Below, piece after piece: positions 1-64,000 of a DNA stretch of 64,000 bases. This DNA is from Methylococcales symbiont of Hymedesmia sp. n. MRB-2018 (GTDB lineage Bacteria > Pseudomonadota > Gammaproteobacteria > Methylococcales > Methylomonadaceae). The stretch lies in NCBI GenBank assembly GCA_003666385.1, contig QPIN01000063.1, positions 1 through 64,000 of the forward strand. The letters run 5' to 3'. The position numbers were made by a program, and so were the translations under genes. The notes below the pieces were generated by a model. It ran no database searches. It saw only the letters and a program-made list of their open reading frames with translations, and was not told where the DNA came from. Numbering within the stretch: the stretch's first letter is position 1; the number at the start of each line of letters is the position of its first letter.

Positions 1-1
1 C

Positions 2-169
2 ACAAAAGCCCCCAATTTTGACAAACTATATCCCGAATACCAAAACTATATCAAACATCTAGGATTAGCCTCTTTTAGCATTAATGATGAGCTAAAAAAA
101 CACGCCATAGAAAATCATGTTACTGTTTTGCAAAGAAAAGGTAAGTTGATTGAATCTATTGCCGCTTAA
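2..169 (+). CDS. C-terminal fragment of an unidentified protein (cut by window edge)
   Basis: An open frame runs from the window edge to a TAA at 167-169, giving about 55 residues that end KGKLIESIAA. The segment is rich in charged and helical residues (KLYPEYQNYIKH, ELKKHAIENHVTVLQRKGK). The run 'A-I-E-N-H-V-T-V-L-Q' resembles the end of DUF3782/PD-(D/E)XK-like hypothetical proteins, but this is only an impression. Start and full length lie outside the window. It is followed by about 90 bases of repeat-like spacer before the convergent suhB. Confidence 0.4.
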   Translation, partial: TKAPNFDKLYPEYQNYIKHLGLASFSINDELKKHAIENHVTVLQRKGKLIESIAA

Positions 170-212
170 TTAAAGGGCAACCACAAGGGATTGTCCCTAC
201 GATTAATAAACC

Positions 213-240
213 GAGAACTCAGCATGGGGATGATAAAAGG
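213..240. repeat. Fragment of miniature element family R2
   Basis: The bases GAGAACTCAGCAT followed by GATAAAAGG match the terminal inverted repeat of the R2 element at 20124-20264. Only one end is present, so this is a degenerate tip or relic. Confidence 0.35.
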
Positions 241-262
241 ACGCTACCCTTTTCCATAATTT

Positions 263-1057
263 TTACTTCAACGATGCGCTCAGATGTGGCTCAATAGCTT
301 TATACAATGCCTGCTGAATTTTCATGTTTCCAGTAACAATATTCCCTGTCTGTAGATAATGTTCATTAAAACTAAAGTCGGTCACGACACCTCCTGCTTC
401 CTGCACTAATAAAATACCAGCAGCCATATCCCATTCTTTTAGACCAATCTCCCAAAAACCATCTAGCCGCCCAGCAGCAAGATAAGCTAAATCCAATGCC
501 GCAGAACCCGCTCGTCTAATACCAGCAACCTGATGCGTTAGCGTTTTAAACATGGCTAAATAAGCATCAAGGTGTTGAGGAAATTTAAACGGAAAACCAG
601 TGCCTATTAATGCCGCATTCATATCGCTTTGCTTGCTTACTCTAATGCGACGATTATTCAGCATTGCCCCCCCTCCTTTTTCAGCGGTAAACAATTCATC
701 TCTTAATGGATCATAGACCACGCCTATTTCTATTTTACCTTTATGTTTAAGTGCTATTGAAACAGCATACTGAGGATAGCCATGCAAATAATTAGTGGTA
801 CCATCTAAAGGATCAATCACCCAAGTATATTCATTACCGACATGCTCACCACTTTCTTCCGCTAAAATTGAATGTTCAGGATAAGCATTCTTAATGACCT
901 GAATAATTTCTGCTTCGGCAATATAATCAACTTCTGAAACAAAATCATTGTGACTTTTTTTGCTAATTGTTAATCGCCCAAGATCTTCTGACGACCGTTG
1001 AATCAAATCCCCAGCATTTCTTGCAGCTCGGACTGCAATATTCAACATTGGATGCAT
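263..1057 (-). CDS. suhB: Inositol-1-monophosphatase SuhB
   Basis: 264 residues, close to the 267 of E. coli SuhB. It hydrolyses inositol-1-phosphate with Mg2+ and, in E. coli, also joins NusA in rRNA antitermination complexes. The metal-binding motifs are present: LAEESGE around residues 67-73, IDPLDGTTNYLHG around 83-95, and the C-terminal EWDMAAG. The gene is divergent from trmJ, and the 85-base gap must hold both promoters. SuhB and TrmJ are also neighbours in many other gammaproteobacteria, which supports both calls. Confidence 0.95.
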   Translation of the reverse strand: MHPMLNIAVRAARNAGDLIQRSSEDLGRLTISKKSHNDFVSEVDYIAEAEIIQVIKNAYPEHSILAEESGEHVGNEYTWVIDPLDGTTNYLHGYPQYAVSIALKHKGKIEIGVVYDPLRDELFTAEKGGGAMLNNRRIRVSKQSDMNAALIGTGFPFKFPQHLDAYLAMFKTLTHQVAGIRRAGSAALDLAYLAAGRLDGFWEIGLKEWDMAAGILLVQEAGGVVTDFSFNEHYLQTGNIVTGNMKIQQALYKAIEPHLSASLK

Positions 1058-1142
1058 AATAATATAAGTAGAATTAACAAAAGCTTACTAGCATAACAAA
1101 TCATTTGTTATAGTGTTCTATTTTTAACAAAATGAGTTTCAT

Positions 1143-1871
1143 GTGCTTTCGCATTTTAAAATAGTTTTAGTTGAAACCTCCCACCCTGGAAATATCGGCG
1201 GTGTTGCTAGAGCTATGAAAAACATGGGCATGAGCAATCTCTGCCTAGTCAATCCTAAAATATTCCCCAGTGCAGATGCAACATCGCGAGCATCTGGTGC
1301 AAGTGATTTATTAAACTCTGTTGAAATATGCCCTTCCTTACAGAATGCCATTGCAGATTGTCAGCTAGTACTAGGTGCCAGCGCGCGCGATAGAACCATT
1401 AGCTGGCCTGAACTCACTGCCAGAGAATGTGCTGAAAAATTTGTAACAGCAGAGCAATCAAAAAATAAAATAGCTCTGGTTTTTGGTCGGGAAAATTCAG
1501 GCCTAAAAAATCATGAACTTGACATCTGCCATTATTTATTACACATCCCTTGTAATCCAAAATTTAGCTCATTAAACTTGGCTACCGCAGTACAAGTTGT
1601 TTGTTATGAGTTGTTTGTTGCCTCTGGACAAAAAGCTGAAAGCACCATCGGCGATAAAAATGAAATAGTGCTTGCCAATGCCCAACAAATGGAATTGTTT
1701 TATCAACACATGCAACAAACATTACTAGATATTGATTTTTTACATCCTGAAAAGTCAGTCTCTATTATGCGAAGACTGCGTAGAATTTATAATAGAATAT
1801 CACTAGATACCAAAGAACTGGATATACTCAGGGGTATTCTACGTTTTTCACAAAACCATAATAACAAGTAG
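1143..1871 (+). CDS. trmJ: tRNA (cytidine/uridine-32-2'-O)-methyltransferase TrmJ
   Basis: 242-residue SPOUT-class RNA methyltransferase that 2'-O-methylates position 32 of several tRNAs. The N-terminus IVLVETSHPGNIGGVARAMK is the family signature, and the knot region has VFGRENSGL and IPCNPKFSSLNLATAVQ. It starts with GTG; the nearby ATG at 1141 is out of frame, and the GTG start gives the same N-terminal length as E. coli TrmJ. It is the first gene of a run with cysE (6-base gap), iscR, iscS and iscA, although iscR has its own promoter. Confidence 0.95.
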   Translation: MLSHFKIVLVETSHPGNIGGVARAMKNMGMSNLCLVNPKIFPSADATSRASGASDLLNSVEICPSLQNAIADCQLVLGASARDRTISWPELTARECAEKFVTAEQSKNKIALVFGRENSGLKNHELDICHYLLHIPCNPKFSSLNLATAVQVVCYELFVASGQKAESTIGDKNEIVLANAQQMELFYQHMQQTLLDIDFLHPEKSVSIMRRLRRIYNRISLDTKELDILRGILRFSQNHNNK

Positions 1872-1877
1872 AACCCT

Positions 1878-2627
1878 ATGCTTGAACAAATTAAAGAAGA
1901 TATAAATTGCGTTTTTGATAGAGACCCTGCTGCACAATCTGTGTTTGAAGTCATCACTGCATATCCTGGTTTTCACGCTATGATTATCCATCGAATAGCA
2001 CATCTATTCTGGAAAAAGCAATTTCGATGGCTGGGTCGATTTACCTCACACCTTGGCCGCTGGATTACAGGGATTGAAATCCACCCTGGTGCAGAAATTG
2101 GTCGCCGGTTTTTTATTGACCATGGTATGGGTGTAGTTATTGGAGGAACCGCTATTATAGGTGATGACTGTACGCTGTATCAGGGAGTTACCTTGGGCGG
2201 CACATCATGGAATAAAGGTAAGCGTCACCCTACTTTGCTTAATGGTGTAGTTGTTGGCGCAGGCGCTAAAGTATTAGGCCCTATTGAAATTGGCGAAGAT
2301 GCCAGAATTGGTTCTAATTCAGTGGTGGTTAAATCAGTGCCAGCTGGTGCCACTGTGGTTGGAATACCAGGACACTTAATTGATAATAGTAAAAAAATAA
2401 AAAGCAGAAAAGAACAGGAGCAGATGGCAAATAAAATGGGGTTTAATGCCTATGGAGCCACATCAGATATGCCAGACCCTGTTGCCCATGCAATTAATAA
2501 TATGCTGGATCATATCCAGTTGATGGACATACAATTGAATAGTATGAAAAAAGCACTCAATGATGCTGGGATAGACCATAAAGAACAAACACTGCCTAAA
2601 TTAAATGATTGTGAGATCAAGGAGTAA
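1878..2627 (+). CDS. cysE: Serine O-acetyltransferase
   Basis: 249 residues, the short bacterial form. It makes O-acetylserine, the precursor of cysteine. The C-terminal half is a left-handed beta-helix with hexapeptide repeats: [43 protein letters not shown]. The DHG and HPTL residues of the active site are present. Its place before iscR-iscS matches the cysE2-isc arrangement known from Azotobacter and relatives, and it would supply cysteine to the desulfurase. Confidence 0.94.
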
Positions 2628-2686
2628 CTTCTTTCTCAAATCTCATTACTCTTAAAATCCTACCTAGGTTCTCTTTTTAATCGCCA

Positions 2687-2720
2687 ATACTTGACTGAAT
2701 TAGCAAGTATATATTATAGT
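2687..2720 (+). promoter_or_regulatory. iscR promoter with overlapping IscR-type operator
   Basis: A -35 box TTGACT at 2691-2696 and a -10 region around 2712-2720 (TTATAG at 2714-2719 with a 17-base spacer). The perfect inverted repeat ATACTTG/CAAGTAT spans 2687-2710 and covers the -35 box. It differs from the type 1 IscR consensus (ATAS-YYGACT-RWWW-YAGTCRRSTAT) mainly by one missing base in the right half. A start codon at 2691 would lie inside this promoter, so the iscR start at 2754 is preferred. Confidence 0.75.
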
Positions 2721-2753
2721 TACCACAATTTTTATAAGCCTATAGAATTACTC

Positions 2754-3245
2754 ATGCGACTAACCACCAAAGGGCGATATGCAGTAACTGCAATGATTGA
2801 TTTAGCTTATCATAGCCAAAACAAACCCGTCACGCTAACCGAAATTGCCGCACGGCAAACAATTTCATTATCCTATCTGGAACAGTTATTTTCTAAATTA
2901 CGCAAGAATTCTATAGTGTCTGGTGTCAGAGGGCCTGGTGGCGGCTATAAACTAAACCGCAATCCATTCGAGATCAGTATCGCGGAAATTGTTTCTGCAG
3001 TGGATGAGCCTTTAGACTCAATAAAATATGGGGGCAAAGCCAACTGTCAAGACAACTTACCCTGCTTAACAGATGAATTATGGACAGGCTTGAGCGATCA
3101 AATTCGCAATTATCTGGAAGACATTAGTTTAGGTACTTTACTGGAAAAAGAACAGGTAAGCACCGTTGCCCAAAGACAAGATCAAAAAATCACTATACAG
3201 CGTAGCCAATATCAACAGGAGCCGCCCCTTTCTTTAAACAAATGA
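2754..3245 (+). CDS. iscR: Rrf2-family regulator IscR with altered Fe-S ligands
   Basis: 163 residues starting MRLTTKGRYA, the usual IscR N-terminus; a longer frame reaching back to 2691 would run through the promoter. IscR is a winged-helix repressor of the isc operon that senses [2Fe-2S] supply. The specificity residue Glu43 (SYLEQLF) is kept. In the ligand region (YGGKANCQDNLPCLTD) Cys98 and Cys104 are present, but residue 92 is Tyr instead of Cys and residue 107 is Asp instead of His, so two of the four E. coli cluster ligands are missing. The stop overlaps the iscS start by 4 bases. Confidence 0.93.
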   Translation: MRLTTKGRYAVTAMIDLAYHSQNKPVTLTEIAARQTISLSYLEQLFSKLRKNSIVSGVRGPGGGYKLNRNPFEISIAEIVSAVDEPLDSIKYGGKANCQDNLPCLTDELWTGLSDQIRNYLEDISLGTLLEKEQVSTVAQRQDQKITIQRSQYQQEPPLSLNK

Positions 3246-4348
3246 TCTATTTTGATCATAATGCAACAACACCGATTGATCAGCGTGTTGTTGAAGCTAT
3301 GTTACCGTACCTAACAACTTTTTACGGCAACCCATCCAGTTTATATCGTATGGGTAGAGCGGTTCGTAGTGCAATTGATATTGCCAGAGAACAAGTTGCC
3401 GCTTTGGTAGATGCCTTGCCTGAGCAGATTGTTTTTACTAGCGGCGGAACAGAGGCGAATAACCTTGCCCTGCAAACGCTAAGTGACAATGCCACGGTCG
3501 CTATTTCAAACATTGAACATCCTTCTATCCTAGAAGCTGTAAATAATAAAAAAATATCTAGGCTTCATACCATAACTGTCGATAAAAACGGTCTGGTATT
3601 GCCCGAAGCCATTGAAGTATTTCTTCAAAAATATGACTCGATTGACCTTGTCTCTATCATGCTAGCTAACAATGAAAACGGTGCGATTCAAGACATTTCT
3701 CCATTAACCAAGCTGAATCAAAACAAAAATTTTATCGTTCACACAGATGCCATTCAAGCAATAGGAAAAATCCCCGTCTCTTTTCAACAATTAGAGGTTG
3801 ACTTAATGTCTTTATCCAGCCATAAAATATATGGCCCCAAGGGTTGTGGAGCCTTAGTTATCAACAAAAACATCACTGTTTCTCCATTACTAATAGGCGG
3901 CGGACAAGAAAACGGCTGGCGTGCAGGTACTGAAAATGTCGCCGCAATCGTTGGATTTGGAAAAGCAGCTGAATTAGCGCAACAAGAACTAGAATACCGC
4001 TCCAGTCATTACCTTGATTTAAGGAACAGTTTAGAAAAAGAATTGTCTAGCATTGAAAATCTGTTTGTTTTTGCTAAAGATGCCCCAAGATTATCTAATA
4101 CCGTTCAATTTGGTATTAAAGATGTAAATGGTGAAATGTTGCTTATGCAATTGGACCAAAAAAACATTGCCGTTTCCAGTGGTTCCGCTTGCTCATCAGG
4201 TGCTGGAAAAGCCAGTTCCGTTTTAACAGCAATGGGCGTAGAAAATAAATTAGCTAAAAGTGCTATCAGAATAAGCCTGGGACAAGCTAACACCAAGCAA
4301 GATGTTAACGAATTTATACAAACACTAAAATTATTATTAAATAAGTGA
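3242..4348 (+). CDS. iscS: Cysteine desulfurase (NifS/IscS class)
   Basis: 368 residues, shorter than E. coli IscS (404) and nearer NifS size. A PLP enzyme that takes sulfur from cysteine for Fe-S clusters and thiolation. It has the start YFDHNATTP, the PLP lysine in SSHKIYGPKG (Lys195), His93 and the catalytic Cys317 in the flexible loop SSGSACSSGAGK, which is the long-loop class I form. It is coupled to iscR (ATGA overlap) and to iscA. No iscU scaffold gene follows, unlike standard iscRSUA operons. Confidence 0.93.
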   Translation: MIYFDHNATTPIDQRVVEAMLPYLTTFYGNPSSLYRMGRAVRSAIDIAREQVAALVDALPEQIVFTSGGTEANNLALQTLSDNATVAISNIEHPSILEAVNNKKISRLHTITVDKNGLVLPEAIEVFLQKYDSIDLVSIMLANNENGAIQDISPLTKLNQNKNFIVHTDAIQAIGKIPVSFQQLEVDLMSLSSHKIYGPKGCGALVINKNITVSPLLIGGGQENGWRAGTENVAAIVGFGKAAELAQQELEYRSSHYLDLRNSLEKELSSIENLFVFAKDAPRLSNTVQFGIKDVNGEMLLMQLDQKNIAVSSGSACSSGAGKASSVLTAMGVENKLAKSAIRISLGQANTKQDVNEFIQTLKLLLNK

Positions 4349-4356
4349 ATTTAGAT

Positions 4357-4680
4357 ATGGCGATCACATTAACAGAAAATGCTGCAAAGCAAATTGAAAA
4401 ACAATTACACAATAGAGGGTTTGGTATTGGCTTAAAATTAGGTATCAAGGTTTCTGGCTGCTCTGGTTATTCTTATGTACTTGATTATGCAGATGAACAA
4501 GGCGAAGATGAAATGATATTTGAGCAGTTTGGAGTCAAGGTTTTAGTAAAAGAGAATGACTTAAACAAACTGGACGGGATTGAATTGGATTATGCAAAAG
4601 AGGGCATTAATGAGTCATTTAAATTCAAAAACCCTAATGTAAAAGGTGAATGCGGCTGTGGAGAAAGTTTTTCTGTATAA
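4357..4680 (+). CDS. iscA: Iron-sulfur assembly protein IscA
   Basis: 107 residues when started at MAITL, exactly the length of E. coli IscA. A GTG at 4345 in the same frame would add four residues, but an AAGTGA stretch 8 bases before the ATG can serve as ribosome site. A-type carrier that delivers Fe-S clusters. The three ligand cysteines are present at 35 (SGCSGYSY), 99 and 101 (ECGCGESF). Last gene of the operon; it converges with the K+ channel gene, with no clear hairpin terminator between. Confidence 0.94.
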   Translation: MAITLTENAAKQIEKQLHNRGFGIGLKLGIKVSGCSGYSYVLDYADEQGEDEMIFEQFGVKVLVKENDLNKLDGIELDYAKEGINESFKFKNPNVKGECGCGESFSV

Positions 4681-4722
4681 AACGCTGTAGGCTGGAAAGC
4701 GAATTCAACCCAATAATACAAC

Positions 4723-5829
4723 TCATGCTATCTCATCCAACAGATGTTGAACCTGCTGTACTGTCATCTCTTTATCTTCATTAGCCATTATAAATAAACT
4801 ATCCGTAGTTATTCGCTCATTGGCATGAGGATTAGTATCGCACAACCCAGTCTCACTATTCATATAAGCCACCGCCGTACCATAGTCCCGTTGCATTAAT
4901 TGGCAAACAATATCTTTCCAGAATAATCCTTTAATATTGACTTCATAGCGCACATACAAATCTCCCAATGAGGACAATAAATTTTCAATAATTTGTTCTG
5001 CGCCTGGTGCTACTAGACTGCGGATTAACATTTCAGGATACGCACGCATTGGCCGTATTAGTACCTGTGCGCCCGCTTGCTTAAAACGCTGTCGATTATC
5101 ATCATCAACACATTCCGCCAATATTAAAACATCATCTGCTAAATTCAAAGTTTGTAAACGATGCAATATATCAAAAGTACGACTATCTGATTCTCTGTTA
5201 TCTTCTTGTTTTGCCAAAATAACAATATATTTTGCTTGCCTGACATTTACAGCAAGCAAGTCTTCAGTAACTGTACCACTGCCCGTGTAATGAGCCAAGC
5301 CAGGCAATGTGGCTAGTTGACTAGGTAACCCTTGAGGAAATTGCTGAGTCAAGATTTGTACGGTATTTGATTGCATTTTACTCTGTTGCAAATGCTTAAC
5401 AAAGCGTAGAAAAAACTGCTCACCTTGCTGTGAGGGGGTATTAATCACTAATATATGATTGGACATATTCCACTCCCAAAAACCCTGCATTTTTTTAACA
5501 CGAATATTGGCCCGATATTCAAAATAATCACCCGCTGCTTTCGCCAAAATAAAAATACCACATAAATAAAGCAAAACGACCGTGGCCGTTTTTCCCGATA
5601 CTGTACTTGCACTAATATCACCATAGCCAGTGGTCGATAAAGTGGTTAATGTTAACCACAAGGCATCCTGCCAGCTAAAGCCTTCAAACAGTGTCATAAA
5701 ATAAACATGTAAGGCAATAATGATCAGTAATAAAACGACTGATCTTACAAGAGCTATTTGTAACCCGTTTTCTCTAAAGGATAGTTGCGTATTTCGCCAC
5801 CAGTTGATAAAACGATAAAAGATATTCAT
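4723..5829 (-). CDS. Potassium channel protein with cytoplasmic TrkA-N (RCK) domain
   Basis: 368 residues. Two membrane segments (about 26-48 and 80-100) flank a pore helix and the K+ selectivity filter TTGYGD at 66-71. The C-terminal part is a Rossmann-like RCK domain (HILVINTPSQQGEQFF, KYIVILAKQEDNRESDSRTF). It overlaps the upstream yjfK-type gene by 4 bases, so the two are translated together. Ion channels of this type recur in clusters with YjfK, SpeE-like, SpeD and PspA-family genes, as here, suggesting a role in envelope homeostasis; the physiological role is not proven. Confidence 0.88.
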   Translation of the reverse strand: MNIFYRFINWWRNTQLSFRENGLQIALVRSVVLLLIIIALHVYFMTLFEGFSWQDALWLTLTTLSTTGYGDISASTVSGKTATVVLLYLCGIFILAKAAGDYFEYRANIRVKKMQGFWEWNMSNHILVINTPSQQGEQFFLRFVKHLQQSKMQSNTVQILTQQFPQGLPSQLATLPGLAHYTGSGTVTEDLLAVNVRQAKYIVILAKQEDNRESDSRTFDILHRLQTLNLADDVLILAECVDDDNRQRFKQAGAQVLIRPMRAYPEMLIRSLVAPGAEQIIENLLSSLGDLYVRYEVNIKGLFWKDIVCQLMQRDYGTAVAYMNSETGLCDTNPHANERITTDSLFIMANEDKEMTVQQVQHLLDEIA

Positions 5830-6479
5830 CCGCTATTTTGCTTGGCTGGCCATAATGCATCTATTTTTCTTAACGGCACATAGGCACATAAATGTGCTTC
5901 GGTACGTCCTCCATCAAACACTCTAAACTCAAGCGCATATTGTCGATCATCAGAAATCAGCCAGGCAAAATCACATCCTCGCTCAGCATCACCAGCCCAG
6001 TCAGGTAAGGATTTATGACGATAATCACCTTCATAACGATAGGCTAATTCAAAACCTTCCTGCCGATAGTTTTGGGCTACCCAGCCGATTAATTCTGTGC
6101 TTAACTTTTGCATTGATATATTAGCTTTTAATTGATGGTTTACACCTGTATCAGGATCTAAAATTGCCACTATATCGGCTTCGGAGAATATTTTTAAAAG
6201 AGCGTCAGGCGTTACTTCTTTGGCTAATTCAAGAACATCATCCTGACACACTCGTAACCTTATATTTTTGCCCACATCATTTAATTGAAAATAAGTGCGT
6301 TTATGATTATCTCCACCTAAATCAAGCGTCCATATTTTAGCAACCTGAAAACTCTGATTGTTTAAAATAGCTTGATCCATGAGTGCAAAATCAAGCATAT
6401 CACCTAACTGTAAATCAGCAGGATGTTCTAATACTCTCGCTTCAACTGGTTTTTTATTAAATCGATCAAATAACCCCAT
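5826..6479 (-). CDS. yjfK: DUF2491 protein, YjfK-like
   Basis: 217 residues, near the length of E. coli YjfK (219). It starts MGLFDRFNKK and has a conserved core (LQLGDMLDFALMD, FEVAKI-like strand, FRVFDGGRTEAHLCAYVPL). No membrane segment or signal peptide, so cytosolic. Function unknown; in E. coli it is in the yjfIJKLMC operon beside the PspA paralogue YjfJ. Here the gene lies between a membrane SpeE-like gene and a K+ channel gene, with yjfI and pspA homologues divergently placed, the same functional set. Confidence 0.8.
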   Translation of the reverse strand: MGLFDRFNKKPVEARVLEHPADLQLGDMLDFALMDQAILNNQSFQVAKIWTLDLGGDNHKRTYFQLNDVGKNIRLRVCQDDVLELAKEVTPDALLKIFSEADIVAILDPDTGVNHQLKANISMQKLSTELIGWVAQNYRQEGFELAYRYEGDYRHKSLPDWAGDAERGCDFAWLISDDRQYALEFRVFDGGRTEAHLCAYVPLRKIDALWPAKQNSG

Positions 6480-6488
6480 AAATCCTCC

Positions 6489-8174
6489 TTATTGTTTATA
6501 CAATCCCATTTCTTTTTGCCAGTCAGACTTATGATATTGGTAAGCTACCATAGAACCCAAACGATTCACCTTGATATCATCTGCTTGTTGAAAAAAGTTT
6601 TTACCAAATTCAAAGGCTGCCAACATCAAATTTTGAGTGATCCAATCATCTTCCACTGGCAACTCAGTTAAATTTTGCAAACGTTGCCTTGCTGATGCGC
6701 CCCGTTTAGTGGCGATAGAAAAACCCCACTCGCCAAATGAAGGCACATTATGATGGTATTGCTGAACATGTTGATACCCAGCATATTCAATCGTTTTACC
6801 AATACTGATAAAGGTATCTTTGGCATGATAAGGGCTGGTCGATTGTACAACTAATGCCCCATCACCCGCTAATACATTATAAACCTTATGATAAAACCGA
6901 GTGCTATACAGTTTGTTTAAATCAGGATGATTAGGGTCAGGTAAATCTATGATGATCGTATCAAACATCTGTTGTTCACCAATTAACTGATCAATGGTAA
7001 TAAAAGCATCGCCAAAAATAGTCTGTACTCGTGGATCATTAAACGCATTTTGATTGATCTCTATTAATTTCTGATTAATCACTTTACCTTGTTCTTCTAG
7101 TGGCGTTTTAAACAGCTTGACTAAATCACTGTCTAAGTCTAACAAAGTGACTTTTTGAGGGTTCCAGCGCAACACATCTCGTACTGCTAAACCATCACCC
7201 CCACCAATAATTAAAATATTATTATGCCGAGCAGATGCTGCTAAGGCGGGATAAGTAAGCATAGAGTGATAAATATGTTCATCATTGCTGGAAAACTGTG
7301 TGCGTCCATTAATAAGAAAGGTAATCACTTTCGCTTTTGCAGGATCAACAATGCGTTCTGTTACCACTAAATGTTGATACTTCGTATTGGTGCTATAAAC
7401 CACCTTGTCCTTATACAGCATATCTTCCATGCTTGCCGTCCAGTCCGAAGCATAAGTAAAAACCTGTAAAATCCATATTGCAACTACAGCATGAGCCAAT
7501 AACAGGCTTGTTGCCGATGGAATTTTATCCTTAAAACAAAGAAAAAACACAGCACCAATAAACAGATTAACCGAAGCTGTTAATGCGCCCACTAAAGAAA
7601 CCTCTAGCGACAGCATTAAAAATACCCACAAAACTGCGCCGACACCTGCTCCTAAGTAGTCAATACCATAGATAGCGCCTGCATTATTTTTTAAACTATC
7701 GGCATAAATTTGACTGCGAATTTCGCCGATTAAGGGAATTTCCATACCAATTAAGGTGCCTAGTAATGCAGCAATAATATAAGGAAAAAACCTGGCAAAC
7801 GATTCAATCTGAGTCACTAAACCACCTCTGGGGATTAAATCAGGCGGCAAGGAAAAAGTCTCTGCTAATATTTGAGGAAGTAATGAAGCTAAGGCAAAGC
7901 CACCACCAATCATCAATACACTACTACAACCTACAAAGGCTAATATCACTTCTATCCAGGCAAAACCAGCAAAGGGGTTTTTAATGCAACGTGCCAAAAA
8001 AGAGCCAAGCCCCATGAATACCATCATAATAGAAATAATGCCGTAAATAGCCACTTCTACTGCACCCAAGATTCTGCCAGCATAGTGAGATAAGAGATAC
8101 TCATACACCAGACCACAGCCAGCACCAATAGCAAGGATAGTTAAAACCAAGCAATCTAATTGTTTTTTTGTCAT
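6489..8174 (-). CDS. Membrane-bound spermidine synthase-like protein
   Basis: 561 residues. The N-terminal about 240 residues form around seven membrane helices (for example AIYGIISIMMVFMGLGSFLA). The C-terminal half is an aminopropyltransferase (SpeE) fold with the nucleotide-binding loop IIGGGDGLAVRDVL and the strand TIIIDLPDPNHPDLNKLYS. It probably transfers an aminopropyl group from decarboxylated AdoMet, made by the divergent speD. The acceptor is not known; the membrane half argues for a lipid-linked or transport-coupled role. First gene of the minus operon with yjfK and the K+ channel. Confidence 0.85.
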   Translation of the reverse strand: MTKKQLDCLVLTILAIGAGCGLVYEYLLSHYAGRILGAVEVAIYGIISIMMVFMGLGSFLARCIKNPFAGFAWIEVILAFVGCSSVLMIGGGFALASLLPQILAETFSLPPDLIPRGGLVTQIESFARFFPYIIAALLGTLIGMEIPLIGEIRSQIYADSLKNNAGAIYGIDYLGAGVGAVLWVFLMLSLEVSLVGALTASVNLFIGAVFFLCFKDKIPSATSLLLAHAVVAIWILQVFTYASDWTASMEDMLYKDKVVYSTNTKYQHLVVTERIVDPAKAKVITFLINGRTQFSSNDEHIYHSMLTYPALAASARHNNILIIGGGDGLAVRDVLRWNPQKVTLLDLDSDLVKLFKTPLEEQGKVINQKLIEINQNAFNDPRVQTIFGDAFITIDQLIGEQQMFDTIIIDLPDPNHPDLNKLYSTRFYHKVYNVLAGDGALVVQSTSPYHAKDTFISIGKTIEYAGYQHVQQYHHNVPSFGEWGFSIATKRGASARQRLQNLTELPVEDDWITQNLMLAAFEFGKNFFQQADDIKVNRLGSMVAYQYHKSDWQKEMGLYKQ

Positions 8175-8280
8175 CTGTTAATTAACTGCCACTTTTGACT
8201 CCGATTTCTACTAGAGACATCAATAATTAATTGCGTTATAGTGATTAAAAACCACATAACAAGTCTAAACGGAAATAATA

Positions 8281-8634
8281 TTGGATAAAAAAATAGTCTC
8301 CCCTTGGGGTACACACCTTATTATTGACCTTCACCAAGCCAGTTATCTTAACGATATAGCTCTTATGAAAACGGCGATTTATGATGTAATTAATAAAACT
8401 AACAGTACCTTATTATTTGAAAATTTTCATCATTTTCAACCCTCTGGTATTACCGGTATTGCCTGTTTAGTAGAATCTCATATATCCGTACACACATGGC
8501 CAGATCATGGTTTTGCTGCATTTGATATTTTTATGTGTGGTAACGCCCAACCCGAATTAGCCATCCCTCTACTCAAACACTATTTTGGTGGTACAGAAAA
8601 AGTTACTACTTTACATAGAGGTCAATTGCTATAA
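8281..8634 (+). CDS. speD: S-adenosylmethionine decarboxylase proenzyme (class 1B)
   Basis: 117 residues, translated from a TTG start. Self-cleaving pyruvoyl enzyme that makes the aminopropyl donor for polyamine synthesis. The processing site lies in VESHISVHTWP: cleavage between Glu65 and Ser66 makes the pyruvoyl group; His71 and Cys86 (FDIFMCG) match the catalytic pair of the Thermotoga enzyme. Divergent from the SpeE-like gene and followed by yjfI and pspA on the same strand. The short length is normal for the prokaryotic class. Confidence 0.92.
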   Translation: MDKKIVSPWGTHLIIDLHQASYLNDIALMKTAIYDVINKTNSTLLFENFHHFQPSGITGIACLVESHISVHTWPDHGFAAFDIFMCGNAQPELAIPLLKHYFGGTEKVTTLHRGQLL

Positions 8635-8681
8635 AAATCTGACCTTGTATAAAAAAATATCAACTCCATATCACAATTTAT

Positions 8682-8719
8682 GGGTGTAACAGGGATACTA
8701 TTGAACTACCCTATCACCC
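8682..8719. other. Inverted repeat between speD and yjfI
   Basis: GGGTG at 8682-8686 pairs with CACCC at 8715-8719, and AGGG at 8691-8694 with CCCT at 8709-8712, forming an interrupted hairpin. No T-run follows, so it is more likely an operator or RNA-processing structure than a terminator. Confidence 0.35.
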
Positions 8720-8761
8720 AGTCAATCCTTTTAATATTTTTATTAACCATTAGGAATTAAT

Positions 8762-9184
8762 ATGAGCAATAGCTTAGACAAAGTGCAAGCAGCATTAACA
8801 GATTTTTCCTGCCAGGACGGATGTAGTTTTAAAGTAACAGCTACTGATAATGATGATATATCTATGCTCACCATTATCTGTGAAGACATAGAAGAATTTG
8901 CCATTCTAGCCACTGCCAGTGAAACGCAATTGCTTTTTAATGTCGCTTTATTTGATCGCTCGCAAATTATTGAAGGTCAAGAATCCGCTTTAAATAAAGT
9001 CATGCTGGAACTCAATATTGCCATGCCATTATCTTCATTTGCACTCACTGCAGGAATTTACTCAATTTTTGGTGCCATGTCGATAAATTCAGAAGCAAAA
9101 CAGATTCAGCAAGAAGTGTTGGTCTTATCAGAAAATATAATGGATGCACTGGAAGTGTGTCAGCAATTTTTAATCAAAGCCTAA
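8762..9184 (+). CDS. yjfI: DUF2170 protein, YjfI-like
   Basis: 140 residues, cytosolic, no signal peptide. It matches the size and pattern of E. coli YjfI (DUF2170): a mixed alpha/beta N-terminal half (MLTIICEDIEEFAILATASETQ) and a helical C-terminal tail. It precedes the PspA homologue by 13 bases, just as yjfI precedes yjfJ in E. coli. The precise function is unknown; in this family it is thought to assist the PspA-like membrane-stress protein. A stretch of about 125 bases with a hairpin separates it from speD. Confidence 0.82.
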   Translation: MSNSLDKVQAALTDFSCQDGCSFKVTATDNDDISMLTIICEDIEEFAILATASETQLLFNVALFDRSQIIEGQESALNKVMLELNIAMPLSSFALTAGIYSIFGAMSINSEAKQIQQEVLVLSENIMDALEVCQQFLIKA

Positions 9185-9197
9185 TAGGAGCTTAATT

Positions 9198-9881
9198 ATG
9201 GGATTTTTAAACAATGTATTGAAAACAATGAAAGGCTACGGTAACGAAGCTAATGATGCTTTTGTAGATTCTCAGGGTATTCGTATTATGGAACAAGAAA
9301 TTAGAGATGCTGAAAAAAGTCAACGACAAGCCAATGAATCTCTCACTGATGTGATGGCAGAACAAAAAAGGCTAGCTAGAAAAGTCAACGACCTAACTGC
9401 AAGTATTACCGAATACAGTGACGCTATCAGCAAACTTTTAGATGCCGATAATGAAACATTGGCCATGGAAACTGCCGAAAAACTGGCTGAATTAGAATCT
9501 GACTTGGATGGGAATCAGGCCGTCCTTGATTCCTATAACGAACAAGTTAAAGAGTTAAAAGCCATTATTAAGGATTCATCCAAACAAAAGGACGCTTTAA
9601 AACGAGAGGTTTTAATTGTTAAATCGACTGAATCCGCTCAAAAAGCCAGTGTAGCCACAGCCGCTCAATTTTCAGGCACTAATTCTTCTTTACGCTCAGC
9701 ATCAGCATCCATGGAACGCATTAAAGCCAAGCAACAAAAACGTAAAGATAAAATGAAAGCCGCTAGAGAGTTAGCGGCAGAATCTAATGGCGACGGAGAG
9801 CTAAAAGACAAGCTGACCACCGCAGGTGTTATTGGCAACCAAAACTCAGCCGCTTCAATTTTAGATAGATATAGGAAATAG
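9198..9881 (+). CDS. PspA/IM30 (YjfJ-type) membrane-stress protein
   Basis: 227 residues. Almost wholly helical, with heptad-like coiled coil from about 30 to 180 (EQEIRDAEKSQRQANESL, LAELESDLDGNQAVLDSYN). PspA/IM30 proteins form ESCRT-III-like assemblies that shield damaged inner membranes. It starts MGFLNNVLKTMKGYGNEAND after a good ribosome site (TAGGAGC). The Ser/Ala-rich linker and basic helix near residues 150-190 match the YjfJ branch. Last gene of the speD-yjfI-pspA operon; the next gene is convergent. Confidence 0.88.
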   Translation: MGFLNNVLKTMKGYGNEANDAFVDSQGIRIMEQEIRDAEKSQRQANESLTDVMAEQKRLARKVNDLTASITEYSDAISKLLDADNETLAMETAEKLAELESDLDGNQAVLDSYNEQVKELKAIIKDSSKQKDALKREVLIVKSTESAQKASVATAAQFSGTNSSLRSASASMERIKAKQQKRKDKMKAARELAAESNGDGELKDKLTTAGVIGNQNSAASILDRYRK

Positions 9882-9897
9882 AAACGTAACTAAGCCG

Positions 9898-9975
9898 TTA
9901 CAAATCTTTTTTGATGTTTTCAGGTAATCGCACATAAGAAGGCTTATATTTTATGTCAGTGGCGTTTTTATTCAT
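9898..9975 (-). pseudogene. 5' remnant of a second GT92-like glycosyltransferase gene
   Basis: The minus strand from 9975 reads MNKNATDIKYKPSYVRLPEN and five more codons, then TAA. This is nearly the same as the first 25 codons of the intact gene at 9994-11202, which starts 1.2 kb upstream. After codon 24 the sequence breaks into the pspA flank. It is the start of a lost tandem copy. Confidence 0.8.
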
Positions 9976-10045
9976 TTTGGATATTAATAGCGTTCATAAA
10001 CCAGACTGCTTAATATTATTTGCAATGTTTTCATCTTTGATATGA
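9902..10045. repeat. Direct repeat, copy 1 (GT92 gene junction)
   Basis: About 143 bases with roughly nine differences from 11130-11272. Each copy covers the 3' end of one glycosyltransferase gene, the 18-base spacer, and the 5' end of the next. The repeats are what a tandem gene array leaves after recombination. Confidence 0.85.
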
Positions 10046-11202
10046 ATTTTAGCATCATAAGTTGTGCGGAATGGTCTGTCTTTGTTGGTCTGGGAGACTT
10101 TCCAAGTTCTTTTGATAGGTTCTGCATGAATGAGGTAAATACCATGACTATCAGAGTTACTTGGCAGACTTCTATTAAAGATTTTTGTTGCCGGTTTTAA
10201 CAGTCTTGCTTTTAAAACTAAACTCAAATGATAAAATAAAATAAAATTATTTTTGGCAATAACATGAGGATTGCCAATATGTTTCGCATTTTTGGCACGG
10301 AAAAAATATTTACACCCTTGCTGTGGTTGTATTTTTCTAATAAGACAGTCTTTAACACTTGTTGGTAATTCTTGCCCGACATCCACTATTTGATAACGCT
10401 TCATTTCATAATAAAATGAGCGGTTTATTATTTTTTGTAGGTTATTATTGGGTGCAGATACCAAATATTCGTCTAAATCCCAGTCTCCAATCATAGTGTT
10501 TTGTTGATGATGTAGTTTGAGTGTATGGTTGAGCTGTGTTGTTTGGGCAAAGAGGTCGTCATATCTTTCCGATGAGCCATAAAAATAATGCCATTCAATA
10601 AATATAATTTCTAAATCTGGAATTTGTAAATTTTCCAGTGCTTTTTGCACCTCAGCCGCATTATTTGAGCCGTTATCATAGAACAAAATTCTTTTAAAGC
10701 CATACAGACGATAATGCCATAATATCCACTCAATAATATGCTGTATGGAGTAATCTTTTTGTAAAAGGGTAAGCGTCGGTTGTTGATGATTACTGGTCGG
10801 GAAGGTAGAAACTTTTATGCTTATTGTCCAGTCTTTACCAGTAAAAGTTAGTTCAGGATTTTCTTCTTTGATACGAGTCGCAGGTATTTGAAAGTAAGGA
10901 TATTTAACCGTTTTATATTCAACACTACTGTATTTGTATGTAAGTTTTTTTCCTTGATAAAAAATTTCAAAGGGTAGCATCTCATCTTCAACAGAAAACA
11001 AGGGCGGGCCTATTGTCCAAATATTGTTTTTATCAATATCAAAAAAGACATCATAAAACAGCGAATAATCATCATAAGTGGGCTGTTGCTCTTTATTCTC
11101 TAATTGATCTTTCCATTTTGTTTGAGAAAAATCTTTTTTGATATTTTCAGGTAATCGCACATAAGAAGGCTTATATTTTATGACAGTGGCGTTTTTATTC
11201 AT
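9994..11202 (-). CDS. GT92-like glycosyltransferase
   Basis: 402 residues. The central part has the GT-A-like features of glycosyltransferase family 92 (DUF23): HIIEWILWHYRLYGFKRIL, the strand FYDNGSNN, and the metal-site region GDWDLDEYL around 243-251. The C-terminal basic region includes HLSLVLKARLLKP. No signal peptide or membrane helix, so it probably works on the cytosolic face in surface polysaccharide or glycan assembly. Donor and acceptor are unknown. It is flanked by the broken 5' and 3' ends of paralogues, so it is the single survivor of a tandem array. Confidence 0.75.
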   Translation of the reverse strand: MNKNATVIKYKPSYVRLPENIKKDFSQTKWKDQLENKEQQPTYDDYSLFYDVFFDIDKNNIWTIGPPLFSVEDEMLPFEIFYQGKKLTYKYSSVEYKTVKYPYFQIPATRIKEENPELTFTGKDWTISIKVSTFPTSNHQQPTLTLLQKDYSIQHIIEWILWHYRLYGFKRILFYDNGSNNAAEVQKALENLQIPDLEIIFIEWHYFYGSSERYDDLFAQTTQLNHTLKLHHQQNTMIGDWDLDEYLVSAPNNNLQKIINRSFYYEMKRYQIVDVGQELPTSVKDCLIRKIQPQQGCKYFFRAKNAKHIGNPHVIAKNNFILFYHLSLVLKARLLKPATKIFNRSLPSNSDSHGIYLIHAEPIKRTWKVSQTNKDRPFRTTYDAKIHIKDENIANNIKQSGL

Positions 11203-11272
11203 TTTGGATATTAATAGTGTTCATAAACCAGACTGCTCAATATCTTTTGCAGTGTTTTCATCTTTAATATGA
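11130..11272. repeat. Direct repeat, copy 2 (GT92 gene junction)
   Basis: Partner of the repeat at 9902-10045. It spans the first 24 codons of the intact glycosyltransferase gene, the spacer, and the 3' remnant of an upstream paralogue. Confidence 0.85.
11221..11272 (-). pseudogene. 3' remnant of a third GT92-like glycosyltransferase gene
   Basis: The minus strand reads HIKDENTAKDIEQSGL and a TGA stop at 11221-11223. This aligns with the end of the intact gene (HIKDENIANNIKQSGL). Nothing homologous is seen further upstream, where yejF ends at 11315. Confidence 0.75.
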
Positions 11273-11314
11273 TGCCATTTATAAAAAGAGAACTCAATAG
11301 AGTTGCCCTTAAAA

Positions 11315-12919
11315 CTAAACCACAGGTACAGCATCTAAAAGCTTACGGGTATATTGATGTTTGGGGCGCATCAATACCTGCTCTACTTTACCCATTTCGA
11401 CAATTTTCCCTTGATACATGACAGCGACATCATCCGCAATTTCAGCGACTACCGCTAAATCATGGGTAATAAATAAGTAACTTAGATCATGTTCTTGCTG
11501 AAGGTTTTTAAATAATTTAATAATTTGAGCTTGTACTGACACATCCAGTGCACTCGTTGGCTCATCACAGACAATAAGTTTAGGTTCTACTGCCAAGGCT
11601 CTAGCGATACAAATCCGTTGTCGTTGCCCACCAGAAAACTCATGTGGATAGCGTAGCACCGCTGTTTCTGGCAACTCAACTTGTTGCAATAAATGTCTGA
11701 CTCGTTGCTGTCTTTGTTCTATATTAATTTCTGGATGTAATGATTTAATGCCTTCCTCAATAATTTCTCCGACTAACATCCGAGGATTCATTGCTGCAAA
11801 AGGATCCTGAAATACAATCTGGATTTCAGAACACATTTTACCAACAGCACTGCCCCTTAATGCAGTCAATTCTATATTGTTCAGCAACACCCTACCTGCT
11901 GTATGTGGAATTAACCTGAGCAATCCCTTACCCAAGGTTGTTTTACCACAACCAGACTCACCGACCAATGCTAAAGTTTTTGCTGAATATAAATTAAAAC
12001 TAACATCATCAACCGCTTTAACATGATCAACAATTCTTTTAAAAAAACCTTTCCGAATAGGGTAATAGACTTTAAAATTTTCGACTTTTAATAAACAGGT
12101 CTCTTGTTCTTCAACAGGCTCCACTGTTTTATCAACACAACTTTGCATAGAAGGCAATGCTGCTAACAAACTAAGACTGTAAGGATGCTTTGCCTGTTTA
12201 AAAAATAATTGCGTAGTATTGGTTTCAACAATCTTGCCATTTTGCATAACGGCTATTCGGTCAGCCATATTGGAAACCAGTGCCAGATCATGGCTAATCA
12301 ACCATAAAGCCATTCCTGTTTGCGCTTGAATAGATTTTAATAAGATTAATATCTGCGCCTGAATGGTAACATCTAACGCTGTTGTTGGTTCATCCGCTAT
12401 CAACAAATCGGGTTTGCCAGCCAAGGCTATGGCAATCATCACTCGTTGCCTTTGTCCTCCCGATAGTTGATGTGGATATTCATTAATTCTACGCTCCGAG
12501 ACAGGCATTTCGACTTGTCGCAATAATTCAAAAACAGTATTTTTAATCTCGGTTTTTGAAAGATTAAAGTGAATTTGTATCACTTCAGCAATTTGATCTC
12601 CAATAGTCATTACTGGGTTCAGTGATGACATCGGATCCTGAAAAATGAAGGCAATACGTCGACCACGAATTTTACAAAAATTACTTTCTGTAATCGTTAA
12701 TAAGCTTTCATTTTGTAGCTTGATGTCAGTAGCTGAAAAGTGAGCAGCAGCAGGCAATAATCGTAATACAGACAGTGCTGTTATTGATTTTCCAGAACCC
12801 GATTCGCCGACCAAGGCAAAAGTTTCAGCTGGATAGACCTCAAAATTAATAGCATCAACCACTTTTTCGTTTTTAAAAGCAACTGACAAATTTGTGACTT
12901 GTAATAAAGCTTGATCCAT
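11315..12919 (-). CDS. yejF: Peptide ABC transporter, fused dual ATPase (YejF)
   Basis: 534 residues with two complete ABC ATPase domains. First: Walker A GESGSGKS near 37-44, signature LSGGQRQRV, Walker [13 protein letters not shown]. Second: [29 protein letters not shown]. This is the double-ATPase arrangement of YejF, which powers uptake of oligopeptides and microcin C-like compounds. Its start directly abuts the yejE stop. Substrate is inferred from the family. The permease partner yejB and the binding protein yejA are not adjacent; yejB is at 36139-37116. Confidence 0.9.
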
Positions 12920-14266
12920 TTACCTTTTTTCCTCTGTTCGCCTTGGATCAAAAGCATTACGCACTGAATCAGCAAACAAGTTAGCCGCTAAAACCAAACT
13001 GAACATAAAAATAAAAGAGGCCAGTAAAGACCACCAGACGATTGGATCACGAGCCATTTCCAGACGTGCGCCATTAATCATATTGCCCCAACTATAGGTA
13101 GTAGGATCAACGCCAATATTAATATAGGATAAAACAGCTTCTGCCAATACCAGAGCACTAAAATCTAAAACAACTGAAATCAATACAATATGCATAACAT
13201 TAGGTAAAATGTGTCTGCTTAAAATCACTACACGTTTTACCCCTAATGCCTGTGCTGCTTGCACATACTCCATCTCTCTTAATTTAAGTGTCTCAGCGCG
13301 TAACATCCGACATAAACCTGTCCAACTGGTAACACCAAGTATTAAACATAAAAATAAAAGTCGCATATCTGATCGTATAATCAAACTGTTGAAATCCTCA
13401 GCATGATTTGTCATATAGACTTGCACCATTAAAATGGATGCCGCAATCAATAATACCCCAGGTATTGAGTTTAGAGTGGTATAAATATATTGAATGATAT
13501 CATCCACCCAGCCTCTAAAAAAACCAGCCATAATACCAAAAGTAATGGCTAACGGTAACATGATCATCGTGGTTAATGAACCAATTACCAAACCTGTACG
13601 AATACTCTTAATGGCTTGAAAAAAGACATCCTCTCCGACTTTATCAGTGCCTAAGACATGGTAAAAAGACGACAGCTCGACCAACATATAGCTTATTGCA
13701 AACAAAAAGAAGCATACCAGCCAAACTGATCTTATCGTTTGCTTATGCGTTAGAGACATATCTTTCTTGTTAAAAAAATAGCGCAGTAATAGTGACAAAA
13801 AGATAACTAGCCCTGCACCTTTACAAAAACCAGATAAGGCCTTTTTTGCCACATCAAAAAGCAATTCAGCTTCAGGGTTTTTTAAATGTGACCCGGCAAA
13901 GGTTAAACGGGGATACCCCCATTGAGTACTACCATTAGCTAGGTAGAGAGTTTCTTTACTATACGAATAAGCGGAAAAAGGTGCCGAATAGGTTTTTTCA
14001 CTCTGCTCTCTTATAGGCGTTGCCCAATAATCTAATAAACTAATAATTTCATGTGTCCGCGTTTCTGAGGATTTAAAATGAATAGAGTCCAGTAGACCAA
14101 TAGCGACAAAAAAAACCAGTACCAGAAGGGAAATCATAGCCGTTTTACTGGTAACAATTTTTTTTATGGGACGTTGTAAATGTGCTTTTTTTCTGACTGA
14201 CAGACTAAAAGTCACAAGTATTGATAGCAGTATAAAAATCAGGGCATCAGTCCACAATACAACCAT
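12920..14266 (-). CDS. yejE: Peptide ABC transporter permease YejE
   Basis: 448 residues, about 100 more than E. coli YejE (341). The C-terminal half is a standard BPD_transp_1 permease with the EAA-like loop (EYVQAAQALGVKRVVILSRHILPNVMH) and six helices. The N-terminal half has two helices, a periplasmic region (ETRTHEIISLLDYWATPI to the SQWGYPRLTF segment) and another helix pair. Co-transcribed with yejF. The periplasmic insert with GSTQWGYPRLTFAG is typical of the longer YejE form of proteobacteria. Confidence 0.88.
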   Translation of the reverse strand: MVVLWTDALIFILLSILVTFSLSVRKKAHLQRPIKKIVTSKTAMISLLVLVFFVAIGLLDSIHFKSSETRTHEIISLLDYWATPIREQSEKTYSAPFSAYSYSKETLYLANGSTQWGYPRLTFAGSHLKNPEAELLFDVAKKALSGFCKGAGLVIFLSLLLRYFFNKKDMSLTHKQTIRSVWLVCFFLFAISYMLVELSSFYHVLGTDKVGEDVFFQAIKSIRTGLVIGSLTTMIMLPLAITFGIMAGFFRGWVDDIIQYIYTTLNSIPGVLLIAASILMVQVYMTNHAEDFNSLIIRSDMRLLFLCLILGVTSWTGLCRMLRAETLKLREMEYVQAAQALGVKRVVILSRHILPNVMHIVLISVVLDFSALVLAEAVLSYINIGVDPTTYSWGNMINGARLEMARDPIVWWSLLASFIFMFSLVLAANLFADSVRNAFDPRRTEEKR

Positions 14267-14705
14267 TCTACAAACACCTTTTTAAATATTTAAACATTAC
14301 AGTTTTATAAAAATCATTGCAAAAGTTTTGCATATTATATTTCTCATCCCATACCCTCTTTTTAAAAGAGGGTATGGTGCGAAGACTTTTGAGCAGTTTT
14401 ATATCATGTCAATTTAAAAGTCACTATTTTTGACAACTTAGCGTTTTTAAATCAAACCATGATCAAGCTGTCCTTACTAATTTGAGAACTCAATTTATGA
14501 TCATCCACTAATAAAACTTTAATCATAAAAAATGAATGCTTCTCGCATGAGAGCCGTAACTTATGGAGATACAAAACCCATAGCAAATAATACAACGGAA
14601 CAAGGAATAGAAAAACAGACGGCTAAACATTGTGATTAAGGTATCAGATATGTAGGTTAACAATGTTGCAGTCAGTATCCTGTCTGCAACATATCGTTGT
14701 TTTAT
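14267..14705. other. Intergenic region with two palindromes
   Basis: No convincing gene. A near-perfect palindrome (14-base arms around one T) lies at 14349-14377; no T-run follows on either strand. A second inverted repeat, ATGTTGCAG/CTGCAACAT with a 12-base loop, lies at 14663-14692 just behind the ppiD stop and could end ppiD transcription, though it lacks a strong T-run. A 35-codon open frame at 14532-14639 (+) has no ribosome site and I do not call it. Confidence 0.5.
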
Positions 14706-16592
14706 TTACTCTGGAGAATTAGTGGAAATAATGGCACTTGCCTGCAAGCTATTGAGTGTGGCATTAAATTCAGCTTGCCCAAGCGCTTTAGCAATATTAT
14801 TTTCTGCTATTTGTTGTTTAGCTTTATCACTTTCACTCATAACACCTTCAGCCACTGCCAGTAAATTAACAACCGTTTGAACCCCCGATGGTTCAGAAAC
14901 ACTCAACAGCGTAGGTTTGCCATCAATCGGTTTAGCCGCTTTAAATACTGCCTGGTTAACCTGCCCAGTCAACTCCCCACTAGCACGGGTCAGGGCAGAA
15001 AAAATCTGTACTTTAAAACCATTAGCCTCAGCAACTTCCTGCATGCTTTGACCGCTTGCTACTGCATCTTTAACAAGCTTCATTTTTTCAATGGTTGCAG
15101 TTTTGGATTTAATACCGAGCAACACTGAAGCTATATCCTTACTTACTTCATTTAAGGGTTTTGTATCCGCCTGCTTATGTTCTATAATTCTTAACACGAT
15201 TAATTTATCAGATGCTAACTCAATTGGCTCACTATTATTTCCCTTTAAAACATCCTCAGAAAATGCAGCTTCAATCACTTTAGTATTATTTACTAATGTT
15301 GTTTTCTCTTTTTCTGCACTAGCACTTTTATTTTTTCCAAAAAATTCAGTTTTCATTATCTGAACATCTAATAATGCAGCAGCAGCTATTAAATCATCAG
15401 GATTTTCATAACTCACTTGCGATAAAGTTTCTCTCAGGTCATAAAATGCAGTTTCTGCTTCTTGTCTTTTATAAGCCACTGTTAACTCATTTTTAACAAC
15501 AGAAAACGCCTTCGTTTCTCCTGCTGTTAATTCTGTCACTTGAAGCAAATGATAGCCAAAAGCTGATTTTACGGGATCAGAAACCTCACCAAGTTGAAGT
15601 GAATGCACTGCATCTTCAAGTGCCTTTTCCATAACACCTATATTGAAAAGACCTAAATCACCGCCTTTTTCAGCAGTCACCTTATCGTCAGATATTTCTC
15701 TTGCTAGCTCTGCGAATGCTTTATTTTGAAGTGCTTTCTGGGCAGCCAAGGCTCTTGCTAATTGTTTTTCATCATCTGCACTGTCTTCATTAAAAGAAAA
15801 CAAGATATGACTTATTTTACGACGCTCTTTTGTGCTGTATAAGTCCTTTCTTTCTTCATAAAAAGTATTTAACGCCTCATCAGTTGGTTTAATGTCTGCG
15901 GTCAAATCATCCAATGATAATTGCACATATTCAATAGAAACTTGCTCTTCTGTTAAAAACTGACTTTTATTTTCCTTATAGAAAGTTTCGATTTCTTCTT
16001 GACTAGGTTGTTGTGCTACTTGTTGTAAAGCTATAGAAATAATCTCTACATCACGCGTTTGATTTTGAATTCTAAAAAAGTTTTCAATATCCTTGTGAGT
16101 AGCAAATGCACTTTCTGTCAGGCTACGTTGAAACTGCTCCATAAGCAGTGCTTTTTTAATTCTACCCACAAAATCTTTTTGAGAGAGTCTTTGTGTTGAT
16201 AGCATTGATTTATATCGTTGCTGATCAAACTTTCCATCTGACTGAAAATATTCTAAATTACCTATAAAGTCTCTTGCCATATCATCGGTTATAGCCAATC
16301 CTTGCTGTTCAACATGCTGTAATAGAACTTCATCACGAATGAGTTTTTCCAAAGCCTGTTTCTTTACTGTATTTTCGTCAAAATTCATAGCAGGAAAATT
16401 TTGACTATATTGAGCATAGGCGTTATTAACATCTTGTTGAAAAAACTCTTTACTTCCAACTTTGACTATAGCTGTTTCAGAACCACCACCTGTATAATTT
16501 TGAATACCCCACAAGGCAAATGTCAGACAAATTAATACCAATATAAACCGAGCAACAAGACCTTGGGATTTTTCCCTTATTTTCAATAACAT
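14706..16592 (-). CDS. ppiD: Periplasmic folding chaperone / PPIase PpiD
   Basis: 628 residues, like E. coli PpiD (623). One N-terminal membrane anchor (LVARFILVLICLTFALWGI, about 12-30) with the rest in the periplasm. A SurA_N-like chaperone region follows, then a parvulin domain around 255-365 (RKISHILFSFNEDSADDEKQ, GGDLGLFNIGVMEKALEDAV, SAFGYHLLQVTEL). It helps folding of outer membrane and secreted proteins near the Sec translocon. Its position after hupB and the tRNAs matches the conserved lon-hupB-ppiD order. Confidence 0.93.
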   Translation of the reverse strand: MLLKIREKSQGLVARFILVLICLTFALWGIQNYTGGGSETAIVKVGSKEFFQQDVNNAYAQYSQNFPAMNFDENTVKKQALEKLIRDEVLLQHVEQQGLAITDDMARDFIGNLEYFQSDGKFDQQRYKSMLSTQRLSQKDFVGRIKKALLMEQFQRSLTESAFATHKDIENFFRIQNQTRDVEIISIALQQVAQQPSQEEIETFYKENKSQFLTEEQVSIEYVQLSLDDLTADIKPTDEALNTFYEERKDLYSTKERRKISHILFSFNEDSADDEKQLARALAAQKALQNKAFAELAREISDDKVTAEKGGDLGLFNIGVMEKALEDAVHSLQLGEVSDPVKSAFGYHLLQVTELTAGETKAFSVVKNELTVAYKRQEAETAFYDLRETLSQVSYENPDDLIAAAALLDVQIMKTEFFGKNKSASAEKEKTTLVNNTKVIEAAFSEDVLKGNNSEPIELASDKLIVLRIIEHKQADTKPLNEVSKDIASVLLGIKSKTATIEKMKLVKDAVASGQSMQEVAEANGFKVQIFSALTRASGELTGQVNQAVFKAAKPIDGKPTLLSVSEPSGVQTVVNLLAVAEGVMSESDKAKQQIAENNIAKALGQAEFNATLNSLQASAIISTNSPE

Positions 16593-16634
16593 ATATTGTC
16601 CTTAAACAGATTTAAAGAATTTAACTAATAACAA

Positions 16635-16691
16635 GAGAAATCAGCATAACTCATGAACGGATAAAAAAGGCTAGAGTTATACTGAGGCCTC
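16635..16691. mobile_element. Internally deleted R2 miniature element
   Basis: Both ends of the R2 element (GAGAAATCAGCATAACTC and AGAGTTATACTGAGGCCTC) are present with only about 20 bases between. It is a short solo derivative of the 141-bp element at 20124-20264, located between ppiD and the tRNA genes. No target duplication seen. Confidence 0.6.
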
Positions 16692-16788
16692 TATAAGGTA
16701 ACACCCAATAAATAAACTACTGGGTTATTTGTTGTGCGTTGCCTAAGCACTTAATCCGTAACACTAACGTAAATACAGTTTTTTTAAG

Positions 16789-16823
16789 CAAAAAAAACCC
16801 CAAGCCGTAAGGATCGGGGTTTC
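16789..16823 (-). terminator. Rho-independent terminator after tRNA-Asp
   Basis: On the minus strand AAACCCC pairs with GGGGTTT (16795-16822), with an inner TCC/GGC-type helix, followed by eight T. It lies 8 bases beyond the CCA end of tRNA-Asp and ends the tRNA transcript. Confidence 0.85.
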
Positions 16824-16830
16824 TTGTTTT

Positions 16831-16907
16831 TGGCGGAGCGGACGGGGCTCGAACCCGCGACCCCCGGCGTGACAGGCCGGTATTCTAACCAACTGAACTA
16901 CCGCTCC
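16831..16907 (-). tRNA. tRNA-Asp (GTC)
   Basis: 77 nt including the encoded CCA. Acceptor stem GGAGCGG/CCGCTCC, anticodon loop CTGTCAC with anticodon GTC, T-arm GCGGGTTCGAGCCCCGT. It follows tRNA-Val by six bases and shares its transcript and terminator. Confidence 0.97.
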
Positions 16908-16913
16908 AAAGTC

Positions 16914-16989
16914 TGGTGGGTGCTGAGGGGATCGAACCCCCGACCCTCGCCTTGTAAGGGCGATGCTCTCCCATCTGAGCTAAGCACCC
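16914..16989 (-). tRNA. tRNA-Val (TAC)
   Basis: 76 nt including the encoded CCA. Acceptor stem GGGTGCT/AGCACCC, anticodon stem-loop CCTTACAAGG with anticodon TAC, T-arm GGGGGTTCGATCCCC. It lies 12 bases behind the hupB stop, as in many gammaproteobacteria. Confidence 0.97.
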
Positions 16990-17001
16990 GACTAAAAAGG
17001 G

Positions 17002-17292
17002 CTAGTTTACAGCATCCTTTAAAGATTTACCAGCTTTAAAAGAAGGAATTTTTGCTGCTTTAATAGTTATCTCAGCTCCTGTTTGAGGGTTGCGACCTTT
17101 ACGCTCTGCTCTTTCTTTTACAGAAAAAGTACCAAAGCCAACCAAAGCTATAGACCTGTCCTTAATCTCTATAGAGGTATCAGCCAATCTTTCAGAAACA
17201 GCGCTCAAAAAAGCGTCTAAAGCACGCCCTGCATCTGCTTTTGTTAATTCTGATTTATCTGCCATTGTATCAATAAGTTCCGATTTATTCAT
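17002..17292 (-). CDS. hupB: DNA-binding protein HU-beta
   Basis: 96 residues, slightly longer than E. coli HupB (90). Histone-like protein that bends and compacts DNA. It shows the typical [25 protein letters not shown] start, the beta-arm signature [21 protein letters not shown] (prokaryotic HU pattern), and the end [15 protein letters not shown]. Very strong ribosome site (AAGGAGG). It has its own near-consensus promoter 115-145 bases upstream and lies between lon and the tRNA-Val/tRNA-Asp pair. Confidence 0.97.
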
Positions 17293-17405
17293 TATTCCTC
17301 CTTAGGAATTAAAGTGATGTTAAGTGTATTATTATTCTTAGTGTCGCCAGAGCCCCTCAAAGTATTATCCTAACAAACAATCAAATACGAAGAGAAACGA
17401 GCTTA

Positions 17406-17434
17406 TTTATACAATTACAAACTACAAGTGTCAA
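17406..17434 (-). promoter_or_regulatory. Consensus sigma-70 promoter of hupB
   Basis: On the minus strand TTGACA (17429-17434), 17-base spacer, TATAAA (17406-17411). This is almost the textbook promoter and predicts a transcript with a leader of about 105 bases before hupB. It fits the high expression expected of HU. Confidence 0.85.
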
Positions 17435-17617
17435 GCATAATACTGCTAGATACCGTGGTTTTTATGGATTTTTCCAAATCTATAACAGTATCATTAGAAA
17501 AAAAACCTTATAATAAATCGTCAAAATTTAAAGAAAAAGACATTTACTCTGCTTTTTTATGTCATTTAAGATATTATTGATAATTTTAGCGACAAGAACA
17601 AAAAAACAACCCCGTTT

Positions 17618-20038
17618 TTAGTGTGCTATTATTTTAGATTTTTCTTTTTCCACTGTTCCAGCATCTATGACCTCTACACCATCCTTATCAAGCGATGGTA
17701 TATACTGTAAAGCAAGCTCTAGCACTTCATCAATCCAGCGTACTGGCTTAATATCTAGGTTCTTTTTAACATTTTCAGGTATTTCAATTAAATCCTTTTC
17801 ATTCTCAGCAGGTATCAAAACGGTTGTAATTCCACCTCGGTGTGCCGCTAATAATTTTTCCTTCAAACCACCGACAGGTAAAATCTCACCTCTTAGGGTT
17901 ATTTCACCTGTCATAGCTACATTGGATTTAGCCGGTATTTTAGTCAATGCAGAAACAATAGCAGTGCACATTCCAATACCTGCACTAGGACCATCTTTAG
18001 GTGTCGCACCTTCAGGCATATGAATATGAATATCACTTTTTTGAAAAACTTCTTTTCCTATCCCCAATACCTCTGCACGACTCCTCACAACAGTTACTGC
18101 CGCTTCAATGGATTCCTTCATAACATCGCCCAACTTGCCTGTTGCTGACTGCTTCCCTTTTCCGGGCATTATGGCTGTTTCAATGGTTAATAGCTCACCC
18201 CCAACTTGAGTCCAGGCTAACCCAGTCACTCGTCCCACTTGATCTTGCTCTTCTGCCAAACCATAACTAAAGCGTTTAACACCCAAATAGTCATCCAAAT
18301 TGTTTTCAGAAATTTCAACAGTTGTGTTACTGGCTTGTAACAATAGACCTTTAACAACTTTACGACATATTTTTGATATTTCACGCTCTAAACCACGCAC
18401 ACCTGCTTCACGCGTATAAAACCGAATAATATCTCTAATTGCAGACTCAGAGATAGAAATTTCTTTAGCCTTGAGCCCATTATTTTTAATTTGTTTTGTT
18501 AATAGAAAGCGACTGGCAATATTTATTTTTTCATCTTCTGTATATCCAGCTATACGTATAACTTCCATTCTATCCAACAAAGCATGGGGGATATTCATGG
18601 TATTCGCAGTGGCTACAAACATAACGTCGGATAAATCAAAATCAACCTCCAGATAATGATCAGCAAATGTATGGTTTTGTTCAGGATCAAGCACTTCCAA
18701 TAATGCTGACGATGGGTCACCCCTAAAATCAGTAGCCATCTTATCAATTTCATCTAGTAAAAACAGTGGGTTTCTAGTTTTAACTTTAGCTAAATTTTGC
18801 AGGATTTTACCTGGCATAGAACCGATATAAGTTCTTCTATGCCCTCTTATTTCAGCCTCATCTCTTACTCCACCTAAAGCCATTCGTACATATTTCCGAT
18901 TTGTGGCTCTAGCAATAGACTGACCTAATGAGGTTTTTCCTACACCTGGAGGTCCAACTAAACATAGAATAGGTCCTTTTAATTTTTTAACTCGTTGCTG
19001 TACAGCCAAATATTCTAAAATTCTTTCTTTGACTTTTTCAAGACCATAATGCTCTTCTTCTAAAATAGCTTCGGCTTCTTTAAGGTCATGCCTTACCTTG
19101 GTTTTCTTCTTCCAAGGGACACTAATCATCCAGTCTATATAATTACGCACCACTGTCGCTTCTGCTGACATTGGAGACATTAATTTTAATTTATTAATCT
19201 CTGCATCTGCTTTAGTTCTAGCATCTTTAGACAATGCCAGATGTGCTGAGGCAATTTTCTTTTCAAGCTCTTCAATTTCATTGGTAGCATCACCCATATC
19301 ACTTAACTCTTTCTGGATCGCTTTCATTTGCTCATTCAGATAATATTCCTTTTGGTTTTTCTCCATTTGTTTTTTAACACGCCCTCGAATCCTTTTTTCC
19401 ATTTCCAGCAAATCACTTTCGCTTTCCATTAAGGTCATCAAACTTTCTAACCTTTGAGCTATATCCTCCATTTCCAGCATGGCTTGTTTTTCTTCAACTT
19501 TTAAGGTCATGTGTGCAACAATGGTATCTGCTAAACGACTCAAGTCATCAATACCTGCTAGGGAATTTAAAACCTCAGGGGGGATTTTATTATTTAATTT
19601 TACATATTGATCAAACGAACTAATGGTTGTTCGCTGTAAAACTTCTTGTTCTTGCTCTGAAATGACTAATTGATTTTCTATTTCTGAAACTGTCGCTACA
19701 TAATAACCATTTTGTTCTTGATACTGAGTAACTTTACATCGCTGACTGCCTTCCACCAAAACTTTAACGGTTCCATCAGGCAGTTTTAATAATTGTAAAA
19801 TATTAGCCAAAGTCCCCGCTAGATAGAGATCCTTGAAACCAGGGTCATCAACATCTGCTTGTTTTTGTGCCACTAAAAGTAATTGTTTATCCTCATTCAT
19901 GGCAGCATCAATAGCATCTATTGATTTATCTCTACCAACAAATAATGGAATTACCATATGAGGATATACGACAACATCTCTAAGTGGTAAAACAGGTACC
20001 AAATGTTCACTGTTTTCTAAATTAATTAGTTCATTCAT
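17618..20038 (-). CDS. lon: ATP-dependent protease Lon
   Basis: 806 residues, like other LonA proteases. N-terminal substrate domain ([24 protein letters not shown]), coiled coil around 200-270, AAA+ domain with Walker [10 protein letters not shown] and Walker [12 protein letters not shown], and the C-terminal Ser-Lys protease domain with catalytic serine in KDGPSAGIG and lysine in the [12 protein letters not shown] helix. It degrades misfolded and regulatory proteins. A heat-shock type promoter precedes it; a weak A/T-rich hairpin with a T-run follows at about 17600. Confidence 0.97.
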
Positions 20039-20081
20039 AATAAGCTTTTATATTGGACTCATCTTATATCAGTAGCTTTGA

Positions 20082-20109
20082 ATATGGGGTGGAATAACAA
20101 AAAAGCAAG
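20082..20109 (-). promoter_or_regulatory. Heat-shock (sigma-32) promoter of lon
   Basis: On the minus strand a perfect sigma-32 -10 element CCCCATAT (20082-20089) lies 13 bases after CTTGCTT (20103-20109), which keeps the CTTG of the -35 consensus. lon is sigma-32 controlled in E. coli. The R2 miniature element begins only 15 bases upstream of this -35 box. Confidence 0.7.
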
Positions 20110-20123
20110 AGAAACAATAATGA

Positions 20124-20264
20124 GAGAACTCAGCATAACTCATGAATGGATAAAAAAGGTCAGCCAAAATAACGCGCAATAGCTCACTATTACACTTGTA
20201 TTTTGACTAAAACCTGAAAAATTCTATCACTTTTTTTATCCGTCCAGAGTTATGCTGAGGTCTC
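20124..20264. mobile_element. R2 miniature inverted-repeat element (141 bp)
   Basis: About 36-base imperfect terminal inverted repeats: left GAGAACTCAGCATAACTC, right (complement) GAGACCTCAGCATAACTC, each followed by GGATAAAAAA. The element is flanked by the 5-base direct repeat AATGA (20119-20123 and 20265-20269), a target-site duplication. It is non-coding. Related copies are at 16635-16691 and, as a fragment, at 213-240. Confidence 0.8.
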
Positions 20265-20332
20265 AATGAATTATCAGCCCACCTAAGCTTTTACTTAAAA
20301 TGTTTGCATAATGTAACATTTTTGTAAGTCAT

Positions 20333-20354
20333 ACCATTTTCAAGAATAAATAGT
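20333..20354. repeat. Short palindromic repeat R4, degenerate copy
   Basis: ACCATTTTCAAGAATAAAT followed by AGT: the same 22-base stem-loop motif as at 29332 and 37556, with one arm base changed. Confidence 0.5.
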
Positions 20355-20370
20355 ATCAATACTTGTAAAC

Positions 20371-20406
20371 AAAAAAAGAGCTATTTGAAAACAAATAGCT
20401 CTTTTT
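20371..20406 (-). terminator. Rho-independent terminator between clpX and lon
   Basis: A perfect 14-bp stem (AAAAAGAGCTATTT and its complement, 20373-20406) with a 6-base loop. On the minus strand it ends in seven T, so it terminates the tig-clpP-clpX transcript; T-richness on both sides would also allow bidirectional use. It lies about 190 bases beyond clpX because a 157-bp element is inserted in between. Confidence 0.88.
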
Positions 20407-20441
20407 AAAATAGATAGGGTCAAAGCAAAACTTTATGCTTT

Positions 20442-20598
20442 GTAACTACTCAGCTAACTCCGTAACTGCTGAGATTGCCCTCTATTTTGTTCAAGATCAA
20501 GGCGTTCAAGAGCAAGGCGAAAGCACGGAGTTTACAGGTGTAAATGCACACTTTCAACGCGGCTATTGGATAAAATAGAGGGTAAGCTGAGTAGTTAC
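20442..20598. mobile_element. R1 miniature element (157 bp, IS66-like ends) inserted in clpX stop codon
   Basis: Perfect 13-base terminal inverted repeats GTAACTACTCAGC (20442-20454 and, inverted, 20586-20598) and a perfect 8-base target duplication TATGCTTT (20434-20441 and 20599-20606). Ends starting GTAA with 8-bp duplications are characteristic of the IS66 family, so this is probably a non-autonomous IS66 relative. Same length as, and opposite orientation to, the copy at 34670-34826. The terminal G supplies the last base of the clpX stop. Confidence 0.9.
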
Positions 20599-21857
20599 TA
20601 TGCTTTTTTCTTTTCTGCCTCATAGACCAATAAAGGCTCTGAATCTCCAAGAATAACACTTTCATCGACCACAACTTTACTGATATTTTCGGCTGAAGGA
20701 ATTTCATACATTGTATCTAGCAAAACATTTTCCACAATGGTTCTAAGTCCTCTTGCACCTGTTTTTCTATGCATTGATTTTTTAGCAATCTCTGTCAAAG
20801 AATCACCTCTAAATTCTAACTCAGCACCTTCCATTTCAAACAAGTGCTGGTATTGCTTGATTAAAGCATTTTTAGGTTCAGTTAATATCTGTACCAAAGC
20901 CGCTTCATCTAGCTCCTCTAAAGTAGCTACAACAGGTAAACGCCCTACAAATTCAGGTATGAGTCCATATTTAATTAAGTCTTCTGCTTCAATCTGAGCA
21001 AATAATTCACCTACATTCTTGCTCTCATCTTTACTTTTAATTTCTGCAGAAAATCCAATCCCACCTTTTTCGGTTCGATCTTTGATTACTTTATCCAAAC
21101 CAGCAAAAGCCCCCCCTACAATAAAGAGAATATTAGCAGTATTGACTTGTAAAAACTCTTGTTGCGGATATTTCCTTCCGCCGTGTGGAGGAACAGAAGC
21201 CACAGTACCTTCAATAAGCTTCAACAGTGCTTGCTGAACACCCTCACCAGAAACATCACGAGTAATAGAAGGATTATCTGATTTTCGTGTGATTTTATCT
21301 ATCTCATCAATATAGACAATCCCTGCTTCTGCTTTTTCCACATCATAGTCACATTTTTGCAGAATTTTCTGGATAATATTTTCAACATCTTCACCAACAT
21401 AACCCGCCTCTGTCAGTGTTGTTGCATCTGCAATGGTAAAAGGCACATTCAATAAACGGGCCAATGTTTCTGCTAATAAGGTCTTACCTGAACCTGTGGG
21501 ACCAATCAATAATATATTAGATTTCGCAAGCTCTATGCCGTCCTTTTTATGATTGCTTCGTAACCGTTTATAATGATTATACACTGCGACAGAAAGCATT
21601 TTCTTTGCACTTTCCTGACCAATTACATAACTATCAAGCTCACTTTTTATCTCTTTTGGCTTAGGCAGTTCACCATCAGTAAATTCACCTTCTTCTTGTA
21701 ATTCATCTCTAATAATGTCGTTACAAAGTTCCACACATTCATCACAAACATAAACAGAAGGACCTGCGATCAGTTTTCTAACTTCATTTTGACTTTTGCC
21801 ACAAAAAGAACAGTAGAGTAATTTCTCATCACCCTTTCTATTTTTATCTTTACTCAT
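20598..21857 (-). CDS. clpX: ATP-dependent Clp protease ATP-binding subunit ClpX
   Basis: 419 residues. N-terminal zinc-binding domain ([12 protein letters not shown] ... CDECVELC, residues 15-45), AAA+ domain with Walker A GPTGSGKT, Walker [10 protein letters not shown], and the pore and IGF-like ClpP-docking loops (for example [11 protein letters not shown]). It unfolds substrates for ClpP. The stop codon is TAG, made by the junction of the target duplication (TA) and the first base of the R1 element; removing the element restores a TAA at the same place, so the protein end is unchanged. Confidence 0.97.
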
Positions 21858-21925
21858 AAATTCAAGCTCCTACAAGAAAAAATTGACTACATAAGAATAT
21901 ATTGAAACGACTAAATTTACCAACT

Positions 21926-22585
21926 TCAATCTGTCGCATCTGGCTCTCTATTTGATAAAATCTTATCTACCAAGCCATAGCTAACAGCATCTTGCGCACT
22001 TAAAAAATTATCTCTATCAGTATCTTTCTCTATTTTTTCAACATCCTGCCCAGTGTGACTAGATAAAATACTATTTAGCCTTTCCCTCACTGAAAGAATT
22101 TCTTTTGCATGAATATCAATATCAGATGCCTGCCCTTGAAACCCACCTAAAGGCTGATGAATCATAACCCTTGAATGAGGCAAGCAAAAGCGCTTACCTT
22201 TAGCACCAGCTGTTAACAATAAAGACCCCATACTGGCTGCCTGACCGATACACATAGTACTAACATCTGCCTTGATGAACTGCATGGTGTCATAGATAGC
22301 CATGCCCGCAGACACCGAGCCACCAGGTGAATTGATATATAAATGTATATCTTTATCTGGGTTTTCTGATTCAAGAAACAATAACTGGGCAACAATAAGA
22401 TTAGCCATGTAATCTTCTACCTGCCCTACCAAAAAAATCACGCGTTCTTTTAATAATCGGGAATAGATATCAAAAGAGCGTTCACCTCGGGCTGTCTGCT
22501 CTATCACCATAGGAACCAACCCACCTGCATCCTGAGGAGAATTAAAAGATGAAGTCATTTTCTCAAAACCGTTATATTGATTCAT
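21926..22585 (-). CDS. clpP: ATP-dependent Clp protease proteolytic subunit ClpP
   Basis: 219 residues. Serine peptidase that forms the tetradecameric chamber used by ClpX. The catalytic triad is visible: serine in [11 protein letters not shown], histidine in [11 protein letters not shown], and aspartate in the [13 protein letters not shown] region. The N-terminal extension before [21 protein letters not shown] is a propeptide, as usual. It lies 16 bases after tig and 68 bases before clpX in the conserved tig-clpP-clpX order. Confidence 0.97.
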
Positions 22586-22601
22586 AAGTACCTTTAGCTA
22601 G

Positions 22602-23915
22602 TTAGTTAGTTTGCTTGTTTGCTTGTTTTTCCATCACATCTTCAAAATTAACCGTTTCATCAGTCATTTTAGCCTGACTAACAATCCATTCAACGGTTTG
22701 TTCTTCAAGCACCATTTGCTTAATTTCATTCAATCTTTTTTCATCGGAATAATACCAATCAATCAGATCTGAAGGGGTATCATAATTTTTAGCCATATAT
22801 TCTAAAGTAGTACGTACTTTCGCATCATCCACTTTCATCTCATTTTTTTGAATCACTTCACCTAAAATAAGACCTAAAGCAACCCTACGTTTAGCCTGTT
22901 CTTCAAATAGATTCCTCGGTAAATCCAAATCCTTTAAACTCATATTCTGTTTTTTTGCATTCTCTTGATAAGGTTTCATCATGCTTTCAACCTCTTGATC
23001 AATTAAAGCATTAGGCACCGTGACTTCGATTTTTTCATACAAGGCATTCATCACTGCATTTTTTAACTTTCCCTTTAAGCCTTGAGTCAATTCTCTTTCC
23101 ATATTTGACTTAATATCTACATTAAAAGACTCTATAGTGCCATCTTCAACGCCATAATTTTTAATGAACTCAGCATCAATGTCTGGCAAAACAGCTTCTT
23201 CTACCTTGATCAGATCAACTTCAAATTCTGCTGTTTTTCCTGCTAATTTTTTACTACCATATTCTTCAGGAAAACCAATACTAAAAGCTTTATTAGCACC
23301 CGCTTCCAAACCGATTAATTCATCTTCAAAACCAGGAATCATTTGTCCAGAACCAATTTCTACTGAATAATTTTCAACTTTACCCTCCGTAAAGTCTTCA
23401 CCTTCACAAACCCCTAAAAAATGAACCGTTACTTGATCTCTTTTTGCTGAAGCACGCTGTACAATTTTCCATTCTTTCTTTTGATCTCTTAGTTTAGCCA
23501 CCATGGAATCAATATCAGCTTGTTGAACAGTTGCTGTCGGATTTTTAATTTCTAAAGAAGACACATTATCTAATGAAATTTTCGGATAAATTTCAAATTC
23601 AGCGGTATATTCAAAACCTGTCGTTTCCTCAACAGGATGAATATGTGGATGCCCTGCGGGGTTCAAGTCTTGCTCTTTCAAAGCATCAAGATAGCTTGAT
23701 TGAATTAAGTCTCCAGTAATTTCTCCTCTCACTCTTTCAGCATACAGTTTTTTCACAACACGCACAGGTACTTTGCCTGGACGAAAACCATCAATTTTAA
23801 CTTCACGCGCTAAAGACTTGAATCGAACCTCCATTTTTTCCTGAATCATATCTTCAGGAATACTTACCGTCATTTTACGACTCAATTCTGATGTCTTTTC
23901 GACAGAAACTTGCAT
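22602..23915 (-). CDS. tig: Trigger factor
   Basis: 437 residues, the normal size. Ribosome-bound chaperone with prolyl isomerase activity. The N-terminal ribosome-binding domain carries the signature GFRPGKVPVRVVKK (near 43-56; GFRxGKxP motif), then the FKBP-like domain (RDQVTVHFLGVCEGEDFTEG ... GFEDELIGLEAG), then the helical C-terminal arms. First protein gene of the tig-clpP-clpX operon, 98 bases downstream of tRNA-Leu. Confidence 0.96.
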   Translation of the reverse strand: MQVSVEKTSELSRKMTVSIPEDMIQEKMEVRFKSLAREVKIDGFRPGKVPVRVVKKLYAERVRGEITGDLIQSSYLDALKEQDLNPAGHPHIHPVEETTGFEYTAEFEIYPKISLDNVSSLEIKNPTATVQQADIDSMVAKLRDQKKEWKIVQRASAKRDQVTVHFLGVCEGEDFTEGKVENYSVEIGSGQMIPGFEDELIGLEAGANKAFSIGFPEEYGSKKLAGKTAEFEVDLIKVEEAVLPDIDAEFIKNYGVEDGTIESFNVDIKSNMERELTQGLKGKLKNAVMNALYEKIEVTVPNALIDQEVESMMKPYQENAKKQNMSLKDLDLPRNLFEEQAKRRVALGLILGEVIQKNEMKVDDAKVRTTLEYMAKNYDTPSDLIDWYYSDEKRLNEIKQMVLEEQTVEWIVSQAKMTDETVNFEDVMEKQANKQTN

Positions 23916-23984
23916 TAATTTACCTCAATATTATGATTTTTTAGATAACCGATGAATGCTATCATTTACGTACTAAATGAGAAA

Positions 23985-24004
23985 TTAACGATGATTATCG
24001 TTAA
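23985..24004 (-). terminator. Possible tRNA-Leu terminator hairpin
   Basis: TTAACGAT/ATCGTTAA, an 8-bp inverted repeat with a 4-base loop, starts 9 bases after the CCA end of tRNA-Leu on the minus strand and is followed by TTTCTC. The T-run is weak, so it may be an attenuator or operator ahead of tig. Confidence 0.4.
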
Positions 24005-24012
24005 CTTTAAAA

Positions 24013-24097
<85 letters not shown>

Positions 24098-24307
24098 TTA
24101 ATTAATCGCCCATTATAATTACTTACTATGTCATATTCAACAAAAAATTATTACAACACTATGCAAGAAGAGAACAACATTAGCAGAGATACGGTGAGTA
24201 GCGAATTACGCCACTCTCAGACAGCCACCAGAGAGTAATAAACTCAATGGCTTACGATTTTGTTATTCAATCAAAGTGAGGTGCTTTATGACTTTTTCAA
24301 TCAATTC

Positions 24308-24349
24308 GTAACCACTCAGCGTACTCCGTAACTGCTTCGATACCCTCTT
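24308..24349. repeat. R1 element fragment (left end)
   Basis: GTAACCACTCAGC and the following CGTAACTGCT match the left end of the 157-bp R1 element; the homology ends 4 bases before the mtkB stop. The upstream stretch 24100-24307 shows no gene. Confidence 0.65.
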
Positions 24350-24352
24350 TAA

Positions 24353-25240
24353 TTACCTTTTACTTAACACTTTAGCAATAGTTTCCCCCATTGCCGAAGG
24401 TGTAGGGGCAATTATTACACCCAAATCTTGTAACATTTCAACCTTTTCTGCTGCAGACTCTCCAGAAGAAGAAATAATGGCACCCGCATGCCCCATCCTG
24501 CGTCCTTTAGGCGCGGTCAAACCTGCAATATAAGCTACTACAGGCTTGCTCATCTGTTTTTTAGCATATAGTCCCGCATCAACTTCTTGCAACCCTCCAA
24601 TTTCTCCAATCATCAAAACCACTTTGGTTTCATCATCCTGTTCAAATTTTTCAAAAATATCACGATGCGAACTTCCATTAATAGGATCGCCTCCTATACC
24701 CACAGAAGTTGAAACACCTATTCCAAGCTCTTTCATTTGGTCAGCAGCTTCATAACCCAAAGTACCTGAGCGACCCACAATACCCACAATACCCTGTCTA
24801 TAAATATGTCCAGGCATAATACCCAACATCGTTTTTCCTGGACTAATTGTCCCTGCACAGTTGGGACCTGTTAAAACCATTCGCTTATCTTTTGGGAATT
24901 TACGCAAGAATTGTTTAACTTTCATCATATCCTGAGTAGGAATACCATCTGTGATTGAAACACAATACTTAATGCCCGCTTCAGCAGCTTCCATAATGGA
25001 GTCTGCGGCAAATGCTGGGGGAACAAAAATAATACTTGCCTCGGCTCCTTGTTGTTCCACTGCCTCACGCACCGTATTAAAAACAGGGCGTTGTAAATGA
25101 GTTTGCCCCCCTTTACCCGGGGTAATACCACCCACTATATTTGAACCATATTCGATCATATCCTGGGCATGAAAAGAACCAATTTTCCCAGTAAAACCTT
25201 GTACAATTATCGGTGTTTTTTCATCAATAAAAATAGACAT
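24353..25240 (-). CDS. mtkB: Malate-CoA ligase (malate thiokinase) alpha subunit
   Basis: 295 residues, homologous to SucD. CoA-binding N-terminal domain (PIIVQGFTGKIGSFHAQDMIEYG) and ligase domain with the phosphohistidine in GRRMGHAGAII (His near 247). With MtkA it makes malyl-CoA from malate, CoA and ATP. The malate rather than succinate assignment rests on the adjacent malyl-CoA lyase gene and on closeness to methylotroph MtkB sequences; a succinyl-CoA synthetase role is the alternative. The start overlaps the mtkA stop by one base. Confidence 0.87.
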   Translation of the reverse strand: MSIFIDEKTPIIVQGFTGKIGSFHAQDMIEYGSNIVGGITPGKGGQTHLQRPVFNTVREAVEQQGAEASIIFVPPAFAADSIMEAAEAGIKYCVSITDGIPTQDMMKVKQFLRKFPKDKRMVLTGPNCAGTISPGKTMLGIMPGHIYRQGIVGIVGRSGTLGYEAADQMKELGIGVSTSVGIGGDPINGSSHRDIFEKFEQDDETKVVLMIGEIGGLQEVDAGLYAKKQMSKPVVAYIAGLTAPKGRRMGHAGAIISSSGESAAEKVEMLQDLGVIIAPTPSAMGETIAKVLSKR

Positions 25241-26436
25241 TATGTGGCTTCCTCTGCTTCTTTAGCGATTTGTGCATTACGTGCAGCGACTGCTTTTTCA
25301 GCAACTTCCGCTAAAGTAGTTGCGGTAATAATTGGCAAACCACTTTCTTCAATTATTTTACGACCTTCTTCAACATGCGTCCCAGATAAGCGAACAATCA
25401 AAGGTATCTTCATATTAATTTTCTTGACCGCATGTACCACCCCTTCTGCTATCCAATCACATCGATTAATTCCAGCAAAAATATTAACCAGCATAGCTTT
25501 TACACCTTCATCAGCTAATACTAGGCGAAATGCTTTTTCTGTACGTTCTGCTGATGCACCACCACCCACATCCAGAAAATTAGCAGGCTCTCCACCTGCC
25601 AATTTAATCATATCCATGGTTGCCATAGCCAAGCCAGCACCATTAATCATACAACCAATATCACCATCCAAGCCGACATAACTCAGACCACGATCTGCTG
25701 CTGCCATTTCCCGCTTATCTTCTTGGGTTTTATCCCGTAGTTCTGTCACTTTTTGTCTACGAAACAAGGCGTTATCATCAAAGTTTATTTTCGCATCCAT
25801 AATCATTAATTTACCACTCCCCCCAGTCACAATCAGGGGGTTTATTTCTATCATATTGGCATCTAAGTCACGCATTGCTCGATAACAACCCGAAATTAAT
25901 TTGACCGCCGGACTAATTTGAGAAGGTTCTAACCCAAGATAAAAAGCCATTCCTCTCGCCTGAAAGTCCAGCAAACCGACCGCAGGATCAATTTGAATTT
26001 TCTTGATTTTTTCAGGACTATCTTCGGCTAATGCCTCAATATCCATACCCCCCTCAGCAGAACCAACCATTATGATACTTTCATGGGCGCGATCAACCAA
26101 CAAACTAAAATAGAGTTCTTTTGCTATATTAGTTCCAGCTTCAATATATAACCTTAAACAAACTTTACCAGCAGAACCTGTTTGCTGGGTCACCAAACGA
26201 TGCCCCAACATAGCTTCAGCAGCAACCTCGACTTCTTCATAAGACCTGCAAATTTTAATACCACCCGCTTTGCCACGCGCCCCTGAATGAATCTGGGCTT
26301 TAACTGCCCAAACATCACCACCAATTTCTCTAGCACGCTGTACCGCATCTTCGGGGCTATATGCCAAGCCTCCATCAGCAATTCTGACACCATAGCCCGC
26401 TAAAATTTCTTTCGCTTGATACTCATGAATATCCAT
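25240..26436 (-). CDS. mtkA: Malate-CoA ligase (malate thiokinase) beta subunit
   Basis: 398 residues, homologous to SucC. ATP-grasp N-terminal domain (MDIHEYQAKEILAGYGV, AVKAQIHSGARGKAGGIKIC) and C-terminal CoA-ligase domain (DGDIGCMINGAGLAMATMDMIKLAGGEPANFLDVGGGAS in outline). It binds ATP and malate in the MtkAB complex. Between mcl (12 bases upstream) and mtkB (overlapping). The gene trio forms one transcript with a promoter at 27488-27515. Confidence 0.87.
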   Translation of the reverse strand: MDIHEYQAKEILAGYGVRIADGGLAYSPEDAVQRAREIGGDVWAVKAQIHSGARGKAGGIKICRSYEEVEVAAEAMLGHRLVTQQTGSAGKVCLRLYIEAGTNIAKELYFSLLVDRAHESIIMVGSAEGGMDIEALAEDSPEKIKKIQIDPAVGLLDFQARGMAFYLGLEPSQISPAVKLISGCYRAMRDLDANMIEINPLIVTGGSGKLMIMDAKINFDDNALFRRQKVTELRDKTQEDKREMAAADRGLSYVGLDGDIGCMINGAGLAMATMDMIKLAGGEPANFLDVGGGASAERTEKAFRLVLADEGVKAMLVNIFAGINRCDWIAEGVVHAVKKINMKIPLIVRLSGTHVEEGRKIIEESGLPIITATTLAEVAEKAVAARNAQIAKEAEEAT

Positions 26437-26448
26437 AATATTCCTATA

Positions 26449-27402
26449 TTATTTGGTTTTTGTAGCAATCGCTTCAGCAGATTTAACAATATTCTGTGCC
26501 ATTTTTTCAGAAGCGGCATCAATTAAACGTCCATCTAGTGCGGCTGCACCTTTACCCTGTGCCGCCGCTTCTTTTAACGCAACTAAAATACGTTTTGCTT
26601 TATCAATTTCAGCGCTTGGAGGAGTGAATATCTCATTCGCCAACGCAACTTGGGAAGGATGAATTGCCCACTTACCTTCACAACCTAATGCAGCGGATCT
26701 TTTAGCTGCCAATTTATAACCTTCAGGGTCTTTAATATCACCAAAAGGCCCGTCAATCGGTCTTAAACCGTATGCTCGGCAGGCAACAGTCATTCGGCTG
26801 ATTGCTGAATGCCATTGATCTCCTGGATAGTCAGGGTTTAATCCACCAATATTTGTCGTTCTTGCACGGTTACTGGCGGCATAATCGGCTACACCAAAAT
26901 GCAAAGCTTCCATACGCCCAGCAATGGCTCCTTGTTTAGCAATATCTTCAACATTTGCCATCCCCAAAGCAGTTTCAATCAAACACTCAATACCCACTTT
27001 ATTTTTTAGTCTTTCTTGCATTTCTAACTGATTTATCATTGAATCAACCATATACACATCAGCATAAACACCCACTTTAGGTATGAGTATTGTGTTCAGT
27101 TTTTCTCCACATTGCTCCATCAAATCAACGACATCACGTACCATAAATTCTGTATCCAAACCATTGATTCTTACAGAAATAGTGACACCATGCTCAGCCC
27201 AGCTCATGTCATTAATAGCTTCAATAACATTTTTACGTGCCTGCAATTTATCATCAGGTGCCACAGCATCCTCAAGATCAAGAAAAATGAAGTCTACCCC
27301 ACTTTTCATTGCTTTCTCAAACATACTAGGATTTGACCCAGGAACAGCCAGTTCACAACGCTGAACACGTTGAACATTAGCCTCATATAATGTATGACTC
27401 AT
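26449..27402 (-). CDS. mcl: Malyl-CoA lyase
   Basis: 317 residues of the HpcH/HpaI aldolase-citrate lyase family. Splits L-malyl-CoA into glyoxylate and acetyl-CoA, the last step of the serine cycle. Seen: RCELAVPGSNPSMFEKA (start of the barrel), FIFLDLEDAVAPDDK (metal and substrate acidic residues), ISVRINGLDTEF, GIECLIETALGM, and KWAIHPSQ near the end. The next genes encode both malate thiokinase subunits, so the set converts malate to C2 units. First gene of the operon, with a TTGACA promoter 86-113 bases upstream. Confidence 0.9.
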   Translation of the reverse strand: MSHTLYEANVQRVQRCELAVPGSNPSMFEKAMKSGVDFIFLDLEDAVAPDDKLQARKNVIEAINDMSWAEHGVTISVRINGLDTEFMVRDVVDLMEQCGEKLNTILIPKVGVYADVYMVDSMINQLEMQERLKNKVGIECLIETALGMANVEDIAKQGAIAGRMEALHFGVADYAASNRARTTNIGGLNPDYPGDQWHSAISRMTVACRAYGLRPIDGPFGDIKDPEGYKLAAKRSAALGCEGKWAIHPSQVALANEIFTPPSAEIDKAKRILVALKEAAAQGKGAAALDGRLIDAASEKMAQNIVKSAEAIATKTK

Positions 27403-27487
27403 TTAAATACCTAATTTTTTAGAAGCATTGAATATATTTTTAAAATTAACACTGTATTAAAAATGCAAAATATACAATCAACCGATT

Positions 27488-27515
27488 ATTTTACGTTTTG
27501 ATGATTGATTGTCAA
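27488..27515 (-). promoter_or_regulatory. Sigma-70 promoter of mcl-mtkA-mtkB
   Basis: On the minus strand TTGACA (27510-27515), 16-base spacer, TAAAAT (27488-27493). The leader to the mcl start is about 80 bases. The remaining gap to def (27516-27894) has only A/T-rich sequence and the inverted repeat at 27826-27853. Confidence 0.7.
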
Positions 27516-27825
27516 ATCTGACTTTTAGCTTCATTGAGTTTATGAATATACTTGAATTCTACTTATAAACGCACCACTACCAATTGACGAGCATTCGCCC
27601 CCGTCATCTCTAAAAACAACTGATAATTAGTATTACTTTCTGGTTTGATATTTTAACCAAAAACTAAAGATTATCGCTACTTTAAAATAGTGGCTATTAT
27701 AATTCTGTAGCCAAATATCATGGTGTTCTACTATTGATTTCTTAGCCCATAAATAGCAAAGCTTGTTTAGATTTTGTTTGCAATCGGATAAAATTGTCAG
27801 CATAAAGGACTGAAAACTTATTGGG

Positions 27826-27853
27826 TATACATTCTCAATGAGTAAAATGTATA
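27826..27853. promoter_or_regulatory. Inverted repeat ahead of def
   Basis: TATACATT (27826-27833) and AATGTATA (27846-27853) form a perfect 8-base dyad with 12 bases between, 42 bases before the def start. The spacing of about two helical turns suits a dimeric regulator. No regulator is known to me for this site. Confidence 0.35.
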
Positions 27854-27894
27854 TTTCATTCCTATTGTTAAACATTTTTAAACTGGAGTTGTAA

Positions 27895-28404
27895 TTGAGC
27901 CTTTTAACTGTTCTTGAATTTCCTGACAAGCGCTTGCGTAAAAAAGCAAAACAAGTTACTGATTTTGATCAAACAATCAAAACATTGCTTGATGACATGC
28001 TGGAAACTATGTATGAATCTTATGGCTGTGGATTAGCAGCCACTCAGGTTAATATTCATCAACGTGTCATTGTTATTGATGTCAGTGAAGAAAAAAACCA
28101 GCCCTTGTTTTTAATTAATCCTGAAATTATAGAACAAACAGGTGAGGAAGAATCTAAAGAGGGCTGTTTATCCGTACCTAGCTTCTTTGAATATGTTACT
28201 CGTGCAGAACAGATAAAAGTAAAAGCACAGGATAAAGATGGTCTGGCATTTGAAATGGAAGCTGATAAACTTTTAGCCGTTTGCATTCAACATGAAATAG
28301 ATCACCTAGAAGGCAAGCTGTTTGTCGATTATTTGTCGCCACTTAAACGACAAAGAATCAAGGCTAAACTGGAAAAAATTCATAAACAGGCAGGTAAAAA
28401 ATAA
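27895..28404 (+). CDS. def: Peptide deformylase
   Basis: 169 residues, like E. coli Def. Metalloenzyme that removes the N-formyl group from new proteins. All three motifs are present: [10 protein letters not shown] (near 43-52), EGCLSVP (about 88-94, metal cysteine) and QHEIDHLEG (HEXXH). Translation starts at a TTG preceded by CTGGAG; the resulting N-terminus [16 protein letters not shown] aligns with E. coli Def. Followed after 2 bases by fmt, its functional partner. Confidence 0.96.
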
Positions 28405-28406
28405 AG

Positions 28407-29330
28407 ATGAATATTATTTTTGCTGGAACGTCTGATTTTGCAGCCCCTGCTTTACAACAATTAATAGAATCAAAACACCAGGTTTGCGCTGTGTACACAC
28501 AACCCGATAGACCTGCTGGGAGAGGTAGAAAATCAAGCCCCAGTCCGATTAAAACTTTAGCTTTAAGTGTTGATATTCCCGTTTTTCAACCCGAAACATT
28601 AAAAACGGCAGAGGATTTAAAATTATTATCCGCATTTGAAGCCGATCTGATGGTGGTAGTGGCTTATGGCATCATCTTGCCTCAAGTTGTTTTAGATACT
28701 CCCAAACTGGGATGTATCAACATTCATGGCTCTTTATTGCCACGCTGGAGAGGCGCGGCTCCTATTCATCGCGCGGTAATGGCTGGTGATACATCAACGG
28801 GTATTACTATCATCCAGGTTATCAAAAAACTGGATGCTGGAGATATGTTGTACAAAGAGCAATGCACTATTGAACCGTATCATACCAGTAGTGACTTGCA
28901 TGATAAATTAGCTGAGCTTGGTGCAATGGGTCTACTTAAGGTATTAGATAAAATTGAAAATGGAACGGCTGTTGCCAGCCAACAAGATGAATCACGGGTC
29001 ACTTATGCAGAAAAACTAGAAAAAAAGGAAGCTTTAATCAACTGGAAGCAGTCAGCCCTAGAAATTGACCGACAAGTTAGAGGGCTTAACAGTTGGCCTG
29101 TTGCTCAAACTTTATGCCAAGGCAAGGTTTTACGCATCTGGAAAGCGGCTATAAGCTCTGATACTTTCAGCTTACCAGCAGGTACGGTGGTTCAACAAAA
29201 TAAACGGGCCTGTGTATGTACAGGACAAGGTGTTATTGATTTACTTGAAATTCAATTTCCTGGAAAAAAAAGGATGGACATTCGATCTTTTTTAAATGCA
29301 CAGAGTATTGATGGGGTGGTTTTTGGGTAA
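28407..29330 (+). CDS. fmt: Methionyl-tRNA formyltransferase
   Basis: 307 residues. Formylates initiator Met-tRNA with 10-formyl-tetrahydrofolate. N-terminal Rossmann domain with IIFAGTSDFAAPALQQL, catalytic INIHGSLLPRWRGAAPIH (Asn and His of the active site) and the downstream KKLDAGDM (Asp); C-terminal OB-like tRNA-binding domain from about 205. In the def-fmt operon, which restores the formyl cycle. sun/rsmB, a usual third partner, does not follow; repeats and a convergent TonB receptor gene do. Confidence 0.96.
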   Translation: MNIIFAGTSDFAAPALQQLIESKHQVCAVYTQPDRPAGRGRKSSPSPIKTLALSVDIPVFQPETLKTAEDLKLLSAFEADLMVVVAYGIILPQVVLDTPKLGCINIHGSLLPRWRGAAPIHRAVMAGDTSTGITIIQVIKKLDAGDMLYKEQCTIEPYHTSSDLHDKLAELGAMGLLKVLDKIENGTAVASQQDESRVTYAEKLEKKEALINWKQSALEIDRQVRGLNSWPVAQTLCQGKVLRIWKAAISSDTFSLPAGTVVQQNKRACVCTGQGVIDLLEIQFPGKKRMDIRSFLNAQSIDGVVFG

Positions 29331-29331
29331 T

Positions 29332-29353
29332 ACCATTTTCAAGAATAAATGGT
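29332..29353. repeat. Short palindromic repeat R4
   Basis: A 22-base stem-loop: ACCATTT and AAATGGT arms around TCAAGAAT, directly behind the fmt stop. Identical to the copy at 37556-37577. It may act as a transcription-end or mRNA-stability hairpin. Confidence 0.65.
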
Positions 29354-29376
29354 GTAAGGTTTTCTCTGGTTCCCAA

Positions 29377-29440
29377 GTAGAGACAGGGCATGCCCTGTCT
29401 CTACCGCATGCCCTGTCTCTACCGCACCCCCTGTCTCTAC
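29377..29440. repeat. Palindromic R3 repeat with tandem half copies
   Basis: A perfect 28-base palindrome with half-site GTAGAGACAGGGCA (29377-29404) is followed by two 18-base repeats each ending CCCTGTCTCTAC. Other copies are at 32250-32277 and 37339-37370. It lies between convergent fmt and the TonB receptor gene. Confidence 0.75.
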
Positions 29441-29458
29441 GAAGGTCTCTGACAGATG

Positions 29459-31933
29459 CTAAAAAGTATAATTGATGCTAGTGTAATAAAACCCACCATT
29501 AAAGCCGTAAGGCGAGCTTTCTGGATATTTTGAGCCAGTGCCTCCAGAATGCGGATTTTTACTGGGATATTGATCAAACACATTTTTAGCGCCTACTGCA
29601 AGAGTCAACTTTTCTTTGCTAAAACTTGTTCCTTTTATATCGTAAGCCAACTCTGTATCCATTAGCCAGCGAGGGTCGGCATTAATGATGGTGCTTGCTG
29701 AATCGGTATGTGCTTCATAAAAACCATCATAAAATCGCCCTCTGAGCAAAAACTGCCAAGGCCCATAGGTATGCTTTCCCTCCAGTGAGAAGCGGAACTC
29801 TGGTAAGGCTTTTTCATACTGGTTTATGCGTACGTCGGTGATAATATCTGCGTCGTATTTGTCAACCTTGGTGTCAGTCCAATTACCAATGGCACTAAAC
29901 AGCGTCTCACCGCCAAGCCATTGCAAGGGATAGCTTGCAACAATATCGACACCTTGGGTGGTGGTATCAAAAGCATTGGTAAAATAACGTACTGAACTGA
30001 AATCATCGTTGCCTGTTATCTTCTGTACAGGGGTAAGGGCAAGACGGTCTTCAATTTCAATATGGAAGTAATCCACTGTAATATCAACATCACCCAGATT
30101 GGCAATGATACCGACACTAAAATTAATCGACTCTTCTGCTTTGAGCGCCTTAGCACCATTGGCTATGGCAAGCGGGTCATCCACCGTAGTAATTAAGCTA
30201 TCTTTTAGCTCACCATCGCTAAATTCTGTAGTAATAGCACGCAGTGATGCCTGCCCTACGGTAGGTACTCTAAAACCGGTATTAAACGAGGCACGCAAAG
30301 CAAGTGGCTCGATTGCTTGCCAAAGTAATGCAACCTTGCCATTGACGGTTTCTGAAAAGTCGTCATAATTTTCGTAACGCACTGCCGTGTTCAGCAACAC
30401 ATCTTCAATAATATCTGTTTCCAGTTCAAGATAGCCAGCCCAGCTATTTCTGGAATTAGTCCCTGCGGTACTAGGGTGGAACCCTACAAAGCCGTTAGCT
30501 CCCGCACCGTAGCCCAATTCTGACAGCGTTTTATCGCTGTTAGCGCCATAGATTTCTCGTTCATCGACATACCATGAGTTTCTCTCACCAGCAACAATTT
30601 CAAATTGCTCACGGCGATATTCGCCGCCAAAGCTGACATACAGCGGTGAAGCAAAAAAGTCTAAATCAACTGGTTTAGACAAATCCAGATTGTAAATATA
30701 TTCTGTTTGTATATGGGAGCCTAATTCATATTCTGTTGGAATATCAGCACCCAAGGTTACTAACTGCGGATTAATGGTGTCTTTAAGAGAAAAATCAATT
30801 CTGTTTCTGCCAAAAGAGCCACTTATATCATAATGCCAATCATTCGCTACATTGCCACGAACACCACCGGCAACACTGTAATCTTCAAGCTCACCGCTAA
30901 ATTGTGGGGTAAAGCCACTGGGAAAGCGATCTTTAAAACTAAAACCATTAATTGCTGGCAAAGTTTCTGTGCGGTCGCCTCTAACAAAAACCCCCGTTCT
31001 GGGAGAGCAGCCAAGACCGTCAGCATCACAACCTGGGCTACGGAAAAAGAAGCCGTTTTCTGCTTGACGCTCGGCATAATTAGCAAAGGCATACACTTCA
31101 ACTGCCTCGTTAAATGTAAAACCCGTATTGACAAATATTTTATGGTCATCATTAATTTCTTGCGAGCCCCAAATCTGTGCTGGGTTAGGCACACCAGTAT
31201 TGCCCTTATCAATCAATTCTTGTGCATTATCGCGTTGCACACTACGACTGGTGGGGTTGGCTTCGCTAAACTCGTAACTCAAGTTAATAAACCCTGCATC
31301 CGTTAATGGCAAGCCAATATTACCTGCGATACTATACCTTTCGCCATCACCTTTATAATGTTCTCCCCAACGCATACTTGTCGAGCCACCCTCTGCGGCA
31401 TCTTTGAGCTGAAAGTTCAGCACTCCAGCGATAGCGTCTGAGCCATATTGTGCGGATGCACCATCACGTAAGACTTCAACTTGTTTTAGTGCAATTGCTG
31501 GTATGGTAGAAACATCAACCCCTTGCGAACCATTTGACACACCGCCACCCAATAGGGTAATAACGGCTGCCCGATGGCGGCGTTTACCATTAATGGTGAC
31601 TAAAGTGGAGCCTGACGGCAGACCACGCAAGTTGGCAGGACGGATAAATGTTGCAGCGTCGCTAATGGGTTGTTCGTTAACATTATAAGATGGAATTAAG
31701 TGGGAAAGTTGGGTGCTGAGATCGCCACCGCCATAGCTTAGTATTTCGCTACCGCTGATTACGTCTATAGGTACGGGGGATGTTTTAACCGAACGTGGTG
31801 CCTGACTCCTAGAGCCTATAACCACAAACTCTTCTAGCTCAACGGATCGGCTATCTTGTTTAATAGTCTGTGCCTGTGCCACAGAGCTTAGTAAAAATAA
31901 ATAAATCAGTGCGTATCTCAAGTTCTTAGTCAT
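29459..31933 (-). CDS. TonB-dependent outer membrane receptor
   Basis: 824 residues. A signal peptide of about 21 residues (IYLFLLSSVAQA) precedes the plug domain (VPIDVISGSEILSYGGGDLS, FIRPANLRGLPSGSTLVTINGKRRHR, QVEVLRDGASAQYGSDAIAG), and the C-terminus ends with the beta-barrel pattern and a final Phe (YTSINYTF). Active uptake of an iron complex, cobalamin or other ligand. The ligand is not deducible: no adjacent transport genes, and no B12 riboswitch or Fur box that I can recognise upstream. The long plug loop GGGVSNGSQGVDVS is typical of the 'iron complex receptor' group. Confidence 0.9.
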   Translation of the reverse strand: MTKNLRYALIYLFLLSSVAQAQTIKQDSRSVELEEFVVIGSRSQAPRSVKTSPVPIDVISGSEILSYGGGDLSTQLSHLIPSYNVNEQPISDAATFIRPANLRGLPSGSTLVTINGKRRHRAAVITLLGGGVSNGSQGVDVSTIPAIALKQVEVLRDGASAQYGSDAIAGVLNFQLKDAAEGGSTSMRWGEHYKGDGERYSIAGNIGLPLTDAGFINLSYEFSEANPTSRSVQRDNAQELIDKGNTGVPNPAQIWGSQEINDDHKIFVNTGFTFNEAVEVYAFANYAERQAENGFFFRSPGCDADGLGCSPRTGVFVRGDRTETLPAINGFSFKDRFPSGFTPQFSGELEDYSVAGGVRGNVANDWHYDISGSFGRNRIDFSLKDTINPQLVTLGADIPTEYELGSHIQTEYIYNLDLSKPVDLDFFASPLYVSFGGEYRREQFEIVAGERNSWYVDEREIYGANSDKTLSELGYGAGANGFVGFHPSTAGTNSRNSWAGYLELETDIIEDVLLNTAVRYENYDDFSETVNGKVALLWQAIEPLALRASFNTGFRVPTVGQASLRAITTEFSDGELKDSLITTVDDPLAIANGAKALKAEESINFSVGIIANLGDVDITVDYFHIEIEDRLALTPVQKITGNDDFSSVRYFTNAFDTTTQGVDIVASYPLQWLGGETLFSAIGNWTDTKVDKYDADIITDVRINQYEKALPEFRFSLEGKHTYGPWQFLLRGRFYDGFYEAHTDSASTIINADPRWLMDTELAYDIKGTSFSKEKLTLAVGAKNVFDQYPSKNPHSGGTGSKYPESSPYGFNGGFYYTSINYTF

Positions 31934-32315
31934 TATATTATCTGAACATTATGAGTTATGGGTTATGGATCGTGAATGATAAGGTTATTTTATTCATAAA
32001 TCAATGTAATATTAAAAACAGTATCAATTAAACAACAGTAATTATCCATTCTATTATTAATAGCTACCGCCCAACCCAGCCCTCTAATAGCACTCCACAC
32101 CAAGAAAACTAAGAATTAGCTCTGTTGGTATTTCCCAACAGGTTAGTGCTAGAAGCAACAGTTGCCCTTAATCTATTTGTAACTGCTTAGATTGCCCTCT
32201 TTTGATTTAAAATCAAACAATTGGAATAGAGATAGAGATAGAGATAGGGATAGAGACAGGGCATGCCCTGTCTCTACTGTCCTTATGGCAAATTAACTAA
32301 TTCAGTTACATCCAT
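31934..32315. other. Intergenic repeat patch
   Basis: No gene. It holds an R1 fragment at 32176-32200 (GTAACTGCTTAGATTGCCC), an A/G hexamer tandem (ATAGAG units, about 32225-32252), the R3 palindrome at 32250-32277, and a 24-base tail TGTCCTTATGG...TAACTAAT that recurs behind the R3 copy at 37339. Confidence 0.6.
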
Positions 32316-33143
32316 TTAAGGTCTAATCCGCAAAAAAACAGGGTACTTAAATTTTCCCTTTTTTGTTAAGCCATAATATTTAAAAGTAACTGTAGTACCT
32401 ATGGGAAATGGGTTCTCACGCTGGGTGTCTTTAAACCCTGAGCCAATCTTTACCATAACGCCGTCTTTAGTTTTACATAATAGCGATCCCATATTTCCCG
32501 TATATTTGCCTTTGCCAGGCAATATTTTTTCAATTACACACTCTGTATCTAAATGTTTTTTCACTTTCAGTGCCGAACTCAATCTACCTGTTTGATAAGC
32601 AGTATTCGGGTCTCTAAGCACCACACCTTCCGCGTTTTTTTGAGTCACTTCTTGCAAAAAAGTCTCAACTTGATTGTGCTGAATAATTGCGTGTTGTTTG
32701 ATGATTTTAATGGGGCTATTCGGCTGTGTTTTTAAATAATCTCGCAAAACTGTCAGTCTATCCAGCAGTCCACCCTCTTGATTTGGTACTTCAAAAATTT
32801 GATGGGTAATTTTATGCCAACGATTATCAGGATTTTTGCCCCTAACAATACTACTGATTTGCTCAAAATCCCCACGTTTCGTCCATAATTCTCCATCAAT
32901 CGCAAACGGCGGATAATGTTCCACAAACCAGTCAGGTGCGATAATTTTATGCCCGCCTCGCGTCAATAATTGCTCACCATCCCAAAACCCCCGAATACCA
33001 TCAAACTTCTCACTCATCACCCAACCCACCACAGGTTTTGTTTTATCGTAAGTTTTGAGTAAAAACAAATCAGGCTTATCCGCCGCCCACAATAAACTCG
33101 GTAAAAACAATATATACAAACATAATTTTTTGTTTATTTTCAT
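32316..33143 (-). CDS. ligE: Periplasmic ATP-dependent DNA ligase (LigE type)
   Basis: 275 residues. A signal peptide (CLYILFLPSLLWA, cleavage near residue 21) directs a minimal DNA ligase to the periplasm. Adenylation lysine Lys46 in the motif I EKFDGIRG; motif III-like AIDGELW, motif IV EGVVLRDP, motif V SALKVKKH; a short OB-fold ends the protein. No DNA-binding extra domains. LigE enzymes are linked to extracellular DNA, biofilm or competence in Neisseria-type bacteria. Monocistronic, flanked by repeats. Confidence 0.88.
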   Translation of the reverse strand: MKINKKLCLYILFLPSLLWAADKPDLFLLKTYDKTKPVVGWVMSEKFDGIRGFWDGEQLLTRGGHKIIAPDWFVEHYPPFAIDGELWTKRGDFEQISSIVRGKNPDNRWHKITHQIFEVPNQEGGLLDRLTVLRDYLKTQPNSPIKIIKQHAIIQHNQVETFLQEVTQKNAEGVVLRDPNTAYQTGRLSSALKVKKHLDTECVIEKILPGKGKYTGNMGSLLCKTKDGVMVKIGSGFKDTQRENPFPIGTTVTFKYYGLTKKGKFKYPVFLRIRP

Positions 33144-33202
33144 AAGCCAGATGTTGATGTTAAGCCCTAAAACATGTACATATAGAGCTACTTGTGGTTT
33201 AT

Positions 33203-33250
33203 AGCATTTTCAAAAATAAATGCTATTATTTATTGCCCGTTAGCTTAGCA
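33203..33250. repeat. R4 variant with compensated arms plus R5 sequence
   Basis: AGCATTT...AAATGCT at 33203-33224 is the R4 stem-loop in which one base of each arm has changed together, so pairing is kept. The next bases TATTTATTGCCCGTTAGC recur at 35964-35984. Confidence 0.55.
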
Positions 33251-33421
33251 TTATTATCAGGGGCTTCCAAAGAGTTGAATACTATATGAATATCAGAAAA
33301 ATAATTTATCCTCATAATTTAACTCTTTGTTTAACATCTATGGAGTATAATTATTGCTCATATCAGCTAAATCTTAGTGGGTTTAAGGTGATAAACACCG
33401 TTAATAATCTTTAGAAAAATC

Positions 33422-34642
33422 ATGTCAATTAGTCCAAGAAAACAAACCCAAGCCGTTATGGTTGGCAACATTCAAGTGGGGGGTGGCGCACCCATTGCTG
33501 TACAGTCCATGACTAACACGGATACTGCTGATGTTGCTAAATCTGTGCAACAAATAATGGAGCTTTCTATTGCCGGTTCAGAATTAGTGAGAGTCACCGT
33601 CAATACAGAAGATGCAGCAAAAGCCGTACCTAAGATTCACAATCAATTAATACAAAAAGGTTATTCTGTTCCTATAGTCGGTGATTTTCATTTTAATGGA
33701 CACAAACTTTTAGCCAAGTATCCCGAATGCGCTGAAGTATTGGCAAAATACAGAATTAATCCAGGCAATGTTGGACGTGGTAAAAATCGCGACCCCCAGT
33801 TTCAGCAAATGATTGAATTTGCCTGCCAATACAATAAACCCGTTCGCATTGGCGTTAACGGAGGAAGTCTAGATCAATCCGTTCTCACAAGACTTTTAGA
33901 TGAAAACAGATTAAAAGACAATCCCGATGAATTACCTGTTATTACCCGTGAAGCTATCGTAATTTCAGCACTAGAAAGTGCAGCCAAGGCTCAGGAATAT
34001 GGTTTAGGAAAAGATAAAATCATTTTGTCTTGTAAAATTAGTAACGTACAAGAACTCATCAGCATTTATCAAGACCTTGCCTCACGCTGTGATTACGCAT
34101 TACATTTAGGATTAACAGAAGCTGGCATGGGATCTAAAGGTATCGTTTCATCTTCCGCTGCCTTATCTGTACTCATGCAACAAGGTATTGGAGATACCAT
34201 TCGTGTTTCCTTAACTCCAGAACCAGGCGGCAATAGAACAACTGAAGTCATTGTTGCTCAAGAAATGTTGCAAACTATGGGCTTTCGCTCATTTACCCCT
34301 ATGGTTATTGCTTGTCCTGGCTGTGGCCGAACAACTAGTGACTATTTTCAAAAACTGGCTCAGGAAATTCAATCCTTTTTACGTTCCCATATGCCTATTT
34401 GGAAGAAAAAATATAAAGGTGTGGAAGCAATGGAAGTCGCTGTTATGGGCTGTGTTGTCAATGGCCCTGGAGAAAGCAAAAATGCTAATATAGGAATTAG
34501 CTTACCTGGTACAGGTGAAACACCTGTTGCCCCTGTTTATGAAGATGGCAAGAAAACCGTCACTTTAAAGGGGGATAAAATTGCTGAAGAGTTTCAGCAA
34601 CTGGTTGTACGTTATATTGATTCTCATTATGGTGCTCACTAG
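33422..34642 (+). CDS. ispG: 4-hydroxy-3-methylbut-2-enyl-diphosphate synthase IspG
   Basis: 406 residues, longer than E. coli IspG (372). Penultimate enzyme of the MEP isoprenoid pathway; a [4Fe-4S] protein. N-terminal TIM barrel ([19 protein letters not shown]) and C-terminal Fe-S domain with cysteines in IACPGCGRT and GCVVNGPGE. It has its own leader of about 280 bases, and the usual neighbours (rodZ, hisS) are absent. It depends on Fe-S assembly, which is relevant given the reduced isc operon upstream. Confidence 0.95.
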
Positions 34643-34669
34643 ATAGTAGGACAGGTATTAAAATTTACT

Positions 34670-34826
34670 GTAACTACTCCGCTTACCCTCTGTTTTGTCC
34701 AATAGCCGCGTTGAAAGTGCGCATTTACACCTGTAAACTCCGCGCTTTCGCCTTGCTCTTGAACGCCTTTATCTTGAACAGAACAGAGGGCAATCTAAGC
34801 AGTTACGGAGTACGCTGAGTAGTTAC
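34670..34826. mobile_element. R1 miniature element (157 bp), second complete copy
   Basis: Ends GTAACTACTC and GAGTAGTTAC; flanked by the perfect 8-base direct repeat AATTTACT (34662-34669 and 34827-34834). Same length as the copy at 20442-20598 and inverted relative to it, with high identity throughout (shared inner TTTACACCTGTAAACTCCG). Inserted just downstream of ispG. Confidence 0.9.
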
Positions 34827-34885
34827 AATTTACTAATGTAAGCTGGGCTAATGTCAGATATTCCACCCAGCTTACATATAAGCCA

Positions 34886-35413
34886 TTAATCTTCTATTGT
34901 AGTCCACATAGCCGCTAGCTTTCCAGATGCTATACCAAAACCTACGCCTAGTGCCAAAGAAAACGAAATCAACAAACAAGGATTGTTCCATTCAAGATTT
35001 AATAGAACCTCGGGTGTTAACATCTCTGGTGTTTGTAAAAGATAAGCAAATGTTGCTGAATATCCCAATACTGTTGCAGGAATAGTTGCCAATGCTGGAA
35101 TATTCGCTGCTAAACACGAGACTATCACAGTAACACAGACTATAATTGCAGCCATTGCAGGAAAACCCAATGTTGCATCAGGTGCTATATTAGTAATTTC
35201 AACAGCAGCATAAGTTGCCATGAAAACACCAAAAATACTACATACTATAGTGTTCTTTGCTGCCGCATCATCACCGCCTAAAGCAAAATAGGCCGCCCAG
35301 GAAATTGTTGCAGCCCAAATCAAAAAAACACCACTCAAAGGCCCTACGGCTAAAAAAGTAGCTAAGCCAGCCAAAACACCAATACTCAAAGAGAGTGCGG
35401 TAAGACTATTCAT
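34886..35413 (-). CDS. DUF1097 membrane protein
   Basis: 175 residues with about five to six membrane helices (ALSLSIGVLAGLATFLAVG, GVFLIWAATISWAAYFALGG, TIVCSIFGVFMATYAAVEI, AAIIVCVTVIVSCLAA, LISFSLALGVGFGIASG). The pattern with GGDDAAAKNT after the second helix fits the DUF1097 (YcdZ-like) inner membrane family. Role unknown; some members are near transport genes. It stands alone with an A/T-rich upstream region and no clear operon partner. Confidence 0.75.
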   Translation of the reverse strand: MNSLTALSLSIGVLAGLATFLAVGPLSGVFLIWAATISWAAYFALGGDDAAAKNTIVCSIFGVFMATYAAVEITNIAPDATLGFPAMAAIIVCVTVIVSCLAANIPALATIPATVLGYSATFAYLLQTPEMLTPEVLLNLEWNNPCLLISFSLALGVGFGIASGKLAAMWTTIED

Positions 35414-36138
35414 AATCTAAATCTCCAAAACATTACCCCAAAAATAATTTACCTAAGGAATAAACAAACAAAATGTTCAACAACCAAGCATTCGATGCCA
35501 CATTAATCCAGTCATTTTCATGACTAAAACAAACAGGTTATTGAAAAAATTAACTGTATACCTTAAGTAATATCATATAGTGAGGCAACTACAAAACAGA
35601 CTTAAGGATTCCTCCAAAAAATAGAGTTTAATTAATGCTAATTAGCTACTGCTATTACAGTAGTCACAGCCAACAAAATCTCAAAGCGATTTAAGCACAC
35701 AAAAACAAAATAAGCAAAATAGAATATTGCATTTTTGCAGTACTAGAAATATCCTTAACATCAAAAGTAATGCCTCTCATTCTAATGTTCTATTATCTTT
35801 AATAAACATTAGCCAAGCACATTCAACTAGCCGTGTTACAAATAACCTGCCCGTCTGGTTGCTCTTTTTATCCATCTTAGGCGTTGCAACTTAGCTCACA
35901 TAGCCTGTTATACCCCCTTCGTTGCACCTTAAAGATGAATAAAATCCTAGGTAAGCTGGGGTGTTTATTTATTGCGCGTTAGCTTAACGACAAATATAAA
36001 TGCTATTATTGCACTAAGGAGCGAGGATTTAATAATATCCTCAAATTTGACGCAGAATTTTTGTTCGTATTCAAGGCGTATAAGCGTTCATAATCCAGTA
36101 GATAAAATACGCATCCGATTTACTTTAATGCCTAGCCA
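35414..36138. other. 725-base intergenic region, no gene
   Basis: No open frame with a plausible start and codon pattern. It contains the R5 repeat (TTTATTGCGCGTTAGCTTAA, about 35964-35990) and a half R4 (ATAAATGCTATTATT, 35996-36010), in swapped order compared with 33203-33250. If yejA once preceded yejB, I can see no remnant. Confidence 0.5.
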
Positions 36139-37116
36139 ATGACTCAATATATTATCCGTCGTTTTTTGTATGCACTTCCTTTGTTAATGGGAGTGAATAT
36201 ACTGACTTTTATCTTGTTTTTTGTAGTCAATAGTCCAGATGACATGGCTCGTATGCAATTAGGACAAAAACATGTCACTGAGCAGGCCATTCAAAACTGG
36301 AAGCACCAACATGGCTACGATTTACCTTTATTATGGAATGAGCAAGCGGAATCTGATAAAAAATGGACAGAAACTATTTTTTATAAAAAATCCATAGGCT
36401 TGTTCTTATTTGATTTTGGATTGTCGGATAGTGGTAGAAATATTGCTACCGATATTAAACAGCGCATGTGGCCAAGCTTAAGTATTGCTATACCTTCTTT
36501 AATCGTAGGCTTACTGGTTAATATTTCTGTCGCATTGATGATGGTGTTATTTAGGAACTCTTATCTGGAATTTAGCAGTATCGTTTTGTGCGTCATTCTA
36601 ATGTCCATTTCTTCTCTGTTTTACATCATAGGCGGTCAATTTTTTATTGGAAAATTACTCAGACTGGTTCCTGTGTCTGGGTATGACACGGGGCTATCAG
36701 CCATTAAGTTCCTCATTTTACCTGTCGTTATTTCGGTAATTTCTGGTATAGGATCGGGGGCGCGTTGGTATCGAACGCTTTTCCTTGAAGAAGTAGAAAA
36801 AGATTATGTCCGCACAGCCTTGGCAAAAGGCTTAACAGAAACGCAAGTGTTATTCAAACATGTACTTAAAAACACCATGATCCCCATATTAACCGGCGTT
36901 GTTGCGATATTACCGTTATTATTCATGGGCAGTTTGATTATGGAATCTTTTTTTAGTATTCCAGGCTTAGGTAGTTACACTATTGATGCCATCAACCGTC
37001 AGGATTTTGCTATTGTTCGATCCATGGTTTTTTTAGGTTCAGCACTGTATATTTTTGGCCTGTTATTGACGGATATTTCTTATACCTTTGCCGACCCTAG
37101 AGTGCATCTATCATAA
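36139..37116 (+). CDS. yejB: Peptide ABC transporter permease YejB (orphan)
   Basis: 325 residues. N-terminal MTQYIIRRFLYALPLLMGVNILTF is the standard start of DppB/OppB/YejB permeases; six helices; EAA loop around YVRTALAKGLTETQVLFKHVLKNTMIP; C-terminal FSIPGLGSYTIDAINRQD. It needs YejE and YejF, which are encoded at 12.9-14.3 and 11.3-12.9 kb on the other strand. No binding-protein gene adjoins. The gene lies between the complete R1 element at 34.7 kb and the truncated one at 37.4 kb, so a rearrangement between repeats may have separated it. Confidence 0.88.
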   Translation: MTQYIIRRFLYALPLLMGVNILTFILFFVVNSPDDMARMQLGQKHVTEQAIQNWKHQHGYDLPLLWNEQAESDKKWTETIFYKKSIGLFLFDFGLSDSGRNIATDIKQRMWPSLSIAIPSLIVGLLVNISVALMMVLFRNSYLEFSSIVLCVILMSISSLFYIIGGQFFIGKLLRLVPVSGYDTGLSAIKFLILPVVISVISGIGSGARWYRTLFLEEVEKDYVRTALAKGLTETQVLFKHVLKNTMIPILTGVVAILPLLFMGSLIMESFFSIPGLGSYTIDAINRQDFAIVRSMVFLGSALYIFGLLLTDISYTFADPRVHLS

Positions 37117-37150
37117 GCAAAAATAATTTTGTAACTACAGAACTAAAGAC

Positions 37151-37282
37151 TAAGGGTTAAGGGTTAAGGGTTAAGGGTTAAGGGTTAAGGGTTAAGGGTT
37201 AAGGGTTAAGGGTTAAGGGTTAAGGGTTAAGGGTTAAGGGTTAAGGGTTAAGGGTTAAGGGTTAAGGGTTAAGGGTTAAGGG
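37151..37282. repeat. Telomere-like heptamer tandem array (TTAAGGG, about 19 copies)
   Basis: 132 bases of perfectly regular 7-base units (TAAGGGT register) 34 bases behind yejB, ending in GGGCGCG. No open frame uses it. It is strand-asymmetric (G-rich on +), so the + strand could form G-quadruplexes. Such arrays vary in copy number between strains. Confidence 0.95.
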
Positions 37283-37338
37283 CGCGTAGGTTGGGTTACG
37301 TGCTTTTCGTAACCCAACATTCACCTAAAAATGTTGGG

Positions 37339-37370
37339 ATAGAGACAGACAGGGCATGCCCTGTCTCTAC
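37339..37370. repeat. R3 palindromic repeat, third copy
   Basis: ATAGAGACAGACAGGGCATG and the inverted half, with a duplicated GACA; followed by the TGTCCTTATGG...AACTAAT tail that is also found behind the copy at 32250-32277. Confidence 0.7.
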
Positions 37371-37408
37371 TGTCCTTATGGTAAATTAACTAATCTAGCT
37401 GCTTTCCA

Positions 37409-37522
37409 GTCCAATAGCCTTGTTGAAAGTGTCCATTTACACCTGTAAACTCCGTGCTTTCGCCTTGCTCTTGAACAAAATAGAGGGCAATCTAAGCAGT
37501 TACGGAGTACGCTAAGTAGTTA
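37409..37522. repeat. R1 element, truncated copy
   Basis: Matches the inner and right parts of the 157-bp R1 element (GTCCAATAGCC ... TTTACACCTGTAAACTCCG ... AGCAGTTACGGAGTACGC), with an internal deletion. The left terminal repeat is missing, and the right end is GTAGTTAA instead of GTAGTTAC. Immobile relic; same orientation as the copy at 34670. Confidence 0.75.
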
Positions 37523-37555
37523 AAAACAATTTTTAGCAACAACTGACTTTGTAAT

Positions 37556-37577
37556 ACCATTTTCAAGAATAAATGGT
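37556..37577. repeat. Short palindromic repeat R4
   Basis: ACCATTT/AAATGGT stem-loop identical to the one behind fmt at 29332-29353. It lies about 80 bases ahead of cbiC. Confidence 0.6.
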
Positions 37578-37657
37578 GTAGGCTTCCCAGCCCTCTATTT
37601 TGCTTATAAAATAGATCACCCCCCTATTCAGCTTATAGCCTTCAATTAAATTTCACT

Positions 37658-38320
37658 ATGAATACAAACATTATCACTGAGCAAATGACTCAGGCTGGTC
37701 AAAAAATTGAACATGATTCATTTGCTATCGTTGATCAAGAAATAGGAACACATCACTATACAGAAGCACAATGGCATATAGTGCGACGCATGATTCATGC
37801 TACTGCCGATTTTGAATTTAATGGTCTAGCGCGTTTTCATCCTCAAGCTGTTGAAGCAGGTCTTGCCGCTATTTTATCCGGTGCAGCTATTGTTGCTGAT
37901 GTAGAAATGATTTGTGTTGGACTATCTAAACCCAGACTCAGCCATTTTGGCGTTAACAGCCATCATTTTATTGCTGATGCAGATGTCATAACAACAGCAA
38001 AAGCTGAAAATTCAACCAGGGCTGTGCAAGCCATGCGTAAAGCACATCGAGCACAATTACTGGATAATAGTATTGTAGCGGTTGGTAATGCCCCCACGGC
38101 ACTACTGGAAGTCATTCGCTTGATTAAAGAAGACTATATTAAGCCTGCTTTAATTGTCGGCATGCCTGTAGGATTTGTTTCTGCCGCAGAATCAAAGGCT
38201 GCACTGGAACAATTAGATAATATCCCCTGGATTATTACTCACGGTCGCAAAGGTGGGTCAACCTTGGTTGTTGCTGCCGTTCATGCACTTTTGGCATTGG
38301 CCGAAGCCCAAAGCAAATAA
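37658..38320 (+). CDS. cbiC: Precorrin-8X / cobalt-precorrin-8 methylmutase
   Basis: 220 residues. Moves the methyl group from C-11 to C-12 to make (cobalt-)hydrogenobyrinate. Seen: the catalytic-histidine type region HYTEAQWHIVRRMIHATADFEF and the C-terminal PALIVGMPVGFVSAAESKAAL. First gene of cbiC-cbiD-cbiET-cbiL-hslR, all packed with short gaps or overlaps. No cobalamin riboswitch is recognisable in the 280 bases upstream, which are filled by repeats. Confidence 0.94.
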   Translation: MNTNIITEQMTQAGQKIEHDSFAIVDQEIGTHHYTEAQWHIVRRMIHATADFEFNGLARFHPQAVEAGLAAILSGAAIVADVEMICVGLSKPRLSHFGVNSHHFIADADVITTAKAENSTRAVQAMRKAHRAQLLDNSIVAVGNAPTALLEVIRLIKEDYIKPALIVGMPVGFVSAAESKAALEQLDNIPWIITHGRKGGSTLVVAAVHALLALAEAQSK

Positions 38321-38325
38321 TCCGA

Positions 38326-39426
38326 ATGCAAGCTAAAAAGCCAAAAGGGACGCGTAAAGGTTTTACCACTGGTGCCTGTTCTGCCGCCGCCGCAAGAGCA
38401 GCCGCTATTGGTTTGCTGACAGGACAGGTACCTGAACAAATCGAATCTCTATTACCTAATGGTCAACGCGTAAAATTTGATGTCACAGAGGGCTTATCTA
38501 GCCCATCAATCGCACATGCTGTGGTGATTAAAGATGCGGGTGATGATCCTGACTGCACCCATCAAGCGCATTTAACAGTAGATATTGAATATTTACCTGA
38601 ACAAGCAGAGCGAATTATTTTAACCGCTGGTAAAGGTGTCGGTACCATCACTATGCGTGGCTTAGGACTTGAAGTTGGAGGCCCAGCCATTAACCCAGTA
38701 CCAAGACAGAACATTGAGGATAACATTCGTGAGATCGCAAGCGAATTATTACGAGAGCAAGGCTTAAAAATCACCATCTCCGTACCAGACGGTGAAAAAA
38801 TGGCTAAAAAAACCCTGAATGATCGCTTAGGCATCATTGATGGTATTTCCATATTAGGCACTACTGGTATTGTTCATCCCTATTCTACTGCCGCTTTTCG
38901 AGCCAGTGTTGTACAAGGCGTTGAAGTTGCAGCCAGACAGCAGTTAGATACCGTGGTATTAACGACAGGTGGTCGTACTGAAAAATTCACCATTCGAGAA
39001 TTACCTAAACTGGAGCCTGCCTGTTTTGTACAAATGGGTGATTTCTTAGGCCCTGCACTAGACGCTGCCAGAGATAGCGGCATTGCCCATATTATTATTG
39101 GCGGTATGGTTGGTAAGATTACTAAAATGGCACAAGGTGAAATTATCACTCATGCTCGCAGAAATCCCGTGAATACTCAGTTATTGGCCGACATAGCAGC
39201 CTCTATCGGTGCTAAAGCAGAAATATGTCAAGCCATAAGTGATGGAGAAACAGCCAGATTTGCCGGAGAATGTATGCAAGAACTCGGTTTAAGCGATGTC
39301 TTCTATCAAGCCTTGTCTAAACGTGTAGTTAACACATTGCAAGCACGATACCCTAAAACTTTTAAATACACCATTTTAATCTGTGATTTTGATGGAGAAA
39401 AACTAGGACATTATGAGGAGCATTAA
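38326..39426 (+). CDS. cbiD: Cobalt-precorrin-5B C1-methyltransferase CbiD
   Basis: 366 residues. CbiD is diagnostic of the anaerobic (early cobalt insertion) cobalamin route. Typical start GTRKGFTTGACSAAAARAA, then KDAGDDPDCTHQA and TLTGGRTE-like VLTTGGRTEKF, and IIIGGMVGKITKMAQG. It methylates C-1 with AdoMet. Starts 5 bases after the cbiC stop; its last base is the first base of the cbiET start codon. Confidence 0.95.
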   Translation: MQAKKPKGTRKGFTTGACSAAAARAAAIGLLTGQVPEQIESLLPNGQRVKFDVTEGLSSPSIAHAVVIKDAGDDPDCTHQAHLTVDIEYLPEQAERIILTAGKGVGTITMRGLGLEVGGPAINPVPRQNIEDNIREIASELLREQGLKITISVPDGEKMAKKTLNDRLGIIDGISILGTTGIVHPYSTAAFRASVVQGVEVAARQQLDTVVLTTGGRTEKFTIRELPKLEPACFVQMGDFLGPALDAARDSGIAHIIIGGMVGKITKMAQGEIITHARRNPVNTQLLADIAASIGAKAEICQAISDGETARFAGECMQELGLSDVFYQALSKRVVNTLQARYPKTFKYTILICDFDGEKLGHYEEH

Positions 39427-40700
39427 TGCGTTGTAATATTATTGGCGTATTGGACAATGGCATTCAAGGACTGACACCTGCCACATTAAAGTTAATAGAA
39501 AATGCTGACCTTATTATTGCGAGCAGTCGTACTTTAACTTTATTTGCTGAACATATCAGCCATGCCCAACAAAAAGATTTAAGCGGACACTTGTCACAAG
39601 TCGCTACCTGGATTTCACAAGCCATAGCGCAAAACCAACATATCGTCGTATTTGCCACAGGCGATCCACTTTGTCATGGTATCGCAAGTTATTTGTATAA
39701 AAAACTACCCCATGAACAGCTACACGTTGTCCCCAATATTTCTTCCATCCAACTGGCCTTTGCACGTATGGGTGTTGCGTGGCAAGATGCACATATTGTC
39801 TCTGTGCATAGTAAAGATGCAGGAGAATGGAGCAAAGGCGCCAGTTCTGACCATGGTTTATACCCACTATTACAAGCAATCTTTAATCATGACAAATTAG
39901 CTATTTTAACCAGTCCTGACAACACCCCTGATCGTATTGCACGGATGATGTTAATTGCAAACATTGCCGATCAATTTACTATCAGCGTTGCAGAAAATTT
40001 ATTATCTGATGATGAAAGAGTGATAAGCCGTAGTAACATTGAATCCATTGCTGAACAAAATTTTAATGGCAATAATATCGTCATATTACAACGCCAACAA
40101 AAAACTATCGAAAAAATTATTTTTGGTGTTCAAGATAGTGATTTCTTGCAACGAAAACCTGATAAAGGACTGATTACCAAACGTGAAGTACGCGCAGTTT
40201 CTTTGGCACGTATGCAATTAAAAACCCATAGTATCGTCTGGGACATTGGTGCAGGTTCTGGTGCAGTAGGTCTGGAAGCGGCTCGCATCTGCTCACATGG
40301 CTATGTCTATGCCGTAGAAAAAAACAGTGCTGATTTTGAAATCGCCAGTACCAATGCCGAAAATTTTGAGATATATAACTATCACTTAATTAATAATAAA
40401 GCGCCTCTAGGCATGGAAAGCTGGCCTAAGCCTGATGCAGTGTTTATAGGCGGTACAGGGGGTGAATTAGCCCCGTTAATTAGTCTATGTTTACAACAAT
40501 TAAATACAGATGGCTGGTTGGTAATGAATTTTGTCACAGTAGAAAACTTGGCTACTGCTATTGAAACACTCAAAAAGCAACAGGCTGTCTGGGATATTAC
40601 CCAGCTTCAAGCTTCACGCAGTCAAGCTATATTAAATATGAACAGACTCAAAGCAGAAAACCCCGTATGGATTGTTTCTGCACAAAGGCAAGTCTTATGA
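39426..40700 (+). CDS. cobL: Fused precorrin-6Y methyltransferase CbiE-CbiT (CobL)
   Basis: 424 residues, a fusion. N-terminal tetrapyrrole methylase CbiE (about 1-200: IIGVLDNGIQGLTPATLKLI, HIVVFATGDPLCHGIASYL) methylates C-5. C-terminal class I methyltransferase CbiT (about 225-424: ITKREVRAVSLARMQL, SIVWDIGAGSGAVGLEAARI) methylates C-15 and decarboxylates. Fused CobL forms exist in both aerobic and anaerobic pathways; the adjacent cbiD points to the anaerobic use. ATGA overlap with cbiL. Confidence 0.93.
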   Translation: MRCNIIGVLDNGIQGLTPATLKLIENADLIIASSRTLTLFAEHISHAQQKDLSGHLSQVATWISQAIAQNQHIVVFATGDPLCHGIASYLYKKLPHEQLHVVPNISSIQLAFARMGVAWQDAHIVSVHSKDAGEWSKGASSDHGLYPLLQAIFNHDKLAILTSPDNTPDRIARMMLIANIADQFTISVAENLLSDDERVISRSNIESIAEQNFNGNNIVILQRQQKTIEKIIFGVQDSDFLQRKPDKGLITKREVRAVSLARMQLKTHSIVWDIGAGSGAVGLEAARICSHGYVYAVEKNSADFEIASTNAENFEIYNYHLINNKAPLGMESWPKPDAVFIGGTGGELAPLISLCLQQLNTDGWLVMNFVTVENLATAIETLKKQQAVWDITQLQASRSQAILNMNRLKAENPVWIVSAQRQVL

Positions 40701-41479
40701 CTAAAAAAAGCGGAAAACTTTATGGCGTTTCACTAGGACCAGGTGACCCCGATTTAATGACCCGCCGAGCATGGCAATTATTACAATCAAATTGCTACTG
40801 GACATACCCCGTTAAAAAGAAAAACAAAGCCAGTTATGCTTTACAAATTGCCTTGCAAGCCGGTTTATCAGAACCTGAAAACAGCATTCCTTTAATATTT
40901 CCGATGACACATGACCGAGAAATATTAGCAAAATACTGGTTACAAGCCGCACAAATAGTTATTGAAATCTTAGACAAAAACCAGGATGTTATTTTTTTAG
41001 TGGAAGGCGATGCATCCACCTTTTCCACTTTTCAGCATTTAGCAAAAACCGTCAAAGCACTGAATAATTCATATCCAATAGAAACCATCCCTGGCGTTCC
41101 CTCATTCAATGCTGCCGCAGCACTGGCACAAATGCCACTGGCTGATACCGATGATACCGTAGCTATCATTCCAGCAGGCTATGGCTTAGCAATGATCGAA
41201 TCATTACTGAGCGATTTTGACACCTTAGTATTACTCAAAGTAAAACCAATCCTAGATGATATTATTGATCTTTTAGAAGAAAAAAAAATACTTAGCAATA
41301 GTTGTTTTATAGAAAAAGCTGGGGCGCCAGAAGAGCGAATAGTTCACGATATTTTAAGTTTACACGGCAAAAAAGTGAATTACCTATCCTTAATCCTAAT
41401 TTCTCACAATCCTTATCGACAACGAGGAGCAATGATTAGAGGTTGTAGAAAAAAAGAAACGGCAAATATCAATGGCTAA
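40697..41479 (+). CDS. cbiL: Precorrin-2 / cobalt-factor II C20-methyltransferase
   Basis: 260 residues from the ATG at 40697, which overlaps the cobL stop (ATGA); a frame start at 40667 would add ten residues inside cobL and is unlikely. Tetrapyrrole methylase with GKLYGVSLGPGDPDLMT, FLVEGDASTFSTFQHL, and IPGVPSFNAAAALA. Methylates C-20 with AdoMet. The stop overlaps the hslR start. Confidence 0.93.
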   Translation: MTKKSGKLYGVSLGPGDPDLMTRRAWQLLQSNCYWTYPVKKKNKASYALQIALQAGLSEPENSIPLIFPMTHDREILAKYWLQAAQIVIEILDKNQDVIFLVEGDASTFSTFQHLAKTVKALNNSYPIETIPGVPSFNAAAALAQMPLADTDDTVAIIPAGYGLAMIESLLSDFDTLVLLKVKPILDDIIDLLEEKKILSNSCFIEKAGAPEERIVHDILSLHGKKVNYLSLILISHNPYRQRGAMIRGCRKKETANING

Positions 41480-41864
41480 ATTAGAAGCGTGTCGTATTGA
41501 CAAATGGTTATGGACTGCCCGTTTCTTTAAAACCAGAAGCCTGGCATCTGAAGCTGTTTCAGGCGGAAAAGTACATTTGAATGGTCAACGCTGTAAACCT
41601 TCAAAAGAAGTCAAAGCCGGTACTAAGCTGACTATTACTAAAGAACTCTACCAATGGACATTAACTGTGCTCGCCATTAACAGTCACCGACAGCCCGCTA
41701 AAGAAGCTGTTTTATGCTACCAAGAATCCCCTGAAAGTATCCTTAAAAGACAACAACAAGCTATTCAACATAAACAACAACGCGCTCTAATGAGCCATTC
41801 AGAGCGAGAACATAAACCCAATAAAAAACAAAGACGTCAGATTCATCGTTTTAAACAAGGGTAA
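41472..41864 (+). CDS. hslR: Ribosome-associated heat shock protein Hsp15 (HslR)
   Basis: 130 residues, like E. coli Hsp15 (133). An S4 RNA-binding domain fills residues 5-60 (CRIDKWLWTARFFKTRSLASEAVSGGKVHLNG), followed by a basic tail (KQQRALMSHSEREHKPNKKQRRQIHRFKQG). It binds stalled 50S subunits carrying nascent chains. Overlaps the cbiL stop by 8 bases, an unusual partner for a cobalamin gene and probably only an accident of operon packing. No clear terminator follows. Confidence 0.93.
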   Translation: MAKLEACRIDKWLWTARFFKTRSLASEAVSGGKVHLNGQRCKPSKEVKAGTKLTITKELYQWTLTVLAINSHRQPAKEAVLCYQESPESILKRQQQAIQHKQQRALMSHSEREHKPNKKQRRQIHRFKQG

Positions 41865-41977
41865 AAAAAACTCGACCCAACTCTGTAAAAAAAGGGTATT
41901 GGCTTAAACTTAATCTGCCATTTTTTTATGCTAGACCGCGAGCAAATCCTTTCGGTTTGATAATCTAAGTTTTCGTA

Positions 41978-42250
41978 TTAAATATGCAATTGAATTTTAT
42001 CCGTAGCATATTGATGAATCAGCGAAGATACCAAAGTTTGATAAGGAATATTGGACTCAGTGCTTTTGCGCTTTAACATCAAAATATCTGCTTCTGACAG
42101 GCGAATATTGATATTTTTAGTTTTGTTAAGATAGTTTTTTGCCATGATTTTAACCTCAAGCATAGCCTGTTCATAATCATCCACCCGCTCAAATTCATCA
42201 GTTTTATCCACTAAATCTAATAATTCTAATTCTTCTTTATCTAATTTCAT
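41978..42250 (-). CDS. CopG/ribbon-helix-helix-type antitoxin (partner of 42247-42534)
   Basis: 90 residues. N-terminal acidic helix (MKLDKEELELLDLVDKTDEFERVDD) and a C-terminal ribbon-helix-helix-like part (NINIRLSEADILMLKRKSTE, IPYQTLVSSLIHQY) that should bind DNA. It overlaps the upstream toxin-like gene by 4 bases. Antitoxins of this form pair with BrnT-like or other small toxins. The first 38 codons are strongly similar to the broken gene at 60785-61004, on the same strand 18.7 kb away. Confidence 0.8.
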   Translation of the reverse strand: MKLDKEELELLDLVDKTDEFERVDDYEQAMLEVKIMAKNYLNKTKNINIRLSEADILMLKRKSTESNIPYQTLVSSLIHQYATDKIQLHI

Positions 42251-42534
42251 TTTTCCTCCCTATATTTTTTTTGCATTTTTCTACTCGGAATAATAGTTTT
42301 TAAAAATACGCCCGCCTCGCTCTTAACGCAAGGAACCATACAAACATAGCCTTGTAATTCAACAATATAAATATGCTGATTGGAGTATTTTGTGCTATTC
42401 GGATGCTTGATAATATCCAAAATATTATCCTGATTAGCCTGAATAACAAAATCCTCAAAACACAAGCCCCTATCAGTTTTTAATTGCTTGTTTTTAACAT
42501 CATCCCAACTAAAATTTATGCTGTCATTTATCAT
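42247..42534 (-). CDS. BrnT-like small toxin
   Basis: 95 residues: NFSWDDVKNKQLKTDRGLCFEDFVIQ, IYIVELQGYVCMVPCV, FLKTIIPSRKMQKKYREEK. The order W-D-x-x-K-N ... F-E-D ... V-P ... IIPSRK..KKY resembles the RelE-fold BrnT family (DUF497), though several typical residues differ. Probably an RNA-cutting toxin neutralised by the overlapping antitoxin. Located 90 bases beyond the outermost attC site, so not evidently a cassette. Confidence 0.7.
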   Translation of the reverse strand: MINDSINFSWDDVKNKQLKTDRGLCFEDFVIQANQDNILDIIKHPNSTKYSNQHIYIVELQGYVCMVPCVKSEAGVFLKTIIPSRKMQKKYREEK

Positions 42535-42623
42535 ATAGGTTTTATATTATGACAATAGATACTATATGTCAATATTTAAAACAAACTGTGATAAAAGGTA
42601 GCTTGTCTCCATTATTCCTACAG

Positions 42624-42713
42624 CCAGAACGCCCGAACTCACTTGCCGCCAAAAGCAGAGTGTAGCGTAGCGAAACGGCACTTTTGGCGGTCAAGTGCAG
42701 TGACTTGTTATAA
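42624..42713 (-). other. attC site 1
   Basis: On the minus strand TTATAACAAGTCACTGCACTT ... CAAGTGAGTTCGGGCGTTCTGG. Inner stem of about 16 bp (CACTTGACCGCCAAAAG with one bulge). The right core GTTCTGG departs from GTTRRRY, so this last site may be inactive. Confidence 0.8.
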
Positions 42714-42954
42714 ATTGGACAGTGATTTTTTGCACTGACCTTGAAATTGTTGCTTGTGATTTGCATGGGCTTAAAGTTAACTGATATTTTATTTGAAAGC
42801 AATTAATAATATTTTCAGAGTTACTATTATTTTATTTTTTAGACGCACTTGATGATTTAAAGAGCCTCTTTTTTCAGACTGCTTTACTGCTTAAGTGGCA
42901 TTTTTGTTAAAAGAAACAGCATACTTTGATGCTTAACTTTTAAAGCCTGTGTAT
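42714..42954. other. ORF-less integron cassette
   Basis: About 240 bases between attC1 and attC2 with no plausible gene on either strand. ORF-less cassettes are known in chromosomal integrons; they may carry promoters or small RNAs. The + strand contains several A/T-rich hexamers but no clear promoter pair. Confidence 0.55.
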
Positions 42955-43044
42955 TTATAACGTCGCAAATAACTGGGCGTTAAAAGCGTTGCGCGTTTTT
43001 GGCGCAACGCTTTTAATATTCCATGTTGATTTGCCTTGTTATGT
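42955..43044 (-). other. attC site 2
   Basis: On the minus strand ACATAACAAGGCAAATCAAC ... CCAGTTATTTGCGACGTTATAA. Inner perfect 15-bp stem TTAAAAGCGTTGCGC with a 7-base loop. It closes the toxin-antitoxin cassette. Confidence 0.85.
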
Positions 43045-43100
43045 TTGGTTGTTTATACTAACGACTTAATTAAAGACCACTTTATAGTACTGGTGATAGC

Positions 43101-43349
43101 ATGACAACTAGAATATTGACTGAAGCAGCAGCAAGCATAAGCGAATTAAAAGAAAACCCAATGAAAGTTGCTTTGAGTGCGCATGGTGAGGCAATTGCTG
43201 TTTTAAATAGAAATGAACCAGCATTTTATTGCATACCAGCAGATACATATGAATTTATGATGGCTCACATGGAAGATCTAGAGCTATTAGCTATTGCTGA
43301 GCAGCGAAAAAATGAAGCTAGCGTAAAGGTTAGCTTAAATGACTTATGA
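43101..43349 (+). CDS. Phd/YefM (RelB-like) antitoxin
   Basis: 82 residues. MTTRILTEAAASISELKENPMKVALSAHGEAIAVLNRNEPAFYCIP is the typical Phd/YefM (StbD-type) DNA-binding fold; the C-terminal helix (EDLELLAIAEQRKNEASVKVSL) wraps the toxin. Overlaps the toxin gene by 11 bases. It is on the plus strand, against the cassette direction, so it must use its own promoter between 43045 and 43100. Toxin-antitoxin cassettes like this stabilise large integron arrays. Confidence 0.88.
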   Translation: MTTRILTEAAASISELKENPMKVALSAHGEAIAVLNRNEPAFYCIPADTYEFMMAHMEDLELLAIAEQRKNEASVKVSLNDL

Positions 43350-43626
43350 GTTAAAGTTTAAAAAAACAGCTCTTAAAGAGTGGAAAAAGTTAGGTGCCAC
43401 TATTCAATCTCAATTCAAGAAAAAACTCGAAGATATTTTAGAAAATCCACACGTAGAAAGCGCTAAATTATCTGGTGGCAATAAACTTTACAAAATTAAA
43501 CTTAGGCAAGTAGGCTACAGGCTAGTTTATGAAGTGAATGATTCTATTATTACCGTCATGGTTATTTCTGTTGGAAAACGCGATAAAGGAAAAGTATATA
43601 AAATAGCAATGGAGAGAATAAGCTAG
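43339..43626 (+). CDS. RelE/ParE-superfamily toxin
   Basis: 95 residues with the RelE layout: YELKFKKTALKEWKKLG, LSGGNKLYKIKLRQVGYRLVYEV, and the last strand VMVISVGKRDKGKVYK. The Lys and Arg residues of the RelE mRNA-cleavage site (in KIKLRQVGYRL and GKRDK) are kept, so it should be an active ribosome-dependent endoribonuclease. The stop at 43626 is 4 bases before attC3. Confidence 0.9.
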   Translation: MTYELKFKKTALKEWKKLGATIQSQFKKKLEDILENPHVESAKLSGGNKLYKIKLRQVGYRLVYEVNDSIITVMVISVGKRDKGKVYKIAMERIS

Positions 43627-43630
43627 AGAA

Positions 43631-43687
43631 ACATAACGCTTGAGTTCACCTGACGCGTAAGCGGTCAGGTGCAACGATTTGTTATAC
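43631..43687 (-). other. attC site 3
   Basis: On the minus strand GTATAACAAATCGTTGCACC ... GTGAACTCAAGCGTTATGT, very near the layout of the classic aadA attC (TAACAATTCGTTCAAGCC ... TTAACTCAAGCGTTAGAT). Stem CACCTGAC/GTCAGGTG. The hsdR stop codon TAA (43682-43684) lies inside the R'' box. Confidence 0.92.
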
Positions 43688-46600
43688 ATTTGCATTAACG
43701 CCAGCTTCCAATATTTCTTTTACAGCACCAAACATCATTGCCGAAAAGTCTTCTCTAAATTCCTTATTGTCTGAATACAGTTTATATATGCCAAAATTTG
43801 AATTTATATGTTTTAATAGCTCGTCTCCTACAATCCCATCACTTGTTATGCGAGCGTTTTGCTCATCAGAATGACTTATTGAGCTAATTAATTTTTTATT
43901 TTTTGCGACATCATTTGCAATGCTTTCAACCATTTGTCTCACCTTATCCACATCTTCAAATTCAGTTCCGTATTGGTCGTTGAAAGTTTGTAAAATGCTT
44001 GAAAGTCTGTCGATTTCAGGGTCATTTACTCCGCCTCTCATTTCTGTTGGAATTGGTTGTAAATCATCGCCTTGTTCCATTGCTATATTGGTTATTGCTT
44101 CCAATTGCAAACGGTAACTATCCATATTAATATTTTCTAAAATATCAATAGGTATTTCTATATCATCATTACCCAGTTTGTTTTGCAAATGATTTAAGAA
44201 AATATAAAGTCGTTCTAAATAGGCATTTTCAAAGGCCACAATTTGAGATAAGAAAATATACAAACGAACATAAGTTTTTACTTTGGCTCTAAAATCGGCT
44301 TGCTGTTCTTCTTCTAAATCATTTCTGAAAACTGCACTTGCTTCGTCTAAAATTGCGTGTAATTGCTCAACTGGCACATTTTCTAAAATCTTATCCGAAA
44401 ATTCTTCAACTTGCTCACAAGAATAAACCTGATAATTATCTAAAGCATCTTGTAAATCAAATAGTTTATTTGGGTCGGTTGCCTCACCTAAAATGCTGCT
44501 TTCAAAATAGGGTGTAAAGGCTTTTTCAATATCCTCTGAAGTGTTGGCAAAATCCAAAACAAAAGTGTCTTGTTTTAGTGGATGACTTCTATTTAAACGA
44601 GATAAAGTCTGAACAGCATTTACACCACCCAATTTTTTATCAACATACATTGTATGTAACAAAGGTTGGTCAAAGCCTGTTTGATATTTGTTTGCTACCA
44701 ATAAGAATTTATACTCATCTTTTTCAAATTCTTCGGGAATATTTCCGCTTGGAAAATGATTTAAACTGCTTTCTGTTTCTCCTTCAATCTCTCCTGAAAA
44801 AGCAACAATTGCTTTGTAAGGATTATTTATTGAAGTCAAATATTTATCAAAAGCGTGTTTGTACTGAACGGCTTTTTTACGACTGCTCGTTACCATCATC
44901 GCTTTTGCTTTTCCACCAATCTTTCTTTTTTGCACCACATTTTCCATAAAATGGTCAATCATTAATTTTGATTTCTTTTTTATGGCGTGTTCGTGTCCCT
45001 CTACAAAGGCTTTTAATTTTTTCTGTGCTTTTTTCTTGTCGTAATCGGGGTCGTCTTCTATCTTTTTAAGCAAAGCATAAAAACTTTGATAAGTGGTGTA
45101 ATTAAGCAATACATCTTTTATAAATCCTTCTTCAATGGCTTGTTTCATCGAATACAAATGAAATGCCCTGTATTTGTTTTTTCCATCTTGTTCAAATGGC
45201 ACTCCAAATAATTCTAAAGTTTTATTTTTTGGTGTGGCTGTGAAAGCAAAATAACTGGCATTTGGCAAAAGTTTACGGGATTTTACAAGGGCTCGTATTA
45301 AATCTTCGCCTGTTACTTTGTCATTTTCGTTTTCATTGTAATTTTCTAAATTGCTTTGCAACTCTTTTTCATCTTTTACTTTAGATAAGGTTTCGTTGAG
45401 TTTACGCGCCATTTGCCCGCTCAAACTACTGTGTGCTTCATCTATAATAACGCCAAAATTAGCACCTGGTAAATCTCCAATTTTCTCAACAATATATGGG
45501 AATTTTTGAATAGTGGTGATGATAATTTTCTTACCATCTTCTAAGGCTGATTGCAGTTGTTGAGCGTCTTCAGTAATGGCTTGAACAACACCTTTTACTT
45601 GTTGGTATTGCTTTATATTCTCTCGTATTTGCTTATCTAAAATTCTACGGTCAGTAATTACAATGATAGTATCAAAAATTGTTTCATTTCCCTGTTTATT
45701 GTGCAGACCTACCAATTGATGAGCCAACCAAGATATGGAATTACTTTTGCCCGAACCTGCTGAATGTTGAATTAAATATTTTTGTCCTGCTCCGTTTTCT
45801 TGTGCATCTGCCAATATTTTACGAACAGATGACAGTTGGTGGTAGCGTGGGAAAATGAGTTTTTTCTCTTTCTTTATTCGTTTTTTGCCTTTGCTGTTTT
45901 TAACCGTTTTTTCCTCGGTTATTAGTTGGGCGTAGTTTTGTAGAATATTGGTTAAACTATCTCTTGTTAGAATTTCTTTCCATAAATAATCAGTTTTAAT
46001 ACCGTCATTTAGCGGATTTCCTGCTCCATTGTTGTTGCCTTTATTAAATGGTAAGAAAAACGACTTATCGCCTTTGAGTTGCGTACACATCCACACTTCT
46101 TCGGTATCTACAGCAAAGTTTACCAACAATCTACCCAATCTAAAAAGTTCCTCGTTAGGATCTCTGTCGGTTTTGTATTGCTTAATGGCATGGCTTACAT
46201 TTTGTTTGGTAAGTTGGTTTTTAAGTTCAAAACTGATGATGGGCAAACCATTGATAAAATTGACAATATCTAAAGATTTGTTATTTTTTGTAGAATAAGA
46301 AACCTGACGCATAACCGAGAATATATTGGCTTGGTAGAAATCATTATTTTGTGTATTGTAATGAGAAACAGGTTTATCATAAAACAAACGCAACTTAGTA
46401 TCTGTAAAACCATCGGTTACACCTTTACGCAACACTTCAATAATGCCCTTTTGTTTTATTTGGTCGTTTATGCGTTTTAGTATTTTTTGCTTATATAAAT
46501 CTTGATGATAGCGTTTTAGTTTTTCAACCGCGTTGGGTTGGGTACTTTCTAAAAACTGAAATAGCAAATCAGCATCGACACAATTTACATTATCGTAATC

Positions 46601-46696
46601 TTGCCAAGTACGCAATACATAGCCATTTTCAGAAACTAAATAATCTGTAATATGCTGTTCGAAGCCGTTCTCTTTTGTATTGGTAGTTTTGCTCAT
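43682..46696 (-). CDS. hsdR: Type I restriction enzyme R subunit HsdR
   Basis: 1004 residues. N-terminal PD-(D/E)XK nuclease with Asp143 and Glu157-x-Lys159 (PIISFELKNQ), then a two-lobed SF2 translocase: Walker A HSAGSGKS (311-318), DEAH box at 419-422 (VIIDEAHSSLSG), motif III FAFTATPKNKT, motif VI VQTLSRLNRSHP. It cuts unmethylated DNA after translocation. Begins 2 bases after hsdS and ends inside attC3. Intact; no frameshift seen. The protein looks close to Bacteroidetes-type HsdR, suggesting transfer. Confidence 0.95.
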   Translation of the reverse strand: MSKTTNTKENGFEQHITDYLVSENGYVLRTWQDYDNVNCVDADLLFQFLESTQPNAVEKLKRYHQDLYKQKILKRINDQIKQKGIIEVLRKGVTDGFTDTKLRLFYDKPVSHYNTQNNDFYQANIFSVMRQVSYSTKNNKSLDIVNFINGLPIISFELKNQLTKQNVSHAIKQYKTDRDPNEELFRLGRLLVNFAVDTEEVWMCTQLKGDKSFFLPFNKGNNNGAGNPLNDGIKTDYLWKEILTRDSLTNILQNYAQLITEEKTVKNSKGKKRIKKEKKLIFPRYHQLSSVRKILADAQENGAGQKYLIQHSAGSGKSNSISWLAHQLVGLHNKQGNETIFDTIIVITDRRILDKQIRENIKQYQQVKGVVQAITEDAQQLQSALEDGKKIIITTIQKFPYIVEKIGDLPGANFGVIIDEAHSSLSGQMARKLNETLSKVKDEKELQSNLENYNENENDKVTGEDLIRALVKSRKLLPNASYFAFTATPKNKTLELFGVPFEQDGKNKYRAFHLYSMKQAIEEGFIKDVLLNYTTYQSFYALLKKIEDDPDYDKKKAQKKLKAFVEGHEHAIKKKSKLMIDHFMENVVQKRKIGGKAKAMMVTSSRKKAVQYKHAFDKYLTSINNPYKAIVAFSGEIEGETESSLNHFPSGNIPEEFEKDEYKFLLVANKYQTGFDQPLLHTMYVDKKLGGVNAVQTLSRLNRSHPLKQDTFVLDFANTSEDIEKAFTPYFESSILGEATDPNKLFDLQDALDNYQVYSCEQVEEFSDKILENVPVEQLHAILDEASAVFRNDLEEEQQADFRAKVKTYVRLYIFLSQIVAFENAYLERLYIFLNHLQNKLGNDDIEIPIDILENINMDSYRLQLEAITNIAMEQGDDLQPIPTEMRGGVNDPEIDRLSSILQTFNDQYGTEFEDVDKVRQMVESIANDVAKNKKLISSISHSDEQNARITSDGIVGDELLKHINSNFGIYKLYSDNKEFREDFSAMMFGAVKEILEAGVNANV

Positions 46697-46698
46697 TG

Positions 46699-48042
46699 CT
46701 AATTCTCGTTATTATAACTTACAGTTGCTTCTGCCACCATTGCCAAAGGTGTTTGGGTTTGCGGAATTTCAAAATCTCTAACATCTATTTTGCCTGTTAC
46801 CGCTTCGGCTATTAAGGCGGTTTTGTATTCTTCTACTAAGGTTATTTCTTTTGCTATGGTTGTTATTGTTTTACTGATTTTGGTGGTTTCAGTTTCGATG
46901 TGAAGGGCTATTTGTTTTTGTTCACCTAAAGTTGGGCTTAGGCATTTTAAATTTATTAATTTGTCTTTAGTTAAATGCGCAATACTTACACGATTAACGA
47001 TACTTTCAAATCCACCCTTATGACCATAAATAAAAAACAAGTAAAGAAAGTATTTTGAAATTCCATCATTATTTATAGTGACCTTATGTGCAGAATTTTG
47101 AATGTAGCATTCCTCTATTTGGTTTTCCCAAAAACAAGTTTTTCCGACTTCCCCACCTTCGCTAAGAACTAAATCACCTGCTTTTAACCTATAGATTTCC
47201 ATTTCTTTTTCAGAAAACCACATTTCTTCAACATCAGTTACATCAGCATTTAACCATTGAATATTTTTTGATTTTAAATAAGGTTTTTTGAAGTAATTTC
47301 CTTTGTCTTCGTTGCAAAGCATTTTCCCAAGAACAACATTAGCAATGTACTTCAAAGGCTTAACCTCCCAACTCTCAGGAATGTCACCCAGCCACTCAAT
47401 ACCGCTTGGTTCCATTTTGGCATTTGGGTTTAAGCCTTTGGTAACGGTTTGGTTTATTATGGCTGCTTTTTGCTCGTTTAGTAGTTTTATCAGTTGCCTT
47501 TTCTTGCTAATAAAACGGTCTATCTTTTCGAGTTTGTAATCAAGAAAATTGGCTATGGCGGTTTGTTCGGGTTTGGGTGCAGATGGAATTATCATATTCT
47601 TCATCTCAGAGTATTTTGTTGTCCACAAGTCTTCAACTATTCCTCTGCCGTATCTATAATATTCTTCTTTGAAGTAATACGATTTCAATAAATATTCAGA
47701 ATATCTTGGTTCAATACTCACAGGTTTCAAGATGATATAAATTAAAGAAACAGAACCATCATAAATTGAAACCCCACTTGACCCTTTTCTATCAGAACGA
47801 CTATTTATAGCAAAATCACCCTTGAGGACAAGTTTTCTGTTGTCTCCATCATTAGATTTTGCAGCATTTGCTAATTGTGGAAGAACACCGTTTTTCGTAA
47901 CAGAGAGTGGCGGATAATCAGTATCTGAAACTTTTTCTTTTCTTTGATTGAATAAACTACCAAGCCCAACTTCTTCCCACTCCTCAGGAATCTCCCCCAA
48001 CCAAGCAACACCACTATTTTTATATTTCGGATATTTATTCAT
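46699..48042 (-). CDS. hsdS: Type I restriction specificity subunit HsdS
   Basis: 447 residues with two target recognition domains. First half: NKYPKYKNSGVAWLGEIPEEWEEVGLGSLF to ANFLDYKLEKIDRFISKKRQLI (coiled-coil spacer); second half: SGIEWLGDIPESWEVKPLKYIA to IALHIETETTKISKTITTIAKEI. The duplicated GVAWLGEIPEEW / GIEWLGDIPESW motif shows the internal symmetry. It sets the split DNA target of the HsdMSR complex; the target cannot be read from sequence alone. Overlaps the rhuM gene by 8 bases. Confidence 0.94.
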   Translation of the reverse strand: MNKYPKYKNSGVAWLGEIPEEWEEVGLGSLFNQRKEKVSDTDYPPLSVTKNGVLPQLANAAKSNDGDNRKLVLKGDFAINSRSDRKGSSGVSIYDGSVSLIYIILKPVSIEPRYSEYLLKSYYFKEEYYRYGRGIVEDLWTTKYSEMKNMIIPSAPKPEQTAIANFLDYKLEKIDRFISKKRQLIKLLNEQKAAIINQTVTKGLNPNAKMEPSGIEWLGDIPESWEVKPLKYIANVVLGKMLCNEDKGNYFKKPYLKSKNIQWLNADVTDVEEMWFSEKEMEIYRLKAGDLVLSEGGEVGKTCFWENQIEECYIQNSAHKVTINNDGISKYFLYLFFIYGHKGGFESIVNRVSIAHLTKDKLINLKCLSPTLGEQKQIALHIETETTKISKTITTIAKEITLVEEYKTALIAEAVTGKIDVRDFEIPQTQTPLAMVAEATVSYNNEN

Positions 48043-49051
48043 TGCTTTGGTTTTTAATTTTATTCTCTAAACTTTTCAAGTCTTCTAAATCCTGCTTATC
48101 TGCTTGTAACGCATTGTGTTTTTTTCTGTTACTGTCGTATTCTTTATAAATAGCATGTACTTGTTTTTGCATCTGGGTATTGGTTATTTTACCTTTATGG
48201 TTTAGTATTTTTTTATTGTGAAAATCTAACAATTTATCTACATTTTCTGTCCAAAACAGCATAGTTATGTCTATTCTTGCTTTTATTCTAAGTTCGGCAC
48301 TTTCCAAAAATATAACCACTAATCGGTTTAGGGTGTCTATTTCATCTGCTGTTAAGTAGTTTTTGGCAATAAAAATATCTTGTTTTCTTACTACAGCACC
48401 TTTCCAGTTGGTTAATGCCATATTGGGTTGATTTGGCTTGGCTCTTGCTACTACTAATTCGGCTGCTGTTTGGCTTGTCGTAGCATACAAGAGTTTATTT
48501 TGCGTTTCGGCAAAAAACATTTGTGTTGCTTTGTCGGTGTTGTCGTAATCGCTACTGAGTGCAAATAAATCTCTTACTTTTTGGTAAAAGCGTTTTTCAG
48601 AAGCGCGTATATCTCTAATGCGTTCTAAAAACTCATCAAAATAATCTGGTCTTCCTTCTGGATTTTTTAGACGCTGATCGTCCATTACAAAACCTTTTAG
48701 CAAATATTCTTTAAGGTGATTATTTGCCCAAACTCTAAATTGCGTTCCTCTTTTGCTACGCACTCTAAAACCAATGGCTAAAACCATATCTAAAGCGTAA
48801 AAAGTTACTTTGTATTGTTTGCTATCTGTGGCAGTTGTTAAGTAATCCTTAATAACTGAATTTTCAATTAACTCTTTGTCTTTCAGTATGTTAGATACAT
48901 GCATACTTATATTAGGTATAGAGGTGTCAAAAAGTATTGCCAATTGATTTTGGTTCATCCAGATATCGCCATCTTTAGCAAAAAGCGATACAGAGGCTTT
49001 GCCATCTGCACTGTTGTAAATTATTATATTTTGTTGGTTGTTGTCCATCAA
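48035..49051 (-). CDS. rhuM: RhuM-family protein inside the hsd operon
   Basis: 338 residues. N-terminal part IIIYNSADGKASVSLFAKDGDIWMNQNQLAILFDTS and VTFYALDMVLAIGFRVRSKRGTQFRVWAN is the signature of 'virulence protein RhuM' (BRO/KilA-like DNA-binding plus helical C-terminus). Such genes are often found within hsd operons between hsdM and hsdS, but their role is unknown; they may regulate or modulate restriction. ATGA overlap with hsdM and overlap with hsdS show it is part of the operon. Confidence 0.9.
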   Translation of the reverse strand: MMDNNQQNIIIYNSADGKASVSLFAKDGDIWMNQNQLAILFDTSIPNISMHVSNILKDKELIENSVIKDYLTTATDSKQYKVTFYALDMVLAIGFRVRSKRGTQFRVWANNHLKEYLLKGFVMDDQRLKNPEGRPDYFDEFLERIRDIRASEKRFYQKVRDLFALSSDYDNTDKATQMFFAETQNKLLYATTSQTAAELVVARAKPNQPNMALTNWKGAVVRKQDIFIAKNYLTADEIDTLNRLVVIFLESAELRIKARIDITMLFWTENVDKLLDFHNKKILNHKGKITNTQMQKQVHAIYKEYDSNRKKHNALQADKQDLEDLKSLENKIKNQSNE

Positions 49052-50856
49052 TCAACAATTTCTTTTAGCAAGTTTTCTGTTTCATTTTCTAAATCTAAAA
49101 TATCTGCTTTAATATCACTTAATGAACGCAAAGCGTCATATTTATAAAAATATTTGTTGAAAGCAATTTCATAACCTACTTTGATTTTCTTTTTATCGTA
49201 CCAAGCATCAGGCGCAAAGGGTGATACTTCACGAGCAAAATATTTATCAATATCTTCTTTCATTGGCACATTTTCTGTGTCTTTTAAAGCTTTATCTGGT
49301 TTTGAATTGCCTTTTTTGTCAAGAATTATTTTGCCGTTTTCATCTTTTTCGGGCTGATGCGTGGTTATTTGATAAAATCCAAAATCATCATTATCAAATA
49401 TTTTAGAGTGCTCGTTTTCTTCAAAATCAAAATATAGATTTTGAATATTTAAAATGTGGTTAGTGTTTAATTGGTTTCTTTTGCTACCCAAAGCCTTTCG
49501 CATTTTGCTATAAAAAACATCGGAAGAAGCATTAATCAACTGCACTTTGCCTTTTCGTTTTGCTTCTTTGTTGTTGCTGATAATCCAAACATAGGTTGCA
49601 ATACCAGTATTGTAAAACATATCGTTTGGCAGTTGGATAATGCACTCCAATAAATCATTTTCTAATATATATTGTCTTATTCCACTTTCGCCACTGCCTG
49701 CATCGCCTGTAAACAAGGCAGAACCATTTTGAACAGAAGCAATACGGCTACCTCCGTCTTTAGGGTCTTTCATTTTAGAGAGCATATGTAGCATAAACAT
49801 TAATTGTCCATCGTTGCTACGAGAGGTTAAACAAGTTTTTTCTGTTTCGCCTTTAAAGTTTTTTATCGCCAAGTTAAAACGGCTGTCGTTTATTTCAATC
49901 TTTTTGGCTGTGCCTAGATTTAACTCTTTTTGATCTTCTTTCCAACTTGTGCCGTAAGGTGGGTTGGTAAGCATAAAGTTAAATTTTAGGTTAGGGTTGA
50001 AGCCGTATTTACTAAGCGTAGAGCCAAACTTTATTTTGTCGGGGTCTTCGCCTTTTAGTAGCATATCCGATTTACAAACCGCATACATTTCGCCTGTGTT
50101 TTCTTGTCCGTATAAATGAAAACTTGCTTTTGATTTTATTTCGCCCTGAGGGTCGGTGGCATATTTTTTAGATTGGGTAAGCATCGCTCCTGAACCTGCA
50201 CAAGGGTCGTAAACTAAATATGTTCCTTTTTGTATTTTGTCTTTTATAGGCAAATACACCAAATGGGTCATTAGTTCTATAATTTCTCTTGGCGTAAAGT
50301 GCCGTCCTGCTGCTGCATTGGTTTTTTCGTTAAATCTGCGGATTAAGTCCTCAAACATATAGCCCATTGCCATTGGTGAGATTTTCTCTGGTCGTAACTC
50401 CACTTTTGGGCTACAAAATTTTTCAATTAGTGAAAAAGTAATGCCTGTTGTTTCAAAGGTTTCTAACTGGTTACGAAACTTAAATTTTTGAATTATGTCT
50501 TGTACATTTTCTGAAAATCCGTTGAGATAGTCCAACAAGTTGCTATCTATGTTTTTCGGGTCGTCCAGCAACTTTTTCATTGTGTAGGGCGAAGTGTTGT
50601 AAAACTCCAATCCCGAGCCGTGTTCTTTACTTGTTAATAGCCCTGATAGATTATCAATTTTTCCTTTATACGCTTCGTGGGTTTTTAAAACCTTGTCTTT
50701 CGTTGTTTCTAAAGCCAAATCCAATCTTCTCAAAACGGTCATTGGTAAAATCACATCTTGATATTGGTTTTCAAGGTATTTATTAATCAGCACATCATCT
50801 GCAACTGTCCAGATAAAGTTGATAATCGGTTGTAATGTATTTGTATCTAAACTCAT
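49048..50856 (-). CDS. hsdM: Type I restriction modification subunit HsdM
   Basis: 602 residues. N-terminal HsdM_N helical domain, then a gamma-class N6-adenine methyltransferase: motif I VYDPCAGSGAM (DPCAGSG 217-223), motif IV NPPYG (298-302), the region HFTPREIIELMTHLVYLP. It methylates adenine in the HsdS target and protects host DNA. First gene of the operon hsdM-rhuM-hsdS-hsdR. Start about 25 bases behind the next attC (50917-51025), so its promoter would lie in or beyond the attC, or be supplied by the upstream cassette. Confidence 0.95.
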   Translation of the reverse strand: MSLDTNTLQPIINFIWTVADDVLINKYLENQYQDVILPMTVLRRLDLALETTKDKVLKTHEAYKGKIDNLSGLLTSKEHGSGLEFYNTSPYTMKKLLDDPKNIDSNLLDYLNGFSENVQDIIQKFKFRNQLETFETTGITFSLIEKFCSPKVELRPEKISPMAMGYMFEDLIRRFNEKTNAAAGRHFTPREIIELMTHLVYLPIKDKIQKGTYLVYDPCAGSGAMLTQSKKYATDPQGEIKSKASFHLYGQENTGEMYAVCKSDMLLKGEDPDKIKFGSTLSKYGFNPNLKFNFMLTNPPYGTSWKEDQKELNLGTAKKIEINDSRFNLAIKNFKGETEKTCLTSRSNDGQLMFMLHMLSKMKDPKDGGSRIASVQNGSALFTGDAGSGESGIRQYILENDLLECIIQLPNDMFYNTGIATYVWIISNNKEAKRKGKVQLINASSDVFYSKMRKALGSKRNQLNTNHILNIQNLYFDFEENEHSKIFDNDDFGFYQITTHQPEKDENGKIILDKKGNSKPDKALKDTENVPMKEDIDKYFAREVSPFAPDAWYDKKKIKVGYEIAFNKYFYKYDALRSLSDIKADILDLENETENLLKEIVD

Positions 50857-50916
50857 TTATTTTCTTTATTCCTTATTCGGTTTTTAATTCTGTGAGTATT
50901 GGTATGCGATTTTTTT

Positions 50917-51025
50917 GTATAACGCCTTCATAACCAGCGAAAAAAACTGTGTTTGGGTGTGATATTATGCGAAGCATCACACCCAAACACAGTTTTTTGC
51001 GTCTGAGTTAATGAACTTGTTAGAT
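50917..51025 (-). other. attC site 4 (long VCR-like form)
   Basis: On the minus strand ATCTAACAAGTTCATTAACT ... GCTGGTTATGAAGGCGTTATAC. The inner stem is a perfect 23-bp inverted repeat (50941-50963 with 50976-50998) and a 12-base loop, 109 bases overall. It closes the YaaC-like cassette, whose stop is 7 bases away. Confidence 0.92.
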
Positions 51026-51031
51026 GATTTA

Positions 51032-52552
51032 TCATACCTGAGCAAACAGTGACCCTGGTTGAGTAACGTGAATCTCTTTTGAGAGCAAGCCTTCAAAAAA
51101 CTCTTGAGGTGCAATACGCTCATAAACATCCAAAAATTCTTCTATCAGTACTAAGTAATTTTCATGTTTTCCTGAAACAACTTCTCTCCAAATACTGGGT
51201 CTATAGCGAACTAATATAGATAAAGAATAAAGCAATGCTAGACATATTGCCTTATATTCACCTACTGACCCGAATGCAGGGATAATGAAAGTAGAGCCTG
51301 CATATGGACTCCGGTGCTGCTTAATTACTTCGTGCCAATATTCGTCGTTAGGATGATTTACTAGTGCTTTAAAATTAAGACCAGGGTATTCAGATGCTTG
51401 ATATTCGATTTGGTCTAAAGGTAACGATAACGCTACTATATCTTCTTTTGATTTTGAGCATGAAATATCATTGATAGTGACATAAGTCTCTCTCAGTCTT
51501 ACGTTATTAAACGCAAAGCTACCATTCGCTTCTGAATCATGATTGAAAGTTAACCAATTTACCGGAGTGTCCGTAACTAGCAGGAATAAGTCTTCTAACT
51601 CGGGTATTCTCGAGAATAACTCAATAAGTGTTGTAACTTCGTTTTTTGATAGATCAATATCTGATGCTTTTTTTGGCTTCTTAGCTGGAAAAAGCGATAC
51701 GTCAGCTCCTAAGAATTCCGCCCACTTTTTGAAAAAACCGTTTGATAATACACCTACTACAAAACCTTCAAAAGAATTATCATCAATTGAATCAAATGTA
51801 TAAAGACCATGTCCAAACTTTGTCATGCTCTCCACTTCAGCAAGCGACTTTGAGCCATCAGGTGATGCAAGCATTTCTGCTGATGCAAAGGCTATTGCTC
51901 CGTAATATAGGCTTACTATTCGCTGATTCAACTTTTGTTCGTTAGCAGCTTGAAAGTAATCACATCCATTTTGAATACAAAAAGCTAAACCTTCAGCTTT
52001 AGACTGAATGACATCATTAGAGTATGAAAGACCTTTTAAAGTATATCGTTCAATAACTAACTTCTTCGAAAGGCCTTTGGTTCTAAACTGCCTGATCCTA
52101 CTCCATATTTGCTTAATTGGATTCTCTGATTGGATATAACTCGTGAATTCCTTTGCTTTTATCCTTGGTTTTTCTGGCCCTCCAGAAGATATTTTTCCAT
52201 CAGAAATCAAAGAGTTCCATTTGATCAAATAAGACTGAATGCTAGATTTTTCGATAATTTCTGTTTTGATGCCGTAGGCATATGATTCTAGATGATAAAA
52301 CTCACTATCTAGAACTATTAAGTCAACAGTTTGATCTAGTACCTTATATATGCCATTTGCTGTAGCACAGGTATACAAAAACCCGATTTTAAATTCGGCA
52401 TAAGATTTTTTCAATTTAATTACAATGTACTCACCATTAGGAAACTTTCCATCAATAAAGCATTCCCAGTTGTGTTTTTCAAAAGGCACAATAATATCGC
52501 GTTTCGCGCTAGCCTCTAAAATCTCTAATCTAGTTCCATTTACTGAATCCAT
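51032..52552 (-). CDS. YaaC-like protein of unknown function
   Basis: 506 residues. The C-terminal two thirds resemble the YaaC family: a Y-Y-G-A-I-A-F-A-S-A-E helix (about 216-226), GHGLYTFDS, a loop GFFKKWAEFLG, and the final RYRPSIWREVVSG ... FLDVYERIAPQEFFEGL. The N-terminal about 130 residues form a mixed alpha/beta domain (VDLIVLDSEFYHLESYAYGIKTE) that I cannot name. No membrane segment. Full cassette bounded by attC5 and attC4. Its place among restriction and Avs cassettes suggests antiviral function, but that is inference. Confidence 0.6.
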   Translation of the reverse strand: MDSVNGTRLEILEASAKRDIIVPFEKHNWECFIDGKFPNGEYIVIKLKKSYAEFKIGFLYTCATANGIYKVLDQTVDLIVLDSEFYHLESYAYGIKTEIIEKSSIQSYLIKWNSLISDGKISSGGPEKPRIKAKEFTSYIQSENPIKQIWSRIRQFRTKGLSKKLVIERYTLKGLSYSNDVIQSKAEGLAFCIQNGCDYFQAANEQKLNQRIVSLYYGAIAFASAEMLASPDGSKSLAEVESMTKFGHGLYTFDSIDDNSFEGFVVGVLSNGFFKKWAEFLGADVSLFPAKKPKKASDIDLSKNEVTTLIELFSRIPELEDLFLLVTDTPVNWLTFNHDSEANGSFAFNNVRLRETYVTINDISCSKSKEDIVALSLPLDQIEYQASEYPGLNFKALVNHPNDEYWHEVIKQHRSPYAGSTFIIPAFGSVGEYKAICLALLYSLSILVRYRPSIWREVVSGKHENYLVLIEEFLDVYERIAPQEFFEGLLSKEIHVTQPGSLFAQV

Positions 52553-52575
52553 GGATTCTCTAATTCTCTATTTTC

Positions 52576-52647
52576 ATCTAACGACCAAGCTCACTGGCGG
52601 CTATGGAGCGCAGCGGAATAGCCGTCCAGTGCAGCGCCTTGTTATGC
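52576..52647 (-). other. attC site 5
   Basis: On the minus strand GCATAACAAGGCGCTGCACT ... CCAGTGAGCTTGGTCGTTAGAT. Stem CACTGG-CGGCTAT with a one-base bulge typical of attC extrahelical bases. It begins 6 bases after the stop of the Avs-like gene. Confidence 0.95.
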
Positions 52648-52652
52648 GTTTT

Positions 52653-55600
52653 TCATACGATACTTTCCCTTAGCATGTATCCAACAACAGAGCCATTTTC
52701 AATTAAATAATCTAATATTAAGAGTAAGCTGTCTTTTGTGGCTTTTGTTCTTTTGATTTTTTCACGATTTCTAAAAATGTATTTTCTAGTAAGATTTTCT
52801 AAATAGTAAATGGTGTTAGTTTCGAGTTTCTTATCGGCTAAATCTCGATTATTTCTTAGAATACTTGAGAGCCAGAGAACACCATCATCTATATATTGGC
52901 TTCCAATGTCATTTAATAATTTTGAAACAGCATATATAGCAGAAGGACAGTGGCCAATGTTCTCTGAAACTTCTTTAAAAAATCTTTTATTATTATCTTT
53001 TAGTGAATTCCACTCTTTAGCTGATTCTTTCCATGGCACTGTGGCGAAAAGATAACTTTTGACTATTTTAGCCACATACCAACGCTCATCACCTTCCTTA
53101 CAAATGTCAAATATTTTTCTTTTAAAAGTATTCCAAACCAACCAAAAATTATCATATGTATTTAAAGCATCCTCTGCCAAAACAAATTCATGCAATAAAT
53201 CAGCAATAGATTCAGATGTATTAAAATTATCAACAAATGGTTTTAAATAATCTTGAATGTCGTCTTTAGGTGAGTTCAACACAAAGTAAGTATAGTTTTG
53301 TAAAAAATCATGTTTAACCTGATAATCAATCTTGTCTTCCCTATCATCTAAAACCAGTTTTTTAGCAAAGCTAGAAATCACTGCTTTAGCAATCGCCTTA
53401 TGGTCATTGTTATCTGTTTTTTGAGGAATCATCTGAAATGCTGTTCTTAGAATTGACAGATCATGTTCTTCAATATCTTTCAAATTAGACAATGTGAGTT
53501 TGTTGTCAATAACAAGTTGTAATACTTCATCATTATCCTCAATAAATCTTTTTAACAATTGATCATCATATGACTCATAAACTTTTTTCTTGTAATTCTC
53601 TTCTCGGATTATCCTTCCTAACTCATCATATTTTGGTCTTAGCAACAAATACCCAAGCAATAAAGAATGAGCATCATTAAAATTATTTTTCCATAATTTC
53701 TGGATAGCTATGATTGGAAAAATGCTAAAACTTTTGCTTGAAAGCATACCACCTACATGGGAATCTTTGAAAAGGCTTAGTAGTAGAATTATTTTTATAT
53801 GTTCTTTTTCATCTGGAAAAACTTCAAGTAGGGCAGGAAGTACAGAAATTGCTTGCTGCACCCCATCAGATATTTGATATTGGTAGTTAGTATTTAGAGA
53901 CGAGGCTGCAACTTCTAAAATTATATTTTTGCAAAAGGATTTGTCCTCTACAGAGAGATCATCAAAGTTGTTTTTAACCAAAACAGAACAAACATATGCA
54001 GGAATTGAATGATTAAACAGAAAAAATGTTTCTTCTTCTGAATGTTGTAAAGTTAAGGAATTAGGTCGCTCAACTTTACTCAACGTCTCTAAAATTTCCC
54101 TTACCTCTTTCAAAGCAAGTTTTGGTTCATCCTCATACTTCTCATATTGTTTATATTTCACATCTTTATTGAATTTATAATCAGCCCATAATTTCAACGA
54201 TGTATATTTCATAAACTCGGTACTTGCCGCTACTGATTTCTCTCTATACTTTTTTAAACTAGGATCAATTTCAGGATTGAACTGAATGGCAATACCTTCA
54301 TCAGTTTTTTCGGTTGTTATATTCATCTTCCTTCTATCCATTCTGGCAAGAAAGAGCCTCCACGTTTTATCAGATTCAGATTGTTCTGCTTCTATAGGTA
54401 ATTCTCTATAATAATCATCTAATATTTCCCATAATATTGCTTGTCTTTTTTCTGCTTCCTTCTCATCAACCCCTTCGCTCCTAAAAAGTTGATAGTTAAG
54501 GAAAAGGTGTTCTAAACTAAGTTTTCGATGTTTATCTTCACAAGTTTTTATTCTTTCTTCATCATAGAATTCATTCGTTCTAATACCCCAGCTCTTTCCA
54601 ATTGAATATAAAGATTCAGCACCGTGCTCAGAAACTAATCTGGATGTATCATTTAGAATAAACTCTTTGGTTTTAAATAGAATTTTAGCCACATTAAATG
54701 TTTTTTCTGGATAAGCTAGAACAATACTAGTGACAACTGATGATATTGAGGCAGATTCAGAATTTTTAAGAAGATAAATAAGCCAATCTTCTATAATTTT
54801 AGGCTCGAATATTTTTCCAATTTCTAAAAAATATTTTTCCAAGGCCATGTGAATAGATTGGAGTAAGTAGGGACTTACAGGAGAGCCTGTCCCACGATAT
54901 AAATTCCATAGGCAATGACTTACATATTGGCTTTTCTTGTTTTCATCATCTAAAAATATGTCAATATTTTGTACAAAATTATCAAAGTCAGAGCTTGCAT
55001 ACTTCTGTACTGATTTATTAGTAAAATTGAGAATAAAATCAATTGTTCCTTTGAGATGAAACTTTAGTAACCAATAAATTGGGGTTTGATAAGCACTTGC
55101 GGGGTGATAATCAGAATGGTTGGATTCCAAACCAAAATGTTGTTCTATTTCTATGCGTGTATGAAAAAATGAATGGTCATCTTTTCTCGTATAAGACCAA
55201 AATAAATCAGCTAATTTTAAAACATATTCAGGAAGAACTTTAAAAATTGAAATCCCTTCCATCTTTGTTAAAATAATTTTTGATAGCTCATAATATGGGT
55301 CTCTGTGATTTTTCCATTTATTGTTTAGAATCTCATCAAAAATTTCTTTCAATTCATCTTTAATTTCAGATGAGCCATAAAGAATAGTTTGCAGAAGGTG
55401 CTCTTTAGTATCATCACGATAAACATATACATCTTCGCCGATAATCCATTGATAATATTGCAATGCAATCAGACTTGAAAGCCTTGTGGTTTCACCTTCT
55501 TTAATTTTACTATTCCAATCGTGGATTATCGGCAAAATAAAATTGATATTTTTAATGCCAATTGATTCTATATTATCATAAGCAAATTTTATAAGATTCT

Positions 55601-57392
55601 CCCATCCTTGGCCTTTGGGTTTTGTTAAGATGTACTTCAGGGAAAATAAATTCAGGTTTTTAATACCCAACTGCCTGAAGAAATCATCATCAACTTCCTT
55701 GCAAGCAATTCTTAATATAAAAGTAAGTTTTCTTAATAAGTTTTGTTCATCAGATAACAGTTCGTCTTTAAAAAGGTCAAAAAATACTTTTGAATAATTT
55801 GAGAGTAAAACAGAAACTAATATCTCATCTTTCCAAAACGGTTCAATTTCTGTGCTCTCAACCATTTCTTCAATAAAATTTTTGATGTCATCATTTTCTA
55901 ATAAAAGTTTTTCTGATAGCCAGTTCCTAAAACTTCTGCGAATAGGAAGTGATTGTCCTATTTTCTTAAAAAAATCCTGATTTACCATTTTTTTTAGAAA
56001 TTCACTCTCAATAATTTTCTCTAATGCCCATTCCTCATAAATATCATGCGTAATAAAATATCCGGCTACTTCATAACCTAAAATTCCATCTCCAACTAAT
56101 TCATTATCCAAAATATTCGAATCACAACTTGGGCTAATAAAAAATTGCCCTATATTCGCTCTCTCAAATGCTATTTGTAAAAAACACCGTTCCCGTTCAG
56201 GTTTGGATTTTTTTATATTTTTATTCCACAATTTATTTTTAAATCCACTGTACTCTAACTCTTCTTTGTCTTTATAAAACTTCAGGTATTCGTTTAGATA
56301 GAATGGATTTCTTATTAACTCCAGTAGCTTTTCGTCTTTGGGCAATAAAAATGAGTGTTCCTCTGAAATCTTACTGAGTTCTTTCAACTCTAAATTATTG
56401 ATGCTTATATTTAATGGAGCAATATTGTAGATTTCAAAAAATTGATAGTTTAAGTCCTCTAAATAATTATCTCTTGTCGTAAAAATAATTTTCCATTCAT
56501 CATTAATAAGAATTGATAAAAACTCTTTAAAAGGGTCATAGTTATTTAGACCCAGTAATTTTTCAGAAGAATCAATTACAACTATTTTATTTTTTTCATC
56601 TTTATGAACTTCAGTAAAATCGTAAAAACTAAAATCCGCATATAAATCGTTTATATTTTTTAGTTCAAATTCAGTTGCTTTGAATACAACAAAAGGCGCT
56701 TCATCTTTTAATTGTTCATATAGTTTTTTAATAAGTACCGTTTTCCCGACTCCGCCAATGCCACTTAATATCGAAATTTGTTGTGGTGCATCTTTTAATT
56801 CTTCAAGTTGCTTATTTCTGTTGATTTCAAAATTTTGATTATTGAAGGAGATACTTGTTTGCATTTGGCTTAAAATATTTTCAGTGTGCTTTTGCTGTTC
56901 TTCCATTAAAACAAAAATGCTTTTTTCTGATGTAAAAAAATGTTTGGCAAAAACTTCATTTTTAGTGGAAACAAATTCAGACTCAAAAAAACTAGCAGTT
57001 CTCCATCCCAATATAATATTTAGCTCTTTTGCTTTTTCTTCAACTTCTATCAATCCTTGTGGCTTCTTGCCCTTGTTTTGCCCCCATTCTTGGTTAGTAT
57101 AGAAAAGTATTTTTGTGATTTTAGGATAATCTCTTTTTGCTTTTTTAATAGTTTTTACTAAGTCATCCTTATGATTTGAAAGTGATGTGCCATAGAATTT
57201 AGCTTGCCAACCTATCACTTCATTATCTTTGTCGATTGGATTAGTTTCGATTGCAGATTGATTTTTAAAGCGAAAAATACCGAATGACCTGCCAAACTCT
57301 TTACAAAACAGCAAATAACAAAACCACTCAAAATCAGATTGAGGGTTTTCACAAAACTTTGCTTTAAATATTTCCCAGTTCGGTTTGATCAT
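52653..57392 (-). CDS. Avs-like STAND NTPase with N-terminal PD-(D/E)XK nuclease
   Basis: 1579 residues. N-terminal nuclease domain (FEWFCYLLFCKEFG, acidic residue in AIETNP, and IGWQAKF with Gln63-x-Lys65, the Mrr/Cap4-like core), then a STAND NTPase: Walker A GIGGVGKT (211-218), Walker B KIVVIDSSE (269-277), sensor arginine TTRDN (about 307). The rest is a long helical-repeat sensor region (about 420-1579) without known catalytic motifs. Order and size best fit the Avs antiviral NTPases, especially Avs4; assignment to a subtype is by impression. The whole gene is one cassette (attC6 to attC5). Confidence 0.72.
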   Translation of the reverse strand: MIKPNWEIFKAKFCENPQSDFEWFCYLLFCKEFGRSFGIFRFKNQSAIETNPIDKDNEVIGWQAKFYGTSLSNHKDDLVKTIKKAKRDYPKITKILFYTNQEWGQNKGKKPQGLIEVEEKAKELNIILGWRTASFFESEFVSTKNEVFAKHFFTSEKSIFVLMEEQQKHTENILSQMQTSISFNNQNFEINRNKQLEELKDAPQQISILSGIGGVGKTVLIKKLYEQLKDEAPFVVFKATEFELKNINDLYADFSFYDFTEVHKDEKNKIVVIDSSEKLLGLNNYDPFKEFLSILINDEWKIIFTTRDNYLEDLNYQFFEIYNIAPLNISINNLELKELSKISEEHSFLLPKDEKLLELIRNPFYLNEYLKFYKDKEELEYSGFKNKLWNKNIKKSKPERERCFLQIAFERANIGQFFISPSCDSNILDNELVGDGILGYEVAGYFITHDIYEEWALEKIIESEFLKKMVNQDFFKKIGQSLPIRRSFRNWLSEKLLLENDDIKNFIEEMVESTEIEPFWKDEILVSVLLSNYSKVFFDLFKDELLSDEQNLLRKLTFILRIACKEVDDDFFRQLGIKNLNLFSLKYILTKPKGQGWENLIKFAYDNIESIGIKNINFILPIIHDWNSKIKEGETTRLSSLIALQYYQWIIGEDVYVYRDDTKEHLLQTILYGSSEIKDELKEIFDEILNNKWKNHRDPYYELSKIILTKMEGISIFKVLPEYVLKLADLFWSYTRKDDHSFFHTRIEIEQHFGLESNHSDYHPASAYQTPIYWLLKFHLKGTIDFILNFTNKSVQKYASSDFDNFVQNIDIFLDDENKKSQYVSHCLWNLYRGTGSPVSPYLLQSIHMALEKYFLEIGKIFEPKIIEDWLIYLLKNSESASISSVVTSIVLAYPEKTFNVAKILFKTKEFILNDTSRLVSEHGAESLYSIGKSWGIRTNEFYDEERIKTCEDKHRKLSLEHLFLNYQLFRSEGVDEKEAEKRQAILWEILDDYYRELPIEAEQSESDKTWRLFLARMDRRKMNITTEKTDEGIAIQFNPEIDPSLKKYREKSVAASTEFMKYTSLKLWADYKFNKDVKYKQYEKYEDEPKLALKEVREILETLSKVERPNSLTLQHSEEETFFLFNHSIPAYVCSVLVKNNFDDLSVEDKSFCKNIILEVAASSLNTNYQYQISDGVQQAISVLPALLEVFPDEKEHIKIILLLSLFKDSHVGGMLSSKSFSIFPIIAIQKLWKNNFNDAHSLLLGYLLLRPKYDELGRIIREENYKKKVYESYDDQLLKRFIEDNDEVLQLVIDNKLTLSNLKDIEEHDLSILRTAFQMIPQKTDNNDHKAIAKAVISSFAKKLVLDDREDKIDYQVKHDFLQNYTYFVLNSPKDDIQDYLKPFVDNFNTSESIADLLHEFVLAEDALNTYDNFWLVWNTFKRKIFDICKEGDERWYVAKIVKSYLFATVPWKESAKEWNSLKDNNKRFFKEVSENIGHCPSAIYAVSKLLNDIGSQYIDDGVLWLSSILRNNRDLADKKLETNTIYYLENLTRKYIFRNREKIKRTKATKDSLLLILDYLIENGSVVGYMLRESIV

Positions 57393-57434
57393 TTAGTAAT
57401 CCAATCTCAATAGTTTCTGCACGTTCCTTCTTAC

Positions 57435-57494
57435 ACATAACACCTTTCTTCAGCGGCCCAGCTCCGCTGGGTCTGCTGCAAGAATTTGTTAGTT
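57435..57494 (-). other. attC site 6
   Basis: On the minus strand AACTAACAAATTCTTGCAGC ... GCTGAAGAAAGGTGTTATGT. Stem AGCAGACCCAG/CTGGGCCGCT with bulges. It lies 33 bases behind the stop of the small membrane protein and 43 bases before the Avs-like start. Confidence 0.9.
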
Positions 57495-57526
57495 GCCCAA
57501 TGCACTTTCAATTCCGATTAGACTGG

Positions 57527-57967
57527 CTAAGAGAAAATGCTTTCGATAATCGTGGTACATTCTCCACTACTCGTGCACATCTCACCGAGTAGTAACGCGT
57601 ATGCGCACAATGAACAGATTACAAAACCGATGAATCCAAGTCTGCTCTTTAATCGACCTCGCGCTATCCCCCATTCCTCGTAAATGACGTCAACGCTCGC
57701 ACGAAAGTCTTCTTTCGAGATTCCCTTCGGGGTCGACGGTGAAAAATTGAGAAAAATCGCGATCAAAGTCGCAGTTATTACAAGACTAGGGTCCCAAGCT
57801 AGGGCATATGCAAGTACCATATTTGCGACGCCGAGGGCAGCTATAGTCAAAATCCACGCCACTGGCCGTCTAGCCAATACAAAGATAAAGTTGTAGGTTT
57901 GCCGGTATAGTACGTTGAGTACAATTGTGTATATGGCAATTTTTGCGATAAGCCATAAGGTGCTCAT
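57527..57967 (-). CDS. Small four-helix membrane protein (integron cassette gene)
   Basis: 146 residues, about four membrane helices (LIAKIAIYTIVLNVLY, AWILTIAALGVANMVLAYALA, LVITATLIAIFLNFS, LGFIGFVICSLCAYALLLGEM) with a hydrophilic loop at about 78-107. I recognise no family. The G+C content is visibly higher than in all neighbours (Arg codons CGC/CGA, many GCG and GTC), so it was acquired separately. The start is 20 bases inside the cassette boundary GTTAGCC, as usual for cassette genes. Confidence 0.75.
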   Translation of the reverse strand: MSTLWLIAKIAIYTIVLNVLYRQTYNFIFVLARRPVAWILTIAALGVANMVLAYALAWDPSLVITATLIAIFLNFSPSTPKGISKEDFRASVDVIYEEWGIARGRLKSRLGFIGFVICSLCAYALLLGEMCTSSGECTTIIESIFS

Positions 57968-57986
57968 GTTCTCGATCTCCGATGGC

Positions 57987-57993
57987 GGCTAAC
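57987..57993 (-). other. Cassette boundary core GTTAGCC (array head)
   Basis: Minus-strand GTTAGCC fits the GTTRRRY recombination core. No attC-type dyad is seen on its upstream side (57994-58060), so it could be the junction with an attI-like site or with a decayed attC. The 200 bases to res hold no other gene; they are A/T-rich and carry no recognisable integrase. Confidence 0.5.
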
Positions 57994-58190
57994 TATTTAT
58001 TAGCATTCACAATATACACAAATCTTAATAAAAACTAGCCAACGAATATTTTAGATTTATTTTGTAAGTAAATAATCATAGTAATTTACTTAAAAATACC
58101 ATAATGATATTTGTATTATTGCAAATGAAATTTATTTTACTCTGACCCTAATTAGTCGACAAAATCTGTCATTCTGCTAATCAACCCTAT

Positions 58191-60788
58191 TTATGCAAGG
58201 GTGCTTTCTTGAATTAAGTCGTTCAGTTGAGTGTCTATAACCACTTTAAAATCAGCGTTTATGGCTTTAAAATGTTTTGCAGCACAAGAATTTTTATATT
58301 TTTCACTCTCCCTTAAATCTTGCAAATCATTCACAAATTTACTCTCACGCACTAAATACAATTTTTCTTGCTCGTTACCTTGCCACACAATCGCCCAATC
58401 GGGATTATAAGTGCCAATCGGCGTATCAACCACAAACCACGGTGGCATTTTTGCAAAGACTTTGACATTTTCACTAGCATCTAAACTCTGAGCAAATTTC
58501 TTTTCACCATCGCTATCAAATACACTGTAATCATAAATAGACTTATTGGATGGCACAATTTTATCCTCATAGGTCTCAATATCGTTAAACAGCGACATAC
58601 TCCAACAATCATCTACCTCGTAATATTGAATGCCATTTAGCAATTCGTCTTTTAGTGTATGTTTAATAATCAAAGCCACGCCTCTAATAAAATCTTGCGG
58701 ATTGTCAAACACGCTATTCAAACAATCAATACCTTTTAAAACACGCAAAATTGTGGCTTTGGTTAATCCAGTTTCTTGCTCTAATGCTGCTGTCAAATTC
58801 TGAACTTGATACTGTTTATTTACCCTACTGCCAACATTTTCGCCACTATAAACACCCTTAATTTTGTCATCTTCCATCACCAAATTTTGGTGCTCAACCT
58901 TAATCATAGGTGGCTTAACCTCTAATTGTTCGTCAATATTCTTAACCATTTTTATAACCAAATCATCGCTATTAAGTTGCACATCATATTTAGTTTTATG
59001 TTTAATCCTTTTCCATAAAATCTTAAAATTCACATCATTGGTGGCAAACTGTTTTTTAAACCTCACTGTTGTGCGATTTTTCTTTGATGGCGGGGTTATG
59101 CCCCTCTGCCCCGATTCATCAAACTCAGTTTGCAAAGTGGACACATAATCTTGGTAAGATTCATTGGGCACGACCACCAATTTATTAATACTGCTGTCAT
59201 AAATCCGTGTGCCATTTTTATCCAAACACAGACGCATTCCACGCCCGATTTCTTGGCGTTTTTTCATCACAGAAAGGGTTTCATTCAGGGTGCAAATGGT
59301 AAAAATATTCGGATTATCCCAGCCTTCTTTTAATGCTGAATGGGAAAAAATAAAACAAGTATCTTCGCTAAAAGACAATAGCCGTTCTTTGTCCTTCATA
59401 ATCAAATCGTAAGTGGCTTTATCGCTTTTAGAATTACCCTTGGTGTCTTTGTAATTTTTGCCCGTTTTAGAAAAATAACCATTATGCACCAGAGAAGTTT
59501 GTTTATTTTTAAAAAAATTTGAGGTGGATTTTAACGCCTCAAATTCTACCTCAAAAATTTGCTTAATTAGCCCTTCCTCATCCACATAATTTTTAACTTT
59601 ATCAATAAAAAATAAGGATAAAACTTTAATTTCTGTGCCTAATTGCTTCTGTTTAGCAAAATGGTTTTTAATGGTTTCACGAATTTGCACCCGAAAAATA
59701 TCCACCTTGTCTGCTGATTTGACTTCAGTAACAGAATAAAATACACCACCAGTAAGTTCCACGCCTTTTTCAGATATTTTTTCAATGTATAAATCTTTGT
59801 ATTTGTCGTTTTTGGTTTTTTGAAAAACGCTACTGCCTAACTTAAATAACAAAGTTTTAAAAATATATTCCCCAGTTTTTTGCTTAACTTCAACTTTAAT
59901 TTTGGCACTGGCTTGTTTGTTAAAGTCCAATTTAACAATCTCAAAAGTCCGACTATTGGCATCTTCTTTAACCACCGAAGCAATCTCAATTTTCTTAACC
60001 AAGCCCTTATTATAAGCAGTAAATGGCGAGAGTGAATACACCAAGTTGTATAGGTTTTTATGGGTAGCAGAATAGCGTAATCTAAAAATAGCGTTAAGTT
60101 TATTGAGCGCCGATTTTGATAAATCACTCTCCATATTTTGCGGTTCGTCCAGCACCAAAACTGGCTGAGTTTGAGCGATAAACTCAATCATTTTGCCTTG
60201 TGTATCATCACGCCTATCTTCGTTGATAATATTATTATCCGAATTAAACGCCTGAATACTCATCACTAAAATACTCAGTTCATTACTGCTGGAAAAATCT
60301 CTCAATAAACTAATTTTTCGCCGACTTTCACCCTCATAAGCAAACACAATACGATTGGTATTAAACCTTTTATAAAAATGCGATTGCGTGCTGCGTAAGG
60401 TTTTCAACACCCCCTCACGCACTGCCACAGATGGCACAATAATGATAAATTTAGACAGTCCATAACGCTGATATAGTGCAAAAATCGTCTTTAAATAGAC
60501 ATAAGTTTTACCCGTGCCTGTCTCCATTTCCACTGAAAAATCACGCAAATTCTGCTCATCAATCTTTCTATCAATCCTGTCTAAATTACGCTTTTGAATG
60601 GCGGATAAATTGTGCCTAAGTTTGTCATCATCAATCAACAACTGATTAGCCACAATACCAAAATGACCACCCCCAGAAAGACTAAAACCCACATCATCCA
60701 CATTGCCAACAAACTCATCCGCAAACAAATCCACCACCGCATCTACCGCATCGGTTTGATAATCTAGGTTTTCGTATTGGATTTTCAC
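58191..60788 (-). CDS. res: Type III restriction enzyme Res subunit
   Basis: 865 residues from a GTG start. SF2 helicase core: Walker A METGTGKT (88-95), DEPQ box 214-217, motif VI RQEIGRGMRLCLD. The C-terminal nuclease shows PD ... E-x-K in YNPDWAIV ... YLVRESKF. Works with Mod to cut DNA between two inverted target sites. The start codon overlaps the stop of the preceding small frame (GTGA), so expression is coupled to it. Intact. Confidence 0.94.
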   Translation of the reverse strand: MKIQYENLDYQTDAVDAVVDLFADEFVGNVDDVGFSLSGGGHFGIVANQLLIDDDKLRHNLSAIQKRNLDRIDRKIDEQNLRDFSVEMETGTGKTYVYLKTIFALYQRYGLSKFIIIVPSVAVREGVLKTLRSTQSHFYKRFNTNRIVFAYEGESRRKISLLRDFSSSNELSILVMSIQAFNSDNNIINEDRRDDTQGKMIEFIAQTQPVLVLDEPQNMESDLSKSALNKLNAIFRLRYSATHKNLYNLVYSLSPFTAYNKGLVKKIEIASVVKEDANSRTFEIVKLDFNKQASAKIKVEVKQKTGEYIFKTLLFKLGSSVFQKTKNDKYKDLYIEKISEKGVELTGGVFYSVTEVKSADKVDIFRVQIRETIKNHFAKQKQLGTEIKVLSLFFIDKVKNYVDEEGLIKQIFEVEFEALKSTSNFFKNKQTSLVHNGYFSKTGKNYKDTKGNSKSDKATYDLIMKDKERLLSFSEDTCFIFSHSALKEGWDNPNIFTICTLNETLSVMKKRQEIGRGMRLCLDKNGTRIYDSSINKLVVVPNESYQDYVSTLQTEFDESGQRGITPPSKKNRTTVRFKKQFATNDVNFKILWKRIKHKTKYDVQLNSDDLVIKMVKNIDEQLEVKPPMIKVEHQNLVMEDDKIKGVYSGENVGSRVNKQYQVQNLTAALEQETGLTKATILRVLKGIDCLNSVFDNPQDFIRGVALIIKHTLKDELLNGIQYYEVDDCWSMSLFNDIETYEDKIVPSNKSIYDYSVFDSDGEKKFAQSLDASENVKVFAKMPPWFVVDTPIGTYNPDWAIVWQGNEQEKLYLVRESKFVNDLQDLRESEKYKNSCAAKHFKAINADFKVVIDTQLNDLIQESTLA

Positions 60789-61004
60789 AAATTAAACTGC
60801 TTTTTAACTAATGCCAAACTTTGGGTGTCGCCTTGTTTAATATCTATCAAACCTACCGCAACCTCACGCATAAAATTCTGTTGGTAATTTTTTTGCCATA
60901 ATTTTAGCCTTAAGCAACGCCTGTTCATAATCATCCACTCGTTCAAACTTACCTGTTTTATTCACCAAATCTAATAATTCTAATCCTTCTTTGTTCAATT
61001 TCAT
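60785..61004 (-). pseudogene. Frameshifted antitoxin-like gene between OLD nuclease and res
   Basis: From the ATG at 61004 (behind a GGAGG) it reads MKLNKEGLELLDLVNKTGKF and on to MAKKLPTEFYA, then stops at 60864. In a run of seven A (minus strand, about 60889-60895) removal of one A restores a frame of about 72 codons that ends MREVAVGLIDIKQGD ... KKQFNL and whose stop overlaps the res start. The first 38 codons match the antitoxin at 41978-42250. Either a broken gene or one expressed through poly-A slippage or phase variation. Confidence 0.7.
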
Positions 61005-62698
61005 TATGCCTCCTTTATTTTTTCAACAATTTTATAAATAGCATCTAATTTTTGTTTCACCTCATCATCTATTTCATCTTTTTTAAGGTGCTCAATCAAT
61101 GTGTAATACTCGCTTTTATTCAATATTGGAATGGTCTTTGTTTGTTGGCTATAAGCAGATAATATTTGTCTTAACGACTCAGATCCATTGGTTTTTTCAT
61201 CAAAAATATCAAGCTCTTGCAAGGTCTCTTTAGCTTGCTGAATAGTTGCAATAACCGCATTCATATTATTAAAAATTGATTGTGCATATAAGTCATTGCC
61301 ATCAGGATGAGATTGTTCTTCTGCTTTTGCTTTTGCGTAGCAGTTCAAAACCTTGGCATTACAAAAATAATTCTCTATTTCAGCTTTTTCCCACATTATC
61401 TCTTGTAAAGAGTTATGTTCTTGTAATGCAGTGCTAATATTATCAAAAATAGCGATGCCTTTTAAATCTGGCTTAGCCTCAAACAAACCAAAAAAATGCT
61501 CTCTTGCTTTAACAGGTTGATTGCCAACATAATGCACAAATACTCTTTCTAAATAAGACTTAACTGGATGCCCTAATTTATCTGCAAATTCTTGCAATAT
61601 ACGCAAATCTGTTGCCCCTTCTAAATATAACACCCAGCCTTGTTGTTCGGCACTGGCATAATCGCTCCAGCCAATATTTTTTAAAGCTTTTTTGGTTTGT
61701 GAGTTTGATTGTATTTTGTGTACTTTGCCAATAAAGGCAATCGCCGAATCGTTATCAACCGCCTCCTCTAACAATACTTCTGAATGTGTGGCTAATATGA
61801 CTTGTGATTTTTGCAACTTGGCAATTTCAGACAACAAACGATAAATCTCTCTTTGTCTTAAAATCTCTAAATGAGCATCAGGCTCGTCCAGCAAAATAAT
61901 AGAGTTTGGCTTTTGTAATAAATAACTCAGTAATAATAAAACCTGCAATAATCCGCGTCCTGCTGTTGCTAAGTCTAATTCTATCTTATCTTTTTTATAG
62001 GATAGGCTGATTTCACCTCTGGCAACATCATCTACAGGGTTTAAGAACTGAACACCAAATAATTGCTGCATATAAGCAACAACTTTTTTCCAATCATTTG
62101 GGGATTGTTCGTACAAAATAAAGCATAAATTTCTCAATACTTGTGCCGTCTGCCCCTCGCCAATCAATACATCTACTCTACCGGGTTGAATTTTTGGCTC
62201 AACAACAGACAAACCCGACATAGCAGGCAAAAAACTAATATTAACCGCTTTAGCAATTTCAGTTATTTCGGTAGAATATTCGTCTACTGGTCTGCAATAA
62301 ATAACTTCTGAGTTTTGATAATTAAACTCTACACCATAACGCCAAGGTTTATTTTCATGGTCAAAGCCCTCAAGAACAATTTTGATATAAATATTCTGAT
62401 TGCCCTTTTTTTTAGTTATTTTGTTGTAAAACAATAAATCATTATGAGGCACAGGCAAAGCAATAAGATCTTTACGGTTAATTAGTGTGCCTGTTTTGGT
62501 TATTCTTTTACCGCTTTTTTTCGCATACCAAGTTTTAAAACCGATATGCCATAAGCATAACGCTTGCAAGGCGGTGGTTTTTCCTGAATTATTTGGACCA
62601 ATAAAAGCAAATGGATTATAAGTTAATTCATCAGATAACTTAATATCAACATCGTACTTAAATCCTTTGAAATTTTTAATAATAATCCTATTAATCAT
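61004..62698 (-). CDS. OLD-family ATPase/TOPRIM nuclease
   Basis: 564 residues. N-terminal ABC-type ATPase: FKGFKYDVDIKL, Walker A GPNNSGKT (34-41), signature-like TAGRGLLQVLLLLSYLL, Walker B SIILLDEPDAHLE, and the ATHSEVLL switch. C-terminal TOPRIM domain: VLYLEGATDLRIL (Glu), GIAIFDN (Asp). OLD nucleases cut DNA in phage defence (P2 Old, and the GajA subunit of Gabija). No UvrD-like GajB partner is adjacent. It starts 8 bases after mod and overlaps the next small gene, so it is built into the type III restriction operon. Confidence 0.85.
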   Translation of the reverse strand: MINRIIIKNFKGFKYDVDIKLSDELTYNPFAFIGPNNSGKTTALQALCLWHIGFKTWYAKKSGKRITKTGTLINRKDLIALPVPHNDLLFYNKITKKKGNQNIYIKIVLEGFDHENKPWRYGVEFNYQNSEVIYCRPVDEYSTEITEIAKAVNISFLPAMSGLSVVEPKIQPGRVDVLIGEGQTAQVLRNLCFILYEQSPNDWKKVVAYMQQLFGVQFLNPVDDVARGEISLSYKKDKIELDLATAGRGLLQVLLLLSYLLQKPNSIILLDEPDAHLEILRQREIYRLLSEIAKLQKSQVILATHSEVLLEEAVDNDSAIAFIGKVHKIQSNSQTKKALKNIGWSDYASAEQQGWVLYLEGATDLRILQEFADKLGHPVKSYLERVFVHYVGNQPVKAREHFFGLFEAKPDLKGIAIFDNISTALQEHNSLQEIMWEKAEIENYFCNAKVLNCYAKAKAEEQSHPDGNDLYAQSIFNNMNAVIATIQQAKETLQELDIFDEKTNGSESLRQILSAYSQQTKTIPILNKSEYYTLIEHLKKDEIDDEVKQKLDAIYKIVEKIKEA

Positions 62699-62706
62699 AT
62701 TAACTC

Positions 62707-64000
62707 CTAAATAACTCGTAAATTAAAATTACGGGAAAAATTGACTTTTTGGGTGTCGGTTAAGGCACTGTCTAGGCATACCAAAATATCGTCTGTGGTT
62801 AATTTTAAGGTTTCTATGGTGCTTGTGTTGATTTTTTTGGCTAAAGTGATTATTAGTGTGCGTTCTAATTCGAGGTCAATAATGGTATAAAAATCGTCTT
62901 TTTTCTCGATGTTGCTAGTCAATGGGAAGCCTTGTTTTAGGGCGATTTCGTAGGCTAAATCTAAGGGGTCAAAGTTGGGGGTTAGTGGGTTTTTTATGGC
63001 GGATTTTTCGATGGTTAATAAGGCTTGTTCATCATCGCCGTCATAAGATTGGTTGATGGTGTAATGACTTGGGGCAAGGGAAAAAACTTTAAAGCCTGTT
63101 GGATAGTTGTTTTTGTCAATGGCACGTTTTAGGCGTTCAATACCAATCTCAGAAATGGTTTTATAGCCTGCTTTGGCGGCTGCGGATTTTTCATCCACAC
63201 TTTCGGGGATTTGCACTAAGATAAATTTGCGATTGCCGCCGTCTTGTTTGTTGAGATCCATCACCGCATGACCTGTTGTGGCACTGCCTGCGAAAAAGTC
63301 TAGGATAATTCCATCTTTCGAGAATAATGTTGCCCCTTGCACAATCTCTTTAATTAAAGAAATAGGTTTTGGATAGTCAAATAATGTTTCCATATTGATT
63401 GTTTTTAGAGAATCAATACCATTTTTATTGAGATGCTTGAGGATACTATAAAATTTTGAGCCATCCTCATCTATCGCTCTTAACCTACCGACAATATGCT
63501 TTCTTCCTTTTTTTATCAATCTATAATTATCTTTTTCTAAACCTAAATCAATTTCATTTTTTTTATTTATTCCTTTTATGGATGCAATATCTTCATAACA
63601 AAGCGTGCCGTATTTTCCAAACTCTTTTCTTAACCAATCTTCTTCAATCCAATATTTTTTTTCATTTTTTACAATAATTTTTCCTCTTATATCTTTTGGT
63701 TTGTAAATTCCTTTGAAATATGGAAGTGATTTTGCATAAACCAATAAATTATCGTGCCCTTTAATTACTTTCTTAGCAAGCCCTCCACCTTCCGCTCTAA
63801 TCACAACCATATCTGCAAAACAATTATCCTCCCCAAAAACCTCATTCATCAACATTTTTAAATGGTGCTGTTCGTTGTCGTCAATGCTGATAAAAATTAC
63901 GCCGTCATCTTTAAGTAATTGCTTGGCGAGGAATAAACGCGGATACATCATACTCAGCCACTGGGAATGGTATCTGCCGTGGGCATCAGAATTGGCTTCG
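62707..64000 (-). CDS. mod: Type III DNA methyltransferase Mod (C-terminal part, cut by window edge)
   Basis: The frame continues past the window end (upstream codons read EANSDAHGRYHSQWLS before MMYPRLFLAKQLLKDDGVIFISIDD), so the ATG at 63951 is internal. Beta-class N6-adenine methyltransferase: motif IV (DPPY) should lie outside the window; motif I DFFAGSATTGHAV is seen in the C-terminal part. The central stretch from about 50 to 200 of the visible part is the variable target recognition domain. First gene of the operon mod-OLD-small-res. Confidence 0.93.
   Translation of the reverse strand, partial: EANSDAHGRYHSQWLSMMYPRLFLAKQLLKDDGVIFISIDDNEQHHLKMLMNEVFGEDNCFADMVVIRAEGGGLAKKVIKGHDNLLVYAKSLPYFKGIYKPKDIRGKIIVKNEKKYWIEEDWLRKEFGKYGTLCYEDIASIKGINKKNEIDLGLEKDNYRLIKKGRKHIVGRLRAIDEDGSKFYSILKHLNKNGIDSLKTINMETLFDYPKPISLIKEIVQGATLFSKDGIILDFFAGSATTGHAVMDLNKQDGGNRKFILVQIPESVDEKSAAAKAGYKTISEIGIERLKRAIDKNNYPTGFKVFSLAPSHYTINQSYDGDDEQALLTIEKSAIKNPLTPNFDPLDLAYEIALKQGFPLTSNIEKKDDFYTIIDLELERTLIITLAKKINTSTIETLKLTTDDILVCLDSALTDTQKVNFSRNFNLRVI

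Follow-up and report, generated by a model that had tools for sequence, protein, structure and literature searches.

Two attC sites in the genome of a Methylococcales symbiont of Hymedesmia lie 4.86 kb apart with one very large gene between them, and it was asked what this gene encodes and whether it reached its place as a single integron cassette. The locus lies in a window of 64,000 nucleotides, the whole stretch of DNA analysed. An earlier note on this window, made from the letters alone, had proposed an Avs-like STAND defence gene of 1579 aa, carried as one cassette at 52582-57441.

The Avs4 gene and its cassette boundaries

As shown in Table 1, the coding sequence lies on the minus strand, and its 1579 codons run from ATG to TGA without an internal stop. 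The NCBIfam equivalog NF041815.1 "AVAST type 4" matched residues 5-1579 of the protein with 2166.7 bits, against a cut-off of 1500 bits, and the PADLOC Avs4 profile gave 2377 bits with positions 1-1570 of 1570 covered. EcAvs4 (8DGF), the only relative by sequence among solved structures, aligned with 1824 bits (1-1578 to 1-1586). No match to Avs1-3 or Avs5 was found in NCBIfam, PADLOC or the solved structures, where only Avs4 profiles and 8DGF scored. Avs4 was the only family to fit, and the Avs-like assignment of the earlier note was sharpened to type 4. Judged by its sequence, the 1579-aa protein is Avs4, an ordinary member of a known family; the sequence match to a solved structure was decisive for this assignment.

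Conservation of the motifs was counted in 80 Avs4 homologues from genome contigs. The nuclease core predicted at residues 49-65 was present: E49 and K65 were invariant in all 75 homologues with that region, and Q63 was kept in 70 of these 75. Together with the lysine and aspartate of the Walker motifs (Table 1), this agreed with the earlier choice of Lys65 and Lys217 as residues to mutate. The STAND NTPase is represented by an nSTAND3-like region at residues 204-346, which Pfam PF20720 matched with E 1.8e-5, below its gathering score. The long C-terminal region aligned to EcAvs4 over its full length without large losses, and the proposed order of nuclease, STAND NTPase and long sensor was indeed that of EcAvs4.

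Table 1 Coordinates of the Avs4 gene, its motifs, the attC array and the island (window positions)
Feature	Position	Strand	Remark
Island	41867-64562		last 562 bases in L014
First cassette	57441-57992	-	146-aa ORF 57527-57967; 5' boundary GTTAGCC 57987-57993 tentative
attC of cassette upstream of Avs4	57435-57494	-	R2 34.3 bits, E 9e-6
Avs4 integron cassette	52582-57440	-	4859 bp, between G^TT crossover points of two attC
Leader, crossover point to start codon	57393-57440	-	48 nt
avs4 coding sequence	52653-57392	-	1579 aa
Mrr/PD-(D/E)xK-like nuclease motif E49...Q63-A-K65	codons 49-65, 57198-57248	-	residue conservation
Walker A GIGGVGK(T), K217	codons 211-217, 56742-56762	-	K217 in 80/80 homologues
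Walker B aspartate (VIDS), D274	codon 274, 56571-56573	-	D274 in 78/80 homologues
Long C-terminal region, putative sensor by analogy with Avs4	residues ~460-1579, 52653-56015	-	boundary approximate; 8DGF alignment
attC of Avs4 cassette	52576-52647	-	R2 45.4 bits, E 1.5e-8
Cassette after Avs4, YaaC-like protein	50923-52581	-	506 aa, 51032-52552; PF14175 E 9.6e-27; R'/R'' 7/7
attC	50917-51025	-	R2
Type I restriction-modification cassette	43637-50922	-	7286 bp; R'/R'' 7/7; no internal attC
attC	43631-43687	-	R2
Phd/YefM-ParE toxin-antitoxin cassette	42961-43636	.	genes on + at 43101-43626; R'/R'' 7/7
attC	42955-43044	-	R2
Last cassette, without recognised gene	42630-42960	-	331 bp; R'/R'' 7/7
attC, last of array	42624-42713	-	R2

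Next to the gene, both ends expected of a cassette were found. The upstream attC ends, on the minus strand, in the R' box GTTATGT, which is the start of the Avs4 cassette, and the cassette's own attC lies at the 3' end, 5 nt from the stop codon. The claim of a single cassette between two attC sites thus held, and the proposed coordinates were correct to within one base. Judged from these boundaries, the Avs4 gene most probably came to this site as a single integron gene cassette.

The attC array, its controls and its genomic setting

The attC sites were located with a covariance model (R2) trained on 18 attC from other contigs of the same genome, none of them from the window. In the surrounding 104 kb, R2 detected six attC, every one of them on the minus strand (E between 5e-16 and 9e-6), and elsewhere gave a single weak sub-match, on the opposite strand and overlapping one of the six. 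A relaxed scan had come first and a model R1 (13 sites, partly the window's own) had preceded R2, and the same six sites were obtained; R2's 18 training sites were first found with R1, which leaves the models independent in training and not in the initial picking of sites. Base-pair covariation in the attC stems was well above shuffled and slid controls in both model alignments, and the chance level of the hairpin scan was about 0.7 hits per dinucleotide-shuffled window.

Because the two ends of a cassette derive from a single attC of the former circle, the 5' R' box of each of the five cassettes flanked by attC on either side was compared with its reverse-complemented 3' R'' box. Agreement was seen at 19 of 20 variable positions. 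When array neighbours were paired as a control, agreement was 10/24; of 120 pairings, 2 did as well as the own-cassette one. The self-match was 7/7 in four neighbouring cassettes and 6/7 in the Avs4 cassette, whose boxes are GTTATGT and GCATAAC.

Simpler searches behaved differently. An Rfam search gave no attC family in window positions 32-64 kb, and the strict expression RYYYAAC/GTTRRRY recovered none of the six attC, since its pattern does not fit several boxes. With about 15 hits per shuffled window, a loose hairpin scan was uninformative, so covariance models were used instead; an alignment of seven attC from outside the window came out misaligned and was replaced by the 18 sites from other contigs.

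No integrase match was present on the 216-kb contig (C11) that carries the array, and the array is not headed by intI and attI as a complete integron would be. On this ground the six-attC array is classed as a CALIN, a cluster of attC sites lacking integrase. The apparently membrane-spanning 146-aa ORF of its first cassette had no Pfam, NCBIfam or PADLOC match. The YaaC-like protein adjoining Avs4 is a candidate defence gene by position. The type I restriction-modification cassette, next-but-one to the Avs4 cassette, holds four genes (HsdM, RhuM-family, HsdS and HsdR), with the stop codon of HsdR falling within the attC. This 7.29-kb unit bears on the earlier remark that large single-gene cassettes such as that of Avs4 are rare: the size of 4.86 kb stood, and the word "rare" needs care, because another cassette in the same array exceeds the Avs4 cassette in size. 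The Phd/YefM-ParE pair runs opposite to the remainder of the array.

The host genome (2.2 Mb, 63 contigs, 99% complete) has at least 93 attC, belonging to a large chromosomal integron split over many contigs; integron contigs include C18, C20, C43, C44, C46, C49, C50, C51 and others (L136, L137, L108). Successive attC in the dense arrays on C18 and C20 are separated by 376-3225 bp, with a median of 957 bp. C44 carries an integron integrase gene, which is intact and scored 389 bits (cut-off 265 bits). At least 62 attC were counted in G001, a second genome of the genus.

The array is part of an island of 22.7 kb that has an S4-domain gene on one side and prfC on the other, and that also contains toxin-antitoxin genes and a type III restriction-modification system. 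In G001, the closest relative examined, 0.86 kb stands in place of the island between flanks that are 94-95% identical. The island was probably acquired, because it is absent at this site in G001 and full-length Avs4 is absent in eight other genomes of the genus examined. The nearest Avs4 homologues were in Halanaerobium, Saprospiraceae, Chlorobiota and Sulfurospirillaceae genomes, and this distribution, together with the absence in the genus, fits a horizontal acquisition.

Several other elements of the region were also recorded. A similar type III system with the same inserted AAA ATPase lies on another G001 contig (C48, L155). Truncation of the type III Mod gene at the edge of the window was suspected and then rejected, since the frame is open and runs past the edge. 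Two 135-nt repeat copies were considered as marks of array insertion and were likewise rejected: each is a copy or relic of a CopG-like antitoxin gene, and one of them lies within the type III operon and is present there in G001 too. Hairpin repeats of 123 to 141 nt occur between genes (20133, 20460, 34668), with 123-nt elements at 20133-20255 and in L014. An intergenic tandem run of the heptamer GGGTTAA occupies 37150-37283, and similar simple repeats recur between genes.

Avs4 beside attC in other bacteria

R2 was also applied to 1.49 Mb around 80 Avs4 genes, and attC was found beside Avs4 in 6 of these 80 other loci, with no R2 match more than about 0.6 kb from an end of Avs4. These loci belong to Oceanospirillum (L038), Marinicella (L058), Acinetobacter (L057 and L091), the cyanobacterium Geitlerinema (L075) and a Paludibacteraceae MAG (L095). 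Sites on both sides of the gene were present only in the window and L095, and the other loci had attC on one side. In L095 a second attC-like hairpin follows the stop, and its R'' box GCCCAAC pairs with the 5' R' box GTTGGGC at 7/7; this Bacteroidota case is less sure, because MAG contigs may be misbinned. Both Acinetobacter loci have a single attC 35 nt past the stop, and their leader opens with a canonical GTTAGGC, the pattern expected if one cassette had been inserted alone.

The six attC-bearing loci are spread over at least four branches of the Avs4 tree. With the window included, the tree requires six label changes, at least five of which are forced by well-supported branches, and it therefore seems that Avs4 entered cassettes several times, or left them repeatedly.

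Further candidates were noted among the homologous loci. Hairpins resembling attC, with GTTRGC boxes and missed by the proteobacterial models, occur in L103 (485-552, 5321-5380 and 6922-6988) and in the flanks of L099 and L102; in several Bacteroidota such hairpins bracket Avs4 and a neighbouring ORF, and they are possibly a different cassette-like repeat. In L016, an E. coli plasmid Avs4 that is 44% identical, the leader (start at 2953-3001) keeps a canonical attC-like R' box, GCGTTAGGC, which is common to marine relatives and hints at a cassette origin. L070 (flanks of 278-4926) has a frameshifted Avs4 with GTTAGGCGAC upstream and GTCGCCTAAC directly after the gene; its contig is binned as Pacearchaeota, and it may be a degraded cassette in an archaeal bin. 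An extended scan for R'/R'' words (at least 7 nt, starting GTT) at all Avs4 loci was set aside: it left the window and most attC-bearing loci unflagged and flagged mainly AT-rich words, along with a small number of real candidates (L070, L095 and L103).

Proposed function, alternatives and known systems

The characterised trigger of Avs4 is the portal protein rather than the terminase. Avs1-4 as a group are STAND receptors, nucleases triggered by terminase or portal proteins (PMC12931631). We consider it highly probable that the window encodes Avs4, an NLR-like (STAND) immune receptor, captured and placed as one integron gene cassette. As in the family, its C-terminal sensor would bind the phage portal protein during infection, ATP-dependent oligomerisation would follow, and the N-terminal Mrr-like nuclease would then cleave phage and host DNA, thereby aborting the infection. 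An integron integrase would have brought the cassette to the island.

It is very improbable that Avs4 is not a true cassette, having landed between attC-like hairpins by transposition or homologous recombination, or that the hairpins are unrelated repeats. An integrase-free array is indeed an imperfect setting, and the genome has other hairpin repeat families, such as the 123-nt elements mentioned above. However, a model independent in its training found only six sites in a single orientation, four neighbouring cassettes matched themselves completely at R' and R'', the leader is short (48 nt) and the stop codon lies only 5 nt from attC, and Avs4 adjoins attC in other taxa.

The cassette may also be genuine and dormant, stored unexpressed in an integrase-free satellite array and giving no defence unless moved beside a promoter, which we regard as somewhat unlikely. 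Neither a Pc promoter nor an integrase was found near the array, and promoter-like sites in the region were at chance level (29 found against 31.3 ± 6.0 expected), so expression of Avs4 at this locus may be weak or absent; silence is presumed for integron cassettes at a distance from the promoter (PMC12409362). On the other side, the 4.7-kb frame is fully open with conserved motifs, and some integron defence genes of V. parahaemolyticus are expressed from their native locus, as relayed in that review. Nor do we favour a receptor of Avs4 type that senses something other than portal protein, a clearly minor prospect. Identity to the E. coli Avs4 proteins is about one half, so the ligand may differ, and for at least one other Avs the trigger is a molecule outside the terminase and portal proteins (PMC12931631). 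Yet the sensor aligned with EcAvs4 throughout, and the score lies far above the equivalog cut-off.

Integrons have reportedly been described in 2025 as reservoirs of phage defence. Both Avs4 and integron-borne defence are known, and Avs4 as a recurrent integron cassette was not found described in the open literature searched; that search, outside which the primary Science and Nature Microbiology papers lie, gave no paper joining integron cassettes and AVAST. The interesting part is the large-cassette setting, its recurrence in unrelated bacteria and a probable blind spot of surveys. In surveys, attC are grouped when less than 4 kb lies between them (PMC9668308), and this would hide both large cassettes of the window, since 4.86 kb and 7.29 kb exceed the limit. 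We suggest tentatively, as a proposal that may well prove wrong, that integrons routinely mobilise full-size NLR-like receptors and multi-gene restriction systems as single 5-7 kb cassettes across phyla, and that the small size reported for integron defence genes is partly an artefact of the 4-kb rule. If large immune genes do travel in this way, integrons would carry receptor-type immunity from one phylum to another, and small genes may be overrepresented in published counts of integron defence systems, since attC spaced wider than 4 kb are left ungrouped.

Compared with known systems, the window array is like other CALINs in its six attC, single orientation and lack of an integrase gene on the contig, and differs in that two attC-to-attC distances exceed the usual grouping limit, so that standard settings would split it. 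With the anti-phage cassettes of the V. cholerae and V. parahaemolyticus chromosomal integrons and of mobile integrons it shares a defence gene between attC sites (PMC12409362). Integron defence systems are described there as streamlined and small, with systems of more than two genes absent, whereas the window holds the 4.86-kb Avs4 cassette and a four-gene type I restriction-modification cassette. The protein itself resembles EcAvs4 (8DGF) in its full-length alignment, its order of nuclease, STAND and long sensor, and its conserved E49, Q63xK65, K217 and D274; it differs in its identity of about 52-54% to the copies on E. coli plasmids, and in being encoded in an integron cassette of a methanotroph-related (Methylococcaceae-like) bacterium.
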